From Acrocarpospora corrugata (GTDB lineage Bacteria > Actinomycetota > Actinomycetes > Streptosporangiales > Streptosporangiaceae): DNA of 64,000 nt. A program made the position numbers and the translations under genes. The stretch spans positions 74,296 to 138,295 of the forward strand of contig NZ_BLAD01000038.1 in NCBI RefSeq assembly GCF_009687845.1, given 5' to 3'. A model generated the notes under the pieces. That model saw only the letters and a list, made by a program, of their open reading frames with translations. It was not told the DNA's origin and searched no databases. This document shows, piece after piece, positions 1-64,000 of the stretch; within the stretch, counting starts at the first letter, position 1; each line of letters starts with the position of its first letter.

Positions 1-28
1 CGTGGAAGCCGCGTGGGGCCTTTCCGCT

Positions 29-83
29 TCGGGGCTGATCGTGGACGCTGGGCGGGGCTCGCGCGCGTCGGGGCTGATCGTGG
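29..83. repeat. 16-bp direct repeat upstream of glycerate kinase
   Basis: The same 16 bases, TCGGGGCTGATCGTGG, occur at 29-44 and 68-83, 39 bp apart. They lie in the G-rich stretch before the glycerate kinase start. They could be tandem binding sites or the end of a gene truncated by the window edge; nothing decides between these. Confidence 0.35.
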
Positions 84-158
84 TGGGCTGGGTGGGACCT
101 TCTCCGGTGGGGGCGGGATGATGAGGCGTCACCCGCTGCCGAGTCTGAGGTCGCCGTC

Positions 159-1439
159 ATGAGAGATCACGTCGTCATCGCGCCGGACAAGTTCAAGGGG
201 TCGCTGACCGCGCCGGAGGTGGCGGAGCATGTGGCCGCCGGGCTGGGGGTGCCGGCGGTGTCGCTGCCGGTGGCGGATGGGGGCGATGGGACCGTGGACG
301 CCGTGGTGGCGTGCGGGTTCGAGCGTGTGGAGGTTGAGGTCGCGGGGCCGACGGGGGAGCGGGTTGTCGCTTCGTATGCGGTGCAGGGGGAGACGGCGGT
401 TGTTGAGATGGCCGACGCGTCTGGGTTGCGGAGGCTGTCCGGGGGGCTCGCGCCGTTGACGGCGACGAGTTACGGGACGGGGGAGTTGATCGCGCACGCG
501 GTTCGGGGTGGGGCGCGGCGGATCGTGCTCGGGCTCGGGGGGAGTGCGTGCACGGATGGGGGAGCGGGGCTGGCACAGGCCCTCGGCGCACGATTCCTGG
601 ACGCTTCGGGCAACGAACTTCCCCTCGGCGGAGGGGCACTCCGGGACCTCGCTCAAATCGACATTTCCCGATTTATGACGGGGCTTCGCGAAATTTCGGG
701 ACATGAGCCTGTGGCGGGACATGAGTCTGGGGCGGGGCATGATCATGAAGTGGGAGATGATCATGGCGTGGGGGAGGGTGATGGGCATCGGCACGCGAGT
801 GATGCCGTCGCCGGGCTGGAGTTCGTGGTCGCCAGCGATGTCGACAATCCGCTGCTCGGGCCGTTCGGGGCCGCCGCGGTCTATGGGCCGCAGAAGGGTG
901 CGGATCCGGACGAGGTGAAGGTGCTGGAGGCCGGTCTGGCCAGGCTGGCGGCGGTCGCCGCGCACACGCACGGGCTCGCGGGATCGGTGGAGCACGACGG
1001 GGTCGTCCGCAGCATGGGCGTGGCGGGGCAGCCTGGGGCCGGAGCCGCCGGCGGGGTCGGGTTCGCGGCGCTCGCGTTCCTGCACGCGGAGATCCGGCCG
1101 GGCATCGAGTATCTGCTCGATCTGCTCGACTTCGACCGCCATGTGCGCGGCGCCCGGTTGGTGATCACCGGCGAAGGTTCGCTGGACGAGCAGTCCCTCC
1201 GCGGCAAGGCGCCCATCGGCGTCGCCAATGCCGCCGCCCGGTACGGCGTTCCCGTCGTCGCCGTCTGCGGCCGGCGGGCGATCGGCGACGAGGAACTGCG
1301 TAAGGCCGGAATCGACGCGGTGTACGCGCTGACCGACCTCGAATCCGACGTCCGGGTCTGCATGACCGAGGCGGGGCCGTTGCTGGAGCGTCTCGCCGTA
1401 CGGATAGCGGCGACCAGGTTGGAGGATGCCGGTGAATGA
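159..1439 (+). CDS. glxK: glycerate kinase (GlxK/GarK family)
   Basis: 426 aa. Phosphorylates D-glycerate with ATP in the cytoplasm; glycerate is an end product of glyoxylate use, which fits the ureide genes that follow. The N-terminus IAPDKFKGSLTAPEVA is the hallmark of this family. Further family blocks are VADGGDGTVDAV, GLGGSACTDGG, DNPLLG, YGPQKGA and TGEGSLDEQSL. The ATG at 159 begins directly with MRDHVVIAPDK. Odd: residues about 181-215 form a His/Asp/Gly-rich insert encoded by short repeats (GHE, GHD, DDH, GDGHRH). It sits between the RDLAQIDI and FVVASDVDNPLLG blocks and is not a usual part of the family. The gene overlaps the following allantoinase by a few bases, so they are probably cotranscribed. 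Confidence 0.93.
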   Translation: MRDHVVIAPDKFKGSLTAPEVAEHVAAGLGVPAVSLPVADGGDGTVDAVVACGFERVEVEVAGPTGERVVASYAVQGETAVVEMADASGLRRLSGGLAPLTATSYGTGELIAHAVRGGARRIVLGLGGSACTDGGAGLAQALGARFLDASGNELPLGGGALRDLAQIDISRFMTGLREISGHEPVAGHESGAGHDHEVGDDHGVGEGDGHRHASDAVAGLEFVVASDVDNPLLGPFGAAAVYGPQKGADPDEVKVLEAGLARLAAVAAHTHGLAGSVEHDGVVRSMGVAGQPGAGAAGGVGFAALAFLHAEIRPGIEYLLDLLDFDRHVRGARLVITGEGSLDEQSLRGKAPIGVANAAARYGVPVVAVCGRRAIGDEELRKAGIDAVYALTDLESDVRVCMTEAGPLLERLAVRIAATRLEDAGE

Positions 1440-2751
1440 GTTCGACTTGGTCGTACGGTCGCGGCGGGCGGTTGTCCCGGAAGGGGAGAAGGCGCTGGCG
1501 GTAGCCGTACGGGATGGGCGGATAGCGGGGCTTTCCGGGTATGACGCGCCGCTGGATGCGCGGGAGACCGTCGATCTCGCCGATGTGGCCTTGCTGCCGG
1601 GGCTCGTGGACACGCATGTGCATGTGAACGAACCCGGACGTACCCACTGGGAGGGATTCGCGTCCGCGACCCGGGCGGCGGCGGCCGGGGGAGTGACCAC
1701 GATCGTCGACATGCCGCTCAACTCGCTGCCGCCCACGACGACGGTGTCCGCGCTGGAGATCAAGAAGAAGGCCGCCGAAGGGCAGTGCCACGTGGACGTC
1801 GGCTTCTGGGGCGGCGCGATCCCCGCCAACGCCGACGACCTCGAACCCCTCTTCGCCGCCGGGGTCTTCGGCGTCAAATGCTTCCTGTCCCCCTCCGGTG
1901 TGGACGAATTCCCCGCCCTCGATCCCGGCCAGCTCGTCGAGGTCCTGCACCGGCTCGCCGCCATCGACGGCCTGCTGATCGTCCACGCCGAGGACCCTGG
2001 AACCCTCACCGACCCTCTCGGCCCGACATATCCAGAATTCCTGGACTCCCGCACCCAGGACGCCGAACTCAGAGCCGTCGAACGCGTCATCGACGCGGCG
2101 GCGACGACAGGCGCTCGCGCCCACATCGTCCACATCTCCGCGGGTTCATGCGTGGAGCCCCTCCGCCGTGCCCAGCAGGCGGGCGTACGCATCACCGCCG
2201 AAACCTGCCCCCACTACCTCACCCTCAGCGCCGAGGAAGTCAGCAGCCCCGCCTTCAAATGCTGCCCGCCCATCAGAGAGTCCGCCAACCGCGACACCCT
2301 CTGGCACGGCCTCGCCACCGGCGTCCTGATGGGCGTCGTCTCCGACCACTCCCCATGTCCCGCCGACCTCAAGGGCCTGACCGCCCACGACTACAGCTCC
2401 GCCTGGGGCGGCATCGCCTCCCTGCAACTCGGCCTCCCCATCATCTGGACCGAAGCCCAACCCCGCGGGTACGGCCTCGCGGACGTCGCCAAGTGGATGT
2501 CCGCAGGTCCCGCAGCCCTGGTCGGCCTGTCCACCAAGGGCGCGATCGCCATCGGCAACGACGCCGACCTGGTCGCCTTCGACCCCACAGCCGAGTTCAC
2601 GGTGAACGCGACGAAACTTCACCACAAGAACCCCGTCACCCCATATGACGGGCGCAGGCTCACCGGCGTCGTACAAACAACCTGGCTGCGCGGCCAAGCC
2701 GTGCAGGGCACGCCCTTCGGCCAATTCCTCCTCCCGCAGAACCGGCCATGA
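1432..2751 (+). CDS. allB: allantoinase
   Basis: 439 aa cyclic amidohydrolase that opens allantoin to allantoate. Metal-site features are visible: DTHVHVNEPG (HxH), the lysine expected to be carbamylated in FGVKCFLSPSG, HAED, the HIVHIS block and SDHSPCP. I chose the GTG at 1432 because GGAGG at 1421-1425 lies 6 bases upstream. The ATG at 1426 would touch that ribosome-binding site. It overlaps the end of glycerate kinase by 8 bases, indicating translational coupling. Similar to dihydroorotase and hydantoinase, but the adjacent allantoicase and the SDHSPCP block favour allantoinase. Confidence 0.93.
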   Translation: MNEFDLVVRSRRAVVPEGEKALAVAVRDGRIAGLSGYDAPLDARETVDLADVALLPGLVDTHVHVNEPGRTHWEGFASATRAAAAGGVTTIVDMPLNSLPPTTTVSALEIKKKAAEGQCHVDVGFWGGAIPANADDLEPLFAAGVFGVKCFLSPSGVDEFPALDPGQLVEVLHRLAAIDGLLIVHAEDPGTLTDPLGPTYPEFLDSRTQDAELRAVERVIDAAATTGARAHIVHISAGSCVEPLRRAQQAGVRITAETCPHYLTLSAEEVSSPAFKCCPPIRESANRDTLWHGLATGVLMGVVSDHSPCPADLKGLTAHDYSSAWGGIASLQLGLPIIWTEAQPRGYGLADVAKWMSAGPAALVGLSTKGAIAIGNDADLVAFDPTAEFTVNATKLHHKNPVTPYDGRRLTGVVQTTWLRGQAVQGTPFGQFLLPQNRP

Positions 2752-2884
2752 GCACGCGGGCTCGCATCCGTGTTCATCCGGCAGCAGCATCGGCCATGAG
2801 CACGCGGGTTCACACCCGTGTTCATCCGGCAGCACCAACGACCAATGAGCACGCGGGCTCGCGGCGCGCGTCCATCCGGAGTCA
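2747..2884. repeat. 48-bp tandem repeat, about 2.8 copies, hairpin-forming
   Basis: Units start at 2747, 2795 and about 2844 and share the core CATGAGCACGCGGG, then CCGTGTTCATCCGGCAG. The third copy is diverged and shortened. Within each of the first two units the left half (ATGAGCACGCGGG) pairs imperfectly with the right half (CCCGTGTTCAT), so each could form a stem-loop. The array fills the space between the allantoinase stop and the allantoicase start. Period 48 keeps frame, so peptide repeats appear in spurious ORFs on both strands. Function unknown; it could be an mRNA-stabilising or attenuating element in the operon. Confidence 0.8.
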
Positions 2885-2947
2885 TGGGCGACGTACATTC
2901 ACGACCGCATCTGGTTGGGCGGACTTGACCGACCTTGGGAGGCACCA

Positions 2948-4000
2948 ATGGCCGATTTCACGAAATTTCCGGATTTGGCGTTGCGGAAGTATGGCGGGGC
3001 CGTCATCGCCGCCAACGACGAATCCTTCGCCGAGCGCGAAGCCCTGATCCGGCCCGGCCCGGCCGCCTTCCAAACCCACACCTTCGGCGCCAAAGGCCAG
3101 ATCTACGACGGCTGGGAAACCCGCCGCCGCCGCGCCCCCGGCTTCGACTGGGCCATCATCCGCCTCGGCCTCCCCGGCGTCATCAAAGGCATCGTGATCG
3201 ACACCGCCTGGTTCAAGGGCAACTACCCCCCGTACGCCTCGGTGGAAGCCTGCGCCGCCGATGACCACCAGGCCCCCGTAGAACTCACCGACTGGGTGGA
3301 AATCGTCCCCAAACAAGCCCTGAAAGGCGACACCGCCCACGAGTTCGAGGTCAAGAACCCCCGCCGCTTCACCCACGTCCGCCTGAACATCTTCCCCGAC
3401 GGCGGCGTCGCCCGCCTCCGCGTCCACGGCGAGGTCATCCCCGACCCCCGCTTCCTCACCGGCCTCACCATCGACCTCGCCGCCCTCCAGAACGGCGCCA
3501 CAATCGTCGCCTGCTCCAACGAGTTCTACTCCACCCCCGCCAACGTCATCGCCCCCGGCCTCCCCCGCAACCAGGCCGAAGGCTGGGAAACCGCCCGCCG
3601 CCGCGACGACGCCAACGACTGGCTCATCGTCCGCCTCCCCGCCCCCGGCCGCGTCACCATCGCCGAACTCGACACCACCAACCTCCTCTTCAACGCCCCC
3701 GGCTGGGCCGCCATCACCGGAACCGACTCCCGCACCACCATCCCCGGCAAAACCGCCAAATGGTTCCCCCTCCTCCCCAAAACCCGCCTCCAACCCGACA
3801 CCCCCCACCGCTTCCGCCTCGACAGCGACCGCAAAATCACCCACGCCCGCCTCGACATCTACCCCGACGGCGGCCTGGCCCGCCTCCGCCTCCTCGGCAC
3901 CCTCACCGAAAAAGCCGAACGCGACCTAACCACCCGCTACACCACTCTGACCGGAACCCACCCGGAACCGGTTCGCTTCCCTACGCGACGTCCCGGGTGA
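2948..4000 (+). CDS. alc: allantoicase
   Basis: 350 aa. Hydrolyses allantoate to ureidoglycolate and urea, the step after allantoinase. Two homologous jelly-roll halves are visible. Each has a GWETxRRR...W block (DGWETRRRRAPGFDWAIIRL and EGWETARRRDDANDWLIVRL). Each also has an R(L/D)IYPDGG or NIFPDGG-A-RLR block, typical of the duplicated allantoicase repeat. The ATG at 2948 is preceded by GGGAGG at 2937-2942. An in-frame TTG at 2915 would add 11 unlikely residues. Codon use is extremely C-rich at third positions compared with glxK. Same strand as allB and separated from it by the 48-bp repeat array. Confidence 0.93.
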   Translation: MADFTKFPDLALRKYGGAVIAANDESFAEREALIRPGPAAFQTHTFGAKGQIYDGWETRRRRAPGFDWAIIRLGLPGVIKGIVIDTAWFKGNYPPYASVEACAADDHQAPVELTDWVEIVPKQALKGDTAHEFEVKNPRRFTHVRLNIFPDGGVARLRVHGEVIPDPRFLTGLTIDLAALQNGATIVACSNEFYSTPANVIAPGLPRNQAEGWETARRRDDANDWLIVRLPAPGRVTIAELDTTNLLFNAPGWAAITGTDSRTTIPGKTAKWFPLLPKTRLQPDTPHRFRLDSDRKITHARLDIYPDGGLARLRLLGTLTEKAERDLTTRYTTLTGTHPEPVRFPTRRPG

Positions 4001-4151
4001 TGGGCTGGTCACGGGAGGACTGGAGCCTCCCCAAAATCCCCTGACCACCCCGTCGGAGTCCGGCCCACAGCGCACCACTTTGCCAATACGAAGTCCTCCG
4101 AAGCGCTCGGATGGGCGACGGGCTTCAAAGTGGCCATTCGGACAGGGCGGT

Positions 4152-4628
4152 TTATTGTTCAGTCTTGAAACAGTTGGTTTTCCCGACTATCAGTATGTTC
4201 GGCTCAGTCGTTCGCGTAGCGACCATGAACGTGACCGCAGTTTTGCGGGTTGCGCATGACCACTACCGACAGGTCGTCATCGAAGAAATCCAAGCAGTCG
4301 ACGATCTGATCGAACTTCAGCAAGATGAGTCCGCTTCGTACCAGTCCGGCTGCGGTGACAGGTGTCCCGGTCGGACGAAGTTTCTCTGCGCCCGGAAGAA
4401 TCGTTGTTTGGACCCGTGAACACAGGCGGTGTCGGAGTCCTTCTCGGCTTTCTCGGTTATCTGGAACAGTCCCGCACTCTGGACTGGTTCAGACGCGAGT
4501 AACTCCTCGCCATTACTGACCAGACTGCGCGTGGCTGTCGCGAGAGTCGGCTGGGCCGGTCCGGAGCACCCCGTCAGCGTGACGAAACAGACTCCAGCCG
4601 CGGCGATCCGGGAAGCCAGCTTCACCAT
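4152..4628 (-). pseudogene. lipoprotein gene broken by two frameshifts
   Basis: The ATG at 4628 opens a lipoprotein signal peptide (MVKLASRIAAAGVCFVTL, lipobox LTGC). The first frame runs to a stop at 4317. Coding sense continues in a second frame (RPTGTPVTAAGLVRSGL..., then DLSVVVMRNPQ) and after a second shift in a third (TAVTFMVATRTTEPN, then VGKTNCFKTEQ), ending at TAA 4154-4152. The breaks lie near 4385, consistent with one missing base, and near 4228, consistent with one extra A. Reassembled, the product would be about 158 aa, a small exported lipoprotein of unknown function. The three frames join without gap, so I treat it as one gene that is either decayed or wrongly assembled. Confidence 0.7.
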
Positions 4629-4927
4629 CCGGACATTACCTGAATCGCCGCATCCGCTGGCTGGGTTCAGCAAACGCAGACGGCTCCCGCGAAACCACGC
4701 AGGGTCTGTGGTTCAGCGCGGACGGCCACTCCGGGGTCACGCCGAGCATGGTGTCCGAGTGGAACTCGGAAGACACCCGACCAGCATCGGGCACCGCGCG
4801 ACACTCTGCGACATCTACAGTGCTCGGGGCGGCGTTGGCGGCACAGCTGCTGGATCATGGCAGGCAGGCCGGAGACCATCGAGGAGGTCACCGCGCTGGA
4901 CGTGCTGCGGGAAAGGAGTTCACAGAT

Positions 4928-5440
4928 ATGACGAGCAAGCGGAACGCTGCCATCGACGCTACGGGCTCGTTGCGGGTCGCTCGTGATGACCATGCCGGGG
5001 TGGTGAAGCTGACCCGTGAGCTGGTGCGGATTCCCAGCCGCGGCGGTATCGACCACTACGACCCGGTGTTGGACTATATGGAATCCTGGCTGGTCGAACA
5101 TGGTCATGCCTGTCGGCGCCTTGCCGATCCAGGCGGGACGACGGTCGCCTTGACTTGCGAGGTCACCGGGGCTGGGCTGGGTCCCCGCTACGTGCTGGAC
5201 GCTTGCTTGGACACCGCCCCGTTCGGGGACGAGAGCGCCTGGACCTACCCGCCGACCTCGGGAGAGATCATGGGGGGCTGGCTGCACGGGCGCGGATCGT
5301 CAGATTCCAAGGCCGGAGCGGCGATCTTCGCGCACATCGCCGCCCGGCTCCAGCAGACGGCCGACCAGTGGCAGGGCAGTGTCGTGCTGTGCATCGCAGT
5401 TCCCGGTACCGGCTCCGGTGCCGCTATCAGCGCGTTCCAG
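4928..5440 (+). pseudogene. M20-family peptidase remnant, 3' truncated
   Basis: The ATG at 4928 follows AAAGGAG (4912-4918). The translation matches the N-terminal half of M20/ArgE/DapE-type metallopeptidases: VVKLTRELVRIPSRGG, then VLDACLDTAPFGDE and GWLHGRGSSDSKAGAAIF. It then runs without a break into sequence antisense to a transposase, so the second half is missing; the junction near 5440 is approximate. In the usual H-x-D zinc motif the His is replaced by Cys (DACLD), another sign of decay. Just upstream, 4857-4931 encodes a 24-residue tail (MAGRPETIEEVTALDVLRE...) that overlaps the M20 start by ATGA. It looks like the C-terminal scrap of a lost upstream gene. Confidence 0.7.
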
Positions 5441-5845
5441 GTTGGCCGGGGCAGCCGATTCACCAAGGTAGGCGGCGGTTTGCCGGTCCACTTCGTTCCC
5501 GTCGACTTTGGCCAGTACCCGGCGCATCGTGCGCTCGCTGGGCGGGTGGCGAACGCCCGTGAGCGGGTCACGCCAGCAGCCCAGGCGGGCCAGCAGATCC
5601 TGCGGCGCATCCCTGGCCCACTCGATGATCGCCGTGATCGAGTCGCCGCCGACCACGGTCGTGCCAAACGTCATCACCGCCAAAATGGCCTCCAGGGTGT
5701 GGCGGACCTTGCTCGCCTGCCGAGGGTCGCTGATCGACCGGAATCGGGCGAGAAGTCCGTGCTCCCGCCCCTGATTCATTGGAGAGTCGCTGTCGATCTG
5801 GCCTACCTCGGGCACGCTGATCAGCGATGATGGAGCGACGGGCAC
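5441..5845 (-). pseudogene. ISAs1-family transposase, N-terminal fragment
   Basis: The minus strand encodes about 130 residues typical of the N-terminal domain associated with ISAs1/H-repeat DDE transposases: LLARFRSISDPRQ, then VRHTLEAILAVMTFG and SERTMRRVLAKVDG. The catalytic DDE domain is absent; after YLGES the frame reads through the M20 remnant. A GTG at 5845 (VPVAPSSLISVPEVGQ) is the most natural start; an upstream ATG at 5878 is also open. I could not identify terminal inverted repeats. Most likely a scar of an insertion into the M20 gene followed by deletion. Confidence 0.75.
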
Positions 5846-6193
5846 GGTTTCCTCCGAGGATCGAACGGCGTCAGACACCGCTGATCTTCAGGAACCGTGT
5901 CCTTCTTCGTCTGGCACTTGGTCAGTCATTACTCGACCTTCACTCCTACGCAGCCCGCGCCCAGGCTCAGCGGTACCGAAGAAATCAAACCCGGACGAAT
6001 CCTCGATACGCCGGGGCCCTGGGGCTGGCACGAGGGTCTCACGGGCCAGGTGGTGTGGTTCCAGCTCACGGAAGGCCCGGTTCCGGGTGAAACCGAACGC
6101 GGCAGCTGCCCAAAGTTCGCCCGGCGGTGACTGGTCGGGCCCAGTCGTGCTCAGGCAAAACTCAGTCGTGCTCAGACAAAAGGAGAAAGAGAG
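5846..6193. other. intergenic stretch with 21-bp tandem repeat
   Basis: No confident gene. A 77-codon GTG ORF (5897-6130, +) is open but I do not recognise its product; it could be a small protein or chance. At 6142-6160 and 6163-6181 the sequence CAGTCGTGCTCAGRCAAAA is repeated with a 21-bp period, just before the ribosome-binding site AGGAG of the next gene. Two copies at two helical turns suggest an operator for the neighbouring regulator. Confidence 0.4.
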
Positions 6194-6938
6194 ATGACAG
6201 GTATGCGGACCGAATTCGAGCGGCGTCGTGCGATGCAATTGATTTTGCAGGAAAGGCGGGCGACCGAAGCGCCGGGTTCAGGCTCGCGGGACTCCCGTGC
6301 GACTCCCGAGCTCCGGGTCGTCCCGGCTACGCCCGGTGAGCCGTACAAGTTCGGCGGTCCCCGCGGAGCCCTCCTCGCCATCCGCCGACGGGAGATCATC
6401 GAACTCCTGGCGGAGCGGATCACCAGTGGTGAAGTGCGCGAGGGCGCGGATATCCACCTTCCAGCAGCTGATGGTCGCCTATGCCATTCCCCGGTACGCC
6501 GCCATGCGCATTCAGCGTGAGCTCCGGAATCGGCGAATGATACGCAATGTGCCCGGCGTCGGGTTCGTCGTCGGCGTCCCCACCGGCCCGCTCCCGCCTC
6601 CGCGCGTGTCGGCGCAGGATCGCATCACCCAGATCGCGACGGAGCTGGCGGAGATGATCCGAACCGGCAAGATCCCCCCACACGAGCGGGTCGCCACCCA
6701 GCGCCGGCTGATGACCGAACACGGCATTTCCAGAGCGACCGCCGGGGGCATTCTGAGCCGTCTCGTCGCCAAGGGCTTGGCCTACGAGATCCCGTACCTG
6801 GGCACGCTGGCGTCGCCCCGCCATCTGTGGCCGCCCAAAGGCACTTCGCTGGCCCTGAGCCCGATACCGGCCGACCATGTCCGCAAGTCCCGCGTCGTTC
6901 AGGCACGGAACGAGGCGGCTCCGGGTCGCGTCAGGTGA
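6194..6938 (+). pseudogene. double winged-helix (GntR-like) regulator with frameshift
   Basis: The ATG at 6194 follows AGGAG. Frame one encodes a basic N-terminus and the first helix of a GntR-like domain (RREIIELLAERITSGEVREGAD). Frame two continues it (ISTFQQLMVAYAIPRYAA, then RNRRMIRNVPGVGFVVG). It adds a second winged-helix domain (ITQIATELAEMIRTGKIPP, ATQRRLMTEHGISRATAG, LVAKGLAYEIP). The shift lies near 6440-6460. The span of 745 nt would become an intact ~247-aa protein if one base were removed. It ends 14 bp from the 3' end of jetD, convergent with it. It could be a real knock-out, a sequencing error or, less likely, programmed frameshifting. Confidence 0.65.
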
Positions 6939-6952
6939 CATGCCATCACCAC

Positions 6953-8155
6953 TCAGCGGGCAGCGAGGTCGGCGAGGAGGACCGGAATGAGGCGTTCCTC
7001 CATGACGGCCCGGCCCTCGGTGGCCATCGCCTCCGACAAGGACGGATCCCACGGGCTGCCGGTCCGGCTGCCGGTGAGTGGGGTCGACTCGCCCAGCGCG
7101 AGGCCGGTCGTGTAGTCGGACGCGCTCATCCGCCAGGGCGTGCTACCTGCCGCCGCCACGATGCGCAGGCCCGTCCAGTCGAAGTCGGCGCGCCAGCGCA
7201 GCCGCGACCCGGCGGCCACGGCGGCGGCGAGCAGCTTGTGGCAGGCCGCGGACGGGATTCCCTCGGTGCAGACGAGCGCCGCCGACCGGTTCCCGAGTTC
7301 GGCCGCCGCCGCGCGGAGAACCGCGGGATTCTCACAGATGAAGAGTTCCTCGGCGACGGGGACGACAGGGTGCCCATTCTGCTGGTGAAGGGTGAGCCGG
7401 AACGGGATCCCAGACCGGGCGGCGTCGTTCAGCCACCGGGACACCACGTTGTCGCCCCGGGTCCGCACATTGAGCAGCAGCACCTGACTGGCCAGGTCGT
7501 CCACGATCACCCCGGCGGACTCCCACAGCGCCCGCTGTCCCGTCCGGCCGGAGGGTACGCCGGGCGAACCCGACCGGAGTGCGAGGGCGCGCAGCACCAG
7601 TGTCGCCAGCGGACTGCCCGGGGTGAGGGCCTTGGTGTCACCGGTGGCCGACTCGGCCAGGACGGGCAGCGGGACGAACCTCGCGGGCAGCTGATCGAGC
7701 ACGGCGGTCGCCTGCCGGATCAGGTGGGAGTCGCCCCGCCGGATCAGCCGGGTGAGCGTGCCGTCCTCGGTCATCGCCGACAGCCACGCGGCGAACCAGT
7801 CCTCCCCGGCCGACATCGCGGCTCCGGCCACCGCCAGCAGCGACTGCCTCGCGGAGACCTCCGCGGCGCGTTCCGCGGGCCGATCCCGGACCGGATCGCC
7901 CAGCCGGGCCAGCGTCTGGAGCAGACCCGCGCCGTGCATCCTGGTGAGGGCCTCGTCCAGGCCGGCCAGCGAGACCGTGAGCCGCTTGACGGTCTCTGGC
8001 CGGTACGTGCCGGTGATGCCGATGATCACCCGGCGTTCGGTCTCGGACGGGGCGGCCAAGCCGACGGAGCCGTCGAGCGCGCCTCCGGTCTGCTCCAGCT
8101 TGCGCCGTGCCGCCGCGAGGAGACGCCGCCAGCCGTCGCCGCGCAGCTCATCCAA
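6953..8155 (-). CDS. jetD: JetD-like TOPRIM nuclease subunit (TIGR02679, DUF2399)
   Basis: 400 aa. In Wadjet-type systems JetD is the TOPRIM nuclease that cuts plasmid DNA brought in by the JetABC SMC motor. The C-terminal third carries the TOPRIM signature: a glutamate in ALVCTEGIPS and DxD in WRADFDWTGLRI, so the active site looks intact. The N-terminal part (GITGTYRPETVKRLTVSL, LDEAL) matches the DUF3323-like region of the family. The start is a TTG at 8155, overlapping the jetC stop by 8 bases; no ATG fits this frame nearby. Last gene of the cassette. Family assignment is strong; activity is inferred. Confidence 0.88.
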   Translation of the reverse strand: MDELRGDGWRRLLAAARRKLEQTGGALDGSVGLAAPSETERRVIIGITGTYRPETVKRLTVSLAGLDEALTRMHGAGLLQTLARLGDPVRDRPAERAAEVSARQSLLAVAGAAMSAGEDWFAAWLSAMTEDGTLTRLIRRGDSHLIRQATAVLDQLPARFVPLPVLAESATGDTKALTPGSPLATLVLRALALRSGSPGVPSGRTGQRALWESAGVIVDDLASQVLLLNVRTRGDNVVSRWLNDAARSGIPFRLTLHQQNGHPVVPVAEELFICENPAVLRAAAAELGNRSAALVCTEGIPSAACHKLLAAAVAAGSRLRWRADFDWTGLRIVAAAGSTPWRMSASDYTTGLALGESTPLTGSRTGSPWDPSLSEAMATEGRAVMEERLIPVLLADLAAR

Positions 8156-11100
8156 CGGGGACCCGCCGCACGCCCGGGGATCCCAGCGCCGCGGTCAGGT
8201 CGCCGGTGTCGTCGGCGAGGAGTTCCGCCCCGTCCCACACCAGCAGCAGCGCGCTGACCGTGTGCTCCACCGGGGAGTGGGCCAGGTCGTAGTGGGCCGC
8301 CGCGGGCACCCCGGCGTGCGTGGCCCACAGGTCGTAACCTGTCATGAACAGGTCCAGATCGAACTGGGTGGCCAGGCCCATCAACTCGCTGCGCCCGGTG
8401 TCGTCCACCCCGGCGAACGCCTCGTCCAGGGCGAGCAGCCGGGGCGCGTCAGGGCGCGCCGAGTTGAGCATGGCGTGCGCGGCGGCGAACAGCGGCAGGT
8501 GCAGCGACACCGACTGCTCGCCGCCGGACAGCCGGCTGTGCTTGGCGCGGGTGAGGCGCTCCTCGTGCGTCGTCCCGGCGGCGGCGCCGGGCCGGACGAG
8601 CTGGAAGGCGAACTGCCGCCACCGCCGATAGTCGAGCACCTTGGTGAGCAGCTCCCGGTAGGGGAGCTCCCGCTCACGGGCCCGTGCGTTCTTGATCTGG
8701 GTGGCGAAGTGGCCGCGGATCCGGCTCAGCTCGTCCGGCCGGAGCCGGGCGGCGTCCGCGTCCAGCAGCCCGCAGACCGCCCGCTGCTCCTCCTCCAGGT
8801 GGTCGGCGAGCTGCCAGCTCACCCCCACCGTGGTCCCGGACGACATCCGGCGGGACCGCATCTCGGTGTTCATCCGCCGGATCAGGTCGCGCGCGTCCAC
8901 CGTGCGGTCGTGGATCTGCTGGGCCAGCCGGGTGAGCAGCGCGTCCTCCAGGATCCGCTGCTCGGACTCGCTGAGCAGCTGCTGCTGGTCCTTGCGGGCG
9001 GCGGTCATCTTCGCGGCGAACGCGCCCACCGGCAGCGGCCCGTCCTCGTCCGCGATCCGGACCACGATCACGCCGTCCGCGCCGTCCCACTCGGGCCGGT
9101 AGTCCTGACCGGCGGTGGCGAGCTGCGCCTGGAGATCGTCCAGCGCCTTGGTCAGCCGGGTGGTCGACTGTTTGAGCGAGATCTCGGTGGGGGTCAGATC
9201 GCGGGTCACGGTGCGGATGGCCTCGTGCACCGCGGTCACCGCGTCCGGCAGCCGCTCGCCCAGCCAGTCGGCCTTCTGCGCGGGCCAGGCCAGGCCGGGC
9301 GGGCATTTGAGCACGTCGAGCAGCTCCCGCTGGGCGAAGGGGGCCAGGGCTCTGGCGGTCTCCCGCTCCTCGACCGCCGCGACCCGCAGCGACTCCCGCG
9401 CGGCGGCCAGCCTGGCCTGCGCGGTGGCGTGCTCGGTGAGCGCCGCGCGCTCGGCGGCTCGCGCCGCCTCCGCCGTCCGCGACGCGGCGACGATCCCGGT
9501 CTCGGCGGTCTCGACCTCGGCCAGCACCTGGCCCGCCTCCGCGCCCATGGTCTGCCGGAGGGCGTCCAGCTTGGCGGCTTCCTCGGTGTGCCGCCGCCGC
9601 GCCCCCGACTCGGTCGACTCCGCCGCGGCCTCGTCGTCGGCCGCCGCCTCCAGCCGCTCCGTGCCCTCCTCGACCGCCTCGCGCTGCCTGGCCTCCTCGC
9701 GCCGCCGCCCGACCAGCGTGCCCGCGGTGGACTCGAAGCGCCGGACGGCCTCGGCCACCTCGTCCACCCGATCGGGGTCGAGGCTGTGCTCGGCCCCGAT
9801 CCTGCGCAGCGCCCGCTCGGCGGCGCCGCAGGCGGCGACGGCCTCGTCGTAGCCGCTCTGCGCGTCGTCGGCGGTCTCCCTGGTGGCGCGGAGCCGCCCG
9901 GCGGCTCCCTCGTGCTCGCGCAGCGCCGACACGATCGGGCCCGTCCTGGGCAGCGCGGCGCGGGCGGCGGCGATCGCCTCCATCGCCGATTCGGCCAGGG
10001 CGGCCCGCCGGTCGAGCTCGGTGACGGTCTCGGTCAGCACCGCGATCCGGGCGTCGCATTCGGCCAGCCGGGCGGCCCGGCGGCGGGCCCGGGCGGTCGC
10101 CCCGACATACTCGGCGTGCTCCTTGCGGTGCGCGCCGGCCTGGATGCCCTGCGTGAAACGGCCGTCGGGGGAGATCATCGGCCGGTCGTCGCCGGTGTGG
10201 CCGAGCGCGACGGACCGCAGGATCGCTGTGATCCGCTCGGCCGGAACCGGCGTCTCCTCCTCGGGGACCAGCAGGTCGGCCAGGCTGGACGGCACCGGGG
10301 GACCCGGAACCAGGTAACCCTCGGAATCCCCGGCGGCGACGGCCTCGGGCGCCGGGGTGACCCAGGCGTCCAGCAGGTTGGCCGCCTCGAGCGCCGCCTC
10401 GACGGCGGCGGCGTGCTCGTCGCTCACCTGGTCGGCGAAGCGGACCAGCCGCCAGAACGGGGCTCCGGCCCGGCCTTCGCGGTCCGCGGTGCGGGCCGCG
10501 AACGGGGGCGGGGCGTCATCACGCTCAGCCGCGATCTCCGCTCGCTCGGCCAGGACCCGGGCGCGCTCGTTCCCGGCCTCGGCCCGCTCGCCCTTGAGCC
10601 GGGCCCGGGCATCCCGCAGATCCTGTACGGCCTGCGCGCTCGCGGCCCCGAACACCGCGTCGAGACCGGGCGCGTCCGGCTCCCCGGCCTGCTCCAGCGC
10701 CCCGGCCAGCGACGCCACGTCGAACCCCAGCTCGGCGAGCACCCCATGGTGCCGCTCCGCCCAGCCGGCCAGCTGGGTTCTGGCCTCCCCGCGCGCGCTC
10801 TCCACCGCCTGGGCCGTCCCGGCCTCGGCCTGCTCCGCCTGGACGGCGGCGGCGAGGGCCCGATCGAGGGCGATCCTGGCCAGATCCCGGGTCTGCTCGG
10901 CCTTCTGCCCGGTCGCGATCGCGGCCCGGACCGCGCGCACATCACCGGTGCGCGTGGCCGCCCGGCCGCCCACCCGGTCGGCGAAGCCCGCGTGCTCCGC
11001 GTCGGCCGGGGCCCAGCCGATCCCCGCGGCGGCGGCCTCGTCGGCGAGTTCGGTGGCCGCCCGGGAGACCGCGCCCGCCAGCTCGGCCAGCACCCGATGC

Positions 11101-12200
11101 GCGGCGGCCAGTCCGGCGCGGGCCTTCTGGGTGGCGGCGGCGCGCCGGTCCAGCTCGGCCCTGGCCGCCCTCGCGGTGTCCGCGCACGTCCGCACCAGGC
11201 GCTCCAGGTCGCCGAGCTGTTCGAGGGCCTGGTAGGCGGCGCTGCCCTTGAGCTGCTCCAGCCTGGCCCGGAGCCCGGCCAGGGCGTCCTCGGCCGCCGA
11301 CAGGGTCTGCTCGGACTCCGCCTGGGAGCGCGCGGCGGTGGTCACGGCGGCGGCAGCCGTACCCAGCACGGTGCGGTGCGTCGTGACGTCGGCGCGGCGG
11401 CGGGTCAGCGCGTCGGCCGCCCAGCGGGAATGCGTGCGCAGGTAGGTGGTGTAGCTGGACAGGAACGACTGGGTCGCCTCGTCGGCCGCGACCAGGCCCT
11501 CCAGGGTGCGCTGCACCGTCTCCATGTCGTCGAAGGAGCGGGACGCCTCGGCGATCAGGTCGTCGTCGATCGGGCGCAGGCCGTCGGTGAGGGTGTCGGA
11601 CAGCTTGCCCGGATCCAGATTCTTGGCGAGCTGCGGGCGGCGCAGCGTCAGGATGAGGGTGATCAGCTGCTCGTACCGCTCGCGGCCGAGGCCGAACAGC
11701 CGCTGGTCGATCGCCTGCCGGTAGTCGGAGGAGGTGGCGGTGATCGCCTGCTCGCCCAGCTCCTCGGCGAGCTGCCTCTTGGTCATCGGCCGGTCGTCGG
11801 CGGTGAGCAGGGAGAAGTCCACGCCCACCCGGCCCTCGGTGACGAAGTGCCAGCGGACCGGGGCGTCCCGGTGGCGCTGGGCGTGCAGCCCGATCCCCAC
11901 CGTGACGGCCTCGCCGGTGTCGCGGTGCCGCAGCTCCAGCCAGACGTAGCCGAAGGCGCTGTCCTGCCCGCGGAAGAGCAGGTTGGACTTCATCGTCCGG
12001 TCCTCGGAGGCGAACGGGTTGAGCCGCTTGGGGTCGATCCGCCCGTCCAGCGCGAAGGGGAAGAGCACTTCCAGCGCCTTCGTTTTGCCCGAGCCGTTCG
12101 GTCCGCGCAGGATCAGCCAGCCGTTCGCGAAGGTGAACTCCTCGTCCCGGTAATCCCAGAGGTTGATGATCCCGGCCCGGGTCGGCACATACCGCGTCAC
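8148..12200 (-). CDS. jetC: JetC-like SMC ATPase (TIGR02680)
   Basis: 1350 aa. SMC/Rad50-like motor protein of Wadjet-type systems, expected to form the loop-extruding complex with JetA and JetB. Walker A GPNGSGKT is at residues 33-40. Long Ala/Glu/Arg-rich coiled coils fill the middle. The ABC signature LSGGEQ is near residue 1224 and Walker B LLALDEAF near 1255, so both ATPase halves are complete. Family landmarks include the N-terminal FANGWLILRGPNG and C-terminal FMTGYDLWATHAGV blocks. The GTG start at 12200 overlaps the jetB stop (GTGA). Length is normal for the family and no internal break is present. Confidence 0.93.
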   Translation of the reverse strand: MTRYVPTRAGIINLWDYRDEEFTFANGWLILRGPNGSGKTKALEVLFPFALDGRIDPKRLNPFASEDRTMKSNLLFRGQDSAFGYVWLELRHRDTGEAVTVGIGLHAQRHRDAPVRWHFVTEGRVGVDFSLLTADDRPMTKRQLAEELGEQAITATSSDYRQAIDQRLFGLGRERYEQLITLILTLRRPQLAKNLDPGKLSDTLTDGLRPIDDDLIAEASRSFDDMETVQRTLEGLVAADEATQSFLSSYTTYLRTHSRWAADALTRRRADVTTHRTVLGTAAAAVTTAARSQAESEQTLSAAEDALAGLRARLEQLKGSAAYQALEQLGDLERLVRTCADTARAARAELDRRAAATQKARAGLAAAHRVLAELAGAVSRAATELADEAAAAGIGWAPADAEHAGFADRVGGRAATRTGDVRAVRAAIATGQKAEQTRDLARIALDRALAAAVQAEQAEAGTAQAVESARGEARTQLAGWAERHHGVLAELGFDVASLAGALEQAGEPDAPGLDAVFGAASAQAVQDLRDARARLKGERAEAGNERARVLAERAEIAAERDDAPPPFAARTADREGRAGAPFWRLVRFADQVSDEHAAAVEAALEAANLLDAWVTPAPEAVAAGDSEGYLVPGPPVPSSLADLLVPEEETPVPAERITAILRSVALGHTGDDRPMISPDGRFTQGIQAGAHRKEHAEYVGATARARRRAARLAECDARIAVLTETVTELDRRAALAESAMEAIAAARAALPRTGPIVSALREHEGAAGRLRATRETADDAQSGYDEAVAACGAAERALRRIGAEHSLDPDRVDEVAEAVRRFESTAGTLVGRRREEARQREAVEEGTERLEAAADDEAAAESTESGARRRHTEEAAKLDALRQTMGAEAGQVLAEVETAETGIVAASRTAEAARAAERAALTEHATAQARLAAARESLRVAAVEERETARALAPFAQRELLDVLKCPPGLAWPAQKADWLGERLPDAVTAVHEAIRTVTRDLTPTEISLKQSTTRLTKALDDLQAQLATAGQDYRPEWDGADGVIVVRIADEDGPLPVGAFAAKMTAARKDQQQLLSESEQRILEDALLTRLAQQIHDRTVDARDLIRRMNTEMRSRRMSSGTTVGVSWQLADHLEEEQRAVCGLLDADAARLRPDELSRIRGHFATQIKNARARERELPYRELLTKVLDYRRWRQFAFQLVRPGAAAGTTHEERLTRAKHSRLSGGEQSVSLHLPLFAAAHAMLNSARPDAPRLLALDEAFAGVDDTGRSELMGLATQFDLDLFMTGYDLWATHAGVPAAAHYDLAHSPVEHTVSALLLVWDGAELLADDTGDLTAALGSPGVRRVPVG

Positions 12201-13561
12201 TTAACCTCGCTCGCCTCGAAGAGAGTGTCCTGTTGCCGCTCGGCGCGGCGGGCCCGGGGCCTGACTTCGGCCGTGGCGCCCCGGTAGCGGGCCAGCAGCG
12301 GGAGCGCGAGCACGCCGCCCTCGACCCTGACGACCAGGCGCAGCGCGACGAGCAGCCGCACCGCCTCGCGCAGCAGCCGGTCGGGATCGCCGCGCCAGGC
12401 GAGGGAGAAGGCCGTCCCGTAGGTCTCCATGAGCTGCGTCATCGCGGCGCGCAGCCAGGCGTCGGTGACGAACGGATAGGCCTGCGCCTCGGCCGGTTCC
12501 CGCTCGGCGGTCTCGGCCTCGCTCAGCTCCGCCAGGACCCCCTTGACCGGCAGCCCGGCGTCGATGCTGGCCGCCAGCGTCTCGGTGCGCTCGGCCGACG
12601 TCGGCGCGGGCAGCATCGAGGGCCGCGATGTCTCCACCCGCGCGGCGATCCGCGCCGCCAGCAGCAGCGCCGCCTGGGACGGGGTGCCACCGCTGGGGAA
12701 GCGCAGATCGGACAGGCGTCCCGAGGTGTCGACGAGCGCCACCCCTTCGGCGCGGCGCTCCACGGCCTGCCCGGTCAGCCGCTCCAGGTCCTCGGCCAGG
12801 CCGGGGTGGCGGAGCTGGCCGCGCAGGGATTCCCCGGCGTCGGCGTAGTAGACCACCGGGTGTTCGAGCACCAGCCGCCGCGCCCGCCGGGCCGCGGCCT
12901 CGCGCACCCGGTGCACGCCCTGGGCGACACCGCGGTCGTGGTCGAGCAGCCCGGTCACCGAGCTCATGTGCTGCAGCACCCGGCTCGGCTGGTAGATCGC
13001 GAAGACGACCTCGCGGTCGATGTCGTACAGCGCCTCGGCCTGGTCGGGACTGCTGACCCAGTCGGCGGCGGAACCGTCGGCCAGGGTCAGCGCGCCGCGC
13101 TCGGCCAGCCAGGTCACCGCGTCGACGAAGGCGTCCCGGTCGGGCTTGCGCTCGGTGTCCAGGCCGAGCCCGTCGATCCGGGCGGCGTCCGCGGCGACCG
13201 CGTCCGCCAGCTCGCTGAGGGCGGTCTGGGGGCCGGACCGGCCGAGCGTGGCGAGCGTGAGCACCAGATAGGCGTAACGGCGGCGGTCGAACGGCCGGTC
13301 CGTCCTGGTCCGCGCCGGGCGCGTCACGTCCAGCTCGTCCTGCGCGCGGAGCAGCCGCGCGGTGTTCGGCGTGGTCACCAGGCGGTAGCCGAGCACCTCG
13401 TGCAGGTCGGTCCTGAGCTGGCCCGCCCAGCGGCGGATCAGGGGCAGCGCGGCCCGGTTCGGGTGGGCGTCGGTGATCAGCGCGTGGCTCAGCAGCAGCC
13501 GCACCGCCCGCTGGTAGTCGGCGAGCTCCAGCGAGCTCACCTGTTCGGCGACCCCGCCCAT
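12197..13561 (-). CDS. jetB: JetB-like subunit (TIGR02678, DUF2398)
   Basis: 454 aa. Belongs to the TIGR02678 family, the non-SMC (kite-like) partner in this version of Wadjet. Supporting blocks are LELADYQRAVRLLLSHALIT, LPLIRRWAGQLRTDLHEVLGYRL, DRPFDRRRYAYLVLTLATL, the hydrophobic YDIDREVVFAIYQ region and HPVVYYAD. The C-terminus is basic. Its ATG at 13561 overlaps the jetA stop by one base (TGATG) and its stop overlaps jetC (GTGA), so the three genes are translationally coupled. Confidence 0.9.
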   Translation of the reverse strand: MGGVAEQVSSLELADYQRAVRLLLSHALITDAHPNRAALPLIRRWAGQLRTDLHEVLGYRLVTTPNTARLLRAQDELDVTRPARTRTDRPFDRRRYAYLVLTLATLGRSGPQTALSELADAVAADAARIDGLGLDTERKPDRDAFVDAVTWLAERGALTLADGSAADWVSSPDQAEALYDIDREVVFAIYQPSRVLQHMSSVTGLLDHDRGVAQGVHRVREAAARRARRLVLEHPVVYYADAGESLRGQLRHPGLAEDLERLTGQAVERRAEGVALVDTSGRLSDLRFPSGGTPSQAALLLAARIAARVETSRPSMLPAPTSAERTETLAASIDAGLPVKGVLAELSEAETAEREPAEAQAYPFVTDAWLRAAMTQLMETYGTAFSLAWRGDPDRLLREAVRLLVALRLVVRVEGGVLALPLLARYRGATAEVRPRARRAERQQDTLFEASEVK

Positions 13562-15126
13562 CAGGACACCTCCAGCGTGACGCCGGACAGGTGCAGGCGG
13601 CCGTGCACGGTGCGCACGGAGGTGCTGCCCTCGCAGGGGCGCAGCGTCAGCCGCACGCCGTGGGCCGAACCGGTGGCGGTGACCCGCCGGCTGGCCGGCA
13701 CCCTGGCGGTGAGCGCTTGGTCGAGCAGGCTCAGCAGGGCCTTGGTCTCCGGCTCGTTCAGCACCCGGTCATAGGGGCCTTCGGCCGCCAGGGACGCCGC
13801 CGCGTCGCGCCGCTCCCTGGCCAGCTTGAGCTGGTCGGCGCGGAGCCGCTGCCGCTGGGCGTCGTTGCGCTCGATCCGCGCGGTGGTCCCGGCCATCCGC
13901 GGTTCCCGGCCGGACTCCACCAGGCCGCGGGCCAGCCGCACCGGCGCGGCGTCCCACCAGGACAACCTCGCGGGGATCAGCTCGGGGTCCTCGTGCGGGA
14001 CCGCGATGTGCCGCGGGCCGCCCAGGCCGAAGGCCGCCTGGAAGAGCCCGTGCGCCGCGTCCTCGTCGGGGCAGGAGGCGAACCACTGGGCCAGATGCCG
14101 GAGCTGGCTCTCCCGGCTGACACCCCCGCGGCGCGCCTCGGTCACCCGCCTGAGCAGGGCCAGCACGTTCGCGATCGCGGTGACGGTCGCGTTCTGCAGC
14201 CGTTCCGCCTCGCTGCGGGAGTCCCGGGCGGCGCGGCCGTGACCGGCGCCGAACCAGTGCGTCAGGCCGGACCAGCGCTGCCGCCAGTCCGCCTCCCGGT
14301 CGCCTGGCGCCCGGAAGAGCCGGTCGTCGGCCGCCGCGGCCCGCGCGATCAGCGCGTCCACCCCGGTGTCGGCCACGTCCTGGACGGCCTGGGCCAGCCG
14401 GGGCGTGAAGCGGGCCAGCTCCGCGGTGAACTCCCGCATGTGCGTGAGCAGCGCGTCCTTGTGGGAGAGGAACACCTCGGGTCGCGTGTCGTTGGTGCGG
14501 GCCAGGTCGCCCAGCATCAGATAGAACCGGGCGGCCCGCTGCGCCATGTCGCCGAGCACCTGGTCCAGCCGGCTGAGCTTGCGGTAGATCTCGTCGCCGT
14601 GGCCGGCCCTGTTGGCCTCGGCCAGCGCCTCCAGGTCGGCCAGAATGTCAGGAAATATCAGCCTTGATAGCTGGGCGTCCTCCAGGGTCGCCCCGAGCAC
14701 GTCCTCGACCGCCCGGTACGCGCGATAACCGGCCTGAGTGAACTGATACACGTAGTGCCGGTTGCGGTATTCGGCGAGGCTGGCCGCGCGGGTCCCGTCG
14801 TAGCTGCGATCGAGCAGCCGCCACTCGTTGAGCGAATCCAGCAGGGACTGCACGTCGCCGACCTCCGGGCAGCCCGGGTGCTCCTCGCGGAGCTGGTTCA
14901 GCAGGCCACGGGCACTGGCCGCGTGCAGCAGCACCTGATAGTTGGCCCGGCCCCGGTCGAACGCCCGCAGCAGCCACAGGTACTCCTCGCGCTTCTCGGC
15001 CGCCGCGAAGTGGAACAACCGCATCCGGTCGTCCAGCGTGAACGCGTCGATCCCGAACGTGTCCGCCGTGCTGGCGGGGGCATCGTCCGCAGGAGCGGCC
15101 CCGAGGGGAGGATTGGCGAGGTCCAT
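13561..15126 (-). CDS. jetA: JetA-like subunit (TIGR02677, DUF2397)
   Basis: 521 aa. TIGR02677-type protein, the kleisin-like member of the Jet complex. Characteristic blocks: RLFHFAAAEKREEYLWLLRAFDR, VGDVQSLLDSLNEWRLLDR, RNRHYVYQFTQAGYRA and a long helical C-terminal half with LAQWFASCPDEDAAHGLFQAAFGLG. The frame is open far upstream to 16638, but that extension is antisense-frame noise inside the helicase gene. ATG 15126 gives the expected family length. 113 bp separate it from the helicase stop, the only sizeable gap inside the cassette, so a separate promoter there is possible. Confidence 0.9.
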   Translation of the reverse strand: MDLANPPLGAAPADDAPASTADTFGIDAFTLDDRMRLFHFAAAEKREEYLWLLRAFDRGRANYQVLLHAASARGLLNQLREEHPGCPEVGDVQSLLDSLNEWRLLDRSYDGTRAASLAEYRNRHYVYQFTQAGYRAYRAVEDVLGATLEDAQLSRLIFPDILADLEALAEANRAGHGDEIYRKLSRLDQVLGDMAQRAARFYLMLGDLARTNDTRPEVFLSHKDALLTHMREFTAELARFTPRLAQAVQDVADTGVDALIARAAAADDRLFRAPGDREADWRQRWSGLTHWFGAGHGRAARDSRSEAERLQNATVTAIANVLALLRRVTEARRGGVSRESQLRHLAQWFASCPDEDAAHGLFQAAFGLGGPRHIAVPHEDPELIPARLSWWDAAPVRLARGLVESGREPRMAGTTARIERNDAQRQRLRADQLKLARERRDAAASLAAEGPYDRVLNEPETKALLSLLDQALTARVPASRRVTATGSAHGVRLTLRPCEGSTSVRTVHGRLHLSGVTLEVS

Positions 15127-15239
15127 GGTCCCGTCCGGCTCAAGAAGGAAGCTGTAAAGACCCCTCCAGCATGGCGTACCCCACCGGTAACTCAGGCCAG
15201 GCGGCGGTATCCGGAGAGCGACGTTATCGATCCTCAACG

Positions 15240-18200
15240 TTACCGATTCGTGGCGAGCGGGCCTCCGGCGGTGAGGGCGCCCAGGACCTGGAGGGCCGCG
15301 CCTCGGCTGAGCTGGTCGTGGTGCCGCTCGTTGTGGCGGGTGCGCAGGCAGCCGTAGCAGGAGGTCTCGGCGCCGCAGTCGCAGGAGGCGACCCGCTTCA
15401 GCGCGGCTTCGGCCACCAGGTCTAGTGACTCGGCGACGCGCAGCGCGCTGCCGGCGCCGCCGGGCACGGTATCGAAGATCACCAGGCCGGTCCGGCTGTC
15501 GGAGCCGGGATTGATCGCGCCGTCGATGTCGTTGCGGCTGATCTCCAGTCCGTCCGCGGCCCCTTCGAGCAGCGCGTACAGCGTGGACCGCCAGTGGTCG
15601 CCGACGCCGGGCGCGTCGAACCGCAGCTCCAGGATGTCGGTCTCGAAGCTGTGCGCCAGGGAGCGCCACCGCAGCGGCCCGGTGCACTCGGTCCGCCGGA
15701 GCGGGCTGAGGTGTGACTTGGCGGGCCTGCCGTGATTCGGCGTGCCCCAGCCGCACCAGTCGCAGATCAGGAAGCCGCTTCCGGACGGCCCTTCGGAGAG
15801 CACGACCAGCCGCCCCCGGGAGCCGGAACGGCACCAGACGGAGGATCCCCCCGGGGACGCCCAGCGGCGTTCCGCGAGTTCCTCGCCCAGGGAGACGATG
15901 TGGGTCGCGCCGTGCCACGAGCCCTTCGGCGGGGCGGTGCCCGGTTTGGCGGTCCGGTGGTCGGCGACGAAGCCGAACTCCGGCACGTAGTACTGCCGCA
16001 ACGCTCCCTCGGGCGCGTTTCCGCAGGCGGGGCAGGCCCCCGTCAGGGTCTCGTCGCCCTCCCGGTAATGCTGGCAGGTCCGGCAGACGGTGTAGTGCCT
16101 GCTGATCAGCTCCCGGCCGGGCAGCCGGTAGACGCCGGCCGAGCGCCAGAGCACCCCGCCGGCCACCACCTCGGCTCCCGGCGCGTACTCGTAGATCGCC
16201 GAGGACAGGTCGCGGCTGAGCTCCAGCCGGGCCCCCACCTGGCTCTCGCAGTGCGCGGTGCGCAACTCCACGCTGTCCACCGGGAAGCCGTACTTGGGCA
16301 GCACGTTCCTGTTCGCCAGGTAGCCGATCAGGGAACGGCGGGTGACGGTGTTGATGGTCCGCTCGTAGCGGGCGGCCAGATCGCTGCGGCGGCCGTCGAA
16401 CGCCTCCCGGCGGCGTTCCTCGAACCCTTCGACGTCCTGGGCGAGCTCCTGCCGCACCTGTTCCAGCAGCGCGCACAGTTCGGTGACCCAGGCGCCGGTC
16501 TCCAGGCCGAGTTCGGTCCGCACCGAGGCGGGCAGGACCCGGCGCAACGAGGCGAGCACGTCCGGGGGGACCGGCGTGAGGAACTGCCTGACCTGGGAGC
16601 TCGCCCCGGACAGGAAGAAGTCGCCGGCCGTCTTCCATACCGTGCCCGAGGTCTGCCTGGAATGGCGGAAGAAGGCGGCCAGCGCGACGGAATGGGCGTG
16701 CCGCCGGTCGATTCTGGCGTTGCCGAGCGGCACGTACGGCGCCCGCACCTGACCGGCGATCATCGTTTCCGGCTCCTGATACCGGGACAGGTCGTGCGAG
16801 CGCCGCTGGGCGTAGGTCAGCACCAGGGCCGCCGAGTCCGCGCGCCGCCCCGCCCGCCCGGCCCGCTGAATGTAGTTGGCCGTGGTCGGCGGCATGTTGC
16901 GGAGCATCACCGCCTGCAGTTCGCCCACGTCCACGCCCAGCTCGAAGGTGGTCGAGCAGGACAGGACGTTCACCTCGCCGCGCACGAACCGCTGCTGGAT
17001 GCCGGCCGCCTCAAGCCCGGTCCACTGGGCGGTGTGCTCCTTGGCCAGCAGCGGCACCGGCGTCATCGCCTGGTAGAGCACCCGGTGGTGGTCGTCGGCG
17101 TCCGGCTCGGCCGGGGCCAGCGAGCCCAGGCAGCCGAGTGTGGGGCAGACCCCGCGCACCGAGGTCGCGCTGACCCGCCGGCACAGGCCGCACCGGTAGC
17201 TCTCCCCGGCGGCGGACAGCTTCAGCCAGGCGTGGTCGAGCTGATGGACCTGGCCCAGTTTCGGCAGCGCGGCCGAACTCAGCCAGCCCTCCCGCAGGGA
17301 GGTGAGCAGTCGCCAGCACCCGTCCAGGATCTGCCGCGCGTCCGCCGCCCCTGAGCCGGCGGCGGCGAGCACTCGGCGCAGATAGTCCAGCCGCCGGTTG
17401 ACGCCGCGCGTCGGCAGCCAGCTCAGCACCTTCAGCTTCGCCTCCGCGCCGTCGCGCCGCACGTAGATGGGCCCCCGCCGGGGATCGAACAGCTCATCGC
17501 GCGGATCGACCTGCTCGGGCATGGTCAGCGCGCCCTGCTGCCGGAGGGATCGGGCCAGCTCGCCCAGGAGCAGCCAGCACTCCGCCGCGCTCAGGCCCAG
17601 GTCCAGCAGCGGCGCGGGCAGCCGCCAGCCGGGCTCACGGTCCAGCTCCACCCGGAGCAGCCCGAGTCCTTCCAGGGACTGGCGTTCGTCCATGGCCACC
17701 AGCTCCCGCATCACCCACAGCGCCACCGTGCGGCCGCGCTGCTGGCGGGAGTCCCGGCGGCCGAACACCCCGGCCCGCCCCGCCGCCGCGACCACCTCGT
17801 GCACGAGGTCGTCCACGGTGGCGGCCTCGTCGGCGGCGGCGCGCCGCAGCCCGTCGAGGATCAGCCGCCGCTGCTGGATCTGGGCATAGCTGGACTCCAG
17901 ATACGGGGCGAAATACGCGGCCGCCTGGCGGCTGTCGCTGAACGTCAGCAGCTTGCGGCCGCCGCCCGGCCGGTCCTCGAACTCGGGCGCCGGGGGCAGC
18001 GCCTGGTAGAGGGCGGTGGCCAGGACCGCCGCCGCCGCCTCGTTGCCGCTCTCGAACTGGCGGATCAGGCCGGCGCCGCGCGCCCCGCAGGCCAGGCAGC
18101 CGCTGGGCGAGCTGGCCCGCGTCTTCAGCCGCCGCACCGGGCGCAGCTGGGTCTCGCCGCAGCCGTCCCGGTCGCATCGGCTCCGCCGTACCGGATGGAG

Positions 18201-19802
18201 AGCCCCGCACCGGCCGCACAGGAACGCGTCCTGCGCCTCGGTCTCGGGCAGGTCCTCCAGGGTCTCGTCGTCCTCGTCCGTCATTTCCGGGGTGTCGCCG
18301 AGCAGCAGCCAGACGCGGGAGTCGTCCCGGCTCACCCGCGGGCTGAACAGCTGGCCCGCGCCGGACTGTTCCACCGCGCCGATCAGGTGCACCGCCCCGC
18401 ATCGCTTGCAGGCGCCGAACTCGAAGACCGCGCCGGCACAGGCAGGGCAGGTCTCGTGGCGGCCCAGGGCGACATGAGGCCCGGCGAGGCAGGCGAACGC
18501 GCCCTCGGTGGCGCGGGCGAACAGATGGTAGCGGGCCGACAGGATCGCGCTCCCGGTGCCGTCCCTGACCTTCCCGCCGACCGCCACCAGCGCGGCCAGG
18601 CCCTCCTCCGGCTCATCCTGGCCGCCGAAGACCAGCTGGGCCAGGTCGGCGAACGGCCGCGGGCCGCCGGAGAGGGCGCCGCGCAGGGTGGCCATGGCCT
18701 GCTCGTGGGCCAGCGCGGCCCCGGCGCCGGGCAGGCCGGACCGGCGGACCAGCTCGCCGTGCGGGTCCTCGCTCACCGCCAGCTTCCGGTAGTCGGCCGC
18801 GGTCAGCGGACCCCAGAACGGGCCGGATGGCATCGCCACCCGCGCGGCGGTCACCAGGTCCTGGCGGGCCGGGTCGCCGGGAACCCACTCGAAGGGCACG
18901 TCGAACAGTTTGGTGGCGAAGTCCATGACCGCGCCCGGCTCGTCGCCCACGGTGGCGCTGGTGGCGATGGCCTGGAGCGTACGGTCCCCGGCCACCCGAT
19001 CGTGCAGGCGGCGCAGCAGCATGCCGAGCTCCTCGGCGCGGGCGCCGTCGTACACGTGGGCTTCGTCCAGGACCACGAACCGCCACCGGTCGGCGGGCTC
19101 GAAGAGCTCCAGGTCGGCCGGGCGAAGCAGTAGATACTCCAGCATCGCGTAGTTGGTGAGCAGCAGATGCGGGGGAGCCGCCCGCATCTCCTCCCGGCTC
19201 AGCAACTCGTTCGGCAGCCTGGGCGTGCCCGGGTTGAGCTCCTCGAACAGGGCCGCCCCCTGCTGGGCGCGCTCCGGCGTGTCACCGGTGTAGCGGCCGA
19301 AGGTGATCCGCGGTACCGCCGACAGCAGCTCGCGAAGGCGTTTGAGCTGGTCGTTGGCGAGTGCGTTCATCGGGTAGAGCAGCAGCGCCCGCACCCCGGG
19401 GGACAGCCGCCCCTCGGCGATCAGCGCGGACAGGATCGGCAGCAGGAAACTCTCCGTCTTGCCCGAGCCAGTGCCGGTGGCGACCACCAGGTGCCGCCCG
19501 GTGGCGGCTTTCCGCAGCGCCTGCTCCTGATGCAGGTACAGCGGCCGGTCCAACGGGAGCGCGGGGCTGCCCAGGACGGCGAACGCCGGATCGAGCACAC
19601 CCTCGCCGATCAGCTCACGGAGGGTCGCCCCGGTCCGGTACGGCGGGGTCGCCTCCAGCAGCGGCCCCTTGCTCAGCAGCGGGCTGGCGGAGATCTCCGC
19701 GGCCAGCGCCTCGGCGATCGCCGGGTCCCGCACCGGCAGCAGGGACCGGAGGTAACGCCGGTACGTGCCGGTGATGAGCGCGCTCGTGGCGAGGGGATCC
19801 AT
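15240..19802 (-). CDS. DEAD/DEAH helicase with C-terminal DUF1998 Cys cluster
   Basis: 1520 aa superfamily 2 helicase related to YprA/MrfA and Lhr-type enzymes. Walker A ATGTGSGKT at 108-116, LLYPMNALAND (Ia), DEAH at 246-249 and SAT motif (ATSATVGDE). The second RecA domain has STTFELGVDVGEL and QRAGRAGRR. Several zinc-ribbon-like pairs of CxxC lie near residues 451-475, 528-550, 575, 873-890 and 1240-1260. The C-terminus holds the DUF1998-type CDCG...CYGC cluster near 1480. Starts at ATG 19802, only 3 bp after the upstream stop. The context with Jet genes points to defence; a repair role, as for MrfA, is the alternative. Confidence 0.9.
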   Translation of the reverse strand: MDPLATSALITGTYRRYLRSLLPVRDPAIAEALAAEISASPLLSKGPLLEATPPYRTGATLRELIGEGVLDPAFAVLGSPALPLDRPLYLHQEQALRKAATGRHLVVATGTGSGKTESFLLPILSALIAEGRLSPGVRALLLYPMNALANDQLKRLRELLSAVPRITFGRYTGDTPERAQQGAALFEELNPGTPRLPNELLSREEMRAAPPHLLLTNYAMLEYLLLRPADLELFEPADRWRFVVLDEAHVYDGARAEELGMLLRRLHDRVAGDRTLQAIATSATVGDEPGAVMDFATKLFDVPFEWVPGDPARQDLVTAARVAMPSGPFWGPLTAADYRKLAVSEDPHGELVRRSGLPGAGAALAHEQAMATLRGALSGGPRPFADLAQLVFGGQDEPEEGLAALVAVGGKVRDGTGSAILSARYHLFARATEGAFACLAGPHVALGRHETCPACAGAVFEFGACKRCGAVHLIGAVEQSGAGQLFSPRVSRDDSRVWLLLGDTPEMTDEDDETLEDLPETEAQDAFLCGRCGALHPVRRSRCDRDGCGETQLRPVRRLKTRASSPSGCLACGARGAGLIRQFESGNEAAAAVLATALYQALPPAPEFEDRPGGGRKLLTFSDSRQAAAYFAPYLESSYAQIQQRRLILDGLRRAAADEAATVDDLVHEVVAAAGRAGVFGRRDSRQQRGRTVALWVMRELVAMDERQSLEGLGLLRVELDREPGWRLPAPLLDLGLSAAECWLLLGELARSLRQQGALTMPEQVDPRDELFDPRRGPIYVRRDGAEAKLKVLSWLPTRGVNRRLDYLRRVLAAAGSGAADARQILDGCWRLLTSLREGWLSSAALPKLGQVHQLDHAWLKLSAAGESYRCGLCRRVSATSVRGVCPTLGCLGSLAPAEPDADDHHRVLYQAMTPVPLLAKEHTAQWTGLEAAGIQQRFVRGEVNVLSCSTTFELGVDVGELQAVMLRNMPPTTANYIQRAGRAGRRADSAALVLTYAQRRSHDLSRYQEPETMIAGQVRAPYVPLGNARIDRRHAHSVALAAFFRHSRQTSGTVWKTAGDFFLSGASSQVRQFLTPVPPDVLASLRRVLPASVRTELGLETGAWVTELCALLEQVRQELAQDVEGFEERRREAFDGRRSDLAARYERTINTVTRRSLIGYLANRNVLPKYGFPVDSVELRTAHCESQVGARLELSRDLSSAIYEYAPGAEVVAGGVLWRSAGVYRLPGRELISRHYTVCRTCQHYREGDETLTGACPACGNAPEGALRQYYVPEFGFVADHRTAKPGTAPPKGSWHGATHIVSLGEELAERRWASPGGSSVWCRSGSRGRLVVLSEGPSGSGFLICDWCGWGTPNHGRPAKSHLSPLRRTECTGPLRWRSLAHSFETDILELRFDAPGVGDHWRSTLYALLEGAADGLEISRNDIDGAINPGSDSRTGLVIFDTVPGGAGSALRVAESLDLVAEAALKRVASCDCGAETSCYGCLRTRHNERHHDQLSRGAALQVLGALTAGGPLATNR

Positions 19803-19805
19803 GGA

Positions 19806-21296
19806 TCAATCGTTGCAGAGCCACGGATCTGGGGCGGCTGGTACCGCGGGAGAAATCACCGCCAGCGGGATGAGCCGCCCGTGCCGCCGGACCGCCAGAA
19901 GGGCCTGCCCGTGCGCGGCCACGGTGTCGAGCACGCGCCGCAGGGGATACTCGCCGTTCGCGTGCGGAGTCAGTTCCTGAACGAGGACGCCGCCGGCCCG
20001 GACCTCGATGGGTGGTCGCTCCCGGACGCCCGGAATCTCCAGGCGCAACGATCCGAGCTCCTCCGGCGTCAGCCGGAGCGGGGCGGTATGCCACTCCCGG
20101 CCGGCCAGGACCCGCATGTGCGGCGGGGTGACGGTCAGGGCCAGGACCCGGTCACCCGCCACGCAGGTGATTCCGCGGGTGATCTCCGTCCGGGTGAAGG
20201 CGAGCGCCTGCGGCGCCACCGTGAGACCGGGCACCGTGCCGAACAGGGCGTCCACGGGCGTCGGCCCGCCGTCGTCGAAGAGCCGGACCGGCGGGTCGTA
20301 CCGTGCCGAGAGGCCCTCGGCGAGGGTGACGGTCTCCCGCGTGCCCCGGCCGCGCGCGTCCCTGACGTCGACCGTGAAGGTGCCCAGGAGCGGGCGGGGG
20401 AGCCGCGCCCAGAGGTCGGCGGGATCGGCTGGGGCCGGCCGGGCACCGGCCGGCTGCACGGTGGCCAGCCAGGTTCCCGCCGGCAGCCGCAGGGCGGGCG
20501 GCGCGGCCAGCACCGGGGAGCCGCCGGGCCCGGCCAGTCCTGGCGTCGGCTCCTCGATCAGCAGGCGGGGCCGTACCCTCCCCCGCACCGGGTGCCGCGG
20601 GCCGTCCGCCAGGGCCAGCCAGGCGGCGTTCGCCAGGGAGATCTGCGTCAGCCGCCAGCCGTCCCAGCCGGACGGCAGGAAGCTCTCGGCGATGATCCGG
20701 ATCGGGATGTCGGCGATCAGGTCGCGGTCGCCGGGGTGGGCCACCCAGACGGCGGCTTCCGGCAGTTCGCCGGGCAGGTGCCGCCCGTCCTCGCCGAAGA
20801 CGAGCAGGGTCTCCTCCCCCGGGTGGGTCAGCGCCGTCCCGCCGCGCCGGACTCCCGCCCCGAAGGGGTCGAGGTCGAGCGGGCTGGGGACCTCCGGGGC
20901 GGTTCCATGGCCGGCGTGCATCATGATCGAACGTTTGACGTCAGGATCGGCCGGCAGGCCCAGGACGCGCAGCGCGTCCAGAAACGCCGTGCCCCACCTG
21001 GCCGGGCTGCCCCGATGGCGGGAGGCGGCCCACCAGCGCGGCCAGAAGGCGTCCGCCGCGCCGTGGCGGGCGGCCACCCCGGCGACGCACCCCGCGACAC
21101 ACGCGGGCCAGCGGGTGGCGAGTTCCCGGTGGCCGACCCGACGGCAGGCCTCGCCCAGGGCGTCGGCCGCCGCGTCGATCGTCTCCCCGGCCAGGCCGGC
21201 CTCGATCACCAGCGACACGCGGCGCAACTGCCAGGCCCAGGACCGTTCGAGCAGGTCGAGGAGGGCGGTGGCGTCGAACGTCCGGGGGCCGGGCAC
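19806..21296 (-). CDS. uncharacterised protein paired with the DUF1998 helicase
   Basis: 496 aa, not recognised. Residues 1-130 are predicted helical and Trp/Arg-rich (LLDLLERSWAWQLRRVSLVIE, FWPRWWAASRHRGS). A middle block has PIRIIAESFLPSGWDGWRL. The C-terminal 300 residues are Pro/Gly/Val-rich and look like beta domains (TFTVDVRDARGRGTRETV, LALTVTPPHMRVLAGREW, VRAGGVLVQEL). No transmembrane segment and no obvious catalytic motif. GTG start at 21296, 6 bp after the kinase stop; its stop is 3 bp from the helicase start. It therefore probably works with the helicase, perhaps as a specificity or adaptor subunit. Confidence 0.8.
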   Translation of the reverse strand: MPGPRTFDATALLDLLERSWAWQLRRVSLVIEAGLAGETIDAAADALGEACRRVGHRELATRWPACVAGCVAGVAARHGAADAFWPRWWAASRHRGSPARWGTAFLDALRVLGLPADPDVKRSIMMHAGHGTAPEVPSPLDLDPFGAGVRRGGTALTHPGEETLLVFGEDGRHLPGELPEAAVWVAHPGDRDLIADIPIRIIAESFLPSGWDGWRLTQISLANAAWLALADGPRHPVRGRVRPRLLIEEPTPGLAGPGGSPVLAAPPALRLPAGTWLATVQPAGARPAPADPADLWARLPRPLLGTFTVDVRDARGRGTRETVTLAEGLSARYDPPVRLFDDGGPTPVDALFGTVPGLTVAPQALAFTRTEITRGITCVAGDRVLALTVTPPHMRVLAGREWHTAPLRLTPEELGSLRLEIPGVRERPPIEVRAGGVLVQELTPHANGEYPLRRVLDTVAAHGQALLAVRRHGRLIPLAVISPAVPAAPDPWLCND

Positions 21297-21302
21297 GCGG
21301 CG

Positions 21303-23165
21303 TCAGTGCCAGAGGGTGATCCGGGTGCCCTGCGGGACAGCTCCCACGGGGTTCTGTGAGATCACCCGCCGCCCTCCGACGACCTTGCGGACCTTGACCT
21401 CGAAGCCGGCCGATTCGAGTTCGCGGCGTGCGTCGTTCACGTCCTTGAAGCGGACGTCGGGGACGTTGACGAAGTCGGGGGCCGCGATGGACGGGTCGCG
21501 CTCCCAGGGCCAGAACGGCGTGTCCGGGCCCTTTGACACGGTCATGCAGATCTTGGTGGTGGGTTCCATCTCGGCGCCGCCCGCGGGTTCCTGGGCGATG
21601 ACCGTGCCGGGGGCCGCGTCGTCGGTGACCTCGTTGACGCAGTCGCCGGGGTAGCCCTTGGTCTGCAGGAACTGCTGGGCCTGGTCGCGCATCATGCCGG
21701 TGACGTCCGGCGCGAGCAGTCCGACGCTGATGACCAGGACGACGGAGGAGCCCTTGCGGACGCGTTTGCCGACGACGGGGTCGGAGCGGATCGCCAGGCC
21801 GCGGGCGATCTTGTCGCTGGCGGACTTGCGGACGCGGGAGACGGTGAGCCCGGCTTCGGAGATCTTCAGGCGGGCGTCGGCCTCGCTGGAGTTCTCGACC
21901 TTCGGGACGACCACCATCTCCGGTCCTGCCGAGGCGATGATGGTGACCAGGGAGCCCTTCTCGACCTCCACGCCCTCCGCGGGCTGGGTCTCCAGGACGA
22001 TGTCCTTGGCCACCTTGCCGTCGAACCGGGGTTCGCCGATCTTGACCTGGAAGCCGAGTTTGCGTGCCGCCTGCTCGGCCAGTTTCACGTTCTGCTTGAG
22101 CAGGTCGGGCACCTTGGCGTACCGCTCCTGGGAGAAGTACCAGCCGCTGAAGGCGATGCCGGCCAGCATGAGCAGGGCGAGGCCGGCGACGAACCAGACC
22201 GGGCGGAGGTTCCGCTTGACGGGGGCGGCGGGGGGCAGGTCCAGGCTGGGCTGGACGGTGGTGTGCTGGACGCCGGGCGGGAAGGTGGGGACGGAGTGCT
22301 GGCCGCTGACGCGGGCGGCGGCGAGGCCGCGGTGGGCCTCGACGGCGGCGACGAGCATGGCGGCCGCGTCGTTGGGGCGCTGGGCGGGGTCCTTGGCGGT
22401 GGCGGAGCGGACCAGCGCGTCCAGCGCGGGCGGGGTCTCAGGAGCGAGCGCGGAGGGGGCGGGGACGCTGTCGTGGACGTGCCGGTAGGCGACCGACATT
22501 GGCGACTCGCCCTGGTACGGCTGGTGCCCGGTCAGCAGTTCGTACAGCACGATCCCGGCCGCGTACACGTCCGCGCGGACGTCGGCGACGCCGGCGGTGA
22601 CCTGCTCGGGCGACATGTACGCGATGGTGCCGATCATGATGCCGGACTTGGTCTGGTTGCTCGCCTCGATCGCGCGGGCCAGCCCGAAGTCGACGACCTT
22701 GACCCGGCCGTCCTCGGTCAGCAGCACGTTCTCCGGCTTGACGTCGCGGTGGATCAGCCCGGCCTGGTGGGCCGCGCCGAGGGCGGCCAGCACCGGGATC
22801 ATGATCTCCAGGGCTTCCCTGGCGGGGATCCGGCCGCGCTCGCGCAGCACGTCGCGGAGGGTCTTGCCGGGGAAGTACTCCATCGACAGGTAGACGTGGT
22901 CCCCGTCGGTGCCCTGGTCGAAGACGTGCACCACGTTGGGGTGGGACAGGGAGGCGACGGATTTCGCCTCGCCGATGAACCGCCGGACGAACTGCGGGTC
23001 CTCGGCCAGTGAGCGGTGCATCACCTTGACGGCGACCATGCGGTCGAGCCGGATGTCCAGAGCCAGGTAGACGGAGGCCATGCCGCCCCGGGCGATCCGG
23101 GACTCGACGCGGTAACGCCCGTCGAGCGTCTGCCCTACGAGTGGGTCGGTTAGCGTCGTGTCCAC
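21303..23165 (-). CDS. PASTA-domain Ser/Thr protein kinase (PknB/PknL-like)
   Basis: 620 aa receptor-type kinase. The N-terminal cytoplasmic kinase has GxG loop IARGGMASVYLA, catalytic HRDVKPENVLL, DFGLARA and activation/APE region IAYMSPEQV. A proline-rich linker follows, then one transmembrane helix near residues 330-352 (VWFVAGLALLMLAGIAFSGWYF region). About four extracellular PASTA repeats follow (VPDLLKQNVKLAEQAARKLG, VPKVENSSEADARLK and so on), expected to sense peptidoglycan fragments. GTG start at 23165. The Rv2175c-like protein, ids and metF homologues nearby recall the M. tuberculosis pknL neighbourhood, so a PknL-like role is plausible. Confidence 0.93.
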   Translation of the reverse strand: MDTTLTDPLVGQTLDGRYRVESRIARGGMASVYLALDIRLDRMVAVKVMHRSLAEDPQFVRRFIGEAKSVASLSHPNVVHVFDQGTDGDHVYLSMEYFPGKTLRDVLRERGRIPAREALEIMIPVLAALGAAHQAGLIHRDVKPENVLLTEDGRVKVVDFGLARAIEASNQTKSGIMIGTIAYMSPEQVTAGVADVRADVYAAGIVLYELLTGHQPYQGESPMSVAYRHVHDSVPAPSALAPETPPALDALVRSATAKDPAQRPNDAAAMLVAAVEAHRGLAAARVSGQHSVPTFPPGVQHTTVQPSLDLPPAAPVKRNLRPVWFVAGLALLMLAGIAFSGWYFSQERYAKVPDLLKQNVKLAEQAARKLGFQVKIGEPRFDGKVAKDIVLETQPAEGVEVEKGSLVTIIASAGPEMVVVPKVENSSEADARLKISEAGLTVSRVRKSASDKIARGLAIRSDPVVGKRVRKGSSVVLVISVGLLAPDVTGMMRDQAQQFLQTKGYPGDCVNEVTDDAAPGTVIAQEPAGGAEMEPTTKICMTVSKGPDTPFWPWERDPSIAAPDFVNVPDVRFKDVNDARRELESAGFEVKVRKVVGGRRVISQNPVGAVPQGTRITLWH

Positions 23166-23246
23166 GGCCCAGAGTTTACGGGTGATTTGCCACCCACAGA
23201 GCGTGGGAATCCCAAACCGAGACCCACAAAGTGGTTTACCGGCGCT

Positions 23247-24234
<988 letters not shown>

Positions 24235-24241
24235 CTGTCCC

Positions 24242-25366
24242 TCACTCGAATCGGGCCGGATCGCAGGCGGCCAGGAGCGGCGGCCCGGCCGCGCCGGTCA
24301 GCAGGTCGGCGACCGCGTCGGCGGTGACGGGCGACAGCAGCACGCCCGCCCGGTGGTGCCCGGTCGCCACGTACACCCCCGGCAGGCCGGTGGCGCCGAT
24401 CAGCGGCAGGTTGTCGGGGGTGCCGGGGCGGAACCCGGCGCGGGTCTCCGCGAGCTCCAGCTCGGCGATGCCGGGCACCAGGTCGCGGGCGTCCCTGAGC
24501 AGCTGGTAGACGCCGCCCGCGGTGACCCTCGGGTCGAAGCCCTGCTCCTCCATGGTCGCGCCGAGCGTGATCTCGCCGTTCTCGCGCGGCACCAGGTACA
24601 CGGGCACGCCGTGCACCCAGCCGCGCACGCAGGCCGACAGGAAGCCGCGCGGCCCGCGCAGGCGCAGGATCTGGCCCTTGACCGGGCGGACCGGGAGGCC
24701 GGGCAGCAGCGCCGCGGAACGGGCTCCGGCGGCGACCACGATCTGCTCGGCCCTGACGGCGCCGCCGGCCAGCCGTACCAGCCCGGACTGGATCTTCACC
24801 GCCGGTTCGGCGACGAACGTGGCGCGGGCCCGGGCCAGGGCGGCGCACAGGGCGGGGGCGAGCAGGCGCGGGTCCACCCAGGCGTCGTCGCGGGCCAGCA
24901 GGCCGCCGCGGATCGAGGGCGCCAGCATGGGTTCGCGTTTGCGGCATTCGCGGCCGGTCAGCCGTTCGACGCGCAGCCCCAGTGTCGCCTCGAAGGCGGC
25001 CAGATCGTCCAGCTGGGCCAGGTCGTCGGAGTCGTAGGCGAGCTCCAGCGTGCCGTCGGTGCGATAGTCGACAGCCCTGCCGCTCGCCTCCTCCAGTTCG
25101 GTACGGAACGACGGCCACCGCGCCAGCGACGCCAGCCCGAGCCGGAGCAACGGCTCCTCGGTGAAGGTGACCTCGCTCACCGGCGCCAGCATGCCCGCCG
25201 ACGCGTACGTCGCGCCACGCCCGGGATCCGGGTCCACGACGGCCACCCGCAGCCCCCGCAGCGCGGCCCGCCAGGCGATCGAGAGGCCCACCACCCCCGC
25301 GCCGACGACGGCGACGTCGAAAACGGAATTCGGGGTATGGCTTTCCGAAATTGCGGATTCAGGCAC
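24242..25366 (-). CDS. thiO: glycine oxidase ThiO
   Basis: 374 aa FAD enzyme that oxidises glycine to the imine used by ThiG. Dinucleotide-binding VAVVGAGVVGLSIAWRAA near the N-terminus, then GRGATYASAGMLAP, LPVRPVKGQILRL and the C-terminal TGHHRAGVLLSPVTADAVADL block, as in DAO-fold oxidases. I place the start at GTG 25366. The in-frame ATG at 25405 lies inside the TPP riboswitch (ATGACACCTGATCCGGG), and the AAGGGAG that ends the riboswitch is the ribosome-binding site of this GTG. Confidence 0.92.
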   Translation of the reverse strand: MPESAISESHTPNSVFDVAVVGAGVVGLSIAWRAALRGLRVAVVDPDPGRGATYASAGMLAPVSEVTFTEEPLLRLGLASLARWPSFRTELEEASGRAVDYRTDGTLELAYDSDDLAQLDDLAAFEATLGLRVERLTGRECRKREPMLAPSIRGGLLARDDAWVDPRLLAPALCAALARARATFVAEPAVKIQSGLVRLAGGAVRAEQIVVAAGARSAALLPGLPVRPVKGQILRLRGPRGFLSACVRGWVHGVPVYLVPRENGEITLGATMEEQGFDPRVTAGGVYQLLRDARDLVPGIAELELAETRAGFRPGTPDNLPLIGATGLPGVYVATGHHRAGVLLSPVTADAVADLLTGAAGPPLLAACDPARFE

Positions 25367-25370
25367 CGCG

Positions 25371-25460
25371 CTCCCTTCGCCGGCATTACCCGGATCAGGT
25401 GTCATAGCGGTCGAGAACCTGGAGAGTTCTCCTCTCAGCCCGGTCAGCCGGACTCCCGCG
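25371..25460 (-). promoter_or_regulatory. TPP riboswitch (THI element) upstream of thiO
   Basis: On the minus strand the conserved TPP-aptamer segments appear in order: GGGAGTCCGGCTGACCGG, CTGAGAGG, then ACCTGATCCGGGTAATGCC and GGCGAAGGGAG. The 3' end includes the purine-rich thiO ribosome-binding site. Ligand binding would therefore hide it and block translation, the usual mode in actinobacteria. It controls thiO-thiS-thiG. Boundaries are approximate to a few bases. Confidence 0.95.
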
Positions 25461-25597
25461 CGTCTTACACCATCAGCCTAGTCGTGTTCGGGGCCGCAAC
25501 GCACAACACGCAATTCAGATACTGTGCGCGGTACTTACCCAATTTGTTACCCAATCTCCATTGGCGAGTGCCCCGGTAGGCAATCTAGGGTCAGGGC

Positions 25598-26767
25598 GTG
25601 GATCACGTCGTGGTGGTGGGAGCCGGCCTGGCCGGTATTCGGAGCATCGAGGCATTGCGGGCCCACGGGTTCGCCGGCCGCATCACGCTCGTGGGGGAGG
25701 AGAACCATCGCCCCTACGACCGTCCGCCGCTCTCCAAGGCCGTGCTGCTGGGCGCCGCGGACTCCTCGGTGGTCGACTCCGACCTGGACGCGCTGGATGT
25801 GACGCTCCGGCTCGGCGCCGCCGCCAAGGGGCTCCGCGAGGGCGTCGTGGAGACGACCGACGGCGAGCTCCAGTTCGACGGCCTGGTGGTCGCCACCGGG
25901 GCCGCCCCGATCCGGTTGCGCGGCGAGGGCCACCAGCATGTGCTGCGGACCATCGACGACGCGCTCGCCCTGCGCGCCAAGCTGCTGCCGGAGACCCGGG
26001 TCGCGATCGTCGGCGCGGGCTGGATCGGCGCCGAGGTGGCCACCGCCGCCGCCCGCGCGGGCTGCCAGGTGACCGTGGTAGAGGCCGACGACGCGCCGCT
26101 GGCGAACGCGCTCCCGGTCGGCGCGTACATGATCCCCTGGTATGCGGAGGCCGGTGTCGAGCTCCGCCTCGGCACCAAGGTCGGCACCGTCGACCCGGAC
26201 GGCCTGACCCTGCTCGACGGCGACCGGATCGCCGCCGACGTGGTCGTCACCGGCGTCGGGGTACGGCCCGCCGTGGCCTGGCTGGACGGCTCCGACGTGG
26301 AGCTCGACAACGGCGTCCTGGTCGACGAGCACCTGCGCACGTTCGCCCCCAACGTGGTCGCCGTCGGCGACTGCGCCAACTGGTGGTCCCGCCGGTTCCG
26401 CCGCCGGATGCGGATCGAGCACTGGGACAACGCGCTCAACGGCCCCGACGTCGCCGCCGCCACCCTGATGGGGGAGTCGGCGATCTACGACCCGGTGCCG
26501 TACTTCTGGTCCGAGCAGTTCAACCACATGGTCCAGTACGCCGGCCACCACGACGGCGGCCGCATGGTCATGCGCGGCGACCCCGAGCGGGACGCCGGCT
26601 GGTCGGTCTGCTGGCTGACCGACGACGACCGCCTCACCGCCATTCTCACCGTGGACCGTCCCCGTGATTTACTTCAGGGCCGCAGGCTCGTGGAAAGCCG
26701 CCAGAGGATCGACGCCGTAAGGCTCGCCGACCCCGGTGTTACCCTGCGTGATTGCACTGTGGCTTAA
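25598..26767 (+). CDS. NAD(P)/FAD-dependent oxidoreductase, ferredoxin-reductase type
   Basis: 389 aa. FAD-binding VVVVGAGLAGIRSIEALR at the N-terminus, ENHRPYDRPPLSK, VVATGAAP, a second nucleotide site VAIVGAGWIGAEVA and the FAD-contacting PNVVAVGDCANW. This architecture matches rubredoxin/ferredoxin reductases of the AIF-like class. No ferredoxin or P450 gene is adjacent, so the electron acceptor is unknown. GTG start at 25598; divergent from thiO, sharing about 230 bp that also hold the riboswitch. Confidence 0.88.
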   Translation: MDHVVVVGAGLAGIRSIEALRAHGFAGRITLVGEENHRPYDRPPLSKAVLLGAADSSVVDSDLDALDVTLRLGAAAKGLREGVVETTDGELQFDGLVVATGAAPIRLRGEGHQHVLRTIDDALALRAKLLPETRVAIVGAGWIGAEVATAAARAGCQVTVVEADDAPLANALPVGAYMIPWYAEAGVELRLGTKVGTVDPDGLTLLDGDRIAADVVVTGVGVRPAVAWLDGSDVELDNGVLVDEHLRTFAPNVVAVGDCANWWSRRFRRRMRIEHWDNALNGPDVAAATLMGESAIYDPVPYFWSEQFNHMVQYAGHHDGGRMVMRGDPERDAGWSVCWLTDDDRLTAILTVDRPRDLLQGRRLVESRQRIDAVRLADPGVTLRDCTVA

Positions 26768-26779
26768 CCGAGGTGTTTC

Positions 26780-27184
26780 ATGGCGGGGGCATGTGGTAAT
26801 GGTGGTTTCGTGACGCTTACTGTTGCGCAGATCGACCGAGAGACCGACCACCTGGTGGGAGAGTGGCTGCCACTCTCGACGGTCGCGAAGAAGCTGGGCC
26901 TGAGCATTGGCCGGGCCAAGCAGCTCATCAAGGACAAGAAGCTCGTCGGAGTCCGCCGCGGCGGCGGCGAGCCGCAGATCCCGGCGGTGTTCCTGGCTGG
27001 TGACGATGTCATCAAGGGACTTCCCGGCACCCTGACTGTCCTTGCCGACGCCGGATACGGCGAGGTCGAGTCCATCCGCTGGCTGTTCACCAGCGACGAC
27101 TCGCTCCCCGGCGCGCCCATCGACGCGATCGTGGCGGGCCGCCACACGGAGGTCAAAAGGCGGGCCCAGGCACTGGGCTTCTGA
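26780..27184 (+). CDS. Rv2175c-family DNA-binding protein
   Basis: 134 aa winged-helix protein. The helix-turn-helix is visible at LPLSTVAKKLGLSIGRAKQLIKDKKL, with the C-terminal FLAGDDVIKGLPGTLTVLADAGYG and WLF blocks that define Rv2175c homologues. Rv2175c of M. tuberculosis is a DNA-binding substrate of the kinase PknL. The PASTA kinase 3.6 kb away makes a kinase-substrate link reasonable here. ATG 26780 has GAGGTG upstream; a GTG at 26810 (VTLTVAQIDRE) would give a shorter form closer to the core domain. Confidence 0.88.
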   Translation: MAGACGNGGFVTLTVAQIDRETDHLVGEWLPLSTVAKKLGLSIGRAKQLIKDKKLVGVRRGGGEPQIPAVFLAGDDVIKGLPGTLTVLADAGYGEVESIRWLFTSDDSLPGAPIDAIVAGRHTEVKRRAQALGF

Positions 27185-27204
27185 GCGCATGACATCGTTG
27201 GTGG

Positions 27205-27876
27205 GTGACTGAGGCAACTCCGAACGCCCGGCAGCGTCTTTCACGCGCCCTCCTGTACCTGTGCACCGACAGCCGGCGCGACCGCGGCGACCTGGACGAG
27301 TTCCTGGACGCCGCGCTCGCCGGCGGGGTGGACATCCTCCAGCTCCGGGAGAAGGGTCTGGAGGCGCGCGAGGAGCTCGGCCTGCTCGAACGCTTCCGCG
27401 CGGCCTGCGACCGGCATGGCGCGCTGCTGGCGGTCAATGATCGGGCCGACGTCGCGTGCGCTGCCGGGCTGTCCGGGTTCGGGCCCGACGTGCTGCACCT
27501 GGGCCAGGACGACCTGCCGGTGCCGGCCGCCCGCGCCATCCTGGGTTCCGGCATGCTCATCGGCAGGTCCACGCACGCCGAGGCCGAGGCGTCGGCCGCC
27601 GCCGTCGAACCCGGCGTCGACTACTTCTGCTGCGGCCCGATCTGGCCCACCCCCACCAAACCGGGCCGCCCCGCCCCGGGCCCCGCCCTGCTCCGCCACG
27701 CCGCCACCCTGGATCGCCCGTGGTTCGGCATCGGCGGCATCGACCTCGCCAACCTCGACGAGGTCCTGTCGTACGGCGTCCGCCGGGTGGTCGTCGTCCG
27801 CGCCATCACCGAGGCCGACGACCCGAAGGCGGCGGCGTCCGAGTTCAAGCGCCGACTCGCCGGCCGGTTGAACTAG
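27205..27876 (+). CDS. thiE: thiamine-phosphate synthase
   Basis: 223 aa TIM-barrel enzyme joining hydroxymethylpyrimidine diphosphate and thiazole phosphate. Motifs: [63 protein letters not shown] and [14 protein letters not shown] start at 27205. It lies opposite to thiOSG and outside their riboswitch control. Its stop overlaps the stop of the convergent TerD-like gene by 4 bases. Confidence 0.95.
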
Positions 27877-28520
27877 CCGTGGAACTTCTGGCCGGGCCGG
27901 AAGCTCAGCCCCCAGCCGTAGTGGTCGCTCATCTGCTTGGCGCTCTGGAAGTACCGCACCTCGTGCCGGACGGTGAGCCCTCCCGCCTCGTCGCCGACCA
28001 TCAGCGCGACCGTGCACACCGAGGCCCGGTACGAGGGCCCCTTCAGCTCGACCACGATCGGGGCCGCGTCCTCCTGGTACACGGTCGCCACGGCATGCGC
28101 GGCGGCGAAGTTCGGCACGCCATCGGAGATGTGGGCGTATACGAGGATGCGCCTGATGTGGTGCGCCCGGGACATGTCGATGAACAGGTTCTCCCCGTCG
28201 CCGCCGCCGGACTTCTTGTCCTCGTCCAGCCTGATCAGCGGGTTCTGGCTGTGCGGGGGCACGGTGAACTTGTCGCCCAGGGCCTGCACGCAGCCGATCT
28301 TGCCGTTGGCCAGCGCCCAGAAGCAGGACAGGTCCAGATCCACCGGAGATCCGGAGTCATCCCACCGGAGATTGACCCGGATCTGCCCGGCCTGCGCGGG
28401 CACCGCGGCGGTCGGCTTGTCCTTGCTCAGCCGCACCTTTCGCGGCTGCTGCCGTGGCGGCTCGGCTGGCTCGGGCGGCTGCGTGCCGTTCCCGCTGCCT
28501 TTGCTCAGGTTGACTGCCAT
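27873..28520 (-). CDS. TerD-family protein (TerA-like variant)
   Basis: 215 aa. A proline-rich, disordered N-terminus (to about residue 45) precedes a TerD fold: [22 protein letters not shown], then [21 protein letters not shown] and [11 protein letters not shown]. The DLDL acidic cluster corresponds to the Ca-binding site of TerD-like domains. The terminal [21 protein letters not shown] tail resembles TerA-type variants. Last gene of the six-gene Ter operon. Exact biochemical role unknown; Ter proteins are linked to tellurite, phage and membrane stress. Confidence 0.85.
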
Positions 28521-28527
28521 CGTGTCC

Positions 28528-29574
28528 TCAGCTCTTGGCCGCGGTCATGGCCGGCGTCTCGTCCGAAGGACTGGGCACGCTGCGGCGGTGGATAGTGGAG
28601 GTGATCATCGCGGTCCCGATGAAACACAGCCCGATCAGCCCGGTCACCACCTCGGGCACGGTGAACCCGAAGCTCAACACCATGATCACGGCGAGCGCCC
28701 CGATCGCCCAGTGCGCGCCGTGCTCCAGGTGGACGTACTTGCTGAGCGTGCCTCGCCGGACCAGGTAGATGGTGAGCGCGCGGACGTACATCGCACCGAT
28801 GCCCAGACCGGCCGTGATGACGAACAGGTTGTCGCTGATCGCGAACGCGCCGATCACCCCGTCGAAGGAGAAGGAGGCGTCCAGCACCTCCAGGTAGAGG
28901 AACAAGAAGAATCCGGCCCGCCCGGTGGCGTAGGCGATGCCTGGCTCGCCCCCCTCCTCCTGGAACAGCTCGCCGAGACCGTTGACCAGCAGATACGTCA
29001 CGATCCCCAACACCCCGGCGATCAGCGCGGGGCCAGGCTCCGCGAGCAGCTGGGTGGTGGTGGTGACCAGCACCACCAGGGCCACCGCCACCGAGAGCTG
29101 GTCGAGCTTGCCGATCCGGGCCAGCGGACGTTCCAGCCAGGCCAGCCAGGTGAAATCGTGCTCCTCGAAGACGAAGTCGAGGAACAGCATCAGCAGGAAC
29201 ATGCCGCCGAAGGCCGCGATCATGGGATGCGCCTCGTGCAGGCGGGCGCCGTAGCCGGCCGGGTCGTTCACCGCCAGGCTGATGGCCTCGGCCGGGCTGA
29301 GCTGGGCGGTGATGCCCACGATGAGCAGCGGGAACGCCAGCCTCATGCCGAAGACGGCGATCAGAATGCCGATGGTGAGGAACATCCGCTGCCAGAACTG
29401 GCTCATCCGCTCGATCACTTTGGCGTTCACCACGGCGTTGTCGAATGACAGCGATATCTCTAGGACCGAGAGGATCGCCACCAGGGCGAACGCCTCCCAG
29501 CCGCCGATGAGCAGTGCGCCGATCAAGCCGACTGCGGTGGTGCCGAAAGGCACTCCGAAGATGCGGAGATTCAC
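28528..29574 (-). CDS. TerC-like integral membrane protein (DUF475)
   Basis: 348 aa with about nine hydrophobic segments. The conserved acidic intramembrane motifs are present twice: VLEISLSFDNAVVNAKV near residue 40 and YLEVLDASFSFDGVIGAFAIS in the second half, both typical of TerC/DUF475 metal-ion exporters. The C-terminal tail is short and polar. ATG start at 29574. Lies between the two TerD-family genes, the usual partners of TerC. Confidence 0.92.
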   Translation of the reverse strand: MNLRIFGVPFGTTAVGLIGALLIGGWEAFALVAILSVLEISLSFDNAVVNAKVIERMSQFWQRMFLTIGILIAVFGMRLAFPLLIVGITAQLSPAEAISLAVNDPAGYGARLHEAHPMIAAFGGMFLLMLFLDFVFEEHDFTWLAWLERPLARIGKLDQLSVAVALVVLVTTTTQLLAEPGPALIAGVLGIVTYLLVNGLGELFQEEGGEPGIAYATGRAGFFLFLYLEVLDASFSFDGVIGAFAISDNLFVITAGLGIGAMYVRALTIYLVRRGTLSKYVHLEHGAHWAIGALAVIMVLSFGFTVPEVVTGLIGLCFIGTAMITSTIHRRSVPSPSDETPAMTAAKS

Positions 29575-29608
29575 GGGATCACTTTCCTATCCGGGCACTC
29601 TGGCGTGG

Positions 29609-30181
29609 TCATTCGACATCGACCCCGTGCGCCCGGAGGATTCGCTCCAGGCCTTCCCGATAGCCCTGCTCGACGGCTCGGAACTTCCATTCGGCGCGGT
29701 GCCAGTAGAGCTCGCCGAAGATCATCGCGGTCTCGCCGGCGTAGTCTTCGGCCAGGTCGAAGCGGCCCAGCAGGAGGTCGTCCGAGCCGTCGCTGACCGT
29801 GATGTACGCGTCCCTGACCTGCCCGAAGTTCTGCCTGCGCTCGATGGCGAGGTGGATCGAGACCGTGAATATGATCTTCACGCACTGGGCGGGCACCCGG
29901 CCGAGGTCGATCCAGATGCGCTCGCCCTTGGCCTGCCCGTCCCGGTCGTCCCCCTCGTGCCGGACCGCGCCCTCGGGGCTGCGCAGGTTGTTGTAGTAGA
30001 TGAAATGCTCGTCGGACAGGGCCCGGTCGCCCGGCCCGACCATGAGAGCCGACGCGTCGAGGTCGAAATCGGCCCCTACGGTGGCGCGCGGGGTCCAGCC
30101 GAGCTCGATGACCACCTGACTGAGATCAGCGCCGGTTTGGGTCAGCGAGAAGTTCTCGCCCTTGCTGAGTTTCACGCTCAT
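29609..30181 (-). CDS. terD: TerD-family protein
   Basis: 190 aa. Canonical TerD: MSVKLSKGENFSLTQ, VVIELGWTPRATVGADFDLDASALM, DEHFIYYNNLRSPEGAV, DDRDGQAKGERIWIDL, then ETAMIFGELYWHRAEWKFRAV. The Ca-binding DFDLDAS and GDDRDG clusters are intact. Start set at ATG 30181, since residues encoded further upstream are not part of the family. Expected to act on the inner face of the membrane with the TerC-like protein. Confidence 0.95.
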   Translation of the reverse strand: MSVKLSKGENFSLTQTGADLSQVVIELGWTPRATVGADFDLDASALMVGPGDRALSDEHFIYYNNLRSPEGAVRHEGDDRDGQAKGERIWIDLGRVPAQCVKIIFTVSIHLAIERRQNFGQVRDAYITVSDGSDDLLLGRFDLAEDYAGETAMIFGELYWHRAEWKFRAVEQGYREGLERILRAHGVDVE

Positions 30182-30255
30182 CGGATCTGTGCCCTCTGAC
30201 TTTCTCCCCGTTGTGTTCGACCGCGTGCACCGGAGCGCCGTCCGCATCGCACGCG

Positions 30256-31533
30256 TCAGGATTCCGCCATGTTCAGCTCGTGCCGGAGGCGCCGATGCCG
30301 GCGCAGGATGCCGGGACCGAAGAGCACCACCCGATCGATCCGGTCCGGATCGTCGTCCTTGGCATCCACAGTCATGGCCAGCGAGTTGACGTAGATCTCC
30401 TCGGCCTTGTCGAAGTGCTGCTCGATCTGGGCCGGCCCCCGCTCCTCGGCGGCCGTCAGCTCGGCCAGGAAGGCGGCGATCTCCTTGGACTTGCGGGCGG
30501 CCTCGGCCTTGCGCCGCTGGGCCTGATCGAGCACGCCCCTGGCCCGCAGCCGGTTGGCCCGCTGCTCTTTAAGCAGACGGTCGTTCGGGTTTCCCATCCG
30601 CCGACCCAGCTCGGTCGCGATCAGCGCCGTGAAGATCATCAGAGCCAGGAAGACGATCAGCAGCGGGAGGTAGCCCAGCTGGCCGAGGAGCGTAGTGTCG
30701 GACGGGATCTCGTTTCCGGCCGCGTCGAAGTTCTTCGCCAGCGGCTTGCCGTCCGCGCCGTAGAGGACCGGCGGGTTCTCGTACAGGGACTTCAGCCGCA
30801 TGTACGCGATGCTGCAGATGGAGACGAACCAGAGCACCGGAATGACGAACAGTAGGATCGGCCATTTGGCCAGGCCACGCCGGTCCGCCCGGTCACCCCG
30901 GTCCCGGTACTCCTGCCACTCCCGGAAACTGCGCCCATAGAAGTGCGGGCCGAGCACGAAGACCAGGATGGCCCCGATCGCCAGGGCGTAGGTGAGCACC
31001 GGGCTCTCGCCGAACACCAGGAACGTCGCGTAGTAGATGGGCACGTCGACGGTGAGCAGCAGGGCCAGAATGATGATCGGGCCGGCCCAGTGCCGCAACG
31101 CCGCCTTCCAGCCGCCGCCGGACAGGGCCAGGGTGCTGGGCAGCCGGTCACCCGCCCGCGTGGAGGGCCCCGACTCCATCATTGTCACGGTCTTGTTGAT
31201 GTGGTCATAGGTCGTCTGCGAGGTGGAGAAGTCCTTCTCCATCGTCGTGGCGTATTCGTCCAGCTCGGCCTGGGCGCCTTCGGTCTCCCGGCGCAGGCGC
31301 TGGAGCTGGGTCTGGAACTTGGCGATCTCCGCGTCCCGGTCCCCGTCGAGCTGGTTCAGGTGCAGGGATTCGAACTCCTGCATCAGGGCGATGGGCTCGA
31401 GCGACTGCCCGTGCTGGACGCCGTCGGCCCGGGCCTTCGCTTCGATGGCGGCCCAGTCCGGGTACGGAATCTCCGGAGCGTTCCACCCGGGCGGCTGGGC
31501 GGGCAGGTAGTCGTTGCTGTGCTGGGTGCTCAC
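30256..31533 (-). CDS. coiled-coil membrane protein of the Ter operon
   Basis: 425 aa, unrecognised family. N-terminal 100 residues are soluble, with a charged coiled coil (LNQLDGDRDAEIAKFQTQL, RRETEGAQAELDEYATTM). Four hydrophobic segments follow: near 145-165 (PIIILALLLTVDVPIYYATFL), 180-195, 230-250 (LFVIPVLWFVSICSIAY) and 300-322. The C-terminus is a basic, Arg/Ala/Lys-rich helical region ending HRRLRHELNMAES. Sits between the lipoprotein and TerD genes, with short gaps, so it probably anchors a Ter complex to the membrane. Function inferred only from context. Confidence 0.82.
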   Translation of the reverse strand: MSTQHSNDYLPAQPPGWNAPEIPYPDWAAIEAKARADGVQHGQSLEPIALMQEFESLHLNQLDGDRDAEIAKFQTQLQRLRRETEGAQAELDEYATTMEKDFSTSQTTYDHINKTVTMMESGPSTRAGDRLPSTLALSGGGWKAALRHWAGPIIILALLLTVDVPIYYATFLVFGESPVLTYALAIGAILVFVLGPHFYGRSFREWQEYRDRGDRADRRGLAKWPILLFVIPVLWFVSICSIAYMRLKSLYENPPVLYGADGKPLAKNFDAAGNEIPSDTTLLGQLGYLPLLIVFLALMIFTALIATELGRRMGNPNDRLLKEQRANRLRARGVLDQAQRRKAEAARKSKEIAAFLAELTAAEERGPAQIEQHFDKAEEIYVNSLAMTVDAKDDDPDRIDRVVLFGPGILRRHRRLRHELNMAES

Positions 31534-31558
31534 GATTGATCTCCAAAGAGCGAGGGGT

Positions 31559-32299
31559 TCACAGGAACCGCACTTGGTCTGCGGGAACCCCCGAGGCGAT
31601 GAGAAGTTCGGTCCAGAGCTGTTGGAGCTGGGCGACCCGCGCCGGGTTCTTCTCGGAGGTGAGGTTGAACCCGTGCACTTCGACCACGGTGTCGCTGAAG
31701 TTGGGCAGGTGCTTGCCGATACGCAGCTTGTCGATCGTGGACTTTCTGAAGGACTCCTCGGAGTAGTCCCCCTTGGACAGGTCGAGCGGATCGACGTTGT
31801 TCATCAGGTCGCTGAAGATCATGACCTGGTACGGGCCGGGCAGTCCGGAGAGGTTCCGCACCCGGTCGCCGATCAGTTGCAGCGCGCCCAGGACGTCCGA
31901 CCCCTTGGCCTGGGGTTCCTCGCACTTGAGCAGGTTTCCCGCGGCGGTGATCGCCTCCCTGATGTGGGCCTCTCTGGCGCGCTTCTCAAGGAGGGGATTG
32001 CCGTTGGGGTTCTCCCGTTCGGAGGCCGGGAAGGTGACCGGGTTCACGGCCTGGCACGGGCTGCCCACCGACCGGCCGGTGGCCGCGGCGAAGGCGAGCC
32101 CGTCGCAGCGTTCGACGAATTTCGTGACGTTGCCCTCCAGCAGCTTTGTGGCGGCCGGCACCTTGCGGAAGCCGGTCACGTCGACGACCAGGCCACAGGC
32201 CGGCTTGAACTCGTCCGGGTCGCAGGCCGTCATCGTGAGCAGCAGGGCGGCCGCCGTCGCGGCGGCCAGAACGCGTGGTCTCATGTTGCGCTGCCCCAT
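31559..32299 (-). CDS. lipoprotein with VWA-like fold, Ter operon
   Basis: 246 aa. Signal peptide MRPRVLAAATAAALLLTMTAC with the lipobox cysteine, so it is exported and lipidated. The mature part starts with a hydrophobic strand and an aspartate loop (CGLVVDVTGF), later VMIFSDLMNNVD and VVEVHGF. This order of beta strand, acidic loop and second acidic strand resembles a von Willebrand A domain, though the MIDAS is DVTGF rather than DxSxS. VWA proteins (TerY type) are known Ter partners. ATG at 32299; a second ATG at 32284 is equally possible. Confidence 0.72.
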   Translation of the reverse strand: MGQRNMRPRVLAAATAAALLLTMTACDPDEFKPACGLVVDVTGFRKVPAATKLLEGNVTKFVERCDGLAFAAATGRSVGSPCQAVNPVTFPASERENPNGNPLLEKRAREAHIREAITAAGNLLKCEEPQAKGSDVLGALQLIGDRVRNLSGLPGPYQVMIFSDLMNNVDPLDLSKGDYSEESFRKSTIDKLRIGKHLPNFSDTVVEVHGFNLTSEKNPARVAQLQQLWTELLIASGVPADQVRFL

Positions 32300-32305
32300 G
32301 TCGTG

Positions 32306-33112
32306 TTATTCGAGTTCAAAGGTGCCGTCGTCGCCTGATTCGAGGCTGAGCGGCTGCGGGTCGCGCTGCCAGAAGTTGAGCCAGGCGTGCGCGAGTTCGT
32401 CGCCGTGCTGGAGGATGCCGGGCGGGAACGTCCGCTCCCGATGCTCGTCGGGGTCGAAGTACCACTCCTCCCGCAGTGCGAGCTCGGGTGGTGTCCAGAC
32501 GCCGACCAGCAGCGGGGCCCGCTCGTGCCGGGAGTAGAGGCCTTCCTTGTAACAGGCGAGCAGTCTCCGCGCCTGGGAGAGCGCCCCGCCGACGGCCCCG
32601 CCGTGTTTCTGCCAGCAGGTGTTCCAGCTGCCCTGCAGGTTGGAGATGACCGCGATCTCGGTGTCGATGCCGTTCCGCAGGGTGTGGCGTTCTTTCTCCA
32701 TCCGGCGCCGCCGCTGCCCCATCTTGACCTGCTGGGCTTCGTACGGGGTCAGTGGCCGCATGTACTCGCGTGAGGTGGGCGCCTGCGGCTCCGGGCCCAG
32801 CGCGATGAGATCGTTCTCCAGGACGCCATAGCTGCGCATCGCGGTCGCCACGAACCGGATGGCGTTCTCGTAGCCCTTCTGGATCCCGTCGAGCTCCCCG
32901 GTGCGGTTGGTTAGCAGCTCGTGCTGCTTGGCCTCGAACGAGGCGCAGATCTGTTCCAGGAAGGCCGGCACGAAGTCGGACTTGTCCACGAAGAGATGCT
33001 GCAGGTGCGGGGCGGTCGCGTTGGACACCCCCATGCCGTGCGCCTGGGCGCAGGTCAGCGTATCGAGTGTCCAGTCAGGTGGGACTGGATCGGGTTTCTT
33101 CCGCTTCCACAT
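32306..33112 (-). CDS. uncharacterised protein, first gene of the Ter operon
   Basis: 268 aa, soluble, unrecognised. Begins with a basic patch (MWKRKKPDPVPP); the centre is helical and charged (FLEQICASFEAKQHELL, QVKMGQRRRRMEKERHTLRNGID). The C-terminal part is Trp-rich (GSWNTCWQKHGG, VGVWTPPELALREEWYFDPDEH, AHAWLNFWQRD). ATG 33112 chosen; a GTG at 33136 would add eight residues. Its stop is 6 bp from the lipoprotein start. It opens the six-gene operon, with the promoter presumably in 33113-33206. Confidence 0.75.
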   Translation of the reverse strand: MWKRKKPDPVPPDWTLDTLTCAQAHGMGVSNATAPHLQHLFVDKSDFVPAFLEQICASFEAKQHELLTNRTGELDGIQKGYENAIRFVATAMRSYGVLENDLIALGPEPQAPTSREYMRPLTPYEAQQVKMGQRRRRMEKERHTLRNGIDTEIAVISNLQGSWNTCWQKHGGAVGGALSQARRLLACYKEGLYSRHERAPLLVGVWTPPELALREEWYFDPDEHRERTFPPGILQHGDELAHAWLNFWQRDPQPLSLESGDDGTFELE

Positions 33113-33206
33113 TGGCCCCGCGGTCCTCTCCCTCACGCATCGGTGTGCGGTTCAGCATGAGGGTGCAGGGACGGGTGAATCCCATCAGAATGTGGAATGC
33201 GGGATG

Positions 33207-34274
33207 TTATGTCCGGCGAGTGGTGGCCGCGACGGCCAGGGCGGCCAGCGATTCGCGGGCGGCGGAGGTGATCCCCGCCGTCTGGAGACAGGCCAGCGCG
33301 TCGTCCAGATACCGCCGGATCATGTCCTCGCAGTACGCGAGCGCCCCGGTCTCCTCGATGATCCCGCGCAGCCGGGCCACCCCCTCCGCGTCCAGCTTCG
33401 GATCGCCCAGCAGGTTCCGCACGTCGTGCGCCTGCTCCTTGGAGGCGGCCGCCAGGGTGCGGGCGATCAGCATGGTGCGTTTGCCCTCGCGCAGGTCGTC
33501 CCCGGCCGGTTTGCCGGTCTCGACCGGGTCGCCGAACACGCCCAGGACGTCGTCGCGGAGCTGGAAGGCGATGCCCACCTTCTGGCCGTACTCGGCGCAG
33601 AACCGGTCGATCCACGGTTCGCGCGATCGGGCGGCCAGCACCATGCCGAGACGGAGGGGTTGTTCGACCGAATATTTACCGCTTTTGTACAGAGCCACCC
33701 GGAGCGCGCTGTCGAAGGTGTTCTCGCCGTGCGCCTGCTCCAGCAGGTCCAGGTACTGCCCGCTCATCAGTTCGGTGAGCATGTGGTCGAACACCGGCTG
33801 GGCGGCGGCCATCGAGTCGGCGGGCACGCCGCTGGTCCGCCACATCTCGCCGGACCAGATCAGCAGCAGGTTGCCCAGCAGGATGGCCGCGCCCTCGCCG
33901 AACTGGAGGGCCGAGCCGCTCCACTCCGAGTCCAGGTGCAGCTTCTCGAACCGGCGGTGCGCGGACGGCATGCCCCGGCGCAGGTCGCTGGAGTCCATCA
34001 CGTCGTCGTGCACGAGCGCGCTGGCCTGGAGCAGTTCCAGGGAGGCCGCCGCCGTGTAGACCGAGGGATCGGCGCTGCCGCCCGCGGCCCGCCAGCCCCA
34101 GTAGCAGAAGGCGGGACGCAGCCGCTTGCCGCCCGACAGGAAGTCCTCGGCCGCCGACAGCACCGCGATCAGGTCGGGATCGTCGAACGCGGGGCGCTGG
34201 CGGTCCAGGAACCGCAGCAGGGCACGGTCCACTTCCGGGCGGATGAGCTCCAGCGGCCCCGGGACATATGTCAT
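33207..34274 (-). CDS. polyprenyl diphosphate synthase (GGPP synthase-like)
   Basis: 355 aa trans-prenyltransferase. First aspartate-rich motif [16 protein letters not shown] with DDxxD; second region [31 protein letters not shown], the usual actinobacterial form. [16 protein letters not shown] carries the IPP-binding GKRLRP. Makes C15-C25 isoprenoid diphosphates. Divergent from metF across about 100 bp, the same pairing seen for the ids-type gene and metF in mycobacteria. Confidence 0.93.
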
Positions 34275-34377
34275 AAATGAGAGGGTATCTTCCGTTGATC
34301 CTTATCTCCTTCCCGCGGGGTGGATGAGGATCCGGTGGATCTCTTCCTGCGCGGTAGTGGCCTGTAACCTGTGGGGT

Positions 34378-35295
34378 ATGTCTCTGGGACTCCCGTCGCG
34401 CTTTCCTGACCGTGTTCCGACGGTCAAGGACCTGCTGGCCGCAGGTGAAAGGTCCTTCTCGTTTGAGTTCATGCCACCGAAGACCGACGAGGGGGAGCGG
34501 CAACTGTGGCGGGCCATCCGGGAACTTGAGGCCCTGCGGCCGACCTTCGTCTCGGTGACGTACGGCGCGGGCGGCGGAACCCGGGACCGCACGGTCGACA
34601 TCGTCGAGCGCATCGCGCACGGGACGACGCTCACGCCGGTGGCGCACTTCACCGCCGTCAACCACTCCGTGCGGGAGCTGCGGCATCTGGTCGGGCGGTT
34701 CGCGGACGCCGGCGTGCGGAACATCCTGGCCGTCCGGGGCGACCCGCCGGGGGATCCGATGGGGACCTGGGTGCGGCATCCGGAAGGGGTGCTGTACGCG
34801 GAGGAGCTGGTCCGGCTGATCCGGCAGTCGGGGGAGTTCTGCGTGGGGGTGGCGGCTTTTCCGTACAAGCACCCCCGGTCGGCGACCATCGAATCGGACA
34901 CCGAGCAGTTCGTCAGGAAATGTCGTGCGGGGGCTGATTACGCCATCACGCAGATGTTCTTCAAAGCCGACGACTACCTGCGGCTGCGCGACCGGGTGGC
35001 CGCGAAGGGCTGCGACACCCCGATCATCCCCGGCATCATGCCGGTCACCCAGATCAGCACGATCGCCCGTTCCGAGCAGCTGTCGGGCGCGCCCTTCCCG
35101 CCCGAGGTCGCCGCGCGTTTCGAGGCCGTCGCCCACGATCCGGAGTCGGTCCGCCGCCTCGGCATCGAGCACGCCGCCGAACTCTGCCAGACCCTGCTGG
35201 ACGAGGGCGCGCCGGGCATTCACTTCATCACGTTCAACCGGTCGAGCGCGACCCGCGAGGTCTTCCAGGCCCTGACTCCTGCGGTCGTCGTTTAG
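34378..35295 (+). CDS. metF: 5,10-methylenetetrahydrofolate reductase
   Basis: 305 aa flavoprotein reducing methylene-THF to methyl-THF for methionine synthesis. Blocks [70 protein letters not shown] and [14 protein letters not shown] are diagnostic. ATG 34378 chosen; the frame is open to 34126 but that overlaps the divergent prenyltransferase. Its stop overlaps the convergent acetyltransferase stop by 3 bases. Confidence 0.95.
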
Positions 35296-35840
35296 GCGAG
35301 CGGGAGCCGGGTTCCGGCGATCGCGTACGTCTCGTACCCGCCGGGGAAGACGAACTCGGTCATCAGATCCAGGAAACCGATGCTCCGGTAGAGGTGCCGG
35401 GCCGCCGTGGGCGCGTCATGCGTGGACAGCACGGCGGTCCGCTCGGTCCGGTCCGCGCAGATCGCCTTGATCATCCCGCGCCCGATGCCCTTGCCCTGGA
35501 AGTCCGGCCGGACGTGGATCTCGGCCAGCTCCAGCGCGTCCCCGAACCAGTCGTCCGCGATCACCGGGCCGGCCCGCTCATACAGCGCCCGCCGGACCAC
35601 GTCGTGCCACCACTGCCCCTGCGCGCCGCGAAACCCGTAGGCGAAGGCCACGATCTCGGGCGCCCCCGCGAACACGCACACGAATTCCGGATATGTGGCG
35701 TGATTCCGCATGATGGCCATACGCCCGGAAAGCTGATCGGGCGGCGGTCGCATCGCCGCGGTGTAAATATCGAGCACGGTCTCCAGGGAGCCGACAAACG
35801 CGTCCGCTCCACCCCGCCGCAATTCGATCACGCGACGCAC
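35292..35840 (-). CDS. GNAT-family N-acetyltransferase
   Basis: 182 aa. The acetyl-CoA-binding motif A is clear: [24 protein letters not shown] (QGKGIG), followed by [10 protein letters not shown] (motif B). Substrate unknown. GTG start at 35840; a second GTG three codons in is possible. Convergent with metF, overlapping stops. Confidence 0.88.
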
Positions 35841-35906
35841 ACTAGCAAAGTCCCTCAGCCAAGGCCCGGCCAGATGTGGCTAAAGGGACGTTTCCGATAC
35901 ATGTGA

Positions 35907-36383
35907 CTACTCGACCTCGGTGGGGGTGCCGCCGGTGAGTTCGAGTAGCTCGTCGTAGGTGCTCGGGAAGACCGTGTGCGGGTGGCCGGCCGCCGCCCAG
36001 ACCACCGGGTGCTTGGCCAGCCAGGTGTCGACCAGGGTGCGGACCGGGGCCGGATGGCCCACGGGGCCGACGCCGCCGATCGTCTGGCCCGTGTGGGCGC
36101 GGACGAACTCCGGGGTGGCGCGGCGGACCCGGGAGGCGCCGATGAGCGCGGCGATCAGGTCGGTGTTGACGCGGTGCGCGCCGCTGGTGAGGACCAGGAG
36201 CGGCGCGCCGTCGGCGTCGAAGATCAGGCTGTTGGCGATCGCGCCGACCTCGCAGCCCAGCTGCGCCGCCGCGGCGGCCGCGGTGGGCACCGATTCGTCG
36301 AAGACCACGATTTCCCCGGTTGCGCCCAGTTCGCGGAGGATCGAGGCGACATGGGCGACGTTGGGATGCAACTTTTCCGGCAC
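35907..36383 (-). CDS. YbaK/EbsC-family aminoacyl-tRNA deacylase
   Basis: 158 aa. YbaK/ProX fold: PTAAAAAAQLGCEVGAIANSLIF with the central hydrophobic-Gly run, LLVLTSGAHRVNT, IGGVGPVGHPAPVRTLVD and VWAAAGHPHTVFPSTYDEL. Such free-standing editing domains clear mischarged tRNA. ATG 36383. Monocistronic as far as visible. Confidence 0.92.
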   Translation of the reverse strand: MPEKLHPNVAHVASILRELGATGEIVVFDESVPTAAAAAAQLGCEVGAIANSLIFDADGAPLLVLTSGAHRVNTDLIAALIGASRVRRATPEFVRAHTGQTIGGVGPVGHPAPVRTLVDTWLAKHPVVWAAAGHPHTVFPSTYDELLELTGGTPTEVE

Positions 36384-36512
36384 CCGCCAACTCTAACCAA
36401 GACAGGAGGGTGCGAGATTCGGTAACGACCTCATTGCCCCCGCAAGGGACTGAGCACACCGTGCGCTAAGTTCCTTTGTCGAAAGATGGTGTACATGAGG
36501 GGGTTGATGTAG

Positions 36513-37322
36513 ATGAGGGCTCGACGCCGTCATCTCGCCACCGCGGCGCTGTTATCGGCGGTGGCCGTGGCGCTCACCGGTTGCGCTGTGACGGGTGCTG
36601 AGCAGGCACGTCCAGCCGCGGTGAGCCTGGATTCTGGAGCGGTCCGATTGGTGGCGGCCTCGGTGCCGGCGCCGTTCACCGCTCCGAACAAGACGCTCAA
36701 ACTGGGGGCCAAGGGGGCGGCGGTCAAGGCGCTCCAGACGCGGCTCAAAGAACTCCGGTACCTGCCCGGCAAGATCGACGGCAGGTACGGCGGCACCACC
36801 CAGGCCGCCGTCTGGGCCTTCCAGAAGATCAACGGTCTCAAGCCGACCAGCACGATCACGGCCAGGACCTGGAACGCGCTGGAACAGCCGGCCGAACCCC
36901 GGATCCTGGTGCCGAACGGCAAGCCCGACCGGGCCGAGGTCAACCTGACCAAGCAGGTCATGGTCCTCTACCGGGGTGGCCAGGTCCGCCTGATCACCCA
37001 TATCTCCTCCGGCAGCGGCGTCCCGTACGTCGAGTACGCGATGTGGAACGGCGAACGCCAGAAGTTCACCGGCGACGCCCGTACGCCGACCGGCAACTTC
37101 AAGACCACCTGGCGGCGGAGCGGCTGGCACAAGTCCTACCTGGGCCAGCTGTACAACCCGATCTTCTTCAACGGCGGCATCGCCTTCCACGGCGCGCAGT
37201 CGGTGCCGCTCTACCCGGCCTCCCACGGCTGCGTACGGCTCCCGATGCACGTCGCGGAGATCCTCCCCGGCCAGCTGGGCACCGGCGTGCCGGTCCACGT
37301 GAAGGGTAAGTTCGCCCGCTGA
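36513..37322 (+). CDS. L,D-transpeptidase lipoprotein with peptidoglycan-binding domain
   Basis: 269 aa. Signal peptide ending in lipobox LTGC. PG_binding_1 domain about 60-125 (LKLGAKGAAVKALQTRLKELRYLPGKIDGRYGGTTQAAVWAFQ), then a YkuD catalytic domain. The active-site block ASHGCVRLP follows IAFHGAQSVPLYP, giving the His and Cys of the family. Would make 3-3 cross-links in the cell wall. A stop in the upstream frame fixes the ATG at 36513. A strong terminator follows. Confidence 0.94.
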   Translation: MRARRRHLATAALLSAVAVALTGCAVTGAEQARPAAVSLDSGAVRLVAASVPAPFTAPNKTLKLGAKGAAVKALQTRLKELRYLPGKIDGRYGGTTQAAVWAFQKINGLKPTSTITARTWNALEQPAEPRILVPNGKPDRAEVNLTKQVMVLYRGGQVRLITHISSGSGVPYVEYAMWNGERQKFTGDARTPTGNFKTTWRRSGWHKSYLGQLYNPIFFNGGIAFHGAQSVPLYPASHGCVRLPMHVAEILPGQLGTGVPVHVKGKFAR

Positions 37323-37334
37323 GCGATTGATCGA

Positions 37335-37368
37335 CGGCCCCGCATCTCCCCAGGTGCGGGGCCGTTTT
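37335..37368 (+). terminator. intrinsic terminator after the L,D-transpeptidase gene
   Basis: Perfect 10-bp stem CGGCCCCGCA / TGCGGGGCCG (37335-37344 with 37355-37364), 10-base loop, followed by TTTT. Confidence 0.92.
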
Positions 37369-37390
37369 CGCGCGCTGACAGCATCATTGA

Positions 37391-37406
37391 TCGAACCCTT
37401 GTTCGG
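37391..37406. promoter_or_regulatory. LexA (SOS) box 1
   Basis: TCGAACCCTTGTTCGG matches the actinobacterial LexA consensus TCGAAC-N4-GTTCGA at 11 of 12 defined positions. It lies just after the terminator, upstream of the HEPN gene. Confidence 0.85.
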
Positions 37407-37430
37407 CGAAGTGCTTGACTTTGACCTTGG

Positions 37431-37446
37431 TCGAATTTATGTTCGA
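37431..37446. promoter_or_regulatory. LexA (SOS) box 2
   Basis: TCGAATTTATGTTCGA matches TCGAAC-N4-GTTCGA at 11 of 12 defined positions. Centre-to-centre distance to box 1 is 40 bp, close to four helical turns, so two LexA dimers could bind the same face of the promoter. Confidence 0.85.
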
Positions 37447-37681
37447 GCTGTGAGAGTGGGACTCGCGGCCTGCTCTCACCCCAAGAGGGGCCCGCGCTCC
37501 CCGTCGTCGGCGGAGACGAGTGGGAGCGCGGCCCCGCAGCTTGAGGCCGGACGGGGAGAGGGGAAGCTCCTCGTCCGGCCACGCAGTCTGGAGGAACCGC
37601 AGGCGGAAATGTCGGTGGGGTCTGCAAGTGTGATTCCACCGGCGGAGACCGCCGGAGGCCACCAAGCCCTAGGAGGCTGGC
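37447..37681 (+). other. structured 5' leader between LexA boxes and the HEPN gene
   Basis: About 235 bases with no convincing gene but four strong potential hairpins: 37451-37478 (TGAGAG/CTCTCA), 37487-37535 (GGGGCCCGCGCTCCC pairing with GGGAGCGCGGCCCC, one bulge), 37545-37580 (GGCCGGACG/CGTCCGGCC) and 37639-37655 (CCGGCGG/CCGCCGG). The ribosome-binding site AGGAGG follows at 37671. It may be an attenuator, a regulatory RNA or a small RNA; I do not recognise a known riboswitch class. Confidence 0.5.
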
Positions 37682-38116
37682 ATGACCGGACCGCAGAACG
37701 GGCCCACCGGGCCCAAAGTGTCGCGGACCGTTCTCGCACACCTGACCGACGCCCGCTCCTGCCTGGCGGACGCAGCCCTCGCGACAACCCCGGCCGAACG
37801 ATACATCAACGCCCACCTGGCGGCCCTCCGTGCCGCCGCGGCGATTCTGGCCGCCCGCCCCCAGCCCATCGACGGCCGCCGCCGCCGGCTGCGCAGCGCC
37901 TGGGAACTCCTCCCGGAGACCCAGCCCGAACTCTCCCAGTGGGCCGCCTACTTCGCGACCAGCGCCAAGAAGCGCGCCGCCGCAGAAGCCGGCCTGGTCC
38001 ACCTGGTCAGCGCGCACGACGCCGACGAACTCATCGCCGAGGCCGAGGGCTTCGTCACCATCATCGAATCCACCCTCGGCGTCGCCACCCAGCAGACCCT
38101 CCCCATGGCGGGTTGA
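37682..38116 (+). CDS. SAV_6107-type HEPN-domain protein
   Basis: 144 aa all-helical protein of the SAV_6107 HEPN family: VLAHLTDARSCLADAALATTPAERYINAHLAALRAAAAILAARP, then LRSAWELLPETQPELSQWAAYFA and LVSAHDADELIAEAEGFV. I see no clear RX4-6H catalytic motif, so RNase activity is uncertain. In many actinobacteria this gene is close to Y-family polymerase/dnaE2 mutagenesis genes; those are absent here. ATG 37682 with AGGAGG upstream. Two LexA boxes predict induction by DNA damage. Confidence 0.85.
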   Translation: MTGPQNGPTGPKVSRTVLAHLTDARSCLADAALATTPAERYINAHLAALRAAAAILAARPQPIDGRRRRLRSAWELLPETQPELSQWAAYFATSAKKRAAAEAGLVHLVSAHDADELIAEAEGFVTIIESTLGVATQQTLPMAG

Positions 38117-38196
38117 AGAGAACGCCGGCAAACGGGCTAGCCCGCCGGGATACGATCGCTCTGACCTTCGGGGGGTGACGAAGGGGAGGGGCGAGC

Positions 38197-40180
38197 GTGG
38201 ATTTCGCTGAGCCGGCTTCGCCAGTGGTGGCAGGGCCGGGCAGCCGGGTCATCTCCGGCCTCCAGATGGGCGCGGCCCGCGATGTCGACATCCGCCGGAG
38301 CTGACCCCGCGTTTCCGGCCGACCGGCAGAGCGTGACGGAGTCGAGCGCGGCCCGGGACGTTAATCAGATCGGTTCGGCGCGTGATGTGTCCATCGGCGG
38401 CGTGCATCTGCAGATGCGGGCGGCGTTGCCGGACGCGTCGGCCACCGCGGCCCCGGCCGGGCTGACCGGTCTGCCGCGCCCGCCGGCGGCGGTGTTCGTC
38501 GGCAGGGCGGACGCGCTGGCCGGTGTGGAGCGGGCGTTGGCCGCCGGGTCGGCGGGGGTGATCACGCAGGCGGCGGTGTACGGGCTGGGCGGCGTCGGCA
38601 AGAGCGAGCTGGCGTTGCAGTACGCCACCCGGCACCGGGACCGATACCGGGTGGTGTGGTGGGCGGAGGCCGACACCCCGGCCCAGATCCAGACCTCGCT
38701 GGCGGGGCTGGCCCGGGCGATCTGCGCCGGTTCGCATTCGGTCGCGGCCGGTCAGGCGACGGTGGAGGAGGCGGTGGAGGAGGCGGTGGCGTGGGCGCTG
38801 TCCTGGATGGCCACCCATCCGGGCTGGCTGCTGGTGCTGGACAACGTCGAGCAGGTCGGTGACGTCGAGCCGTATCTGGGGCGGCTGCGCGGGGGCCAGG
38901 TGCTGCTCACCACCCGGCGGGACATCGGCTGGCGCGATGCCGGCTGCACGGCGATCGACCTGGGCGTGCTGGCGCGCGAGCCGGCGGTGGAGCTGCTGGC
39001 CGACCTGATCGGCGCCCGCACCGGCGAGGCCGTCGACCTGGCCGACCTGGCCGACCTGGCCGATGAGCTCGGCCACCTGCCGCTGGCCCTGACCCAGGCC
39101 GGAGCGTTCGTCGCCCGCACCCCGGGCATGACCGTGGCCCGCTACCGCGGCCCGCTGCGGACTTCACCCGCCCGGCTCTACGGGATGACCGCCCCGGGCC
39201 GTGACCCCCAGCGCGTCGTCGCCAGGGTCTGGACGCTCACCCGCGACCGGATCGCCGAACAGGTCGCCCTGGCGCCGAGCCTGCTGGCCCTGCTGGCCTA
39301 TTACGCCCCCGACCAGCTGCCCGTCGACGTCCTGCACCACCTCCCGGACGCCGACGAACTGCGCATCGGGGCGGCGCTGGGCCTGCTGGCCTCCTACAGC
39401 GTGATCACCCTGACCGGGGACGCGGTGAGCGTGCACCGCCTGGTCCAGGCCGTCACCCTCGCCGACCTGACCCCCCGACCGGCAGAGCGAAGTCCGGCGC
39501 CAGGCGGCCGAGCTGCTGGCCGCCGCGCTCCCCGACGATCCCCAGCTGATCGGGAACTGGCCGGCGTACGGCCGGCTGCTGACCCATGCCCGCGCCGCGC
39601 TGCCCTTCGACTCCCCGGCCCTGGTCGAGGTCATCAAATACGTGAACGCCAGCGGCGACTACGCCACCGCCATGACCCTGCAACATCACCGCCACCAAGC
39701 CCTCCAGGACGCGCACGGCCCGGAACACCCCGTCACGCTGAGCGCTCGCGCCGGCCTCGCCCACTACACCGGGCGGGCGGGAGACGTGGTCGCGGCACGG
39801 GACCAGTTCGCCGCCCTGCTGCCCGATCCGGGAGCGGACCCTGGGCGCCGAGCACCCCGACACGCTGACCGCCAGGGCCAACCTCGCGCACTGGACCGGG
39901 CGGGCGGGGGACGTGGTCGCGGCGCGCGACCAGTACGCCGTCCTGCTGCCGATCCGGGAACGGGTCCTGGGCGCCGAGCACCCGCACACGCTGAACGCCC
40001 GGGGGAACCTCGCCTACTGGGCGGGGGGCGATGGGGGAGGCGGCCGCGGCGCGCGATCAGTTCGCGATCCTGCTGCCGATCAGTGAGCGGATCCTGGGCG
40101 CCGAACATCCCGACACGCTCAACGCCCGGAGCAACCTCGCCCACTGGACCCGGCTCGGCGAAGAACGGGATCCGAAGAGT
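38197..40180 (+). pseudogene. NB-ARC/TPR (STAND NTPase) gene with several frameshifts
   Basis: The continuous part (38282 to about 39470) encodes an NB-ARC ATPase: VFVGRADALAGVERAL, P-loop GLGGVGKS, Walker B WLLVLDN, LLTTRRDIGW, GHLPLALTQAGAF and the VSVHRLVQAV (MHD-like) end. Reading then jumps frame at a C6 run (39471-39476), at CCC 39822-39824 and at G6 40023-40028. The three resulting segments give about four 42-aa TPRs (GAEHPDTLNARSNLAHW type). A 35-codon leader (38197-38304) repeats the RDVxI pattern of the N-terminus and could be a fourth shift. Each break is fixed by removing one base. Such proteins act as signalling or defence switches. Either inactivated or misassembled. Confidence 0.75.
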
Positions 40181-40186
40181 AGCTCC

Positions 40187-41419
40187 CTAGATCCCGTCCC
40201 GCTCAAGGGGGCAGCTCATGCAGCGGGGGCCGCCGCGGCCCCGGCCGAGCTCACTGCCCCGGATGGTGATGACCTCGACGCCACGGGCCCGCAGGTAGTT
40301 GTTGGTCGTGGTGTTCCGCTCGTACGCGACGACCACCCCGGGCGCGACGGCCAGCACGTTGCAGCCGTCGTCCCACTGCTCCCGCTCGGCCGCGTGCACG
40401 TCCTGCACGGCGGTGAGCACGGTGATGTCGTCCAGGTCGAGCGCCCGCGCGATCGCCAGGTGCATGTCCTCGGCCGGGTGGTCGGTGACCTTCAGCTCCT
40501 TGTCGGTGTCGCCGGGCTCGATCGTGTACGACGGCAGCATGCCCAGCCCGGCGTACTTGGTGAAGACCCCCACGTCCACGTTGGTGAGCACCGTGTCCAG
40601 GTGCATGAACGCCCGCGTCTTCGGCAGGTTCAGCGCCACGATCCGGTGTGCGGAGCCGGCCCGGAACAGCCGCTGGGCGAGCATCTCGACCGCCTGCGGC
40701 TGGGTCCGCTCGCTCATCCCGACCAGGACCGCGCCGCGCCCGAGGACCAGGACGTCGCCGCCCTCGATGGTGGCGGGGGCCATCGGGGTGCCCTCGTTCC
40801 AGATCCGGAACGCGGTGCCGTACCCCGCCGCGAACATTGGATGGTACTTGTAGATCGCCTCCATGTTGACCGTTTCGCGGCGGCGGGCCTTCTTCCGCAT
40901 CGCGTTGATCGAGACGCCGTCGTAGATCCAGCACGAGGTGTCCCGGGTGAACAGGTGGTTGGGCAGCGGCGGCAGGACGAAGTCGTCGGGGCCGAGGGTG
41001 TGGAAGGCCAGCGACTTGGGGTCGCACCCTAATTCCATGATCTCGCGCTTGGTGATGCCGCCGGTCAGGTACGGCGCGAGCGCCTCCGCGTCGAGCGCGT
41101 CCAGCGCGTTCCTGACGGCGTCGGTGGCCAGCGGCCCGAACCAGCGCTCGTCGATGCTGCGGTCCAGGATGTGCTTCTTGGCCTCGGGCAGCACGATCGT
41201 CTCGCGGAGCAGGTCGAGCAGCATGACGAGGGTGATGCCGCGATCCCGCAGCACCTGCTGGAACTCCCGGTGCTCCTCCATGGCGCGCTGCACCCACAGC
41301 ACGTCGTCGAAGAGGAGTTCGTCCATGTTGCTGGGCGTGAGGCGCTTGAGTGACAGGTCCGGCATGTGCAGCAGGACCTGGCGCAGCCGGCCCACCTCGG
41401 AGCCAACGTGAAAGGCCAT
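40187..41419 (-). CDS. arcA: arginine deiminase
   Basis: 410 aa. Converts arginine to citrulline and ammonia. N-terminal [27 protein letters not shown], then [38 protein letters not shown] and the catalytic cysteine in [13 protein letters not shown] near the end. Start set at ATG 41419 with a GGGGGG ribosome-binding site; upstream residues are not family-like. arcB and arcC are not in the window, so it stands alone. Confidence 0.95.
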
Positions 41420-41513
41420 GATCCCCCCGCTCGCACGTGCGACAAAAGGTGACGTGCCCGGCACAAGGGGTGATAAACCGCAGCGACCAGTGAGCCCTAA
41501 GGCGGGATATTTC

Positions 41514-41729
41514 CTACTTCGGGGCGGTGATTGCGTAGAGGAGCGCGCAGCCGGCCACGATCACGGCCAGGGCGACGACCGGCCAGGCCTGCGGCCGGGT
41601 CGGGAGCATCTCGGCGTGCACGACGCCGGTGCCGTGGCTGGACAGGCGGCTGGCCAGAGCCGGATCCTCGGCGCGTACACGGCGAGCGATGTCATCGAGC
41701 ACACGGCGCTCGCGTGTGGACAGCCCCAT
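41514..41729 (-). CDS. DUF3040 small membrane protein
   Basis: 71 aa. The N-terminal half [30 protein letters not shown] is the DUF3040 motif of actinobacteria; one transmembrane helix follows ([19 protein letters not shown]). ATG 41729. Lies between bldD and arcA, same strand. Confidence 0.88.
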
Positions 41730-41822
41730 GTCTGCTTCCTCCCGCTAAATCTGCTTGAAGGAAGTTTTATCGCTCTTTGCCCTATTTTTCCAAGATGTTG
41801 TGGGTAGATCTTCGGCGGTTCC

Positions 41823-41847
41823 CCTCCGGCGGCCAGGCCGCCGGAGG
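41823..41847. terminator. GC-rich inverted repeat after bldD
   Basis: Perfect 12-bp arms CCTCCGGCGGCC / GGCCGCCGGAGG around one central base (loop of three or more in RNA). 23 bp after the bldD stop. No U-tract on the bldD side, so termination is likely but not classical. Confidence 0.55.
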
Positions 41848-41870
41848 AAACGGAGCCGCGGAAACAGGAC

Positions 41871-42365
41871 TCAGAACGACTCGACCGCCCGGCGGGCCTC
41901 GGCGTCCAGCACACCCCAGCTGATGAACTCCTCGGTCAGCTCGGCCGGCGACTTGTCGTAGATCACGGCAAGCGAACGCAGGTCCTCCTGGCGGATGCTC
42001 AGCACCTTGCCGTTGTAGTCGCCGCGCTGCGACTGGATCGTCGCGGCGTAGCGGGCCAGCGGGCCGGCCTTGTCCTTCGGCAACTGGGAGAGCCGCTCCA
42101 GGTCGATGACCAGCTTCGGAGTCGGCAACAGCGGGGAGGGAGCGGCGCCCCCGGGCAGCAGCTCCGAGACGGGCACCCCGTAGAAGTCCGCCAGCTCGGC
42201 CAGCTTCTGCACCGTGACCGCACGATCCCCACGCTCGTACGATCCGACGACGACGGCCTTCCATCGCCCCCGGGACTTCTCTTCGACCCCATGCAAGGAC
42301 AGACCTTGTTGGGTGCGGATGGCGCGGAGTCGCGCGCCCAGCGACTTGGCGTAGTCAGACGGCAT
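41871..42365 (-). CDS. bldD: BldD, c-di-GMP-dependent developmental regulator
   Basis: 164 aa. N-terminal helix-turn-helix (YAKSLGARLRAIRTQQGLSL, AVVVGSYERGDRAVTVQKL). The C-terminal domain carries the c-di-GMP-binding signature RGD-x8-RxxD (RGDYNGKVLSIRQED), so nucleotide-induced dimerisation is expected to be intact. BldD represses sporulation genes during growth. ATG 42365; divergent from the pyr operon. Confidence 0.96.
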   Translation of the reverse strand: MPSDYAKSLGARLRAIRTQQGLSLHGVEEKSRGRWKAVVVGSYERGDRAVTVQKLAELADFYGVPVSELLPGGAAPSPLLPTPKLVIDLERLSQLPKDKAGPLARYAATIQSQRGDYNGKVLSIRQEDLRSLAVIYDKSPAELTEEFISWGVLDAEARRAVESF

Positions 42366-44240
<1,875 letters not shown>

Positions 44241-44244
<4 letters not shown>

Positions 44245-45527
44245 TCATCAGAAACGCCCGCATCCTCGGCGGCGACCCCGTCGACCTGCGGATCGAGAAC
44301 GGCCTGATCGCCGAGATCGGCCCCGGGCTCGGCGGCGTCACGGCGTTCGACGCCGACGGACTGCTCGCCCTGCCCGGCCTGGTCGACCTCCACACCCACC
44401 TGCGCGAGCCCGGCCGGGAGGACGCGGAGACGGTCGAGACCGGCACCCAGGCCGCCGCCCGCGGCGGCTACACCGCCGTGCACGCGATGGCCAACACCTC
44501 CCCGGTGGCCGACACCGCCGGCGTGGTCGAGCAGGTCTGGCGGCTCGGCCAGGAGTACGGCCACTGCGACGTGCAGCCGATCGGCGCGGTCACCAGCGGC
44601 CTGGACGGCCGCCAGCTGGCCGAGCTGGGCGCGATGGCCGACTCGGCGGCCCGGGTCCGGGTCTTCTCCGACGACGGCAAGTGCGTCTCCGACGCGGTGC
44701 TGATGCGCCGGGCGCTGGAGTACGTGAAGGCGTTCGACGGCGTCGTCGCCCAGCACGCCCAGGAGCCCAGGCTCACCGAGGGCGCCCAGCTGAACGAGGG
44801 CGAGGTGTCCGGGCGGCTCGGCCTGGCCGGCTGGCCTGCGGTGGCCGAGGAGGCGATCATCGCCAGGGACTGCCTGCTGGCCGCGCACGTCGGCTCCCGG
44901 CTGCACGTCTGCCATGTCTCCACGGCCGGCTCGGTGGAGATCATCCGCTGGGCCAAGTCGAAGGGCTGGGACGTCACCGCCGAGGTCACCCCGCACCACC
45001 TGCTGCTCACCGACTCGTGCGCGGAGCACTCGCCGGTCGGGCCGTACAACCCGATCTACAAGGTGAACCCGCCGCTGCGCACCCGGGAGGACGTCAGGGC
45101 GCTGCGCGAGGCACTGGCCGACGGCACCATCGACTGCGTGGCCACCGACCACGCGCCGCACCCGGTCGAGGACAAGGAGACCGAGTGGGCCGCGGCCGCG
45201 ATGGGCATGATCGGCCTGGAGACGGCGTTGAGCGCGGTGCAGGAGGCCATGGTGGAGACCGGCCTGCTCGACTGGGCGGCGGTGGCCGACCGGATGTCGG
45301 CCAGGCCCGCGCGGATCGGGCGGCTGGCCGGGCACGGGCAGCCGGTCGAGGTCGGCTCCGCCGCCAACCTCACGCTGTACGACCCGTCGGCCCGCGCCCT
45401 GGTGGATCCGGGCGCGATGGCGTCCAAGAGCAGAAACACCCCGTACGAGGGGATGACGCTGCCCGGACGGGTGGTGGCGACCTTCCTGCGGGGCAGGCCG
45501 ACCGTTCTGGAAGGGAAACTCGTATGA
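44241..45527 (+). CDS. pyrC: dihydroorotase
   Basis: 428 aa class I enzyme. Metal site [60 protein letters not shown] and ATDHAPH are all intact. GTG 44241 overlaps pyrB; stop overlaps carA (ATGA). Confidence 0.97.
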
Positions 45528-46622
45528 GTCCAGCGCTCCTGGTCCTGGAAGACGGCCGCGTCTTCGAGGGCGCCCCCTACGGAGCCGTGGGCGAGACGTT
45601 CGGGGAGATGGTCTTCAACACCGGCATGACCGGCTACCAGGAGACCCTCACCGACCCGTCCTACCACCGGCAGATCGTCGCGATGACCGCGCCGCACATC
45701 GGCAACACCGGCGTCAACGAGGAGGACCCCGAGTCCGGCCGGGTCTGGGTGGCCGGCTACGTGGTCCGCGAACCGGCCAGGGTGGCCAGCAACTGGCGTT
45801 CGACCAAGTCCCTGGACGAGTACCTGCGGGAGCAGGGCGTGGTCGGGATCGCCGTGCGCGGCACCCGGGCGCTCACCCGCCACCTGCGTGAACGCGGCGC
45901 GATGCGGGCCGGGGTGTTCTCCGGGGACGCGCTCGCGCCGGTCGCCGAACTGGTGGACCGGGTCCGGCGCTCGCCGGCCATGCTCGGCGCCGACCTGGCC
46001 GCCGAGGTGTCGACGCGGGAGCCCTACGTGGTGCCCGCCATCGGCGCGAAGCGGTTCACCGTGGCCGCCGTGGATCTGGGCATCAAGTCGATGACGCCGC
46101 ACCGGATGGCCGAGCGGGGCTGCGAGGTGCACGTGCTGCCCGCGACCGCGACGGCCGCCGACATCCTCGCCGTCGAGCCCGACGGCGTGTTCTTCTCCAA
46201 CGGGCCCGGCGACCCGGCCACGGCCGACGGCGCGGTGGCCGCGCTGCGCGGCGTGCTGGACGCGGGCAAGCCGTTCTTCGGCATCTGCTTCGGCAACCAG
46301 ATTCTCGGGCGGGCGCTGGGGCTCGGCACGTACAAGCTCAGGTACGGGCATCGCGGGGTCAACCAGCCGGTCCAGGACCGCCGTACCGGCAAGGTGGAGA
46401 TCTCCGCGCACAACCACGGCTTCGCCGTGCAGGCTCCGCTGGACGGGCCGTTCGACACGCCGTACGGGCGGGCCGAGGTGAGCCACGTCAACCTCAACGA
46501 CGGCTGCGTCGAAGGGCTGCGGCTGCTCGACTATCCGGCGTTCAGCGTGCAGTACCACCCCGAGGCCGCCGCGGGGCCGCACGACGCCGCCTACCTGTTC
46601 GACGAATTCTGTGAGGTCATGG

Positions 46623-46630
<8 letters not shown>
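45524..46630 (+). CDS. carA: carbamoyl-phosphate synthase small subunit
   Basis: 368 aa. N-terminal CPSase small-chain domain ([35 protein letters not shown]). The glutamine amidotransferase domain has [10 protein letters not shown], the nucleophile in [16 protein letters not shown] and the [12 protein letters not shown] His. Supplies ammonia to CarB. ATG 45524. Confidence 0.97.
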
Positions 46631-49901
<3,271 letters not shown>

Positions 49902-49916
49902 TCCGAGGAGTTACGA

Positions 49917-50777
49917 GTGGCCGGGACGCCGGTGCAGGTGACGGGCACGGTGCTGACGACGCGCCGGGTCGACGCGTACCACGCGCTGACCGTGGTCGCG
50001 CCGGCCATCGCCGACCGTTTCCGCCCCGGCCACTTCGTCACCCTCGCGGTCGGCGGCCCGCAGACCTCGATGCTGACCAGGCGCGCGTTCGCGGTGCACG
50101 ACGTGAAGCCCGACTACGGCGGCACGGTGGAGTTCGTCTTCGCCGTGCGCGGCCCGGGCACGGCCTGGCTGGCCGAGCGCAAGGCGCGCGACGCGCTGGA
50201 CCTGGTCGGCCCGCTCGGCCGCCCTTTCCCGCTCCCGCGCGACCCGGCCAGCTGCCTGCTGGTCGGCGCCGAGTACGGCTCCGCCCCGCTGTTCGCCCTG
50301 GCCGACGCGCTCCAGCAGCGCAACTGCCGGGTCGACTTCGTGCTCGGCGCGGCCAGCTCCGACCGGGTGTTCGGCGCGCTGCGGGCCCGCCGGATGGGCG
50401 AGACCACCACGCTGACCACCCAGGACGGCTCGCTCGGCATGCGCGGCTCGGTCGTCGACGTGCTGGCCGCGGTGATCGCCGACACCCGGGCCGACGTGGT
50501 CTACGCGTGCGGCCCGATGCCGATGCTGCGCGGCGTCACCGCGGTCTGCGTGGAGTACGGCATCCCGGTCCAGGTGTCGGTCGAGGAGGCCATGGCCTGC
50601 GGGATCGGCGTCTGCATGACCTGCGTGGTGCCGGTCATCGACGACGACGGGACGACCCAGATGGTCCGGGTCTGCACCGAAGGCCCGGTCTTCCGGGGGG
50701 AGCGGGTCCGGTTCGACGACGTTGGCACGATCCCGTTCGACGCGCTCGGCGCGCCGGGAGGCGACCGTGGCCGTTGA
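49917..50777 (+). CDS. pyrK: dihydroorotate dehydrogenase electron-transfer subunit
   Basis: 286 aa. FAD- and NAD-binding reductase fold (FRPGHFVTLAVGG, LDLVGPLGRPF, VYACGPMPMLRGV). The C-terminal 2Fe-2S cluster is CGIGVCMTC with a fourth Cys in VRVCTEGPV. Passes electrons between PyrD and NAD, indicating a class 1B dehydrogenase. GTG 49917, 15 bp after carB. Confidence 0.94.
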   Translation: MAGTPVQVTGTVLTTRRVDAYHALTVVAPAIADRFRPGHFVTLAVGGPQTSMLTRRAFAVHDVKPDYGGTVEFVFAVRGPGTAWLAERKARDALDLVGPLGRPFPLPRDPASCLLVGAEYGSAPLFALADALQQRNCRVDFVLGAASSDRVFGALRARRMGETTTLTTQDGSLGMRGSVVDVLAAVIADTRADVVYACGPMPMLRGVTAVCVEYGIPVQVSVEEAMACGIGVCMTCVVPVIDDDGTTQMVRVCTEGPVFRGERVRFDDVGTIPFDALGAPGGDRGR

Positions 50778-51726
50778 CATGCGCGCGTACCTCGCGCACG
50801 TCGAGCTGCCCAACCCGATCCTGGCGGCCGCCGGCTGCGCCGGGACCGGCCGGGAGCTGGCGCCGTTCGCGGACGTGACCCGGCTCGGGGCGCTGACCAC
50901 CCGGTCCATCACGATGGCCCCCAGAGCGGGCCGTCCGACCCCCAGAATGGCCGAGACGCCCTCCGGCATGCTGAACGCCGTCGGGCTGCAGGGGCCGGGC
51001 GTGGAGGTCTTCCTGGCCCGCGAGCTGCCCTGGCTGGCCGAGCGCGGCGCCAGGACCGTGGTCTCCATCGGCGGCGGCAGTGTGGCCGAGTACGCCGCGC
51101 TGGCCCGGCGCCTCGCCGACGCGCCCGGCGTCACCGCCGTCGAGATCAACCTGTCCTGCCCGAACGTGGAGGACCGCGGCCGGGTGTTCGCCAGGGACGG
51201 CGGCGCGGCGGCCGAGGTGGTCGCCTCGGTGCGCGCCGCGATGCGCTACGACGTGCCGGTGGTGGCCAAGCTCGCCCCCGACGTGGCCGACGTGGTCGCC
51301 ATCGCCCGCGCCTGCGTGGACAGCGGCGCCGACGCGCTCGCCATGATCAACACGCCGATCGGGATGAGCATCGACGTGGACACCATGCGACCGGCGCTCG
51401 CCGCCGGCACCGGCGGCCTGTCCGGGCCCGCCATCCGGCCGCTGGCGGTCCGCTGCGTCTGGCAGGTGCACGCGGCGCTGCCCGGGGTACCCCTGATCGG
51501 CATGGGCGGCGTCACGTCCGGCCGGGACGCCCTTGAGCTGGTCCTGGCGGGCGCCTGCGCGGTCGCCGTGGGCACCACCCTGTTCCATGACCCGTACGCC
51601 TGCCCGCGCATCCTGCGGGAGCTGGAGGAGCTCCTGGCCGAGCGCGGCTTCGACCGGCTGGCCGACGCCGTCGGCCTGGCCCACCGCCCCGCCCATCGTA
51701 ACGATCTTGAGGAGAGCCCGCTGTGA
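50767..51726 (+). CDS. pyrD: dihydroorotate dehydrogenase, class 1B catalytic subunit
   Basis: 319 aa FMN TIM barrel. NPILAAAGCAGTGRELAPF, TRSITMAPRAGRPTPRMAETP, the catalytic cysteine in VEINLSCPNVEDRG, VVAKLAPDVADVV and LIGMGGVTSGRDALE. The class 1B Cys base and adjacent pyrK agree. GTG 50767 with GGGAGG upstream; overlaps the pyrK stop. ATG 50779 is an alternative. Confidence 0.95.
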   Translation: MAVDMRAYLAHVELPNPILAAAGCAGTGRELAPFADVTRLGALTTRSITMAPRAGRPTPRMAETPSGMLNAVGLQGPGVEVFLARELPWLAERGARTVVSIGGGSVAEYAALARRLADAPGVTAVEINLSCPNVEDRGRVFARDGGAAAEVVASVRAAMRYDVPVVAKLAPDVADVVAIARACVDSGADALAMINTPIGMSIDVDTMRPALAAGTGGLSGPAIRPLAVRCVWQVHAALPGVPLIGMGGVTSGRDALELVLAGACAVAVGTTLFHDPYACPRILRELEELLAERGFDRLADAVGLAHRPAHRNDLEESPL

Positions 51727-52427
51727 CGCCCGCACCCATCGCCGTCGCCCTGGACGCACCCAACCTGGACACGGCGGCCCGCTGGGCGAGCCTGGTCACC
51801 CCGCACGTCTCGACCGTCAAAGTCGGCCTCGAACTCTACCTGCGGTACGGCCCTGACGTGATCGCCACCGTCCGCGGCGCCAGCGGCGTCCGGATCTTCC
51901 TGGACCTGAAGCTGCACGACATCCCGAACACCGTCGCCGGGGCCGCCCGCGCGGTGGCCCGGCTCAAGCCCGCCATCCTCACCGTGCACGCCACCGGCGG
52001 CGCGGCGATGATCGCGGCGGCGGTCGAGGCCGCGCCGCAGACCCAGATCGCCGCCGTCACCCTGCTCACCTCGCTGTCGGAGGCCGACCTCGCCCGGGTG
52101 GGCATCGAGGGGCCCGCCGGGGACGCGGTCCGGCGGCTCGCCGCGCTCGCGGTCGGCGCGGGGGCGCAGGCGCTCGTCTGCTCACCCCGCGAGGTCGCCG
52201 CGGTGCGCGCCGAGGTCGGGCCCGGCGTCACGCTGATCACCCCGGGGGTCCGCCCGGCCGGAGCCGACACCCAGGATCAGGCAAGAGTAGCGACTCCGGA
52301 GGCCGCCATGGCCGACGGAGCCGACCTGCTCGTGATCGGACGCCCGATCACGGGTTCGCCGGACCCCGGCGCGGCCGCCGCCGGGATCGCCGCCGCGCTG
52401 CGCAGGACGGCCCTTTCCCGGCCCTGA
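51723..52427 (+). CDS. pyrF: orotidine 5'-phosphate decarboxylase
   Basis: 234 aa. Catalytic block FLDLKLHDIPNTVAGA with the Asp-Lys-Asp array; VALDAPNLDTAARW at the N-terminus and DLLVIGRPITGSPDP at the phosphate-binding end. GTG 51723 overlaps the pyrD stop. Last gene of the eight-gene pyr operon. Confidence 0.96.
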   Translation: MTPAPIAVALDAPNLDTAARWASLVTPHVSTVKVGLELYLRYGPDVIATVRGASGVRIFLDLKLHDIPNTVAGAARAVARLKPAILTVHATGGAAMIAAAVEAAPQTQIAAVTLLTSLSEADLARVGIEGPAGDAVRRLAALAVGAGAQALVCSPREVAAVRAEVGPGVTLITPGVRPAGADTQDQARVATPEAAMADGADLLVIGRPITGSPDPGAAAAGIAAALRRTALSRP

Positions 52428-52624
52428 CCCGTTCATCGGGCGGCACCCGCTTCCGTAGCAGATAGGGCCGTTTTCGTAGACAGTCAGTTAGATATCGATT
52501 ACGCAGAGTAGTTTATTGGACTTTGTGGCCACAGAAATAGGTCTTGACGTTGCCGGATGGGGCAAAGACCAGCTACTTTCCCATCCCGTCCGAGTACATC
52601 GACAGAAATTCGAGGTGACCCGGC

Positions 52625-52948
52625 GTGGCTCTTCCTCCCCTGACCCCCGAGCAGCGCGCCGCAGCACTTGAGAAGGCTGCCAAGGCCCGCAAGGAGCGTG
52701 CTGAGGTCAAGAACCGGCTCAAGCATGGCGCGGTATCTCTGGCCGAGGTGCTGAAGGATGGGCAGACCGACGACGTCATCGGCAAGATGAAGGTCTCGGC
52801 TCTGCTGGAGTCGCTCCCTGGCGTGGGCAAGGTCCGCGCCAAGCAGCTGATGGAACGTCTTGGTATCGCCGAGTCCCGCCGCGTGCGGGGCCTCGGCGCG
52901 AACCAGCGCGCCTCCCTGGAGCGCGAGTTCGGCGGCGCCGAAGGCTAG
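52625..52948 (+). CDS. mihF: integration host factor, actinobacterial type (mIHF)
   Basis: 107 aa nucleoid protein. Basic N-terminal helix (EQRAAALEKAAKARKERAEVKNRLK) and helix-two-turn-helix DNA-binding part LPGVGKVRAKQLMERLGI. Its GTG start follows a 197-bp AT-richer gap after pyrF with no gene, presumably its promoter. Standard neighbour of gmk. Confidence 0.96.
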   Translation: MALPPLTPEQRAAALEKAAKARKERAEVKNRLKHGAVSLAEVLKDGQTDDVIGKMKVSALLESLPGVGKVRAKQLMERLGIAESRRVRGLGANQRASLEREFGGAEG

Positions 52949-53112
52949 GCGTACGCTGTCGGTCATCCTGCGGGCTTGCGAACCCTCAGGGTGACCGGAC
53001 CGCGCGACACGGGGGGCATTGAGTGACCGGCTCGTCCTGGCCTGAAGGCATTGAGGCGCAGGCCCACAAGGCCGCCGCATCCAGCGGGCCCGGGACACGT
53101 TACGGTGACTCC

Positions 53113-53673
53113 ATGCCTCAAACCCGCCTGACGGTCCTCTCCGGACCGTCCGGTGTGGGCAAGTCCACGGTCGTCGCCGAGCTCCGGCGGGCACACCCGC
53201 AGGTGTGGCTGTCGGTCTCGGTGACCACCAGGAAGCCCCGCCCCGGCGAGACCCACGGCGTCGAGTACTTCTTCGCCGGCGACGCCGAGTTCGACCGCAT
53301 GATCGCCTCAGGCGAGCTGCTGGAATGGGCGGAGTTCGCGGGCAACCGCTACGGCACGCCCCGCGACGCCGTGATGGCGCGGATCGCCACCGGCACCCCC
53401 ACGCTGCTGGAGATCGACCTCCAGGGCGCGCGCCAGGTCCGGGCCAGTATGCCAGAGGCCCTGCTGGTGTTCCTGGCTCCCCCGTCCTGGGAGGAGCTCG
53501 AACGCCGCCTGCGCGGGCGCGGCACCGAACCCGCCGACGTCATCGCCTGCCGCCTCGAAGCCGGCCTGGTCGAACTCGCCGCCGAGAAGGAGTTCGACGT
53601 GACCCTGGTCAACACATCCGTCCAGGACGTGTGCGAAGCACTGATAGCCTTGTTGGTTGAAGCTGACAACTAG
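53113..53673 (+). CDS. gmk: guanylate kinase
   Basis: 186 aa. P-loop [14 protein letters not shown]-binding [35 protein letters not shown] and [13 protein letters not shown] prefer ATG 53113 because the preceding residues are low complexity. A GTG at 53023 has a better GGGGGG ribosome-binding site and would add 30 residues, so the start is open. Confidence 0.94.
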
Positions 53674-53689
53674 CTAGGGGAATCACGAC

Positions 53690-53953
53690 GTGACCACCAG
53701 CGCGGCCTACTCCGAAGGCATCACCAACCCGTCGATCGACGCGCTCCTCGACGTGGTCGACAGCAAGTACAGCCTGGTGATCATGGGCGCCAAGCGGGCC
53801 CGCCAGATCAACGCGTACTACTCCCAGCTCGGCGAGGGCCTGCTCGAATACGTCGGCCCCCTGGTCGAGACCCACGCCCAGGAGAAGCCGCTCTCCATCG
53901 CCCTCCGCGAGGTAAGCGAGGGCCTGCTGACCTCCGAGCCCATCGAAGGCTGA
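53690..53953 (+). CDS. rpoZ: RNA polymerase omega subunit
   Basis: 87 aa. [35 protein letters not shown] and [15 protein letters not shown] are conserved omega motifs. GTG 53690, 16 bp after gmk. Confidence 0.96.
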
Positions 53954-53962
53954 CTGAGAAAT

Positions 53963-53983
53963 CGCCGCGCCTCCGGCGCGGCG
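53963..53983 (+). terminator. hairpin after rpoZ
   Basis: Nine-bp perfect stem CGCCGCGCC / GGCGCGGCG with loop TCC, 10 bp after the rpoZ stop. The tail (GGCTTGTGGTGTTT) is only partly U-rich. Confidence 0.65.
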
Positions 53984-54187
53984 GGCTTGTGGTGTTTATG
54001 GCCGATCCCTCGGATCGGCGGGCTTGGCCGCTGGGGAGCCTGTGTCTTCCCTCGTCACTCCGGGCCGCATCGCGACCCTGCGTTCCTCAGTCCAGACACA
54101 GGCGCGGCCAAGCCGGGACATACGACTTATGGTGCGGCGGTTGCCGGTGAGGGCCGGAGCTAGCGATCCAATGGGCGGGTGGGTGGG

Positions 54188-55399
54188 ATGAAACCCCGTG
54201 TCGTTCTTGGGGTTGGCGGCGGGATTGCCGCTTACAAGGCCTGTGAGCTGTTGCGGTTGTTCACCGAGTCGGGGCATGACGTGCAGGTTGTGCCGACTCG
54301 GGATGCTTTGAAGTTCGTGGGGGAAGCCACCTGGGCGGCGCTTTCGGGGAAGGCCGTCAGTGCCGAGGTCTGGGATGCGGTGGAAGAGGTGCCGCATGTG
54401 CGGATCGGGCAGCTTGCCGATCTGGTGGTGGTGGCGCCCGCCACGGCGGATCTGATGGCGCGGGCGGCTCATGGGCTGGCCAATGATCTGCTGACGAATA
54501 CGCTGCTGACCGCGCGGTGTCCGGTGGTGTTCGCGCCGGCGATGCATACCGAGATGTGGGAGCACGCGGCGACGCGGGCCAATGTGGCGACGCTGCGGGA
54601 GCGCGGGGTGGTCGTGGTGGAGCCCGCGGTGGGGCGGTTGACGGGGGCCGACACCGGTCGGGGGCGGTTGCCGGAGCCGGCCGAGATCTTCGCGGTCTGC
54701 CGGGGGATTCTGCGGAAGCCGGGGGCCGGGCTGGCCGGGCGGCGGGTGGTGGTGTCGGCCGGGGGGACTCGGGAGGCCATCGATCCGGTGCGGTTCATCG
54801 GGAACCGGTCGTCGGGGTTGCAGGGGTACGCGCTGGCGCGGGCCGCGGTCGCACGGGGCGCCGAGGTCACGCTGGTGGCGGCCAACGTCGGGCTGGCGGA
54901 TCCGGCGGGGGCGCGGGTGGTCCGGGTCGAGTCGGCGATCCAGCTGCGGGAGGCCGTGCTGGCGGCGGCCGAGGACGCGGATGTGGTCGTGATGGCGGCG
55001 GCGGTGGCGGACTTCCGGCCGGTACGGCAGGCGACGACGAAGATCAAGAAAACGTCGGACGACCCCGAGCCCATCTATCTCGTGAAAAATCCGGACATCC
55101 TTGCGGAGCTGGGGGAGGTCCGGCGGGAGCGGCGGCAGGGCGGCAAGCCGTACCCGGACGTGCTCGTCGGCTTCGCGGCCGAGACCGACGACGTGCTCGC
55201 CAACGGCCAGGCCAAACTCGCCCGGAAGGGCTGTGACCTGCTGGTCGTCAATCAGGTCGGGGAGAATCTGGCATTCGGCACGCCCGACAACGCCGCTACC
55301 GTTCTGATCGCGGACGGTGACCCGGTCGAGATCCCGCGCGGGCCAAAAGAGGATCTGGCGGGCATAGTGTGGGATCTGGTAGCGACACGCCTGGTGTAA
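54188..55399 (+). CDS. coaBC: bifunctional CoaBC (phosphopantothenoylcysteine decarboxylase/synthetase)
   Basis: 403 aa. CoaC half: VVLGVGGGIAAYKACELLR, PHVRIGQLADLVVVAPATADLMAR, FAPAMHTEMW. CoaB half: VVSAGGTREAIDPVRFIGNRSSGLQGYALA, AAVADFRP, KIKKTSDD and VGFAAETDD. Both are complete. ATG 54188 has GGGTGGG upstream; an in-frame GTG at 54179 is possible. Codon choice in the first third (many GGG and GTT) is less C-rich than in neighbours. Confidence 0.95.
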   Translation: MKPRVVLGVGGGIAAYKACELLRLFTESGHDVQVVPTRDALKFVGEATWAALSGKAVSAEVWDAVEEVPHVRIGQLADLVVVAPATADLMARAAHGLANDLLTNTLLTARCPVVFAPAMHTEMWEHAATRANVATLRERGVVVVEPAVGRLTGADTGRGRLPEPAEIFAVCRGILRKPGAGLAGRRVVVSAGGTREAIDPVRFIGNRSSGLQGYALARAAVARGAEVTLVAANVGLADPAGARVVRVESAIQLREAVLAAAEDADVVVMAAAVADFRPVRQATTKIKKTSDDPEPIYLVKNPDILAELGEVRRERRQGGKPYPDVLVGFAAETDDVLANGQAKLARKGCDLLVVNQVGENLAFGTPDNAATVLIADGDPVEIPRGPKEDLAGIVWDLVATRLV

Positions 55400-55592
55400 C
55401 CACGGCCTAGTCGGGACAAACAGGGATTAGGCCCAGTCCGGACGCACCCGGCTCCGCTCCGGACGGGCCGCGCGCGACGCTGGATTCGCCGAGGCGGACA
55501 CCGCCGCCCGGGTGATTCCAGGTGATCCCAAGTGATTCAATGCCGACCCCGGGCAAAGCGAACAGCAGAGGGCACGCGAAGGAGCGAAAGCC

Positions 55593-55961
55593 ATGCCGGT
55601 GACCGCCGCTATCCGAGCGCGCTGCCGGGCACTGCTTCCCATCGGGGAAGACCTCCGATACGTCTTCCCGGCCCAGTCGGTGAGCGCCCCCGGCGTGGCC
55701 GGATTTCTGATCGTCGTCACCGACCGCTCCATCACCGTCCTGGCCACCAAGATGTTCGACCGCTCAGAACCCGCCTCCGTGTGGGCGGTCCACCCGCGCA
55801 GGACCAGGCTGGGCCCGATCGAATTCGCCGGCGGCCCCACCATCGAATTCGGCGGAATGGTGTTCGAAGTGGACGAGGAATATGTCGCCGTGGTCGGGGC
55901 AGCGGACGCGGAGGCGTTCGCTCCCGGAGATCTTCCGCGCGATCCCCTTCCTGACTTGTAG
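55593..55961 (+). CDS. small uncharacterised protein
   Basis: 122 aa, unrecognised. Starts MPVTAAIRARCRALLPIGEDLRYVFPAQ. It has alternating hydrophobic strands (FLIVVTDRSITVLATKMF, SVWAVHPRRTRLGP) that suggest a small beta-rich, PH-like fold, and an acidic tail. No signal peptide or membrane segment. ATG 55593 with AAGGAGCG upstream. Sits between coaBC and metK. Confidence 0.75.
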   Translation: MPVTAAIRARCRALLPIGEDLRYVFPAQSVSAPGVAGFLIVVTDRSITVLATKMFDRSEPASVWAVHPRRTRLGPIEFAGGPTIEFGGMVFEVDEEYVAVVGAADAEAFAPGDLPRDPLPDL

Positions 55962-56052
55962 ATTTGAGACAGTTTCGCGACGCCAAGCCCCGTAGGGCTA
56001 CACTCGGCGGAGCCAATTTAGACGCCAGCAGCCGCTGCATAGGAGCCACGAG

Positions 56053-57240
56053 TTGTCCCGTCGCCTGTTCACCTCCGAGTCGGTAACCGAGGGTCACCCC
56101 GACAAGATCGCCGACCAGATCAGTGACGCGATTCTCGACGCCATGCTCAAGGACGACCCCAAGAGCCGCGTCGCCGTCGAGACGATGATCACTACCGGTC
56201 AGGTCCACGTCGCGGGCGAGGTGACGACCGAGACCTATGTCGACATCCCCGGCGTCATCCGCGAGAAGATCCTGGAAATCGGATACGACGCCTCGCACAA
56301 GGGCTTCGACGGCGCCTCCTGCGGCGTCTCGGTGTCCATCGGCGCCCAGTCGCCCGACATCGCCCAGGGCGTCGACGACGCGTACGAGGCCCGCGAGGGC
56401 GAGACGGCCGACGAGCTCGACCGCCAGGGCGCCGGCGACCAGGGCCTCATGTTCGGCTACGCCTGCCGCGACACCCCCGAACTGATGCCGCTGCCGATCA
56501 TGCTCGCGCACCGGATGGCCAAGCGCCTGTCCGAGGTCCGCAAGAACGGCACCGTGCCCTACCTGCGCCCCGACGGCAAGACCCAGGTCACCATCGAGTA
56601 CGACGGCGACCGCCCGGTCCGCCTCGACACGGTCGTGGTCTCCACCCAGCACGCTCCCGAGATCGACCTCAAGGAGATGCTGACCCCGGACATCCGCGAG
56701 CACGTGGTCGAGCCGATCCTGGCCGACCTGGAGCTGGACGTGGAGGGTTACCGGCTGCTGGTCAACCCGACCGGGCGGTTCGAGATCGGCGGCCCGATGG
56801 GCGACGCCGGCCTGACCGGCCGCAAGATCATCGTGGACACCTACGGCGGCATGGCCCGGCACGGCGGCGGCGCCTTCTCCGGCAAGGACCCGTCCAAGGT
56901 GGACCGCTCCGCGGCGTATGCGATGCGCTGGGTGGCCAAGAACATCGTGGCCGCCGGTCTGGCCGACCGGGCCGAGGTCCAGGTGGCGTACGCGATCGGC
57001 AAGGCTCAGCCGGTCGGCGTCTTCGTGGAGACCTTCGGCACCGAGAAGGTGGACGTGGAGAAGATCCAGGACGCCGTGCTCCAGGTCTTCGACCTGCGCC
57101 CGGCCGCGATCATCCGCGACCTGGACCTGCTCCGCCCGATCTACCAGGAGACCGCCGCGTACGGTCACTTCGGCCGCGAGGGCCTCTCCTGGGAGTCGAC
57201 CGACCGCGCCGACGCGCTCCGCCAGGCCGCCGGTTTGTAA
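56053..57240 (+). CDS. metK: S-adenosylmethionine synthetase
   Basis: 395 aa. [58 protein letters not shown] and [24 protein letters not shown] are diagnostic. TTG start at 56053 with AGGAG upstream. No SAM riboswitch is apparent in the 91-bp gap before it. Confidence 0.97.
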
Positions 57241-57260
57241 CCCCGTTCCGTACATGCGAC

Positions 57261-57290
57261 GACGGCGTCCAGCGCGAGTTGGGCGCCGTC
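57261..57290 (+). terminator. hairpin after metK
   Basis: GACGGCG (57261-57267) pairs with CGCCGTC (57284-57290); the arms start 20 bp after the metK stop and are followed by TTCGTGTTCTGG, a weak U-rich tail. Confidence 0.5.
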
Positions 57291-57404
57291 TTCGTGTTCT
57301 GGTTCAATGAGAAAGGCGTGATCTGGACGGCCGCGGCGGAGAGTTGGCTGGTCGGCGGCATGCGGCGGGGCATGGGATGGTTTTCTCGTTGATAGGACGA
57401 GGGT

Positions 57405-59468
57405 GTGACTGAGTCCCGGGGGGTTTCGCAGGAGGCGCTGATCGCGCTTCCCGAGAAGCGCACGAGCCCCGCGAAAGGTGTTCCCGAGCCGGCGGGCGTG
57501 GATCCGGTCGCCCGGATCCTGGTGGATTCGCCGCTGCCGCACCTGGACCGGCCGTTCGACTACCTGGTTCCGGCCTCGATGCACGAGGACGCGGTGCCCG
57601 GGTGCCGGGTGCGGGTGCGGTTCGCCGGGAAGCTCACCGACGGGTTCCTGCTGGAGCGGGCCGCGGGGAGCGAGCACGAGGGCGCGCTGCTGTTCCTGGA
57701 CCGGGTGGTGTCGCCGGAGGCGGTGCTGACGCCGGGGATCGCCGCCCTCGCCCGCGCGGTGGCCGACCGTTACGCCGGGACCATGTCGGACGTGCTCCGC
57801 CTGGCCATCCCGCCCAGGCACGCCAAGGTCGAGGCCGAGCCGCCCGCCGAGGTGGCCGTGCCGGCGCCGCCGCGCCAGGAGAAGGCGTGGGCGCCGTACC
57901 CGATCGGCGAATCGTTCCTCACCGCGCTGCGCGAAGGCCGCGCCCCGAGAGCCATCTGGTGCGCGGTGCCGGGCACCGACGACGCGGGCCCGGCCTGGCC
58001 CGCCGCCGTCGCCGAGGCGATGCGGGCGACGCTGGCGGGCGGCCGGGGCGCGCTGGTGGTGCTGCCCGACGGCAAGGACGTGGCGCTGCTCGATCGGGCG
58101 CTCACCGGCGAGACCCGCAAGCGCGGCACCTCCGACGGGACCGCGACCGCGCATGTCGCCCTCACCGCCGACCTGGGCCCGGCGGAGCGGTACCGGCGCT
58201 GGCTGCGGGTGCTGCGCGGCCAGACGCGCGCGGTCATCGGCACCAGGGCGCAGTCCTTCGCGCCGGTGCGCGACCTCGGCCTGGCCGTCATCTGGGACGA
58301 CGGCGACGACCTGCACGCCGACCCGCACGCGCCGTACCCGCACGCCAGGGAGATCCTCGCGCTGCGCGCGCACCACGCCGAGGCGGGCATGCTGATCGGC
58401 GGGTACGCGATGACCGCCGAGGCCGCCCAGCTGATCGCGACCGGCTGGGCCAAACCCCTGGTCGCCGACCGGGAGACGGTCCGGGCGCGGGCCCCCCGGG
58501 TGCGCCCGGCGGGCGAGGACGCCGAACTGGCCAGGGACCAGGCCGCGCGGGCCGCCCGGCTGCCCAGCCTGGCCTGGCGGGCGCTCAGACAGGGCCTGGA
58601 GCACGGGCCCGTGCTCGTTCAGGTGCCGCGCCGGGGGTACCTGCCGGCGCTCGCCTGCCAGCAGTGCCGCGCCCCGGCCCGGTGTACCGCGGTGACGTCC
58701 TCCGGGCCGTGCTCGGGGCCGCTGGCGCTGCGCGGGGGGCACGCGATGCCGTACTGCCGCTGGTGCGGGCGGATCGCGGGGGAGTGGCGCTGCCCCGCGT
58801 GCGGCGGCGCGCGGGTCCGGGCCAGCGTGGTCGGCTCCCGGCGCACCGCCGAGGAACTCGGCCGGGCGTTCGCCTCGGTCCGGGTGACCACCTCGGGCCG
58901 GGACGGCGTGCAGGCCACGGTCGGCTCCGCGCCCGCCCTGGTGGTGGCCACCCCCGGCGCGGAACCGGTGGCCGACGGGGGCTACGCGGCGGCCGTGCTG
59001 CTGGACGGCTGGGCCCTGCTCGGCCGCCCCGACCTGCGCGCCGGCGAGGAGACGCTGCGCCGCTGGCTGAACGCGGCCGCCCTGGTCCGGCCGGGCGCCG
59101 AGGTGGTCGTCCTGGCCGACGCCGGGGTGTCCGTCGTGCAGGCCCTGCTGCGCTGGGACCCGGCCACCCACGCCGAACGCGAACTGGCCGACCGGGCCGA
59201 ACTCGGCTTCCCGCCGGCCACCCGGATGGCCACCCTCACCGGCGCGCCCGCCGCCGTCCGCGAGATGCTCGGCGCCCTCGCCCTGCCCCCGCGCGCCGAC
59301 GTGCTCGGCCCGGTCCCGGTCGAGGCGGGCCAGGAGCGCGCCATGATCCGCGTCCCCCGCGCGGGCGGTTCGGAGCTGGCCCGGGTGCTCAAGGGCGCCG
59401 AGGGCGTGCGCTCGGCGCGCAAGGCCGACCTGGTAAGGGTCCAGGTCGACCCGCTCGACCTGATCTGA
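57405..59468 (+). CDS. priA: PriA-like primosomal protein, actinobacterial degenerate type
   Basis: 687 aa. Retains the N-terminal DNA-binding part (VARILVDSPLPHLDRPFDYLVP, VRVRFAGKLTDGFLL) and the cysteine-rich zinc region (LACQQCRAPARC, MPYCRWCGRIAGEWRCPACGG). The helicase motifs have eroded: no Walker A GxxGxGKT (VPGTDDAGPAWPAA stands in its place) and VIWDDGDDLHADP replaces DEEH. This loss is known for actinobacterial PriA, which is probably a replication-restart scaffold rather than a helicase. GTG 57405. Confidence 0.9.
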   Translation: MTESRGVSQEALIALPEKRTSPAKGVPEPAGVDPVARILVDSPLPHLDRPFDYLVPASMHEDAVPGCRVRVRFAGKLTDGFLLERAAGSEHEGALLFLDRVVSPEAVLTPGIAALARAVADRYAGTMSDVLRLAIPPRHAKVEAEPPAEVAVPAPPRQEKAWAPYPIGESFLTALREGRAPRAIWCAVPGTDDAGPAWPAAVAEAMRATLAGGRGALVVLPDGKDVALLDRALTGETRKRGTSDGTATAHVALTADLGPAERYRRWLRVLRGQTRAVIGTRAQSFAPVRDLGLAVIWDDGDDLHADPHAPYPHAREILALRAHHAEAGMLIGGYAMTAEAAQLIATGWAKPLVADRETVRARAPRVRPAGEDAELARDQAARAARLPSLAWRALRQGLEHGPVLVQVPRRGYLPALACQQCRAPARCTAVTSSGPCSGPLALRGGHAMPYCRWCGRIAGEWRCPACGGARVRASVVGSRRTAEELGRAFASVRVTTSGRDGVQATVGSAPALVVATPGAEPVADGGYAAAVLLDGWALLGRPDLRAGEETLRRWLNAAALVRPGAEVVVLADAGVSVVQALLRWDPATHAERELADRAELGFPPATRMATLTGAPAAVREMLGALALPPRADVLGPVPVEAGQERAMIRVPRAGGSELARVLKGAEGVRSARKADLVRVQVDPLDLI

Positions 59469-59553
59469 CGGATCGCGCACCCCACCCGCCCCACCCCACG
59501 CAGGAGGTTCGCGCCGATTCGCGATGCGGTCAGTAACCCGTTAGCGTCTCCCT

Positions 59554-61242
59554 GTGTCGATCGAATGGGTGAACCGAGCCATCGACGGTCTCCGCGTCTG
59601 GGGGAAAGAGAAGGGCGTCGAGGTCGACGTCGACGAGGTGCGGTTGCTGTGTGACTACGCCAGCGACTACCTCGAGGTGAACGAGCTCGGCGACTTCAAG
59701 CCGGGCACGTTCGAGGAGCTCCTGCTGGAGATCTACCCGCGCAAGGTGATCGCCCCGCCGGAGACCGCCCCCGAGACCGTGGCCGCCGCCAGGACGCTGA
59801 TCGAGTTCCTGGTCGAGACCGGCGAGATCGCCACCAAGGTGGCCGCCCGGATGCGCGCCACCATCGACAGGATCGGCCCCGAGATGCCCGCCGCCCTCGC
59901 CGACACCAGTAAGTACGGCATGGCCAAGAGCATCTTCAGCGCCATCGGCGCCGACTCGCTGGAACTCGGCGACCCGCTCCCGGTGCAGGGCGCGACCGCC
60001 GAGGCGGTCAAGGACACCGCCACCCTGGACGAGGACTGCGACTGCCCCGGCTGCGCCCCCCTGCCGCCGGTCCGCCTGCCCGCCGTCGCCGACGTGGTGG
60101 CCGCCGCCCGCCAGGTGCCGCTGCTCCGCGACGCGCACACGGTGGCCGGCTGGCTGGCCGACCACGACCGCACCACCACGACCCGCCGCGCGCTGCGGGT
60201 CAAGGACGCCAAGCAGATCAACCGGGAGCTGGGCGTGGCCAAGCCCGCCCTGGCCTGGCGGCTGGCCCTGGAACTCGGCCTGGCCGACCTGACCGGCATC
60301 ACGGTGGTCAAGGAGACCGGCTTCAGGTCGCTGGCAGAACGCGCCGCCGAGGAGGTGCTGGACCTGTGGGTCGGCACCGTGGAGTTCCTCGGCGAGGAGG
60401 GCCGCGACGTCACCGGCGAGGCCCTGGTGGACGACGCCATCTACTCCATCCACGACCTGCTCTACCGGCTGCAGGAGCCGGTCCCGTTCGACCAGGTCGG
60501 CGACTACCTGCGCGAGGTGGGCGACGGCGGCCTGGTCGAGGACCTGCCGGCCGCGCTGGCGGCCCTGTCCTACGCGGGGACGGTCCGGCTCACCCCCGGC
60601 GGGCTCGCGCTCACCGACCACGGCCTGTGGGGCCTGCGCGAGATGTACGACGAGCTCGGCCTGGACGCCCCCGTCGCCCCCGACCTGGCCGCCGGTGACG
60701 CCGGCGCGCTGATCTCCGGGCTGCTGCACGAGTGGTTCCCCGACGAGGCCGCCGAGCGGGACGTGGTGCGCTGGCTGGCCGCCCGCACCCCGGCCGAGGC
60801 CGCCGCCGAGCTGCTGTCCGCCGTCGCCGGGGCGCCCGCCCAGGTCCGCGGCGTCGCGGTGACGATCGTGGACCGGCTGAACCACGCCGCCGAGCCGGCC
60901 GTCCGCGGCCATCTGGGCGATCCTGAGCTGCGGCCGCACGCGATCCACTGGCTCTCCTCCCGGGGCCTGGACGCGCCGCCGCTGTCCGAGGCCGAGATGC
61001 TCTGGGTGACCGTGGACATGCTCGCGCTGGCCCTGCCGGCCGCCGAGGCCGAGCCGGAGCGGTTCGCCGAGAACATGGGCGCGTCCGGGCCGCCGCCCGA
61101 GGTGATCGAGGATCTGTGGCGGGTGGAGCACCCCGATCTGGTCGAGGTGCTCGAACTGCTGGGCCAGACGCTGCCGGACGAGATGGCCGCGAAAGCCGCC
61201 AGGAAGGCGGCCTTCAAGGCTCGTTCGCGGGGCATCAGGTAA
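59554..61242 (+). CDS. uncharacterised protein, paralogue of next gene
   Basis: 562 aa, unrecognised. Mostly helical. Residues about 161-167 contain DCDCPGC, a possible metal site absent from the neighbour. The C-terminus ends HPDLVEVLELLGQTLPDEM-AAKAARKAAFKARSR, a basic tail shared with the next protein. Winged-helix-like segment around VRLTPGGLALTDHGLWGLREM. GTG 59554. No membrane segment. Gap to the following gene is 23 bp, so they are cotranscribed. Confidence 0.8.
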   Translation: MSIEWVNRAIDGLRVWGKEKGVEVDVDEVRLLCDYASDYLEVNELGDFKPGTFEELLLEIYPRKVIAPPETAPETVAAARTLIEFLVETGEIATKVAARMRATIDRIGPEMPAALADTSKYGMAKSIFSAIGADSLELGDPLPVQGATAEAVKDTATLDEDCDCPGCAPLPPVRLPAVADVVAAARQVPLLRDAHTVAGWLADHDRTTTTRRALRVKDAKQINRELGVAKPALAWRLALELGLADLTGITVVKETGFRSLAERAAEEVLDLWVGTVEFLGEEGRDVTGEALVDDAIYSIHDLLYRLQEPVPFDQVGDYLREVGDGGLVEDLPAALAALSYAGTVRLTPGGLALTDHGLWGLREMYDELGLDAPVAPDLAAGDAGALISGLLHEWFPDEAAERDVVRWLAARTPAEAAAELLSAVAGAPAQVRGVAVTIVDRLNHAAEPAVRGHLGDPELRPHAIHWLSSRGLDAPPLSEAEMLWVTVDMLALALPAAEAEPERFAENMGASGPPPEVIEDLWRVEHPDLVEVLELLGQTLPDEMAAKAARKAAFKARSRGIR

Positions 61243-61265
61243 CTCCTGTGGAGTAAGTTGCAGAG

Positions 61266-62519
61266 ATGCCTGGTTCTGGGATCCTCGACAACGACGTGCT
61301 CACATTCCCGCCGGTCGAGCTGGCGCTCGACGACGAGCTTGCGGCCATCGTGCTCGCGGTGCCCCTGGTGCGCGACGCCCACCGGCTCGCCGCCTGGACC
61401 GGCGCCCGTGCCGTCACCGAGGCCGGACTGCCGACCGAGACCGACTCCGCCGCGGCCGCCGGGGCGCTGGGCGTGCCGCCGTCGCGGCTGGGCCTGCTCT
61501 GGGTGGTCGCGGTGAACGGCCGCCTGATCGAGATCACCAAGGAGGTGGCCAGGCCGGGCCCCGGGTTCACCGACCCGATGGAGTTCTGGGACGGCGTCGT
61601 GATGGACGTGCTGGACCGCACCGACGACCAGCTCGGCGCCGGGCTGACCGGCTCCGCGGTGATCGACGAGCACCTGACCGAGATCCTGGCCACCATGTAC
61701 TCGGTCCGGGACGGCATGGCCTTCACCGCGCTGGCCTCCGGCATCCTGCAGGCGCACGAGGTCGGCTGCGAGGCCCGCCCGGCCGAACTGCGGCGGCTGC
61801 GCCTGTCCCTCCCCGCCGAGCTGTCCGGCGCGATGGAGCTGCTCCGCTACTGCGGCCTGATCGAGATCGCCCGCGACGAGCTCGCCGGGGACCTGGTCCG
61901 GCTCACCCCGCCGGGCGTCTGGGCGGTCCGCCGCGACCTGCTCCGCGAGGGCCACGACGCGCCCTCGCTGCGCGAGGTCGCCGGGCTGGCCGAGCTGAGC
62001 GCGGGCGAACTGGTGGACGCACTGCTGGCGGGCCGCGCCTCGGCCAGCGCGGCCACCCTCTGGCTGGAGCGGCGGGCCCCCGAGGAGGCCGCCAGGGACC
62101 TGATCAAGATCGCCGCGTCCGGCAACGCCGCCCAGCGCGGCACCGCCGGCACCATCCTGGAGGAGCTCGGCCCTGAGGCCGCCCCCGCCGTCCGGGAGGC
62201 CCTGGACGAGCCGATGATGTGGCGGTACGCGGCGGCCTGGCTGGGCGTCCGGGACCTGGAGGCCCCGGCGCTCGGCGGCGGGGACGGCGCCTGGGTGGCG
62301 GTGGACACGCTGGCCGCGCTGCTCTACCTGAACACCCGCCTGGACTCGGCCGCCAAACTGGACATCCTCGGCGAGGATTTACTGAGCCTGGTCCCCGAGA
62401 TGGGCGCCGCCGACCACCCTGACACGCTGGCCGTGCTGGAACTCCTCGGCAAGCACCACCCGGACGTGGTGGTGGCCAAGGCCGCGCGCAAGACCGCGAT
62501 GAAGGCCCGGTCGCGCTGA
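61266..62519 (+). CDS. uncharacterised protein, paralogue of previous gene
   Basis: 417 aa, unrecognised. Shares with its neighbour the order: helical N-terminal half, VRLTPPGVWAVRRDLLRE block, a repeat-like helical region, then HPDTLAVLELLGKHHPD-VVVAKAARKTAMKARSR at the C-terminus. Lacks the Cys cluster and about 140 residues of the N-terminal part. ATG 61266. The pair lies between priA and def. Confidence 0.8.
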   Translation: MPGSGILDNDVLTFPPVELALDDELAAIVLAVPLVRDAHRLAAWTGARAVTEAGLPTETDSAAAAGALGVPPSRLGLLWVVAVNGRLIEITKEVARPGPGFTDPMEFWDGVVMDVLDRTDDQLGAGLTGSAVIDEHLTEILATMYSVRDGMAFTALASGILQAHEVGCEARPAELRRLRLSLPAELSGAMELLRYCGLIEIARDELAGDLVRLTPPGVWAVRRDLLREGHDAPSLREVAGLAELSAGELVDALLAGRASASAATLWLERRAPEEAARDLIKIAASGNAAQRGTAGTILEELGPEAAPAVREALDEPMMWRYAAAWLGVRDLEAPALGGGDGAWVAVDTLAALLYLNTRLDSAAKLDILGEDLLSLVPEMGAADHPDTLAVLELLGKHHPDVVVAKAARKTAMKARSR

Positions 62520-62577
62520 CCGGCCGCCTCCCGGCTGGCCGTAAACTGGGGTGATCCCTAGCATGAGGAGCCCGCTG

Positions 62578-63126
62578 GTGGCCATTCAGCCGATCCGCCT
62601 GTTCGGCGACCCCGTCCTGCGCACGCCCGCGGAGCCGGTGGTGGACTTCGACAAGGAGCTGCGCAAGCTCGTCAAGGACCTCACCGACACGATGATGGAC
62701 GCGCCGGGCGCGGGCTTGGCGGCTCCGCAGATCGGCGTCGGCCTCCAGGTGTTCACGTACTACATCGACGAACAGCTCGGCCACCTGATCAACCCGGACC
62801 TGGACCTCTCGGCCGATCTGGACGAGGAGGGCGAGGAGGGCTGCCTGTCCTTCCCCGGCCTGAGCTTTCCGACGCCACGGGCGATCACGGCCGTGGCCAA
62901 GGGTTTCACCATGTACGGTGAGCCTGTCACGATCGAGGGCACCGATCTGATGGCCCGCTGCTTCCAGCACGAGACCGACCACCTCAACGGGGTGCTGTTC
63001 ATCGACCGCATGGACGTCAAGCAGCGCAAGCTCGCCATGAAGGCGATCCGCGAGGCGGAGTGGAGCGGCATGTCGGCCCCGGTCGTCAAACTGTCGCCGC
63101 ATGCCACCCAGGGCCGGGCCATCTAG
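62578..63126 (+). CDS. def: peptide deformylase
   Basis: 182 aa. Three family motifs are intact: GAGLAAPQIG, EEGCLSFPG and QHETDHLNG (metal ligands Cys, His, His). GTG 62578 has AGGAG 7 bases upstream; open codons back to 62551 lack such a site. Followed by fmt, its functional partner. Confidence 0.95.
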   Translation: MAIQPIRLFGDPVLRTPAEPVVDFDKELRKLVKDLTDTMMDAPGAGLAAPQIGVGLQVFTYYIDEQLGHLINPDLDLSADLDEEGEEGCLSFPGLSFPTPRAITAVAKGFTMYGEPVTIEGTDLMARCFQHETDHLNGVLFIDRMDVKQRKLAMKAIREAEWSGMSAPVVKLSPHATQGRAI

Positions 63127-63150
63127 TAGCACGTCCCGGAAAGGACTGAG

Positions 63151-64000
63151 TTGAGGCTGGTCTTCGCGGGCACGCCCGAGACCGCGCTGCCGTCGCTGCG
63201 GGCGCTGCTGGCGTCCCGGCACGAGGTCGTCGCCGTGGTCACCCGGCCGGACGCCGAGGCGGGCCGCGGGCGCAAGGTCCGGCCGAGCCCCGTCGCGGCG
63301 CTCGCCGAGGAGTCGGGCATCGAGGTGCTCCGGCCGGAGAAGGCGGGCGACCCCGCGTTCCTGGACCGGCTGCGCGCGATCGCGCCGGATTGCTGCCCGG
63401 TCGTCGCGTACGGCGCGCTGCTGCCGCAGGCCGCCCTGGACATTCCCGCGCACGGCTGGATCAACCTGCACTTCTCGCTGCTGCCCGCCTGGCGCGGAGC
63501 GGCCCCCGTGCAGCACGCCGTCCTGCACGGCGACGAGATCACCGGCGCGGCCACCTTCCAGATCGTCCGCGAACTGGACGCCGGCCCCGTGTTCGGCGTG
63601 GTCACCGAGGTGGTCCGCCCCTCCGACACCAGCGGCGACCTGCTCGCCCGGCTGGCCGAGTCCGGCGCGGGCCTGCTGGCCGCCACTCTGGACGGCGTCG
63701 AGGACGGCACCCTGGAGGCCCGCCCGCAGCCGCTCGACGGCGTCAGCCTGGCCCCCAAACTCACCGTCGAGGCGGCCAGGGTGGACTGGCTGGCCCCCGC
63801 CATGCGGGTGGACCGGCTGATCCGCGCCTGCGACCCCGCCCCCGGCGCGTGGACCGAATTCCGCGGCCAGCGCGTCAAACTCGGCCCGGTACGGCTCGCG
63901 CCGGACGCCGAGAAACTCGCCCCCGGCGAACTCCGGGCGACCAAGAACAGCGTCCTCGCCGGCACGGGCAGCCACCCGGTCGAACTCGGCGAGGTGCGGC
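63151..64000 (+). CDS. fmt: methionyl-tRNA formyltransferase, 5' part
   Basis: Partial; the window ends at residue about 283 of roughly 310. [60 protein letters not shown] (catalytic Asn-His region) and [18 protein letters not shown] start at 63151 with AAAGGA upstream. 24 bp after def. Confidence 0.95.

Follow-up and report, generated by a model that had tools for sequence, protein, structure and literature searches.

In its standard description a Wadjet operon has four genes only; in the locus described here, from Acrocarpospora corrugata, two further genes stand directly before such an operon. The window, by which we mean the whole 64,000-nucleotide stretch of DNA that was analysed, contains six intact genes at 6953–21296, all on the minus strand, which according to the open reading frame list and translations encode a partner protein (orf496), a helicase and JetA, JetB, JetC and JetD. 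By their coordinates the genes are separated, in transcription order, by 3 bp and 113 bp and then overlap by 1, 4 and 8 bases, in agreement with the first-pass annotation. JetA (13561–15126, minus strand; DUF2397) is embedded in a longer listed open reading frame (13561–16638), its ATG being read at 15126 with a translation free of stops, and is followed by JetB (12197–13561, minus strand; DUF2398), the SMC-type ATPase JetC (8148–12200, minus strand; SbcC_Walker_B) and JetD, the presumed TOPRIM nuclease subunit (6953–8155, minus strand; DUF3323 and DUF2399). Each exceeds the cut-off of its own model (TIGR02677, TIGR02678, TIGR02680 and TIGR02679, respectively). Of the catalytic motifs claimed earlier for these proteins, a motif search recovered the following: JetC carries GPNGSGKT at 33 and LSGGE at 1224, its Walker B escaping the one simple pattern used and being recognised by the Walker-B Pfam model alone (1187–1277), and JetD has the TOPRIM-type DxD motif as DFD at 324.

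The earlier assignment of these genes to Wadjet type III had to be abandoned, as PADLOC labels the four proteins JetA2, JetB2, JetC2 and JetD2, and all Jet models matched are of the JetX2 kind bar one weak JetC1. With the A-B-C-D order, all four proteins above their cut-offs and the SMC and TOPRIM-type motifs in place, jetABCD at 6953–15126 is Wadjet type II by gene content, with a putative role in plasmid restriction. It differs from that type in the two further upstream genes, which are conserved in part of one branch; JetD is not adjacent in every member of that branch. A PASTA kinase gene 6 bp upstream of the six (21303–23165) was considered as a seventh member and rejected, since among 17 loci (15 distinct, some with only about 2 kb of upstream sequence) it occurs in the window only, apart from one weak 54-aa match. 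Most work on Wadjet concerns type I, and types II and III may recognise other substrates (PMC10586767).

The larger of the two additional genes (15240–19802, minus strand) encodes a YprA-family SF2 helicase of 1520 aa, in which Pfam recognises DEAD, Helicase_C and the zinc-binding domain MZB (DUF1998). Motifs at 110 (GTGSGKT), 246 (DEAH) and 979 (QRAGRAGR) and nine CxxC motifs bear out the intact helicase with cysteine clusters described at first, when it was given no closer placing than DUF1998. In PADLOC it is matched best by DruE3 (E 5.5e-173) and DruE1, and its closest solved chain is 9tu7 (E 1.9e-78). It is a DNA helicase of the YprA/DruE type, with a presumed 3'-5' direction. The MZB/DUF1998 domain lies at 1409–1486, with only 34 residues after it; no nuclease domain was recognised in this tail, and the C-terminal PLD nuclease domains of the E. 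coli Druantia III kind are absent. In this the helicase resembles Druantia III-B, and nuclease-less DUF1998 helicases are described as most frequent in the III-like branch (PMC12458937).

The first gene in transcription order (19806–21296, minus strand, GTG start) encodes orf496, a protein of 496 aa with no match in Pfam, NCBIfam, PADLOC or PHROGs; sequence searches of the PDB and PHROGs with the partner likewise returned nothing useful. In its AlphaFold model (pLDDT 86.8, pTM 0.53) a helical N-terminal domain (approximately residues 1–130) is followed by a row of Ig-like beta domains (approximately 140–480), and the 50 Foldseek matches listed include many Ig-like multi-domain proteins with TM-scores of 0.10–0.18 by query length, which supports an Ig-like fold class for the predicted structure and no particular relative. 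Druantia type III offers the nearest comparison: there too a partner gene precedes a YprA-type DUF1998 helicase, here with DruE3 as best model, and DruH is described with a helical N-terminus and Ig-like domains, as the likely sensor, with DruE as a helicase that loads on 3' single-stranded DNA (PMC13192584). We regard orf496 as probably a sensor of infection or foreign DNA. It is not assigned to DruH by PADLOC, whose DruH models matched none of the 11 partners scanned (orf496 at E<=0.01, six relatives at E<=0.1 and four distant relatives at E<=1), a comparison by profile models that remote homology might escape; a link through the more distant relatives was tried, again with no PADLOC match. 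The partner is further unlike DruH in its size (480–728 aa against about 1100) and in being joined to jetABCD. On contact between the two Druantia III proteins the sources disagree: DruH and DruE of M. smegmatis (1132 and 1667 aa) interact by pull-down (PMC13316683), and for the E. coli system no stable interaction was seen by mass photometry (PMC13192584).

Homologous pairs also occur alone. A partner followed by a helicase, in the order of the window and with no adjacent jet, was found at 28 loci (25 loci of the window's family and L174, L180 and L181), and more distantly at L189–L192; the helicases are 54–70% identical to that of the window in the former and 37–48% in the latter. In L063 a distant jet lies about 5 kb away on the opposite strand, and partner and helicase are separated by three genes in L037, L040 and L043 and by at least two in L039. 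A distant stand-alone pair of 1124 and 1666 aa is close in order and size to DruH–DruE of M. smegmatis. The two settings differ in partner length, which is 480–728 aa in all 13 jet-linked loci measured and 1077–1334 aa in 27 of the 28 stand-alone loci. Against a long-form profile orf496 aligns with hhalign probability 100 (E 7e-119, 569 columns), and the short form corresponds to residues 14–700 of a 1105-aa form, the last approximately 400 aa being missing. Two partners depart from this division, L062 (720 aa, stand-alone) and L057 (770 aa, with neither helicase nor jet), so shortening is not restricted to jet-linked loci.

How often, then, does the pair stand before jetA? A scan for JetA covered 84,980 genomes, and of its 80 best loci 41 are evaluable near-branch loci (JetA identity at least 65% and at least 4 kb upstream). 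Partner and helicase both precede jetA in 12 of the 41 and the partner alone in none; the pair is absent from 29, one of which (L110) has a helicase end at the contig edge. The pair was found in Nonomuraea, Microtetraspora, Sphaerimonospora, Planomonospora, Actinacidiphila, Catenulispora, Frankia/Parafrankia and one MAG, several scan records being the same genomes as in the family sample and the Frankia type lacking jetD. In that sample the same six genes occur in the same order in nine of 16 genomes with JetA of at least 70%, and a tenth (G002, L078) has a helicase end directly before jetA. Partner–helicase gaps are 3–183 bp and helicase–jetA gaps, by match ends, very roughly 70–330 bp. The observation that a helicase and an orf496 homologue precede jetA has thus been extended to an old, conserved and co-inherited order in several actinobacterial families. 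It has limits, as the pair is found in none of 30 evaluable loci with JetA of 55–61%, in none of 13 sampled loci with JetA of about 45% (one with only 2.8 kb upstream) and, L109 (Actinacidiphila soli) apart, in none of the 23 evaluable near-branch loci labelled Streptomyces. No mobile copy turned up: phage contigs scanned with JetA and long-partner alignments held no relative, and plasmids no close helicase match, six records reaching 27–31%; JetA itself occurs at 71–73% on seven Streptomyces plasmids. Literature searches did not find the arrangement of partner, helicase and Wadjet described in print.

The helicases of these loci share a history distinct from that of their stand-alone relatives. 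In a tree with 18 of the family's 25 stand-alone rows, the 15 jet-linked rows formed one clade (support 100/100, and 200 of 200 bootstrap trees), and a quick tree with all 25 gave the same clade; the stand-alone helicases in these trees are of the window's family only, L174, L180, L181 and L189–L192 being left out. The condition under which the first-pass annotation would have been refuted, helicase homologues mostly away from jet genes, had a mixed outcome: outside this clade the helicases do occur away from jet, and inside it jet adjoins wherever contigs suffice. Three members stand as exceptions: G176 (L077), with 4.2 kb and three predicted genes, an enoyl-CoA hydratase and a methyltransferase among them, between helicase and jetA; G533 (L179), in which the helicase match ends after 317 residues though 2.8 kb of contig remains; and G152 (L041), an 83% complete genome whose contig ends within the helicase and whose only JetA match is at 44%. 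Over 15 loci, distances correlate between helicase and JetA (0.942), helicase and JetB (0.865), partner and helicase (0.937), partner and JetA (0.82) and JetA and JetB (0.887), none of 5000 permutations being as high in any case, an agreement in which co-inheritance and shared species history look alike. All genes are under purifying selection in four pairs compared by dN/dS, the partner (0.34–0.48) exceeding the helicase (0.13–0.22) in each.

Pair-bearing jet loci, in turn, do not form one clade (seven changes; p-AU 8e-63, in a test made once the tree was known). In L076 a deletion scar joins the first approximately 36 bases of the partner gene to the last approximately 70 of the helicase gene, about 5.9 kb having gone between the scar ends, and L098 retains a helicase remnant; there are also pair-less loci that keep neither gene. 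Given the non-monophyly and the scar, one joining followed by repeated loss of both genes would be the simplest history. On the whole we think it reasonably probable that this is a composite defence locus, in which a Druantia III-like sensor–helicase module was attached once, immediately before the type II Wadjet genes, and co-inherited with them since.

The principal alternative is that the locus holds two independent systems, one Druantia III-like and the other a type II Wadjet, which travel as one block, with additive or synergistic effects and no joint mechanism, and we consider this plausible, though clearly short of an even chance. It draws on the occurrence of each half alone (the 28 stand-alone pair loci; Streptomyces jet without the pair), on the loss of the pair as a block while jet remains and on a promoter-like element, CGCCATGCTGG (15166–15176, minus strand), in the 113-bp gap between helicase and jetA, 40 bp before the jetA ATG. 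This copy has one mismatch to a shared pattern. When up to one mismatch is allowed, 39 of the 48 near-branch loci have the pattern at jetA, against a mean of 6.2 and a maximum of 14 after shuffling, the pattern having been picked by eye from the same sequences on which it was counted. It was found in most Streptosporangiaceae and Streptomyces loci and is lacking in six of seven Frankia-type rows, the seventh match falling within a gene; as a candidate promoter of jetA it means that the six genes need not form one transcript. There is also precedent in tandem arrays of separate defence systems (PMC12458937). The Zorya II–Druantia III–ARMADA II arrays of E. coli, for which synergy has been demonstrated (PMC12458937 and PMC13192584), likewise have a YprA helicase system co-inherited with a second system, but the partner systems are others, and the words Wadjet and SMC do not occur in the main texts of these two papers. 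Against independence stand the grouping of the jet-linked helicases in one clade, which follows Jet across several families, the fixed order with short gaps and the short partner in 13 of 13 jet-linked loci, which together are more than a chance neighbourhood. The original proposal that helicase and orf496 are extra Wadjet subunits therefore stands only in part: the linkage is not chance, but the pair is absent from the more distant jet loci (30/30 and 13/13) and from the Streptomyces loci, a promoter-like element stands before jetA itself in most Streptosporangiaceae and Streptomyces loci and a stand-alone family of partner and helicase exists.

The pair might instead replace or bypass JetD, with JetABC and the helicase as the working unit and JetD optional, which we judge distinctly improbable. 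Four of the 12 helicase-bearing loci that can be judged, three of Frankia type and a related MAG (L131, L132, L175 and L121), have no jetD beside jetC and keep the pair wholly or partly, and two queries found no TIGR02679 protein anywhere in the Frankia-type drafts G428 and G312, although a very divergent JetD could escape them. However, the other eight of the 12 keep JetD downstream, G419 and G517 have it at another locus, and its loss is not tied to the helicase, JetD being absent also from 21 of 33 lower-identity loci and from L136, all helicase-less. JetABC dN/dS is moreover 0.33–0.57 in two JetD-less Frankia-type pairs against 0.08–0.28 in two JetD-bearing pairs, which may mean decay. It is very unlikely that the two genes are no more than a Druantia type III(-B) system whose nearness to jet is meaningless, for although DruE3 is the best PADLOC model and distant relatives approach M. 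smegmatis DruH–DruE in order and size (PMC13316683), 0/11 partners match DruH, the jet-linked partner is about half-length and the jet-linked helicases are a single clade tracking Jet.

Returning to the composite locus, a joint mechanism can be sketched. When phage or plasmid DNA enters, the partner would sense a trigger, the helicase would load onto the invading DNA and open it, JetABC, a loop-extruding SMC motor, would work on the same DNA and JetD would cut it. Such joint action of both halves on one DNA substrate has, in our estimation, nearly an even chance of being correct, and direct physical contact between the halves is unlikely. Equally doubtful is a more far-reaching version, a hybrid machine in which the pair shed its effector end (the C-terminal approximately 400 aa of the partner) on joining jet and now serves JetABC as a front end that recognises and opens DNA, in Frankia-type loci even without an adjacent JetD.

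As the module is present in some lineages and missing in close relatives, its contribution is directly testable, and matched loci with and without it are at hand in L109/L111, L123/L097 and L033/L076 (the JetA frame of L076 being broken). The module would extend Wadjet targets beyond small circular plasmids, and the hybrid machine, if true, would be a Wadjet steered by a protein sensor and not by DNA shape alone. Beside the Zorya–Druantia–ARMADA arrays, this would add a further case in which a YprA helicase is coupled to another immune system, here an SMC motor, and the locus suggests that in some soil actinobacteria two known immune systems have merged into one unit.

The six-gene block of the window (6953-21296, minus strand, at G000:C38 in our numbering of genomes and contigs) encodes the partner protein orf496 (496 aa), a YprA/DruE-type helicase (1520 aa), JetA (521 aa), JetB (454 aa), JetC (1350 aa) and JetD (400 aa). 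All four Jet proteins pass their TIGR cut-offs, and the type III Wadjet label of the first-pass annotation gives way to type II, the PADLOC labels being JetA2-D2. The helicase carries DEAD, Helicase_C and MZB/DUF1998 domains; PADLOC scores it best with DruE3 (E 5.5e-173) and DruE1 (E 2e-169), and among solved chains it is closest to 9tu7 (2108 aa, E 1.9e-78). Searches of Pfam, NCBIfam, PADLOC and PHROGs gave no match for the partner. A Ser/Thr kinase gene with four PASTA repeats (window 21303-23165) stops 6 bp short of the partner gene and is not kept upstream of the partner at the other loci searched. The window genome also has a second, distant JetABCD (G000:C84:12126-20098, within L072), 28-36% identical to the first.

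Partner matches occur in 41 of 297 Streptosporangiaceae genomes (E<=0.001), and are mostly split over two parts of a frame of about 1100 aa. In a profile comparison the short partner aligns to long-form residues 14-700 (probability 100, E 7e-119), without a middle stretch and the final ~400 aa, and judging from these alignments the window partner belongs to a larger family as a shortened form. Length follows context, being 480-728 aa in 13/13 loci where the pair of partner and helicase lies beside jet genes (jet-linked) and 1077-1334 aa in 27/28 where it stands alone, the exception (L062) having a 720-aa partner and a 621-bp gap ahead of the helicase. Outside this length table is L057, with a partner of 770 aa and neither helicase nor jet found in its surroundings. 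In an AlphaFold model of the window partner (pLDDT 86.8, pTM 0.53) the N-terminal domain is helical and a series of beta domains comes after it; Foldseek ranks multi-domain Ig-like and similar proteins highest for this model, at low TM-scores. According to passages of PMC13192584, DruH, the Druantia III partner, has Ig-like domains and is probably a sensor; no sequence homology between the partner and DruH was found.

Surroundings of the matches were fetched for 39 of the 41 partner genomes, plus the second jet contig of the window genome; left out of the 39 are the window genome itself, whose locus is the window, and G074, whose sole match spans 85 residues. Jet genes follow the pair in 8 of the 39 (L033-L036, L044, L045, L046 and L056), or 9 counting the window, and 25 have a helicase without adjacent jet, one of which (L063) has a distant JetC (37%) ~5 kb off on the opposite strand. 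No helicase was seen at L057 and L071, and the contig stops inside the helicase in four genomes (G001, G002, G152 and G176). JetA contigs were read for three of these four: in G002 (L078) JetA is directly preceded by a helicase end, in G176 (L077) a helicase end is followed by 4.2 kb with three predicted genes and then JetA, and in G001 (L079) there is no helicase in the 680 bp ahead of JetA. Across the class, 19 of 394 genomes have a close match (E<=1e-90) to helicase residues 1-500, and all 9 of these outside the family were read. Partner, helicase and JetABC occur together in G312, G419, G428 and G517, and stand-alone pairs in G330, G553 and G589; G437 has 8.6 kb past the helicase without jet, its contig ending before any partner, and in G533 the helicase match breaks off after 317 residues.

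In the reverse direction, JetA occurs in 196/297 family genomes, with a step in identity among the matches listed from 16 genomes at >=70% to values <=50%; the partner is present in 12 of those 16 and absent in G079, G112, G013 and G161. Scanning genome contigs with a JetA alignment turned up 262 relatives. The best 80 were read and, with five added (the window locus, L033, L044, L076 and L175), form our locus table. Among the best 80 of the 262 relatives, the pair stands before jetA in 12/41 evaluable loci with JetA >=65%, and the proposal in the first-pass annotation that the two upstream genes are extra subunits of the cassette is partly supported. In the table JetA reaches >=65% in 51 loci (hereafter near-branch), 46 with at least 4 kb upstream; the helicase is found in 16 of these 46, scoring L110 (helicase end at the contig edge) as without it, with the partner too in 16/16, and the partner never occurs without the helicase (0/46). 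Below 65% (34 loci, 30 evaluable) the helicase is found in 0/30, and it is likewise found in 0/13 sampled family loci with ~45% JetA, one of which (L092) has just 2.8 kb upstream. Seven Streptomyces plasmids (records H7-H13, 0.38-2.35 Mb) also carry a JetA at 71-73% identity.

Helicases of jet-linked loci form one clade against stand-alone family helicases in a first tree (15 vs 25), within which three contig-cut helicase rows also fall, and again in a second (LG+G4, 15 vs 18; support 100/100). Over 15 loci the pairwise distances agree (helicase-JetA r 0.942, helicase-JetB 0.865, JetA-JetB 0.887, partner-helicase 0.937, partner-JetA 0.82), each r being reached by 0/5000 permutations. In a tree built from the concatenated JetABC proteins of 58 loci, the 17 helicase-bearing ones (two with a partial helicase) are scattered over several subclades, with 7 changes when three remnant or too-short loci are uncounted, and forcing them together is rejected (p-AU 8e-63, for a group picked after the tree was viewed). 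The simplest history is one joining, then repeated loss of both genes; that a co-diverging pair was gained several times is a less simple account. At L076 the bases ahead of JetA match the last ~70 of the L033 helicase gene, and those further ahead match the beginning of the partner gene of L033, a scar left by the deletion of about 5.9 kb. The JetA frame there (10814-12354, G161) is broken into two pieces in different frames, by either decay or assembly error. L098 keeps a helicase remnant; L111 has no helicase, its ~230 bp ahead of jetA match L109, and a 49-bp piece elsewhere matches the stretch just past the L109 helicase. No remnants of the pair were found at L097, L099, L130, L136, L101 and L124.

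Every gene measured in four close pairs of loci has dN/dS <1. By a simple method on these few pairs, partner values (0.34-0.48) exceed those of the helicase (0.13-0.22) in 4/4, and JetABC values are higher in two Frankia-type pairs (0.33-0.57; L133 is common to both) than in two JetD-bearing pairs (0.08-0.28).

The jet genes may also form a unit of their own. An element ahead of jetA, CGGCANNCTGG (with two-letter choices), is found at loci with and without the pair, exactly in 26/48 near-branch loci and with <=1 mismatch in 39/48, against shuffle means of 0.23 and 6.2 (maxima 2 and 14), for a pattern chosen by eye, related rows and nominal gene starts. It is missing in 6/7 Frankia-type rows, the seventh match lying inside the gene. 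With two JetD queries, JetD is present in 45/71 evaluable loci (8/12 with helicase, 25/26 near-branch without helicase, 12/33 of lower identity). Helicase but no JetD after JetC is seen in the Frankia-type L131, L132 and L175 and in L121, which comes from a MAG within their subclade; a TIGR02679 protein lies at another place in the Frankia-type genomes G419 and G517, and none was found in the drafts G428 and G312. JetABC without detected JetD downstream is common, being also seen at L138, L145, L149, L163 and 17 more lower-identity loci, mostly Rhodococcus-type, with L080, L081 and L083 likewise. L138 and L163 share a nearby chromosomal gene, by eye presumably a cysS/mshC homologue, and the JetABC of JetD-less loci may therefore be a housekeeping SMC complex.

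Among near stand-alone relatives of the pair, three genes lie between partner and helicase in L037 (3920-16497), L040 (3362-20000) and L043 (2699-15373), and at least two are called in L039 (3616-16213). Those of L040 encode proteins of 536 and 297 aa without family and a 681-aa HSP70 + NYN RNase; L037 and L040 also have a PglW-like kinase after the helicase, and such loci are perhaps a larger system. In 6/30 pair-less loci read, all Streptomyces (L116, L118, L122, L124, L125 and L126), a related gene lies 206-287 bp ahead of jetA, its product being 1054-1081 aa in five and a 137-aa piece in L118; in L124 the product is a DEAD-box helicase with HamB as its nearest models, which puts a different SF2 helicase into this slot. 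More distant pairs in other families of the phylum (L189-L192; partner 1087-1238 aa, helicase 1578-1666 aa, 37-48% identical) have partners that do not match PADLOC DruH models.

Contexts of YprA helicases named in passages of PMC12458937 are ARMADA, BRIGADE, TALON, DISARM, Dpd and Druantia, and its main text has 0 occurrences of Wadjet, SMC, JetA or TOPRIM. Within the titles and abstract starts of the open-licence papers listed, we found no Wadjet joined to such a helicase. We read the locus as a type II Wadjet to which a Druantia III-like module is joined.

Wadjet is a plasmid-acting, loop-extruding SMC complex, an activity also described in PMC12647877 and PMC12287153, and passages of PMC13192584 present DruE as a helicase engaging ssDNA-containing DNA. 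DruH and DruE are both needed and interact in M. smegmatis (in part of PMC13316683), and the E. coli Druantia study reports in a passage no stable DruH-DruE interaction by mass photometry (PMC13192584). Taken together, these roles suggest a pair that would open or mark invading DNA otherwise beyond a lone Wadjet.
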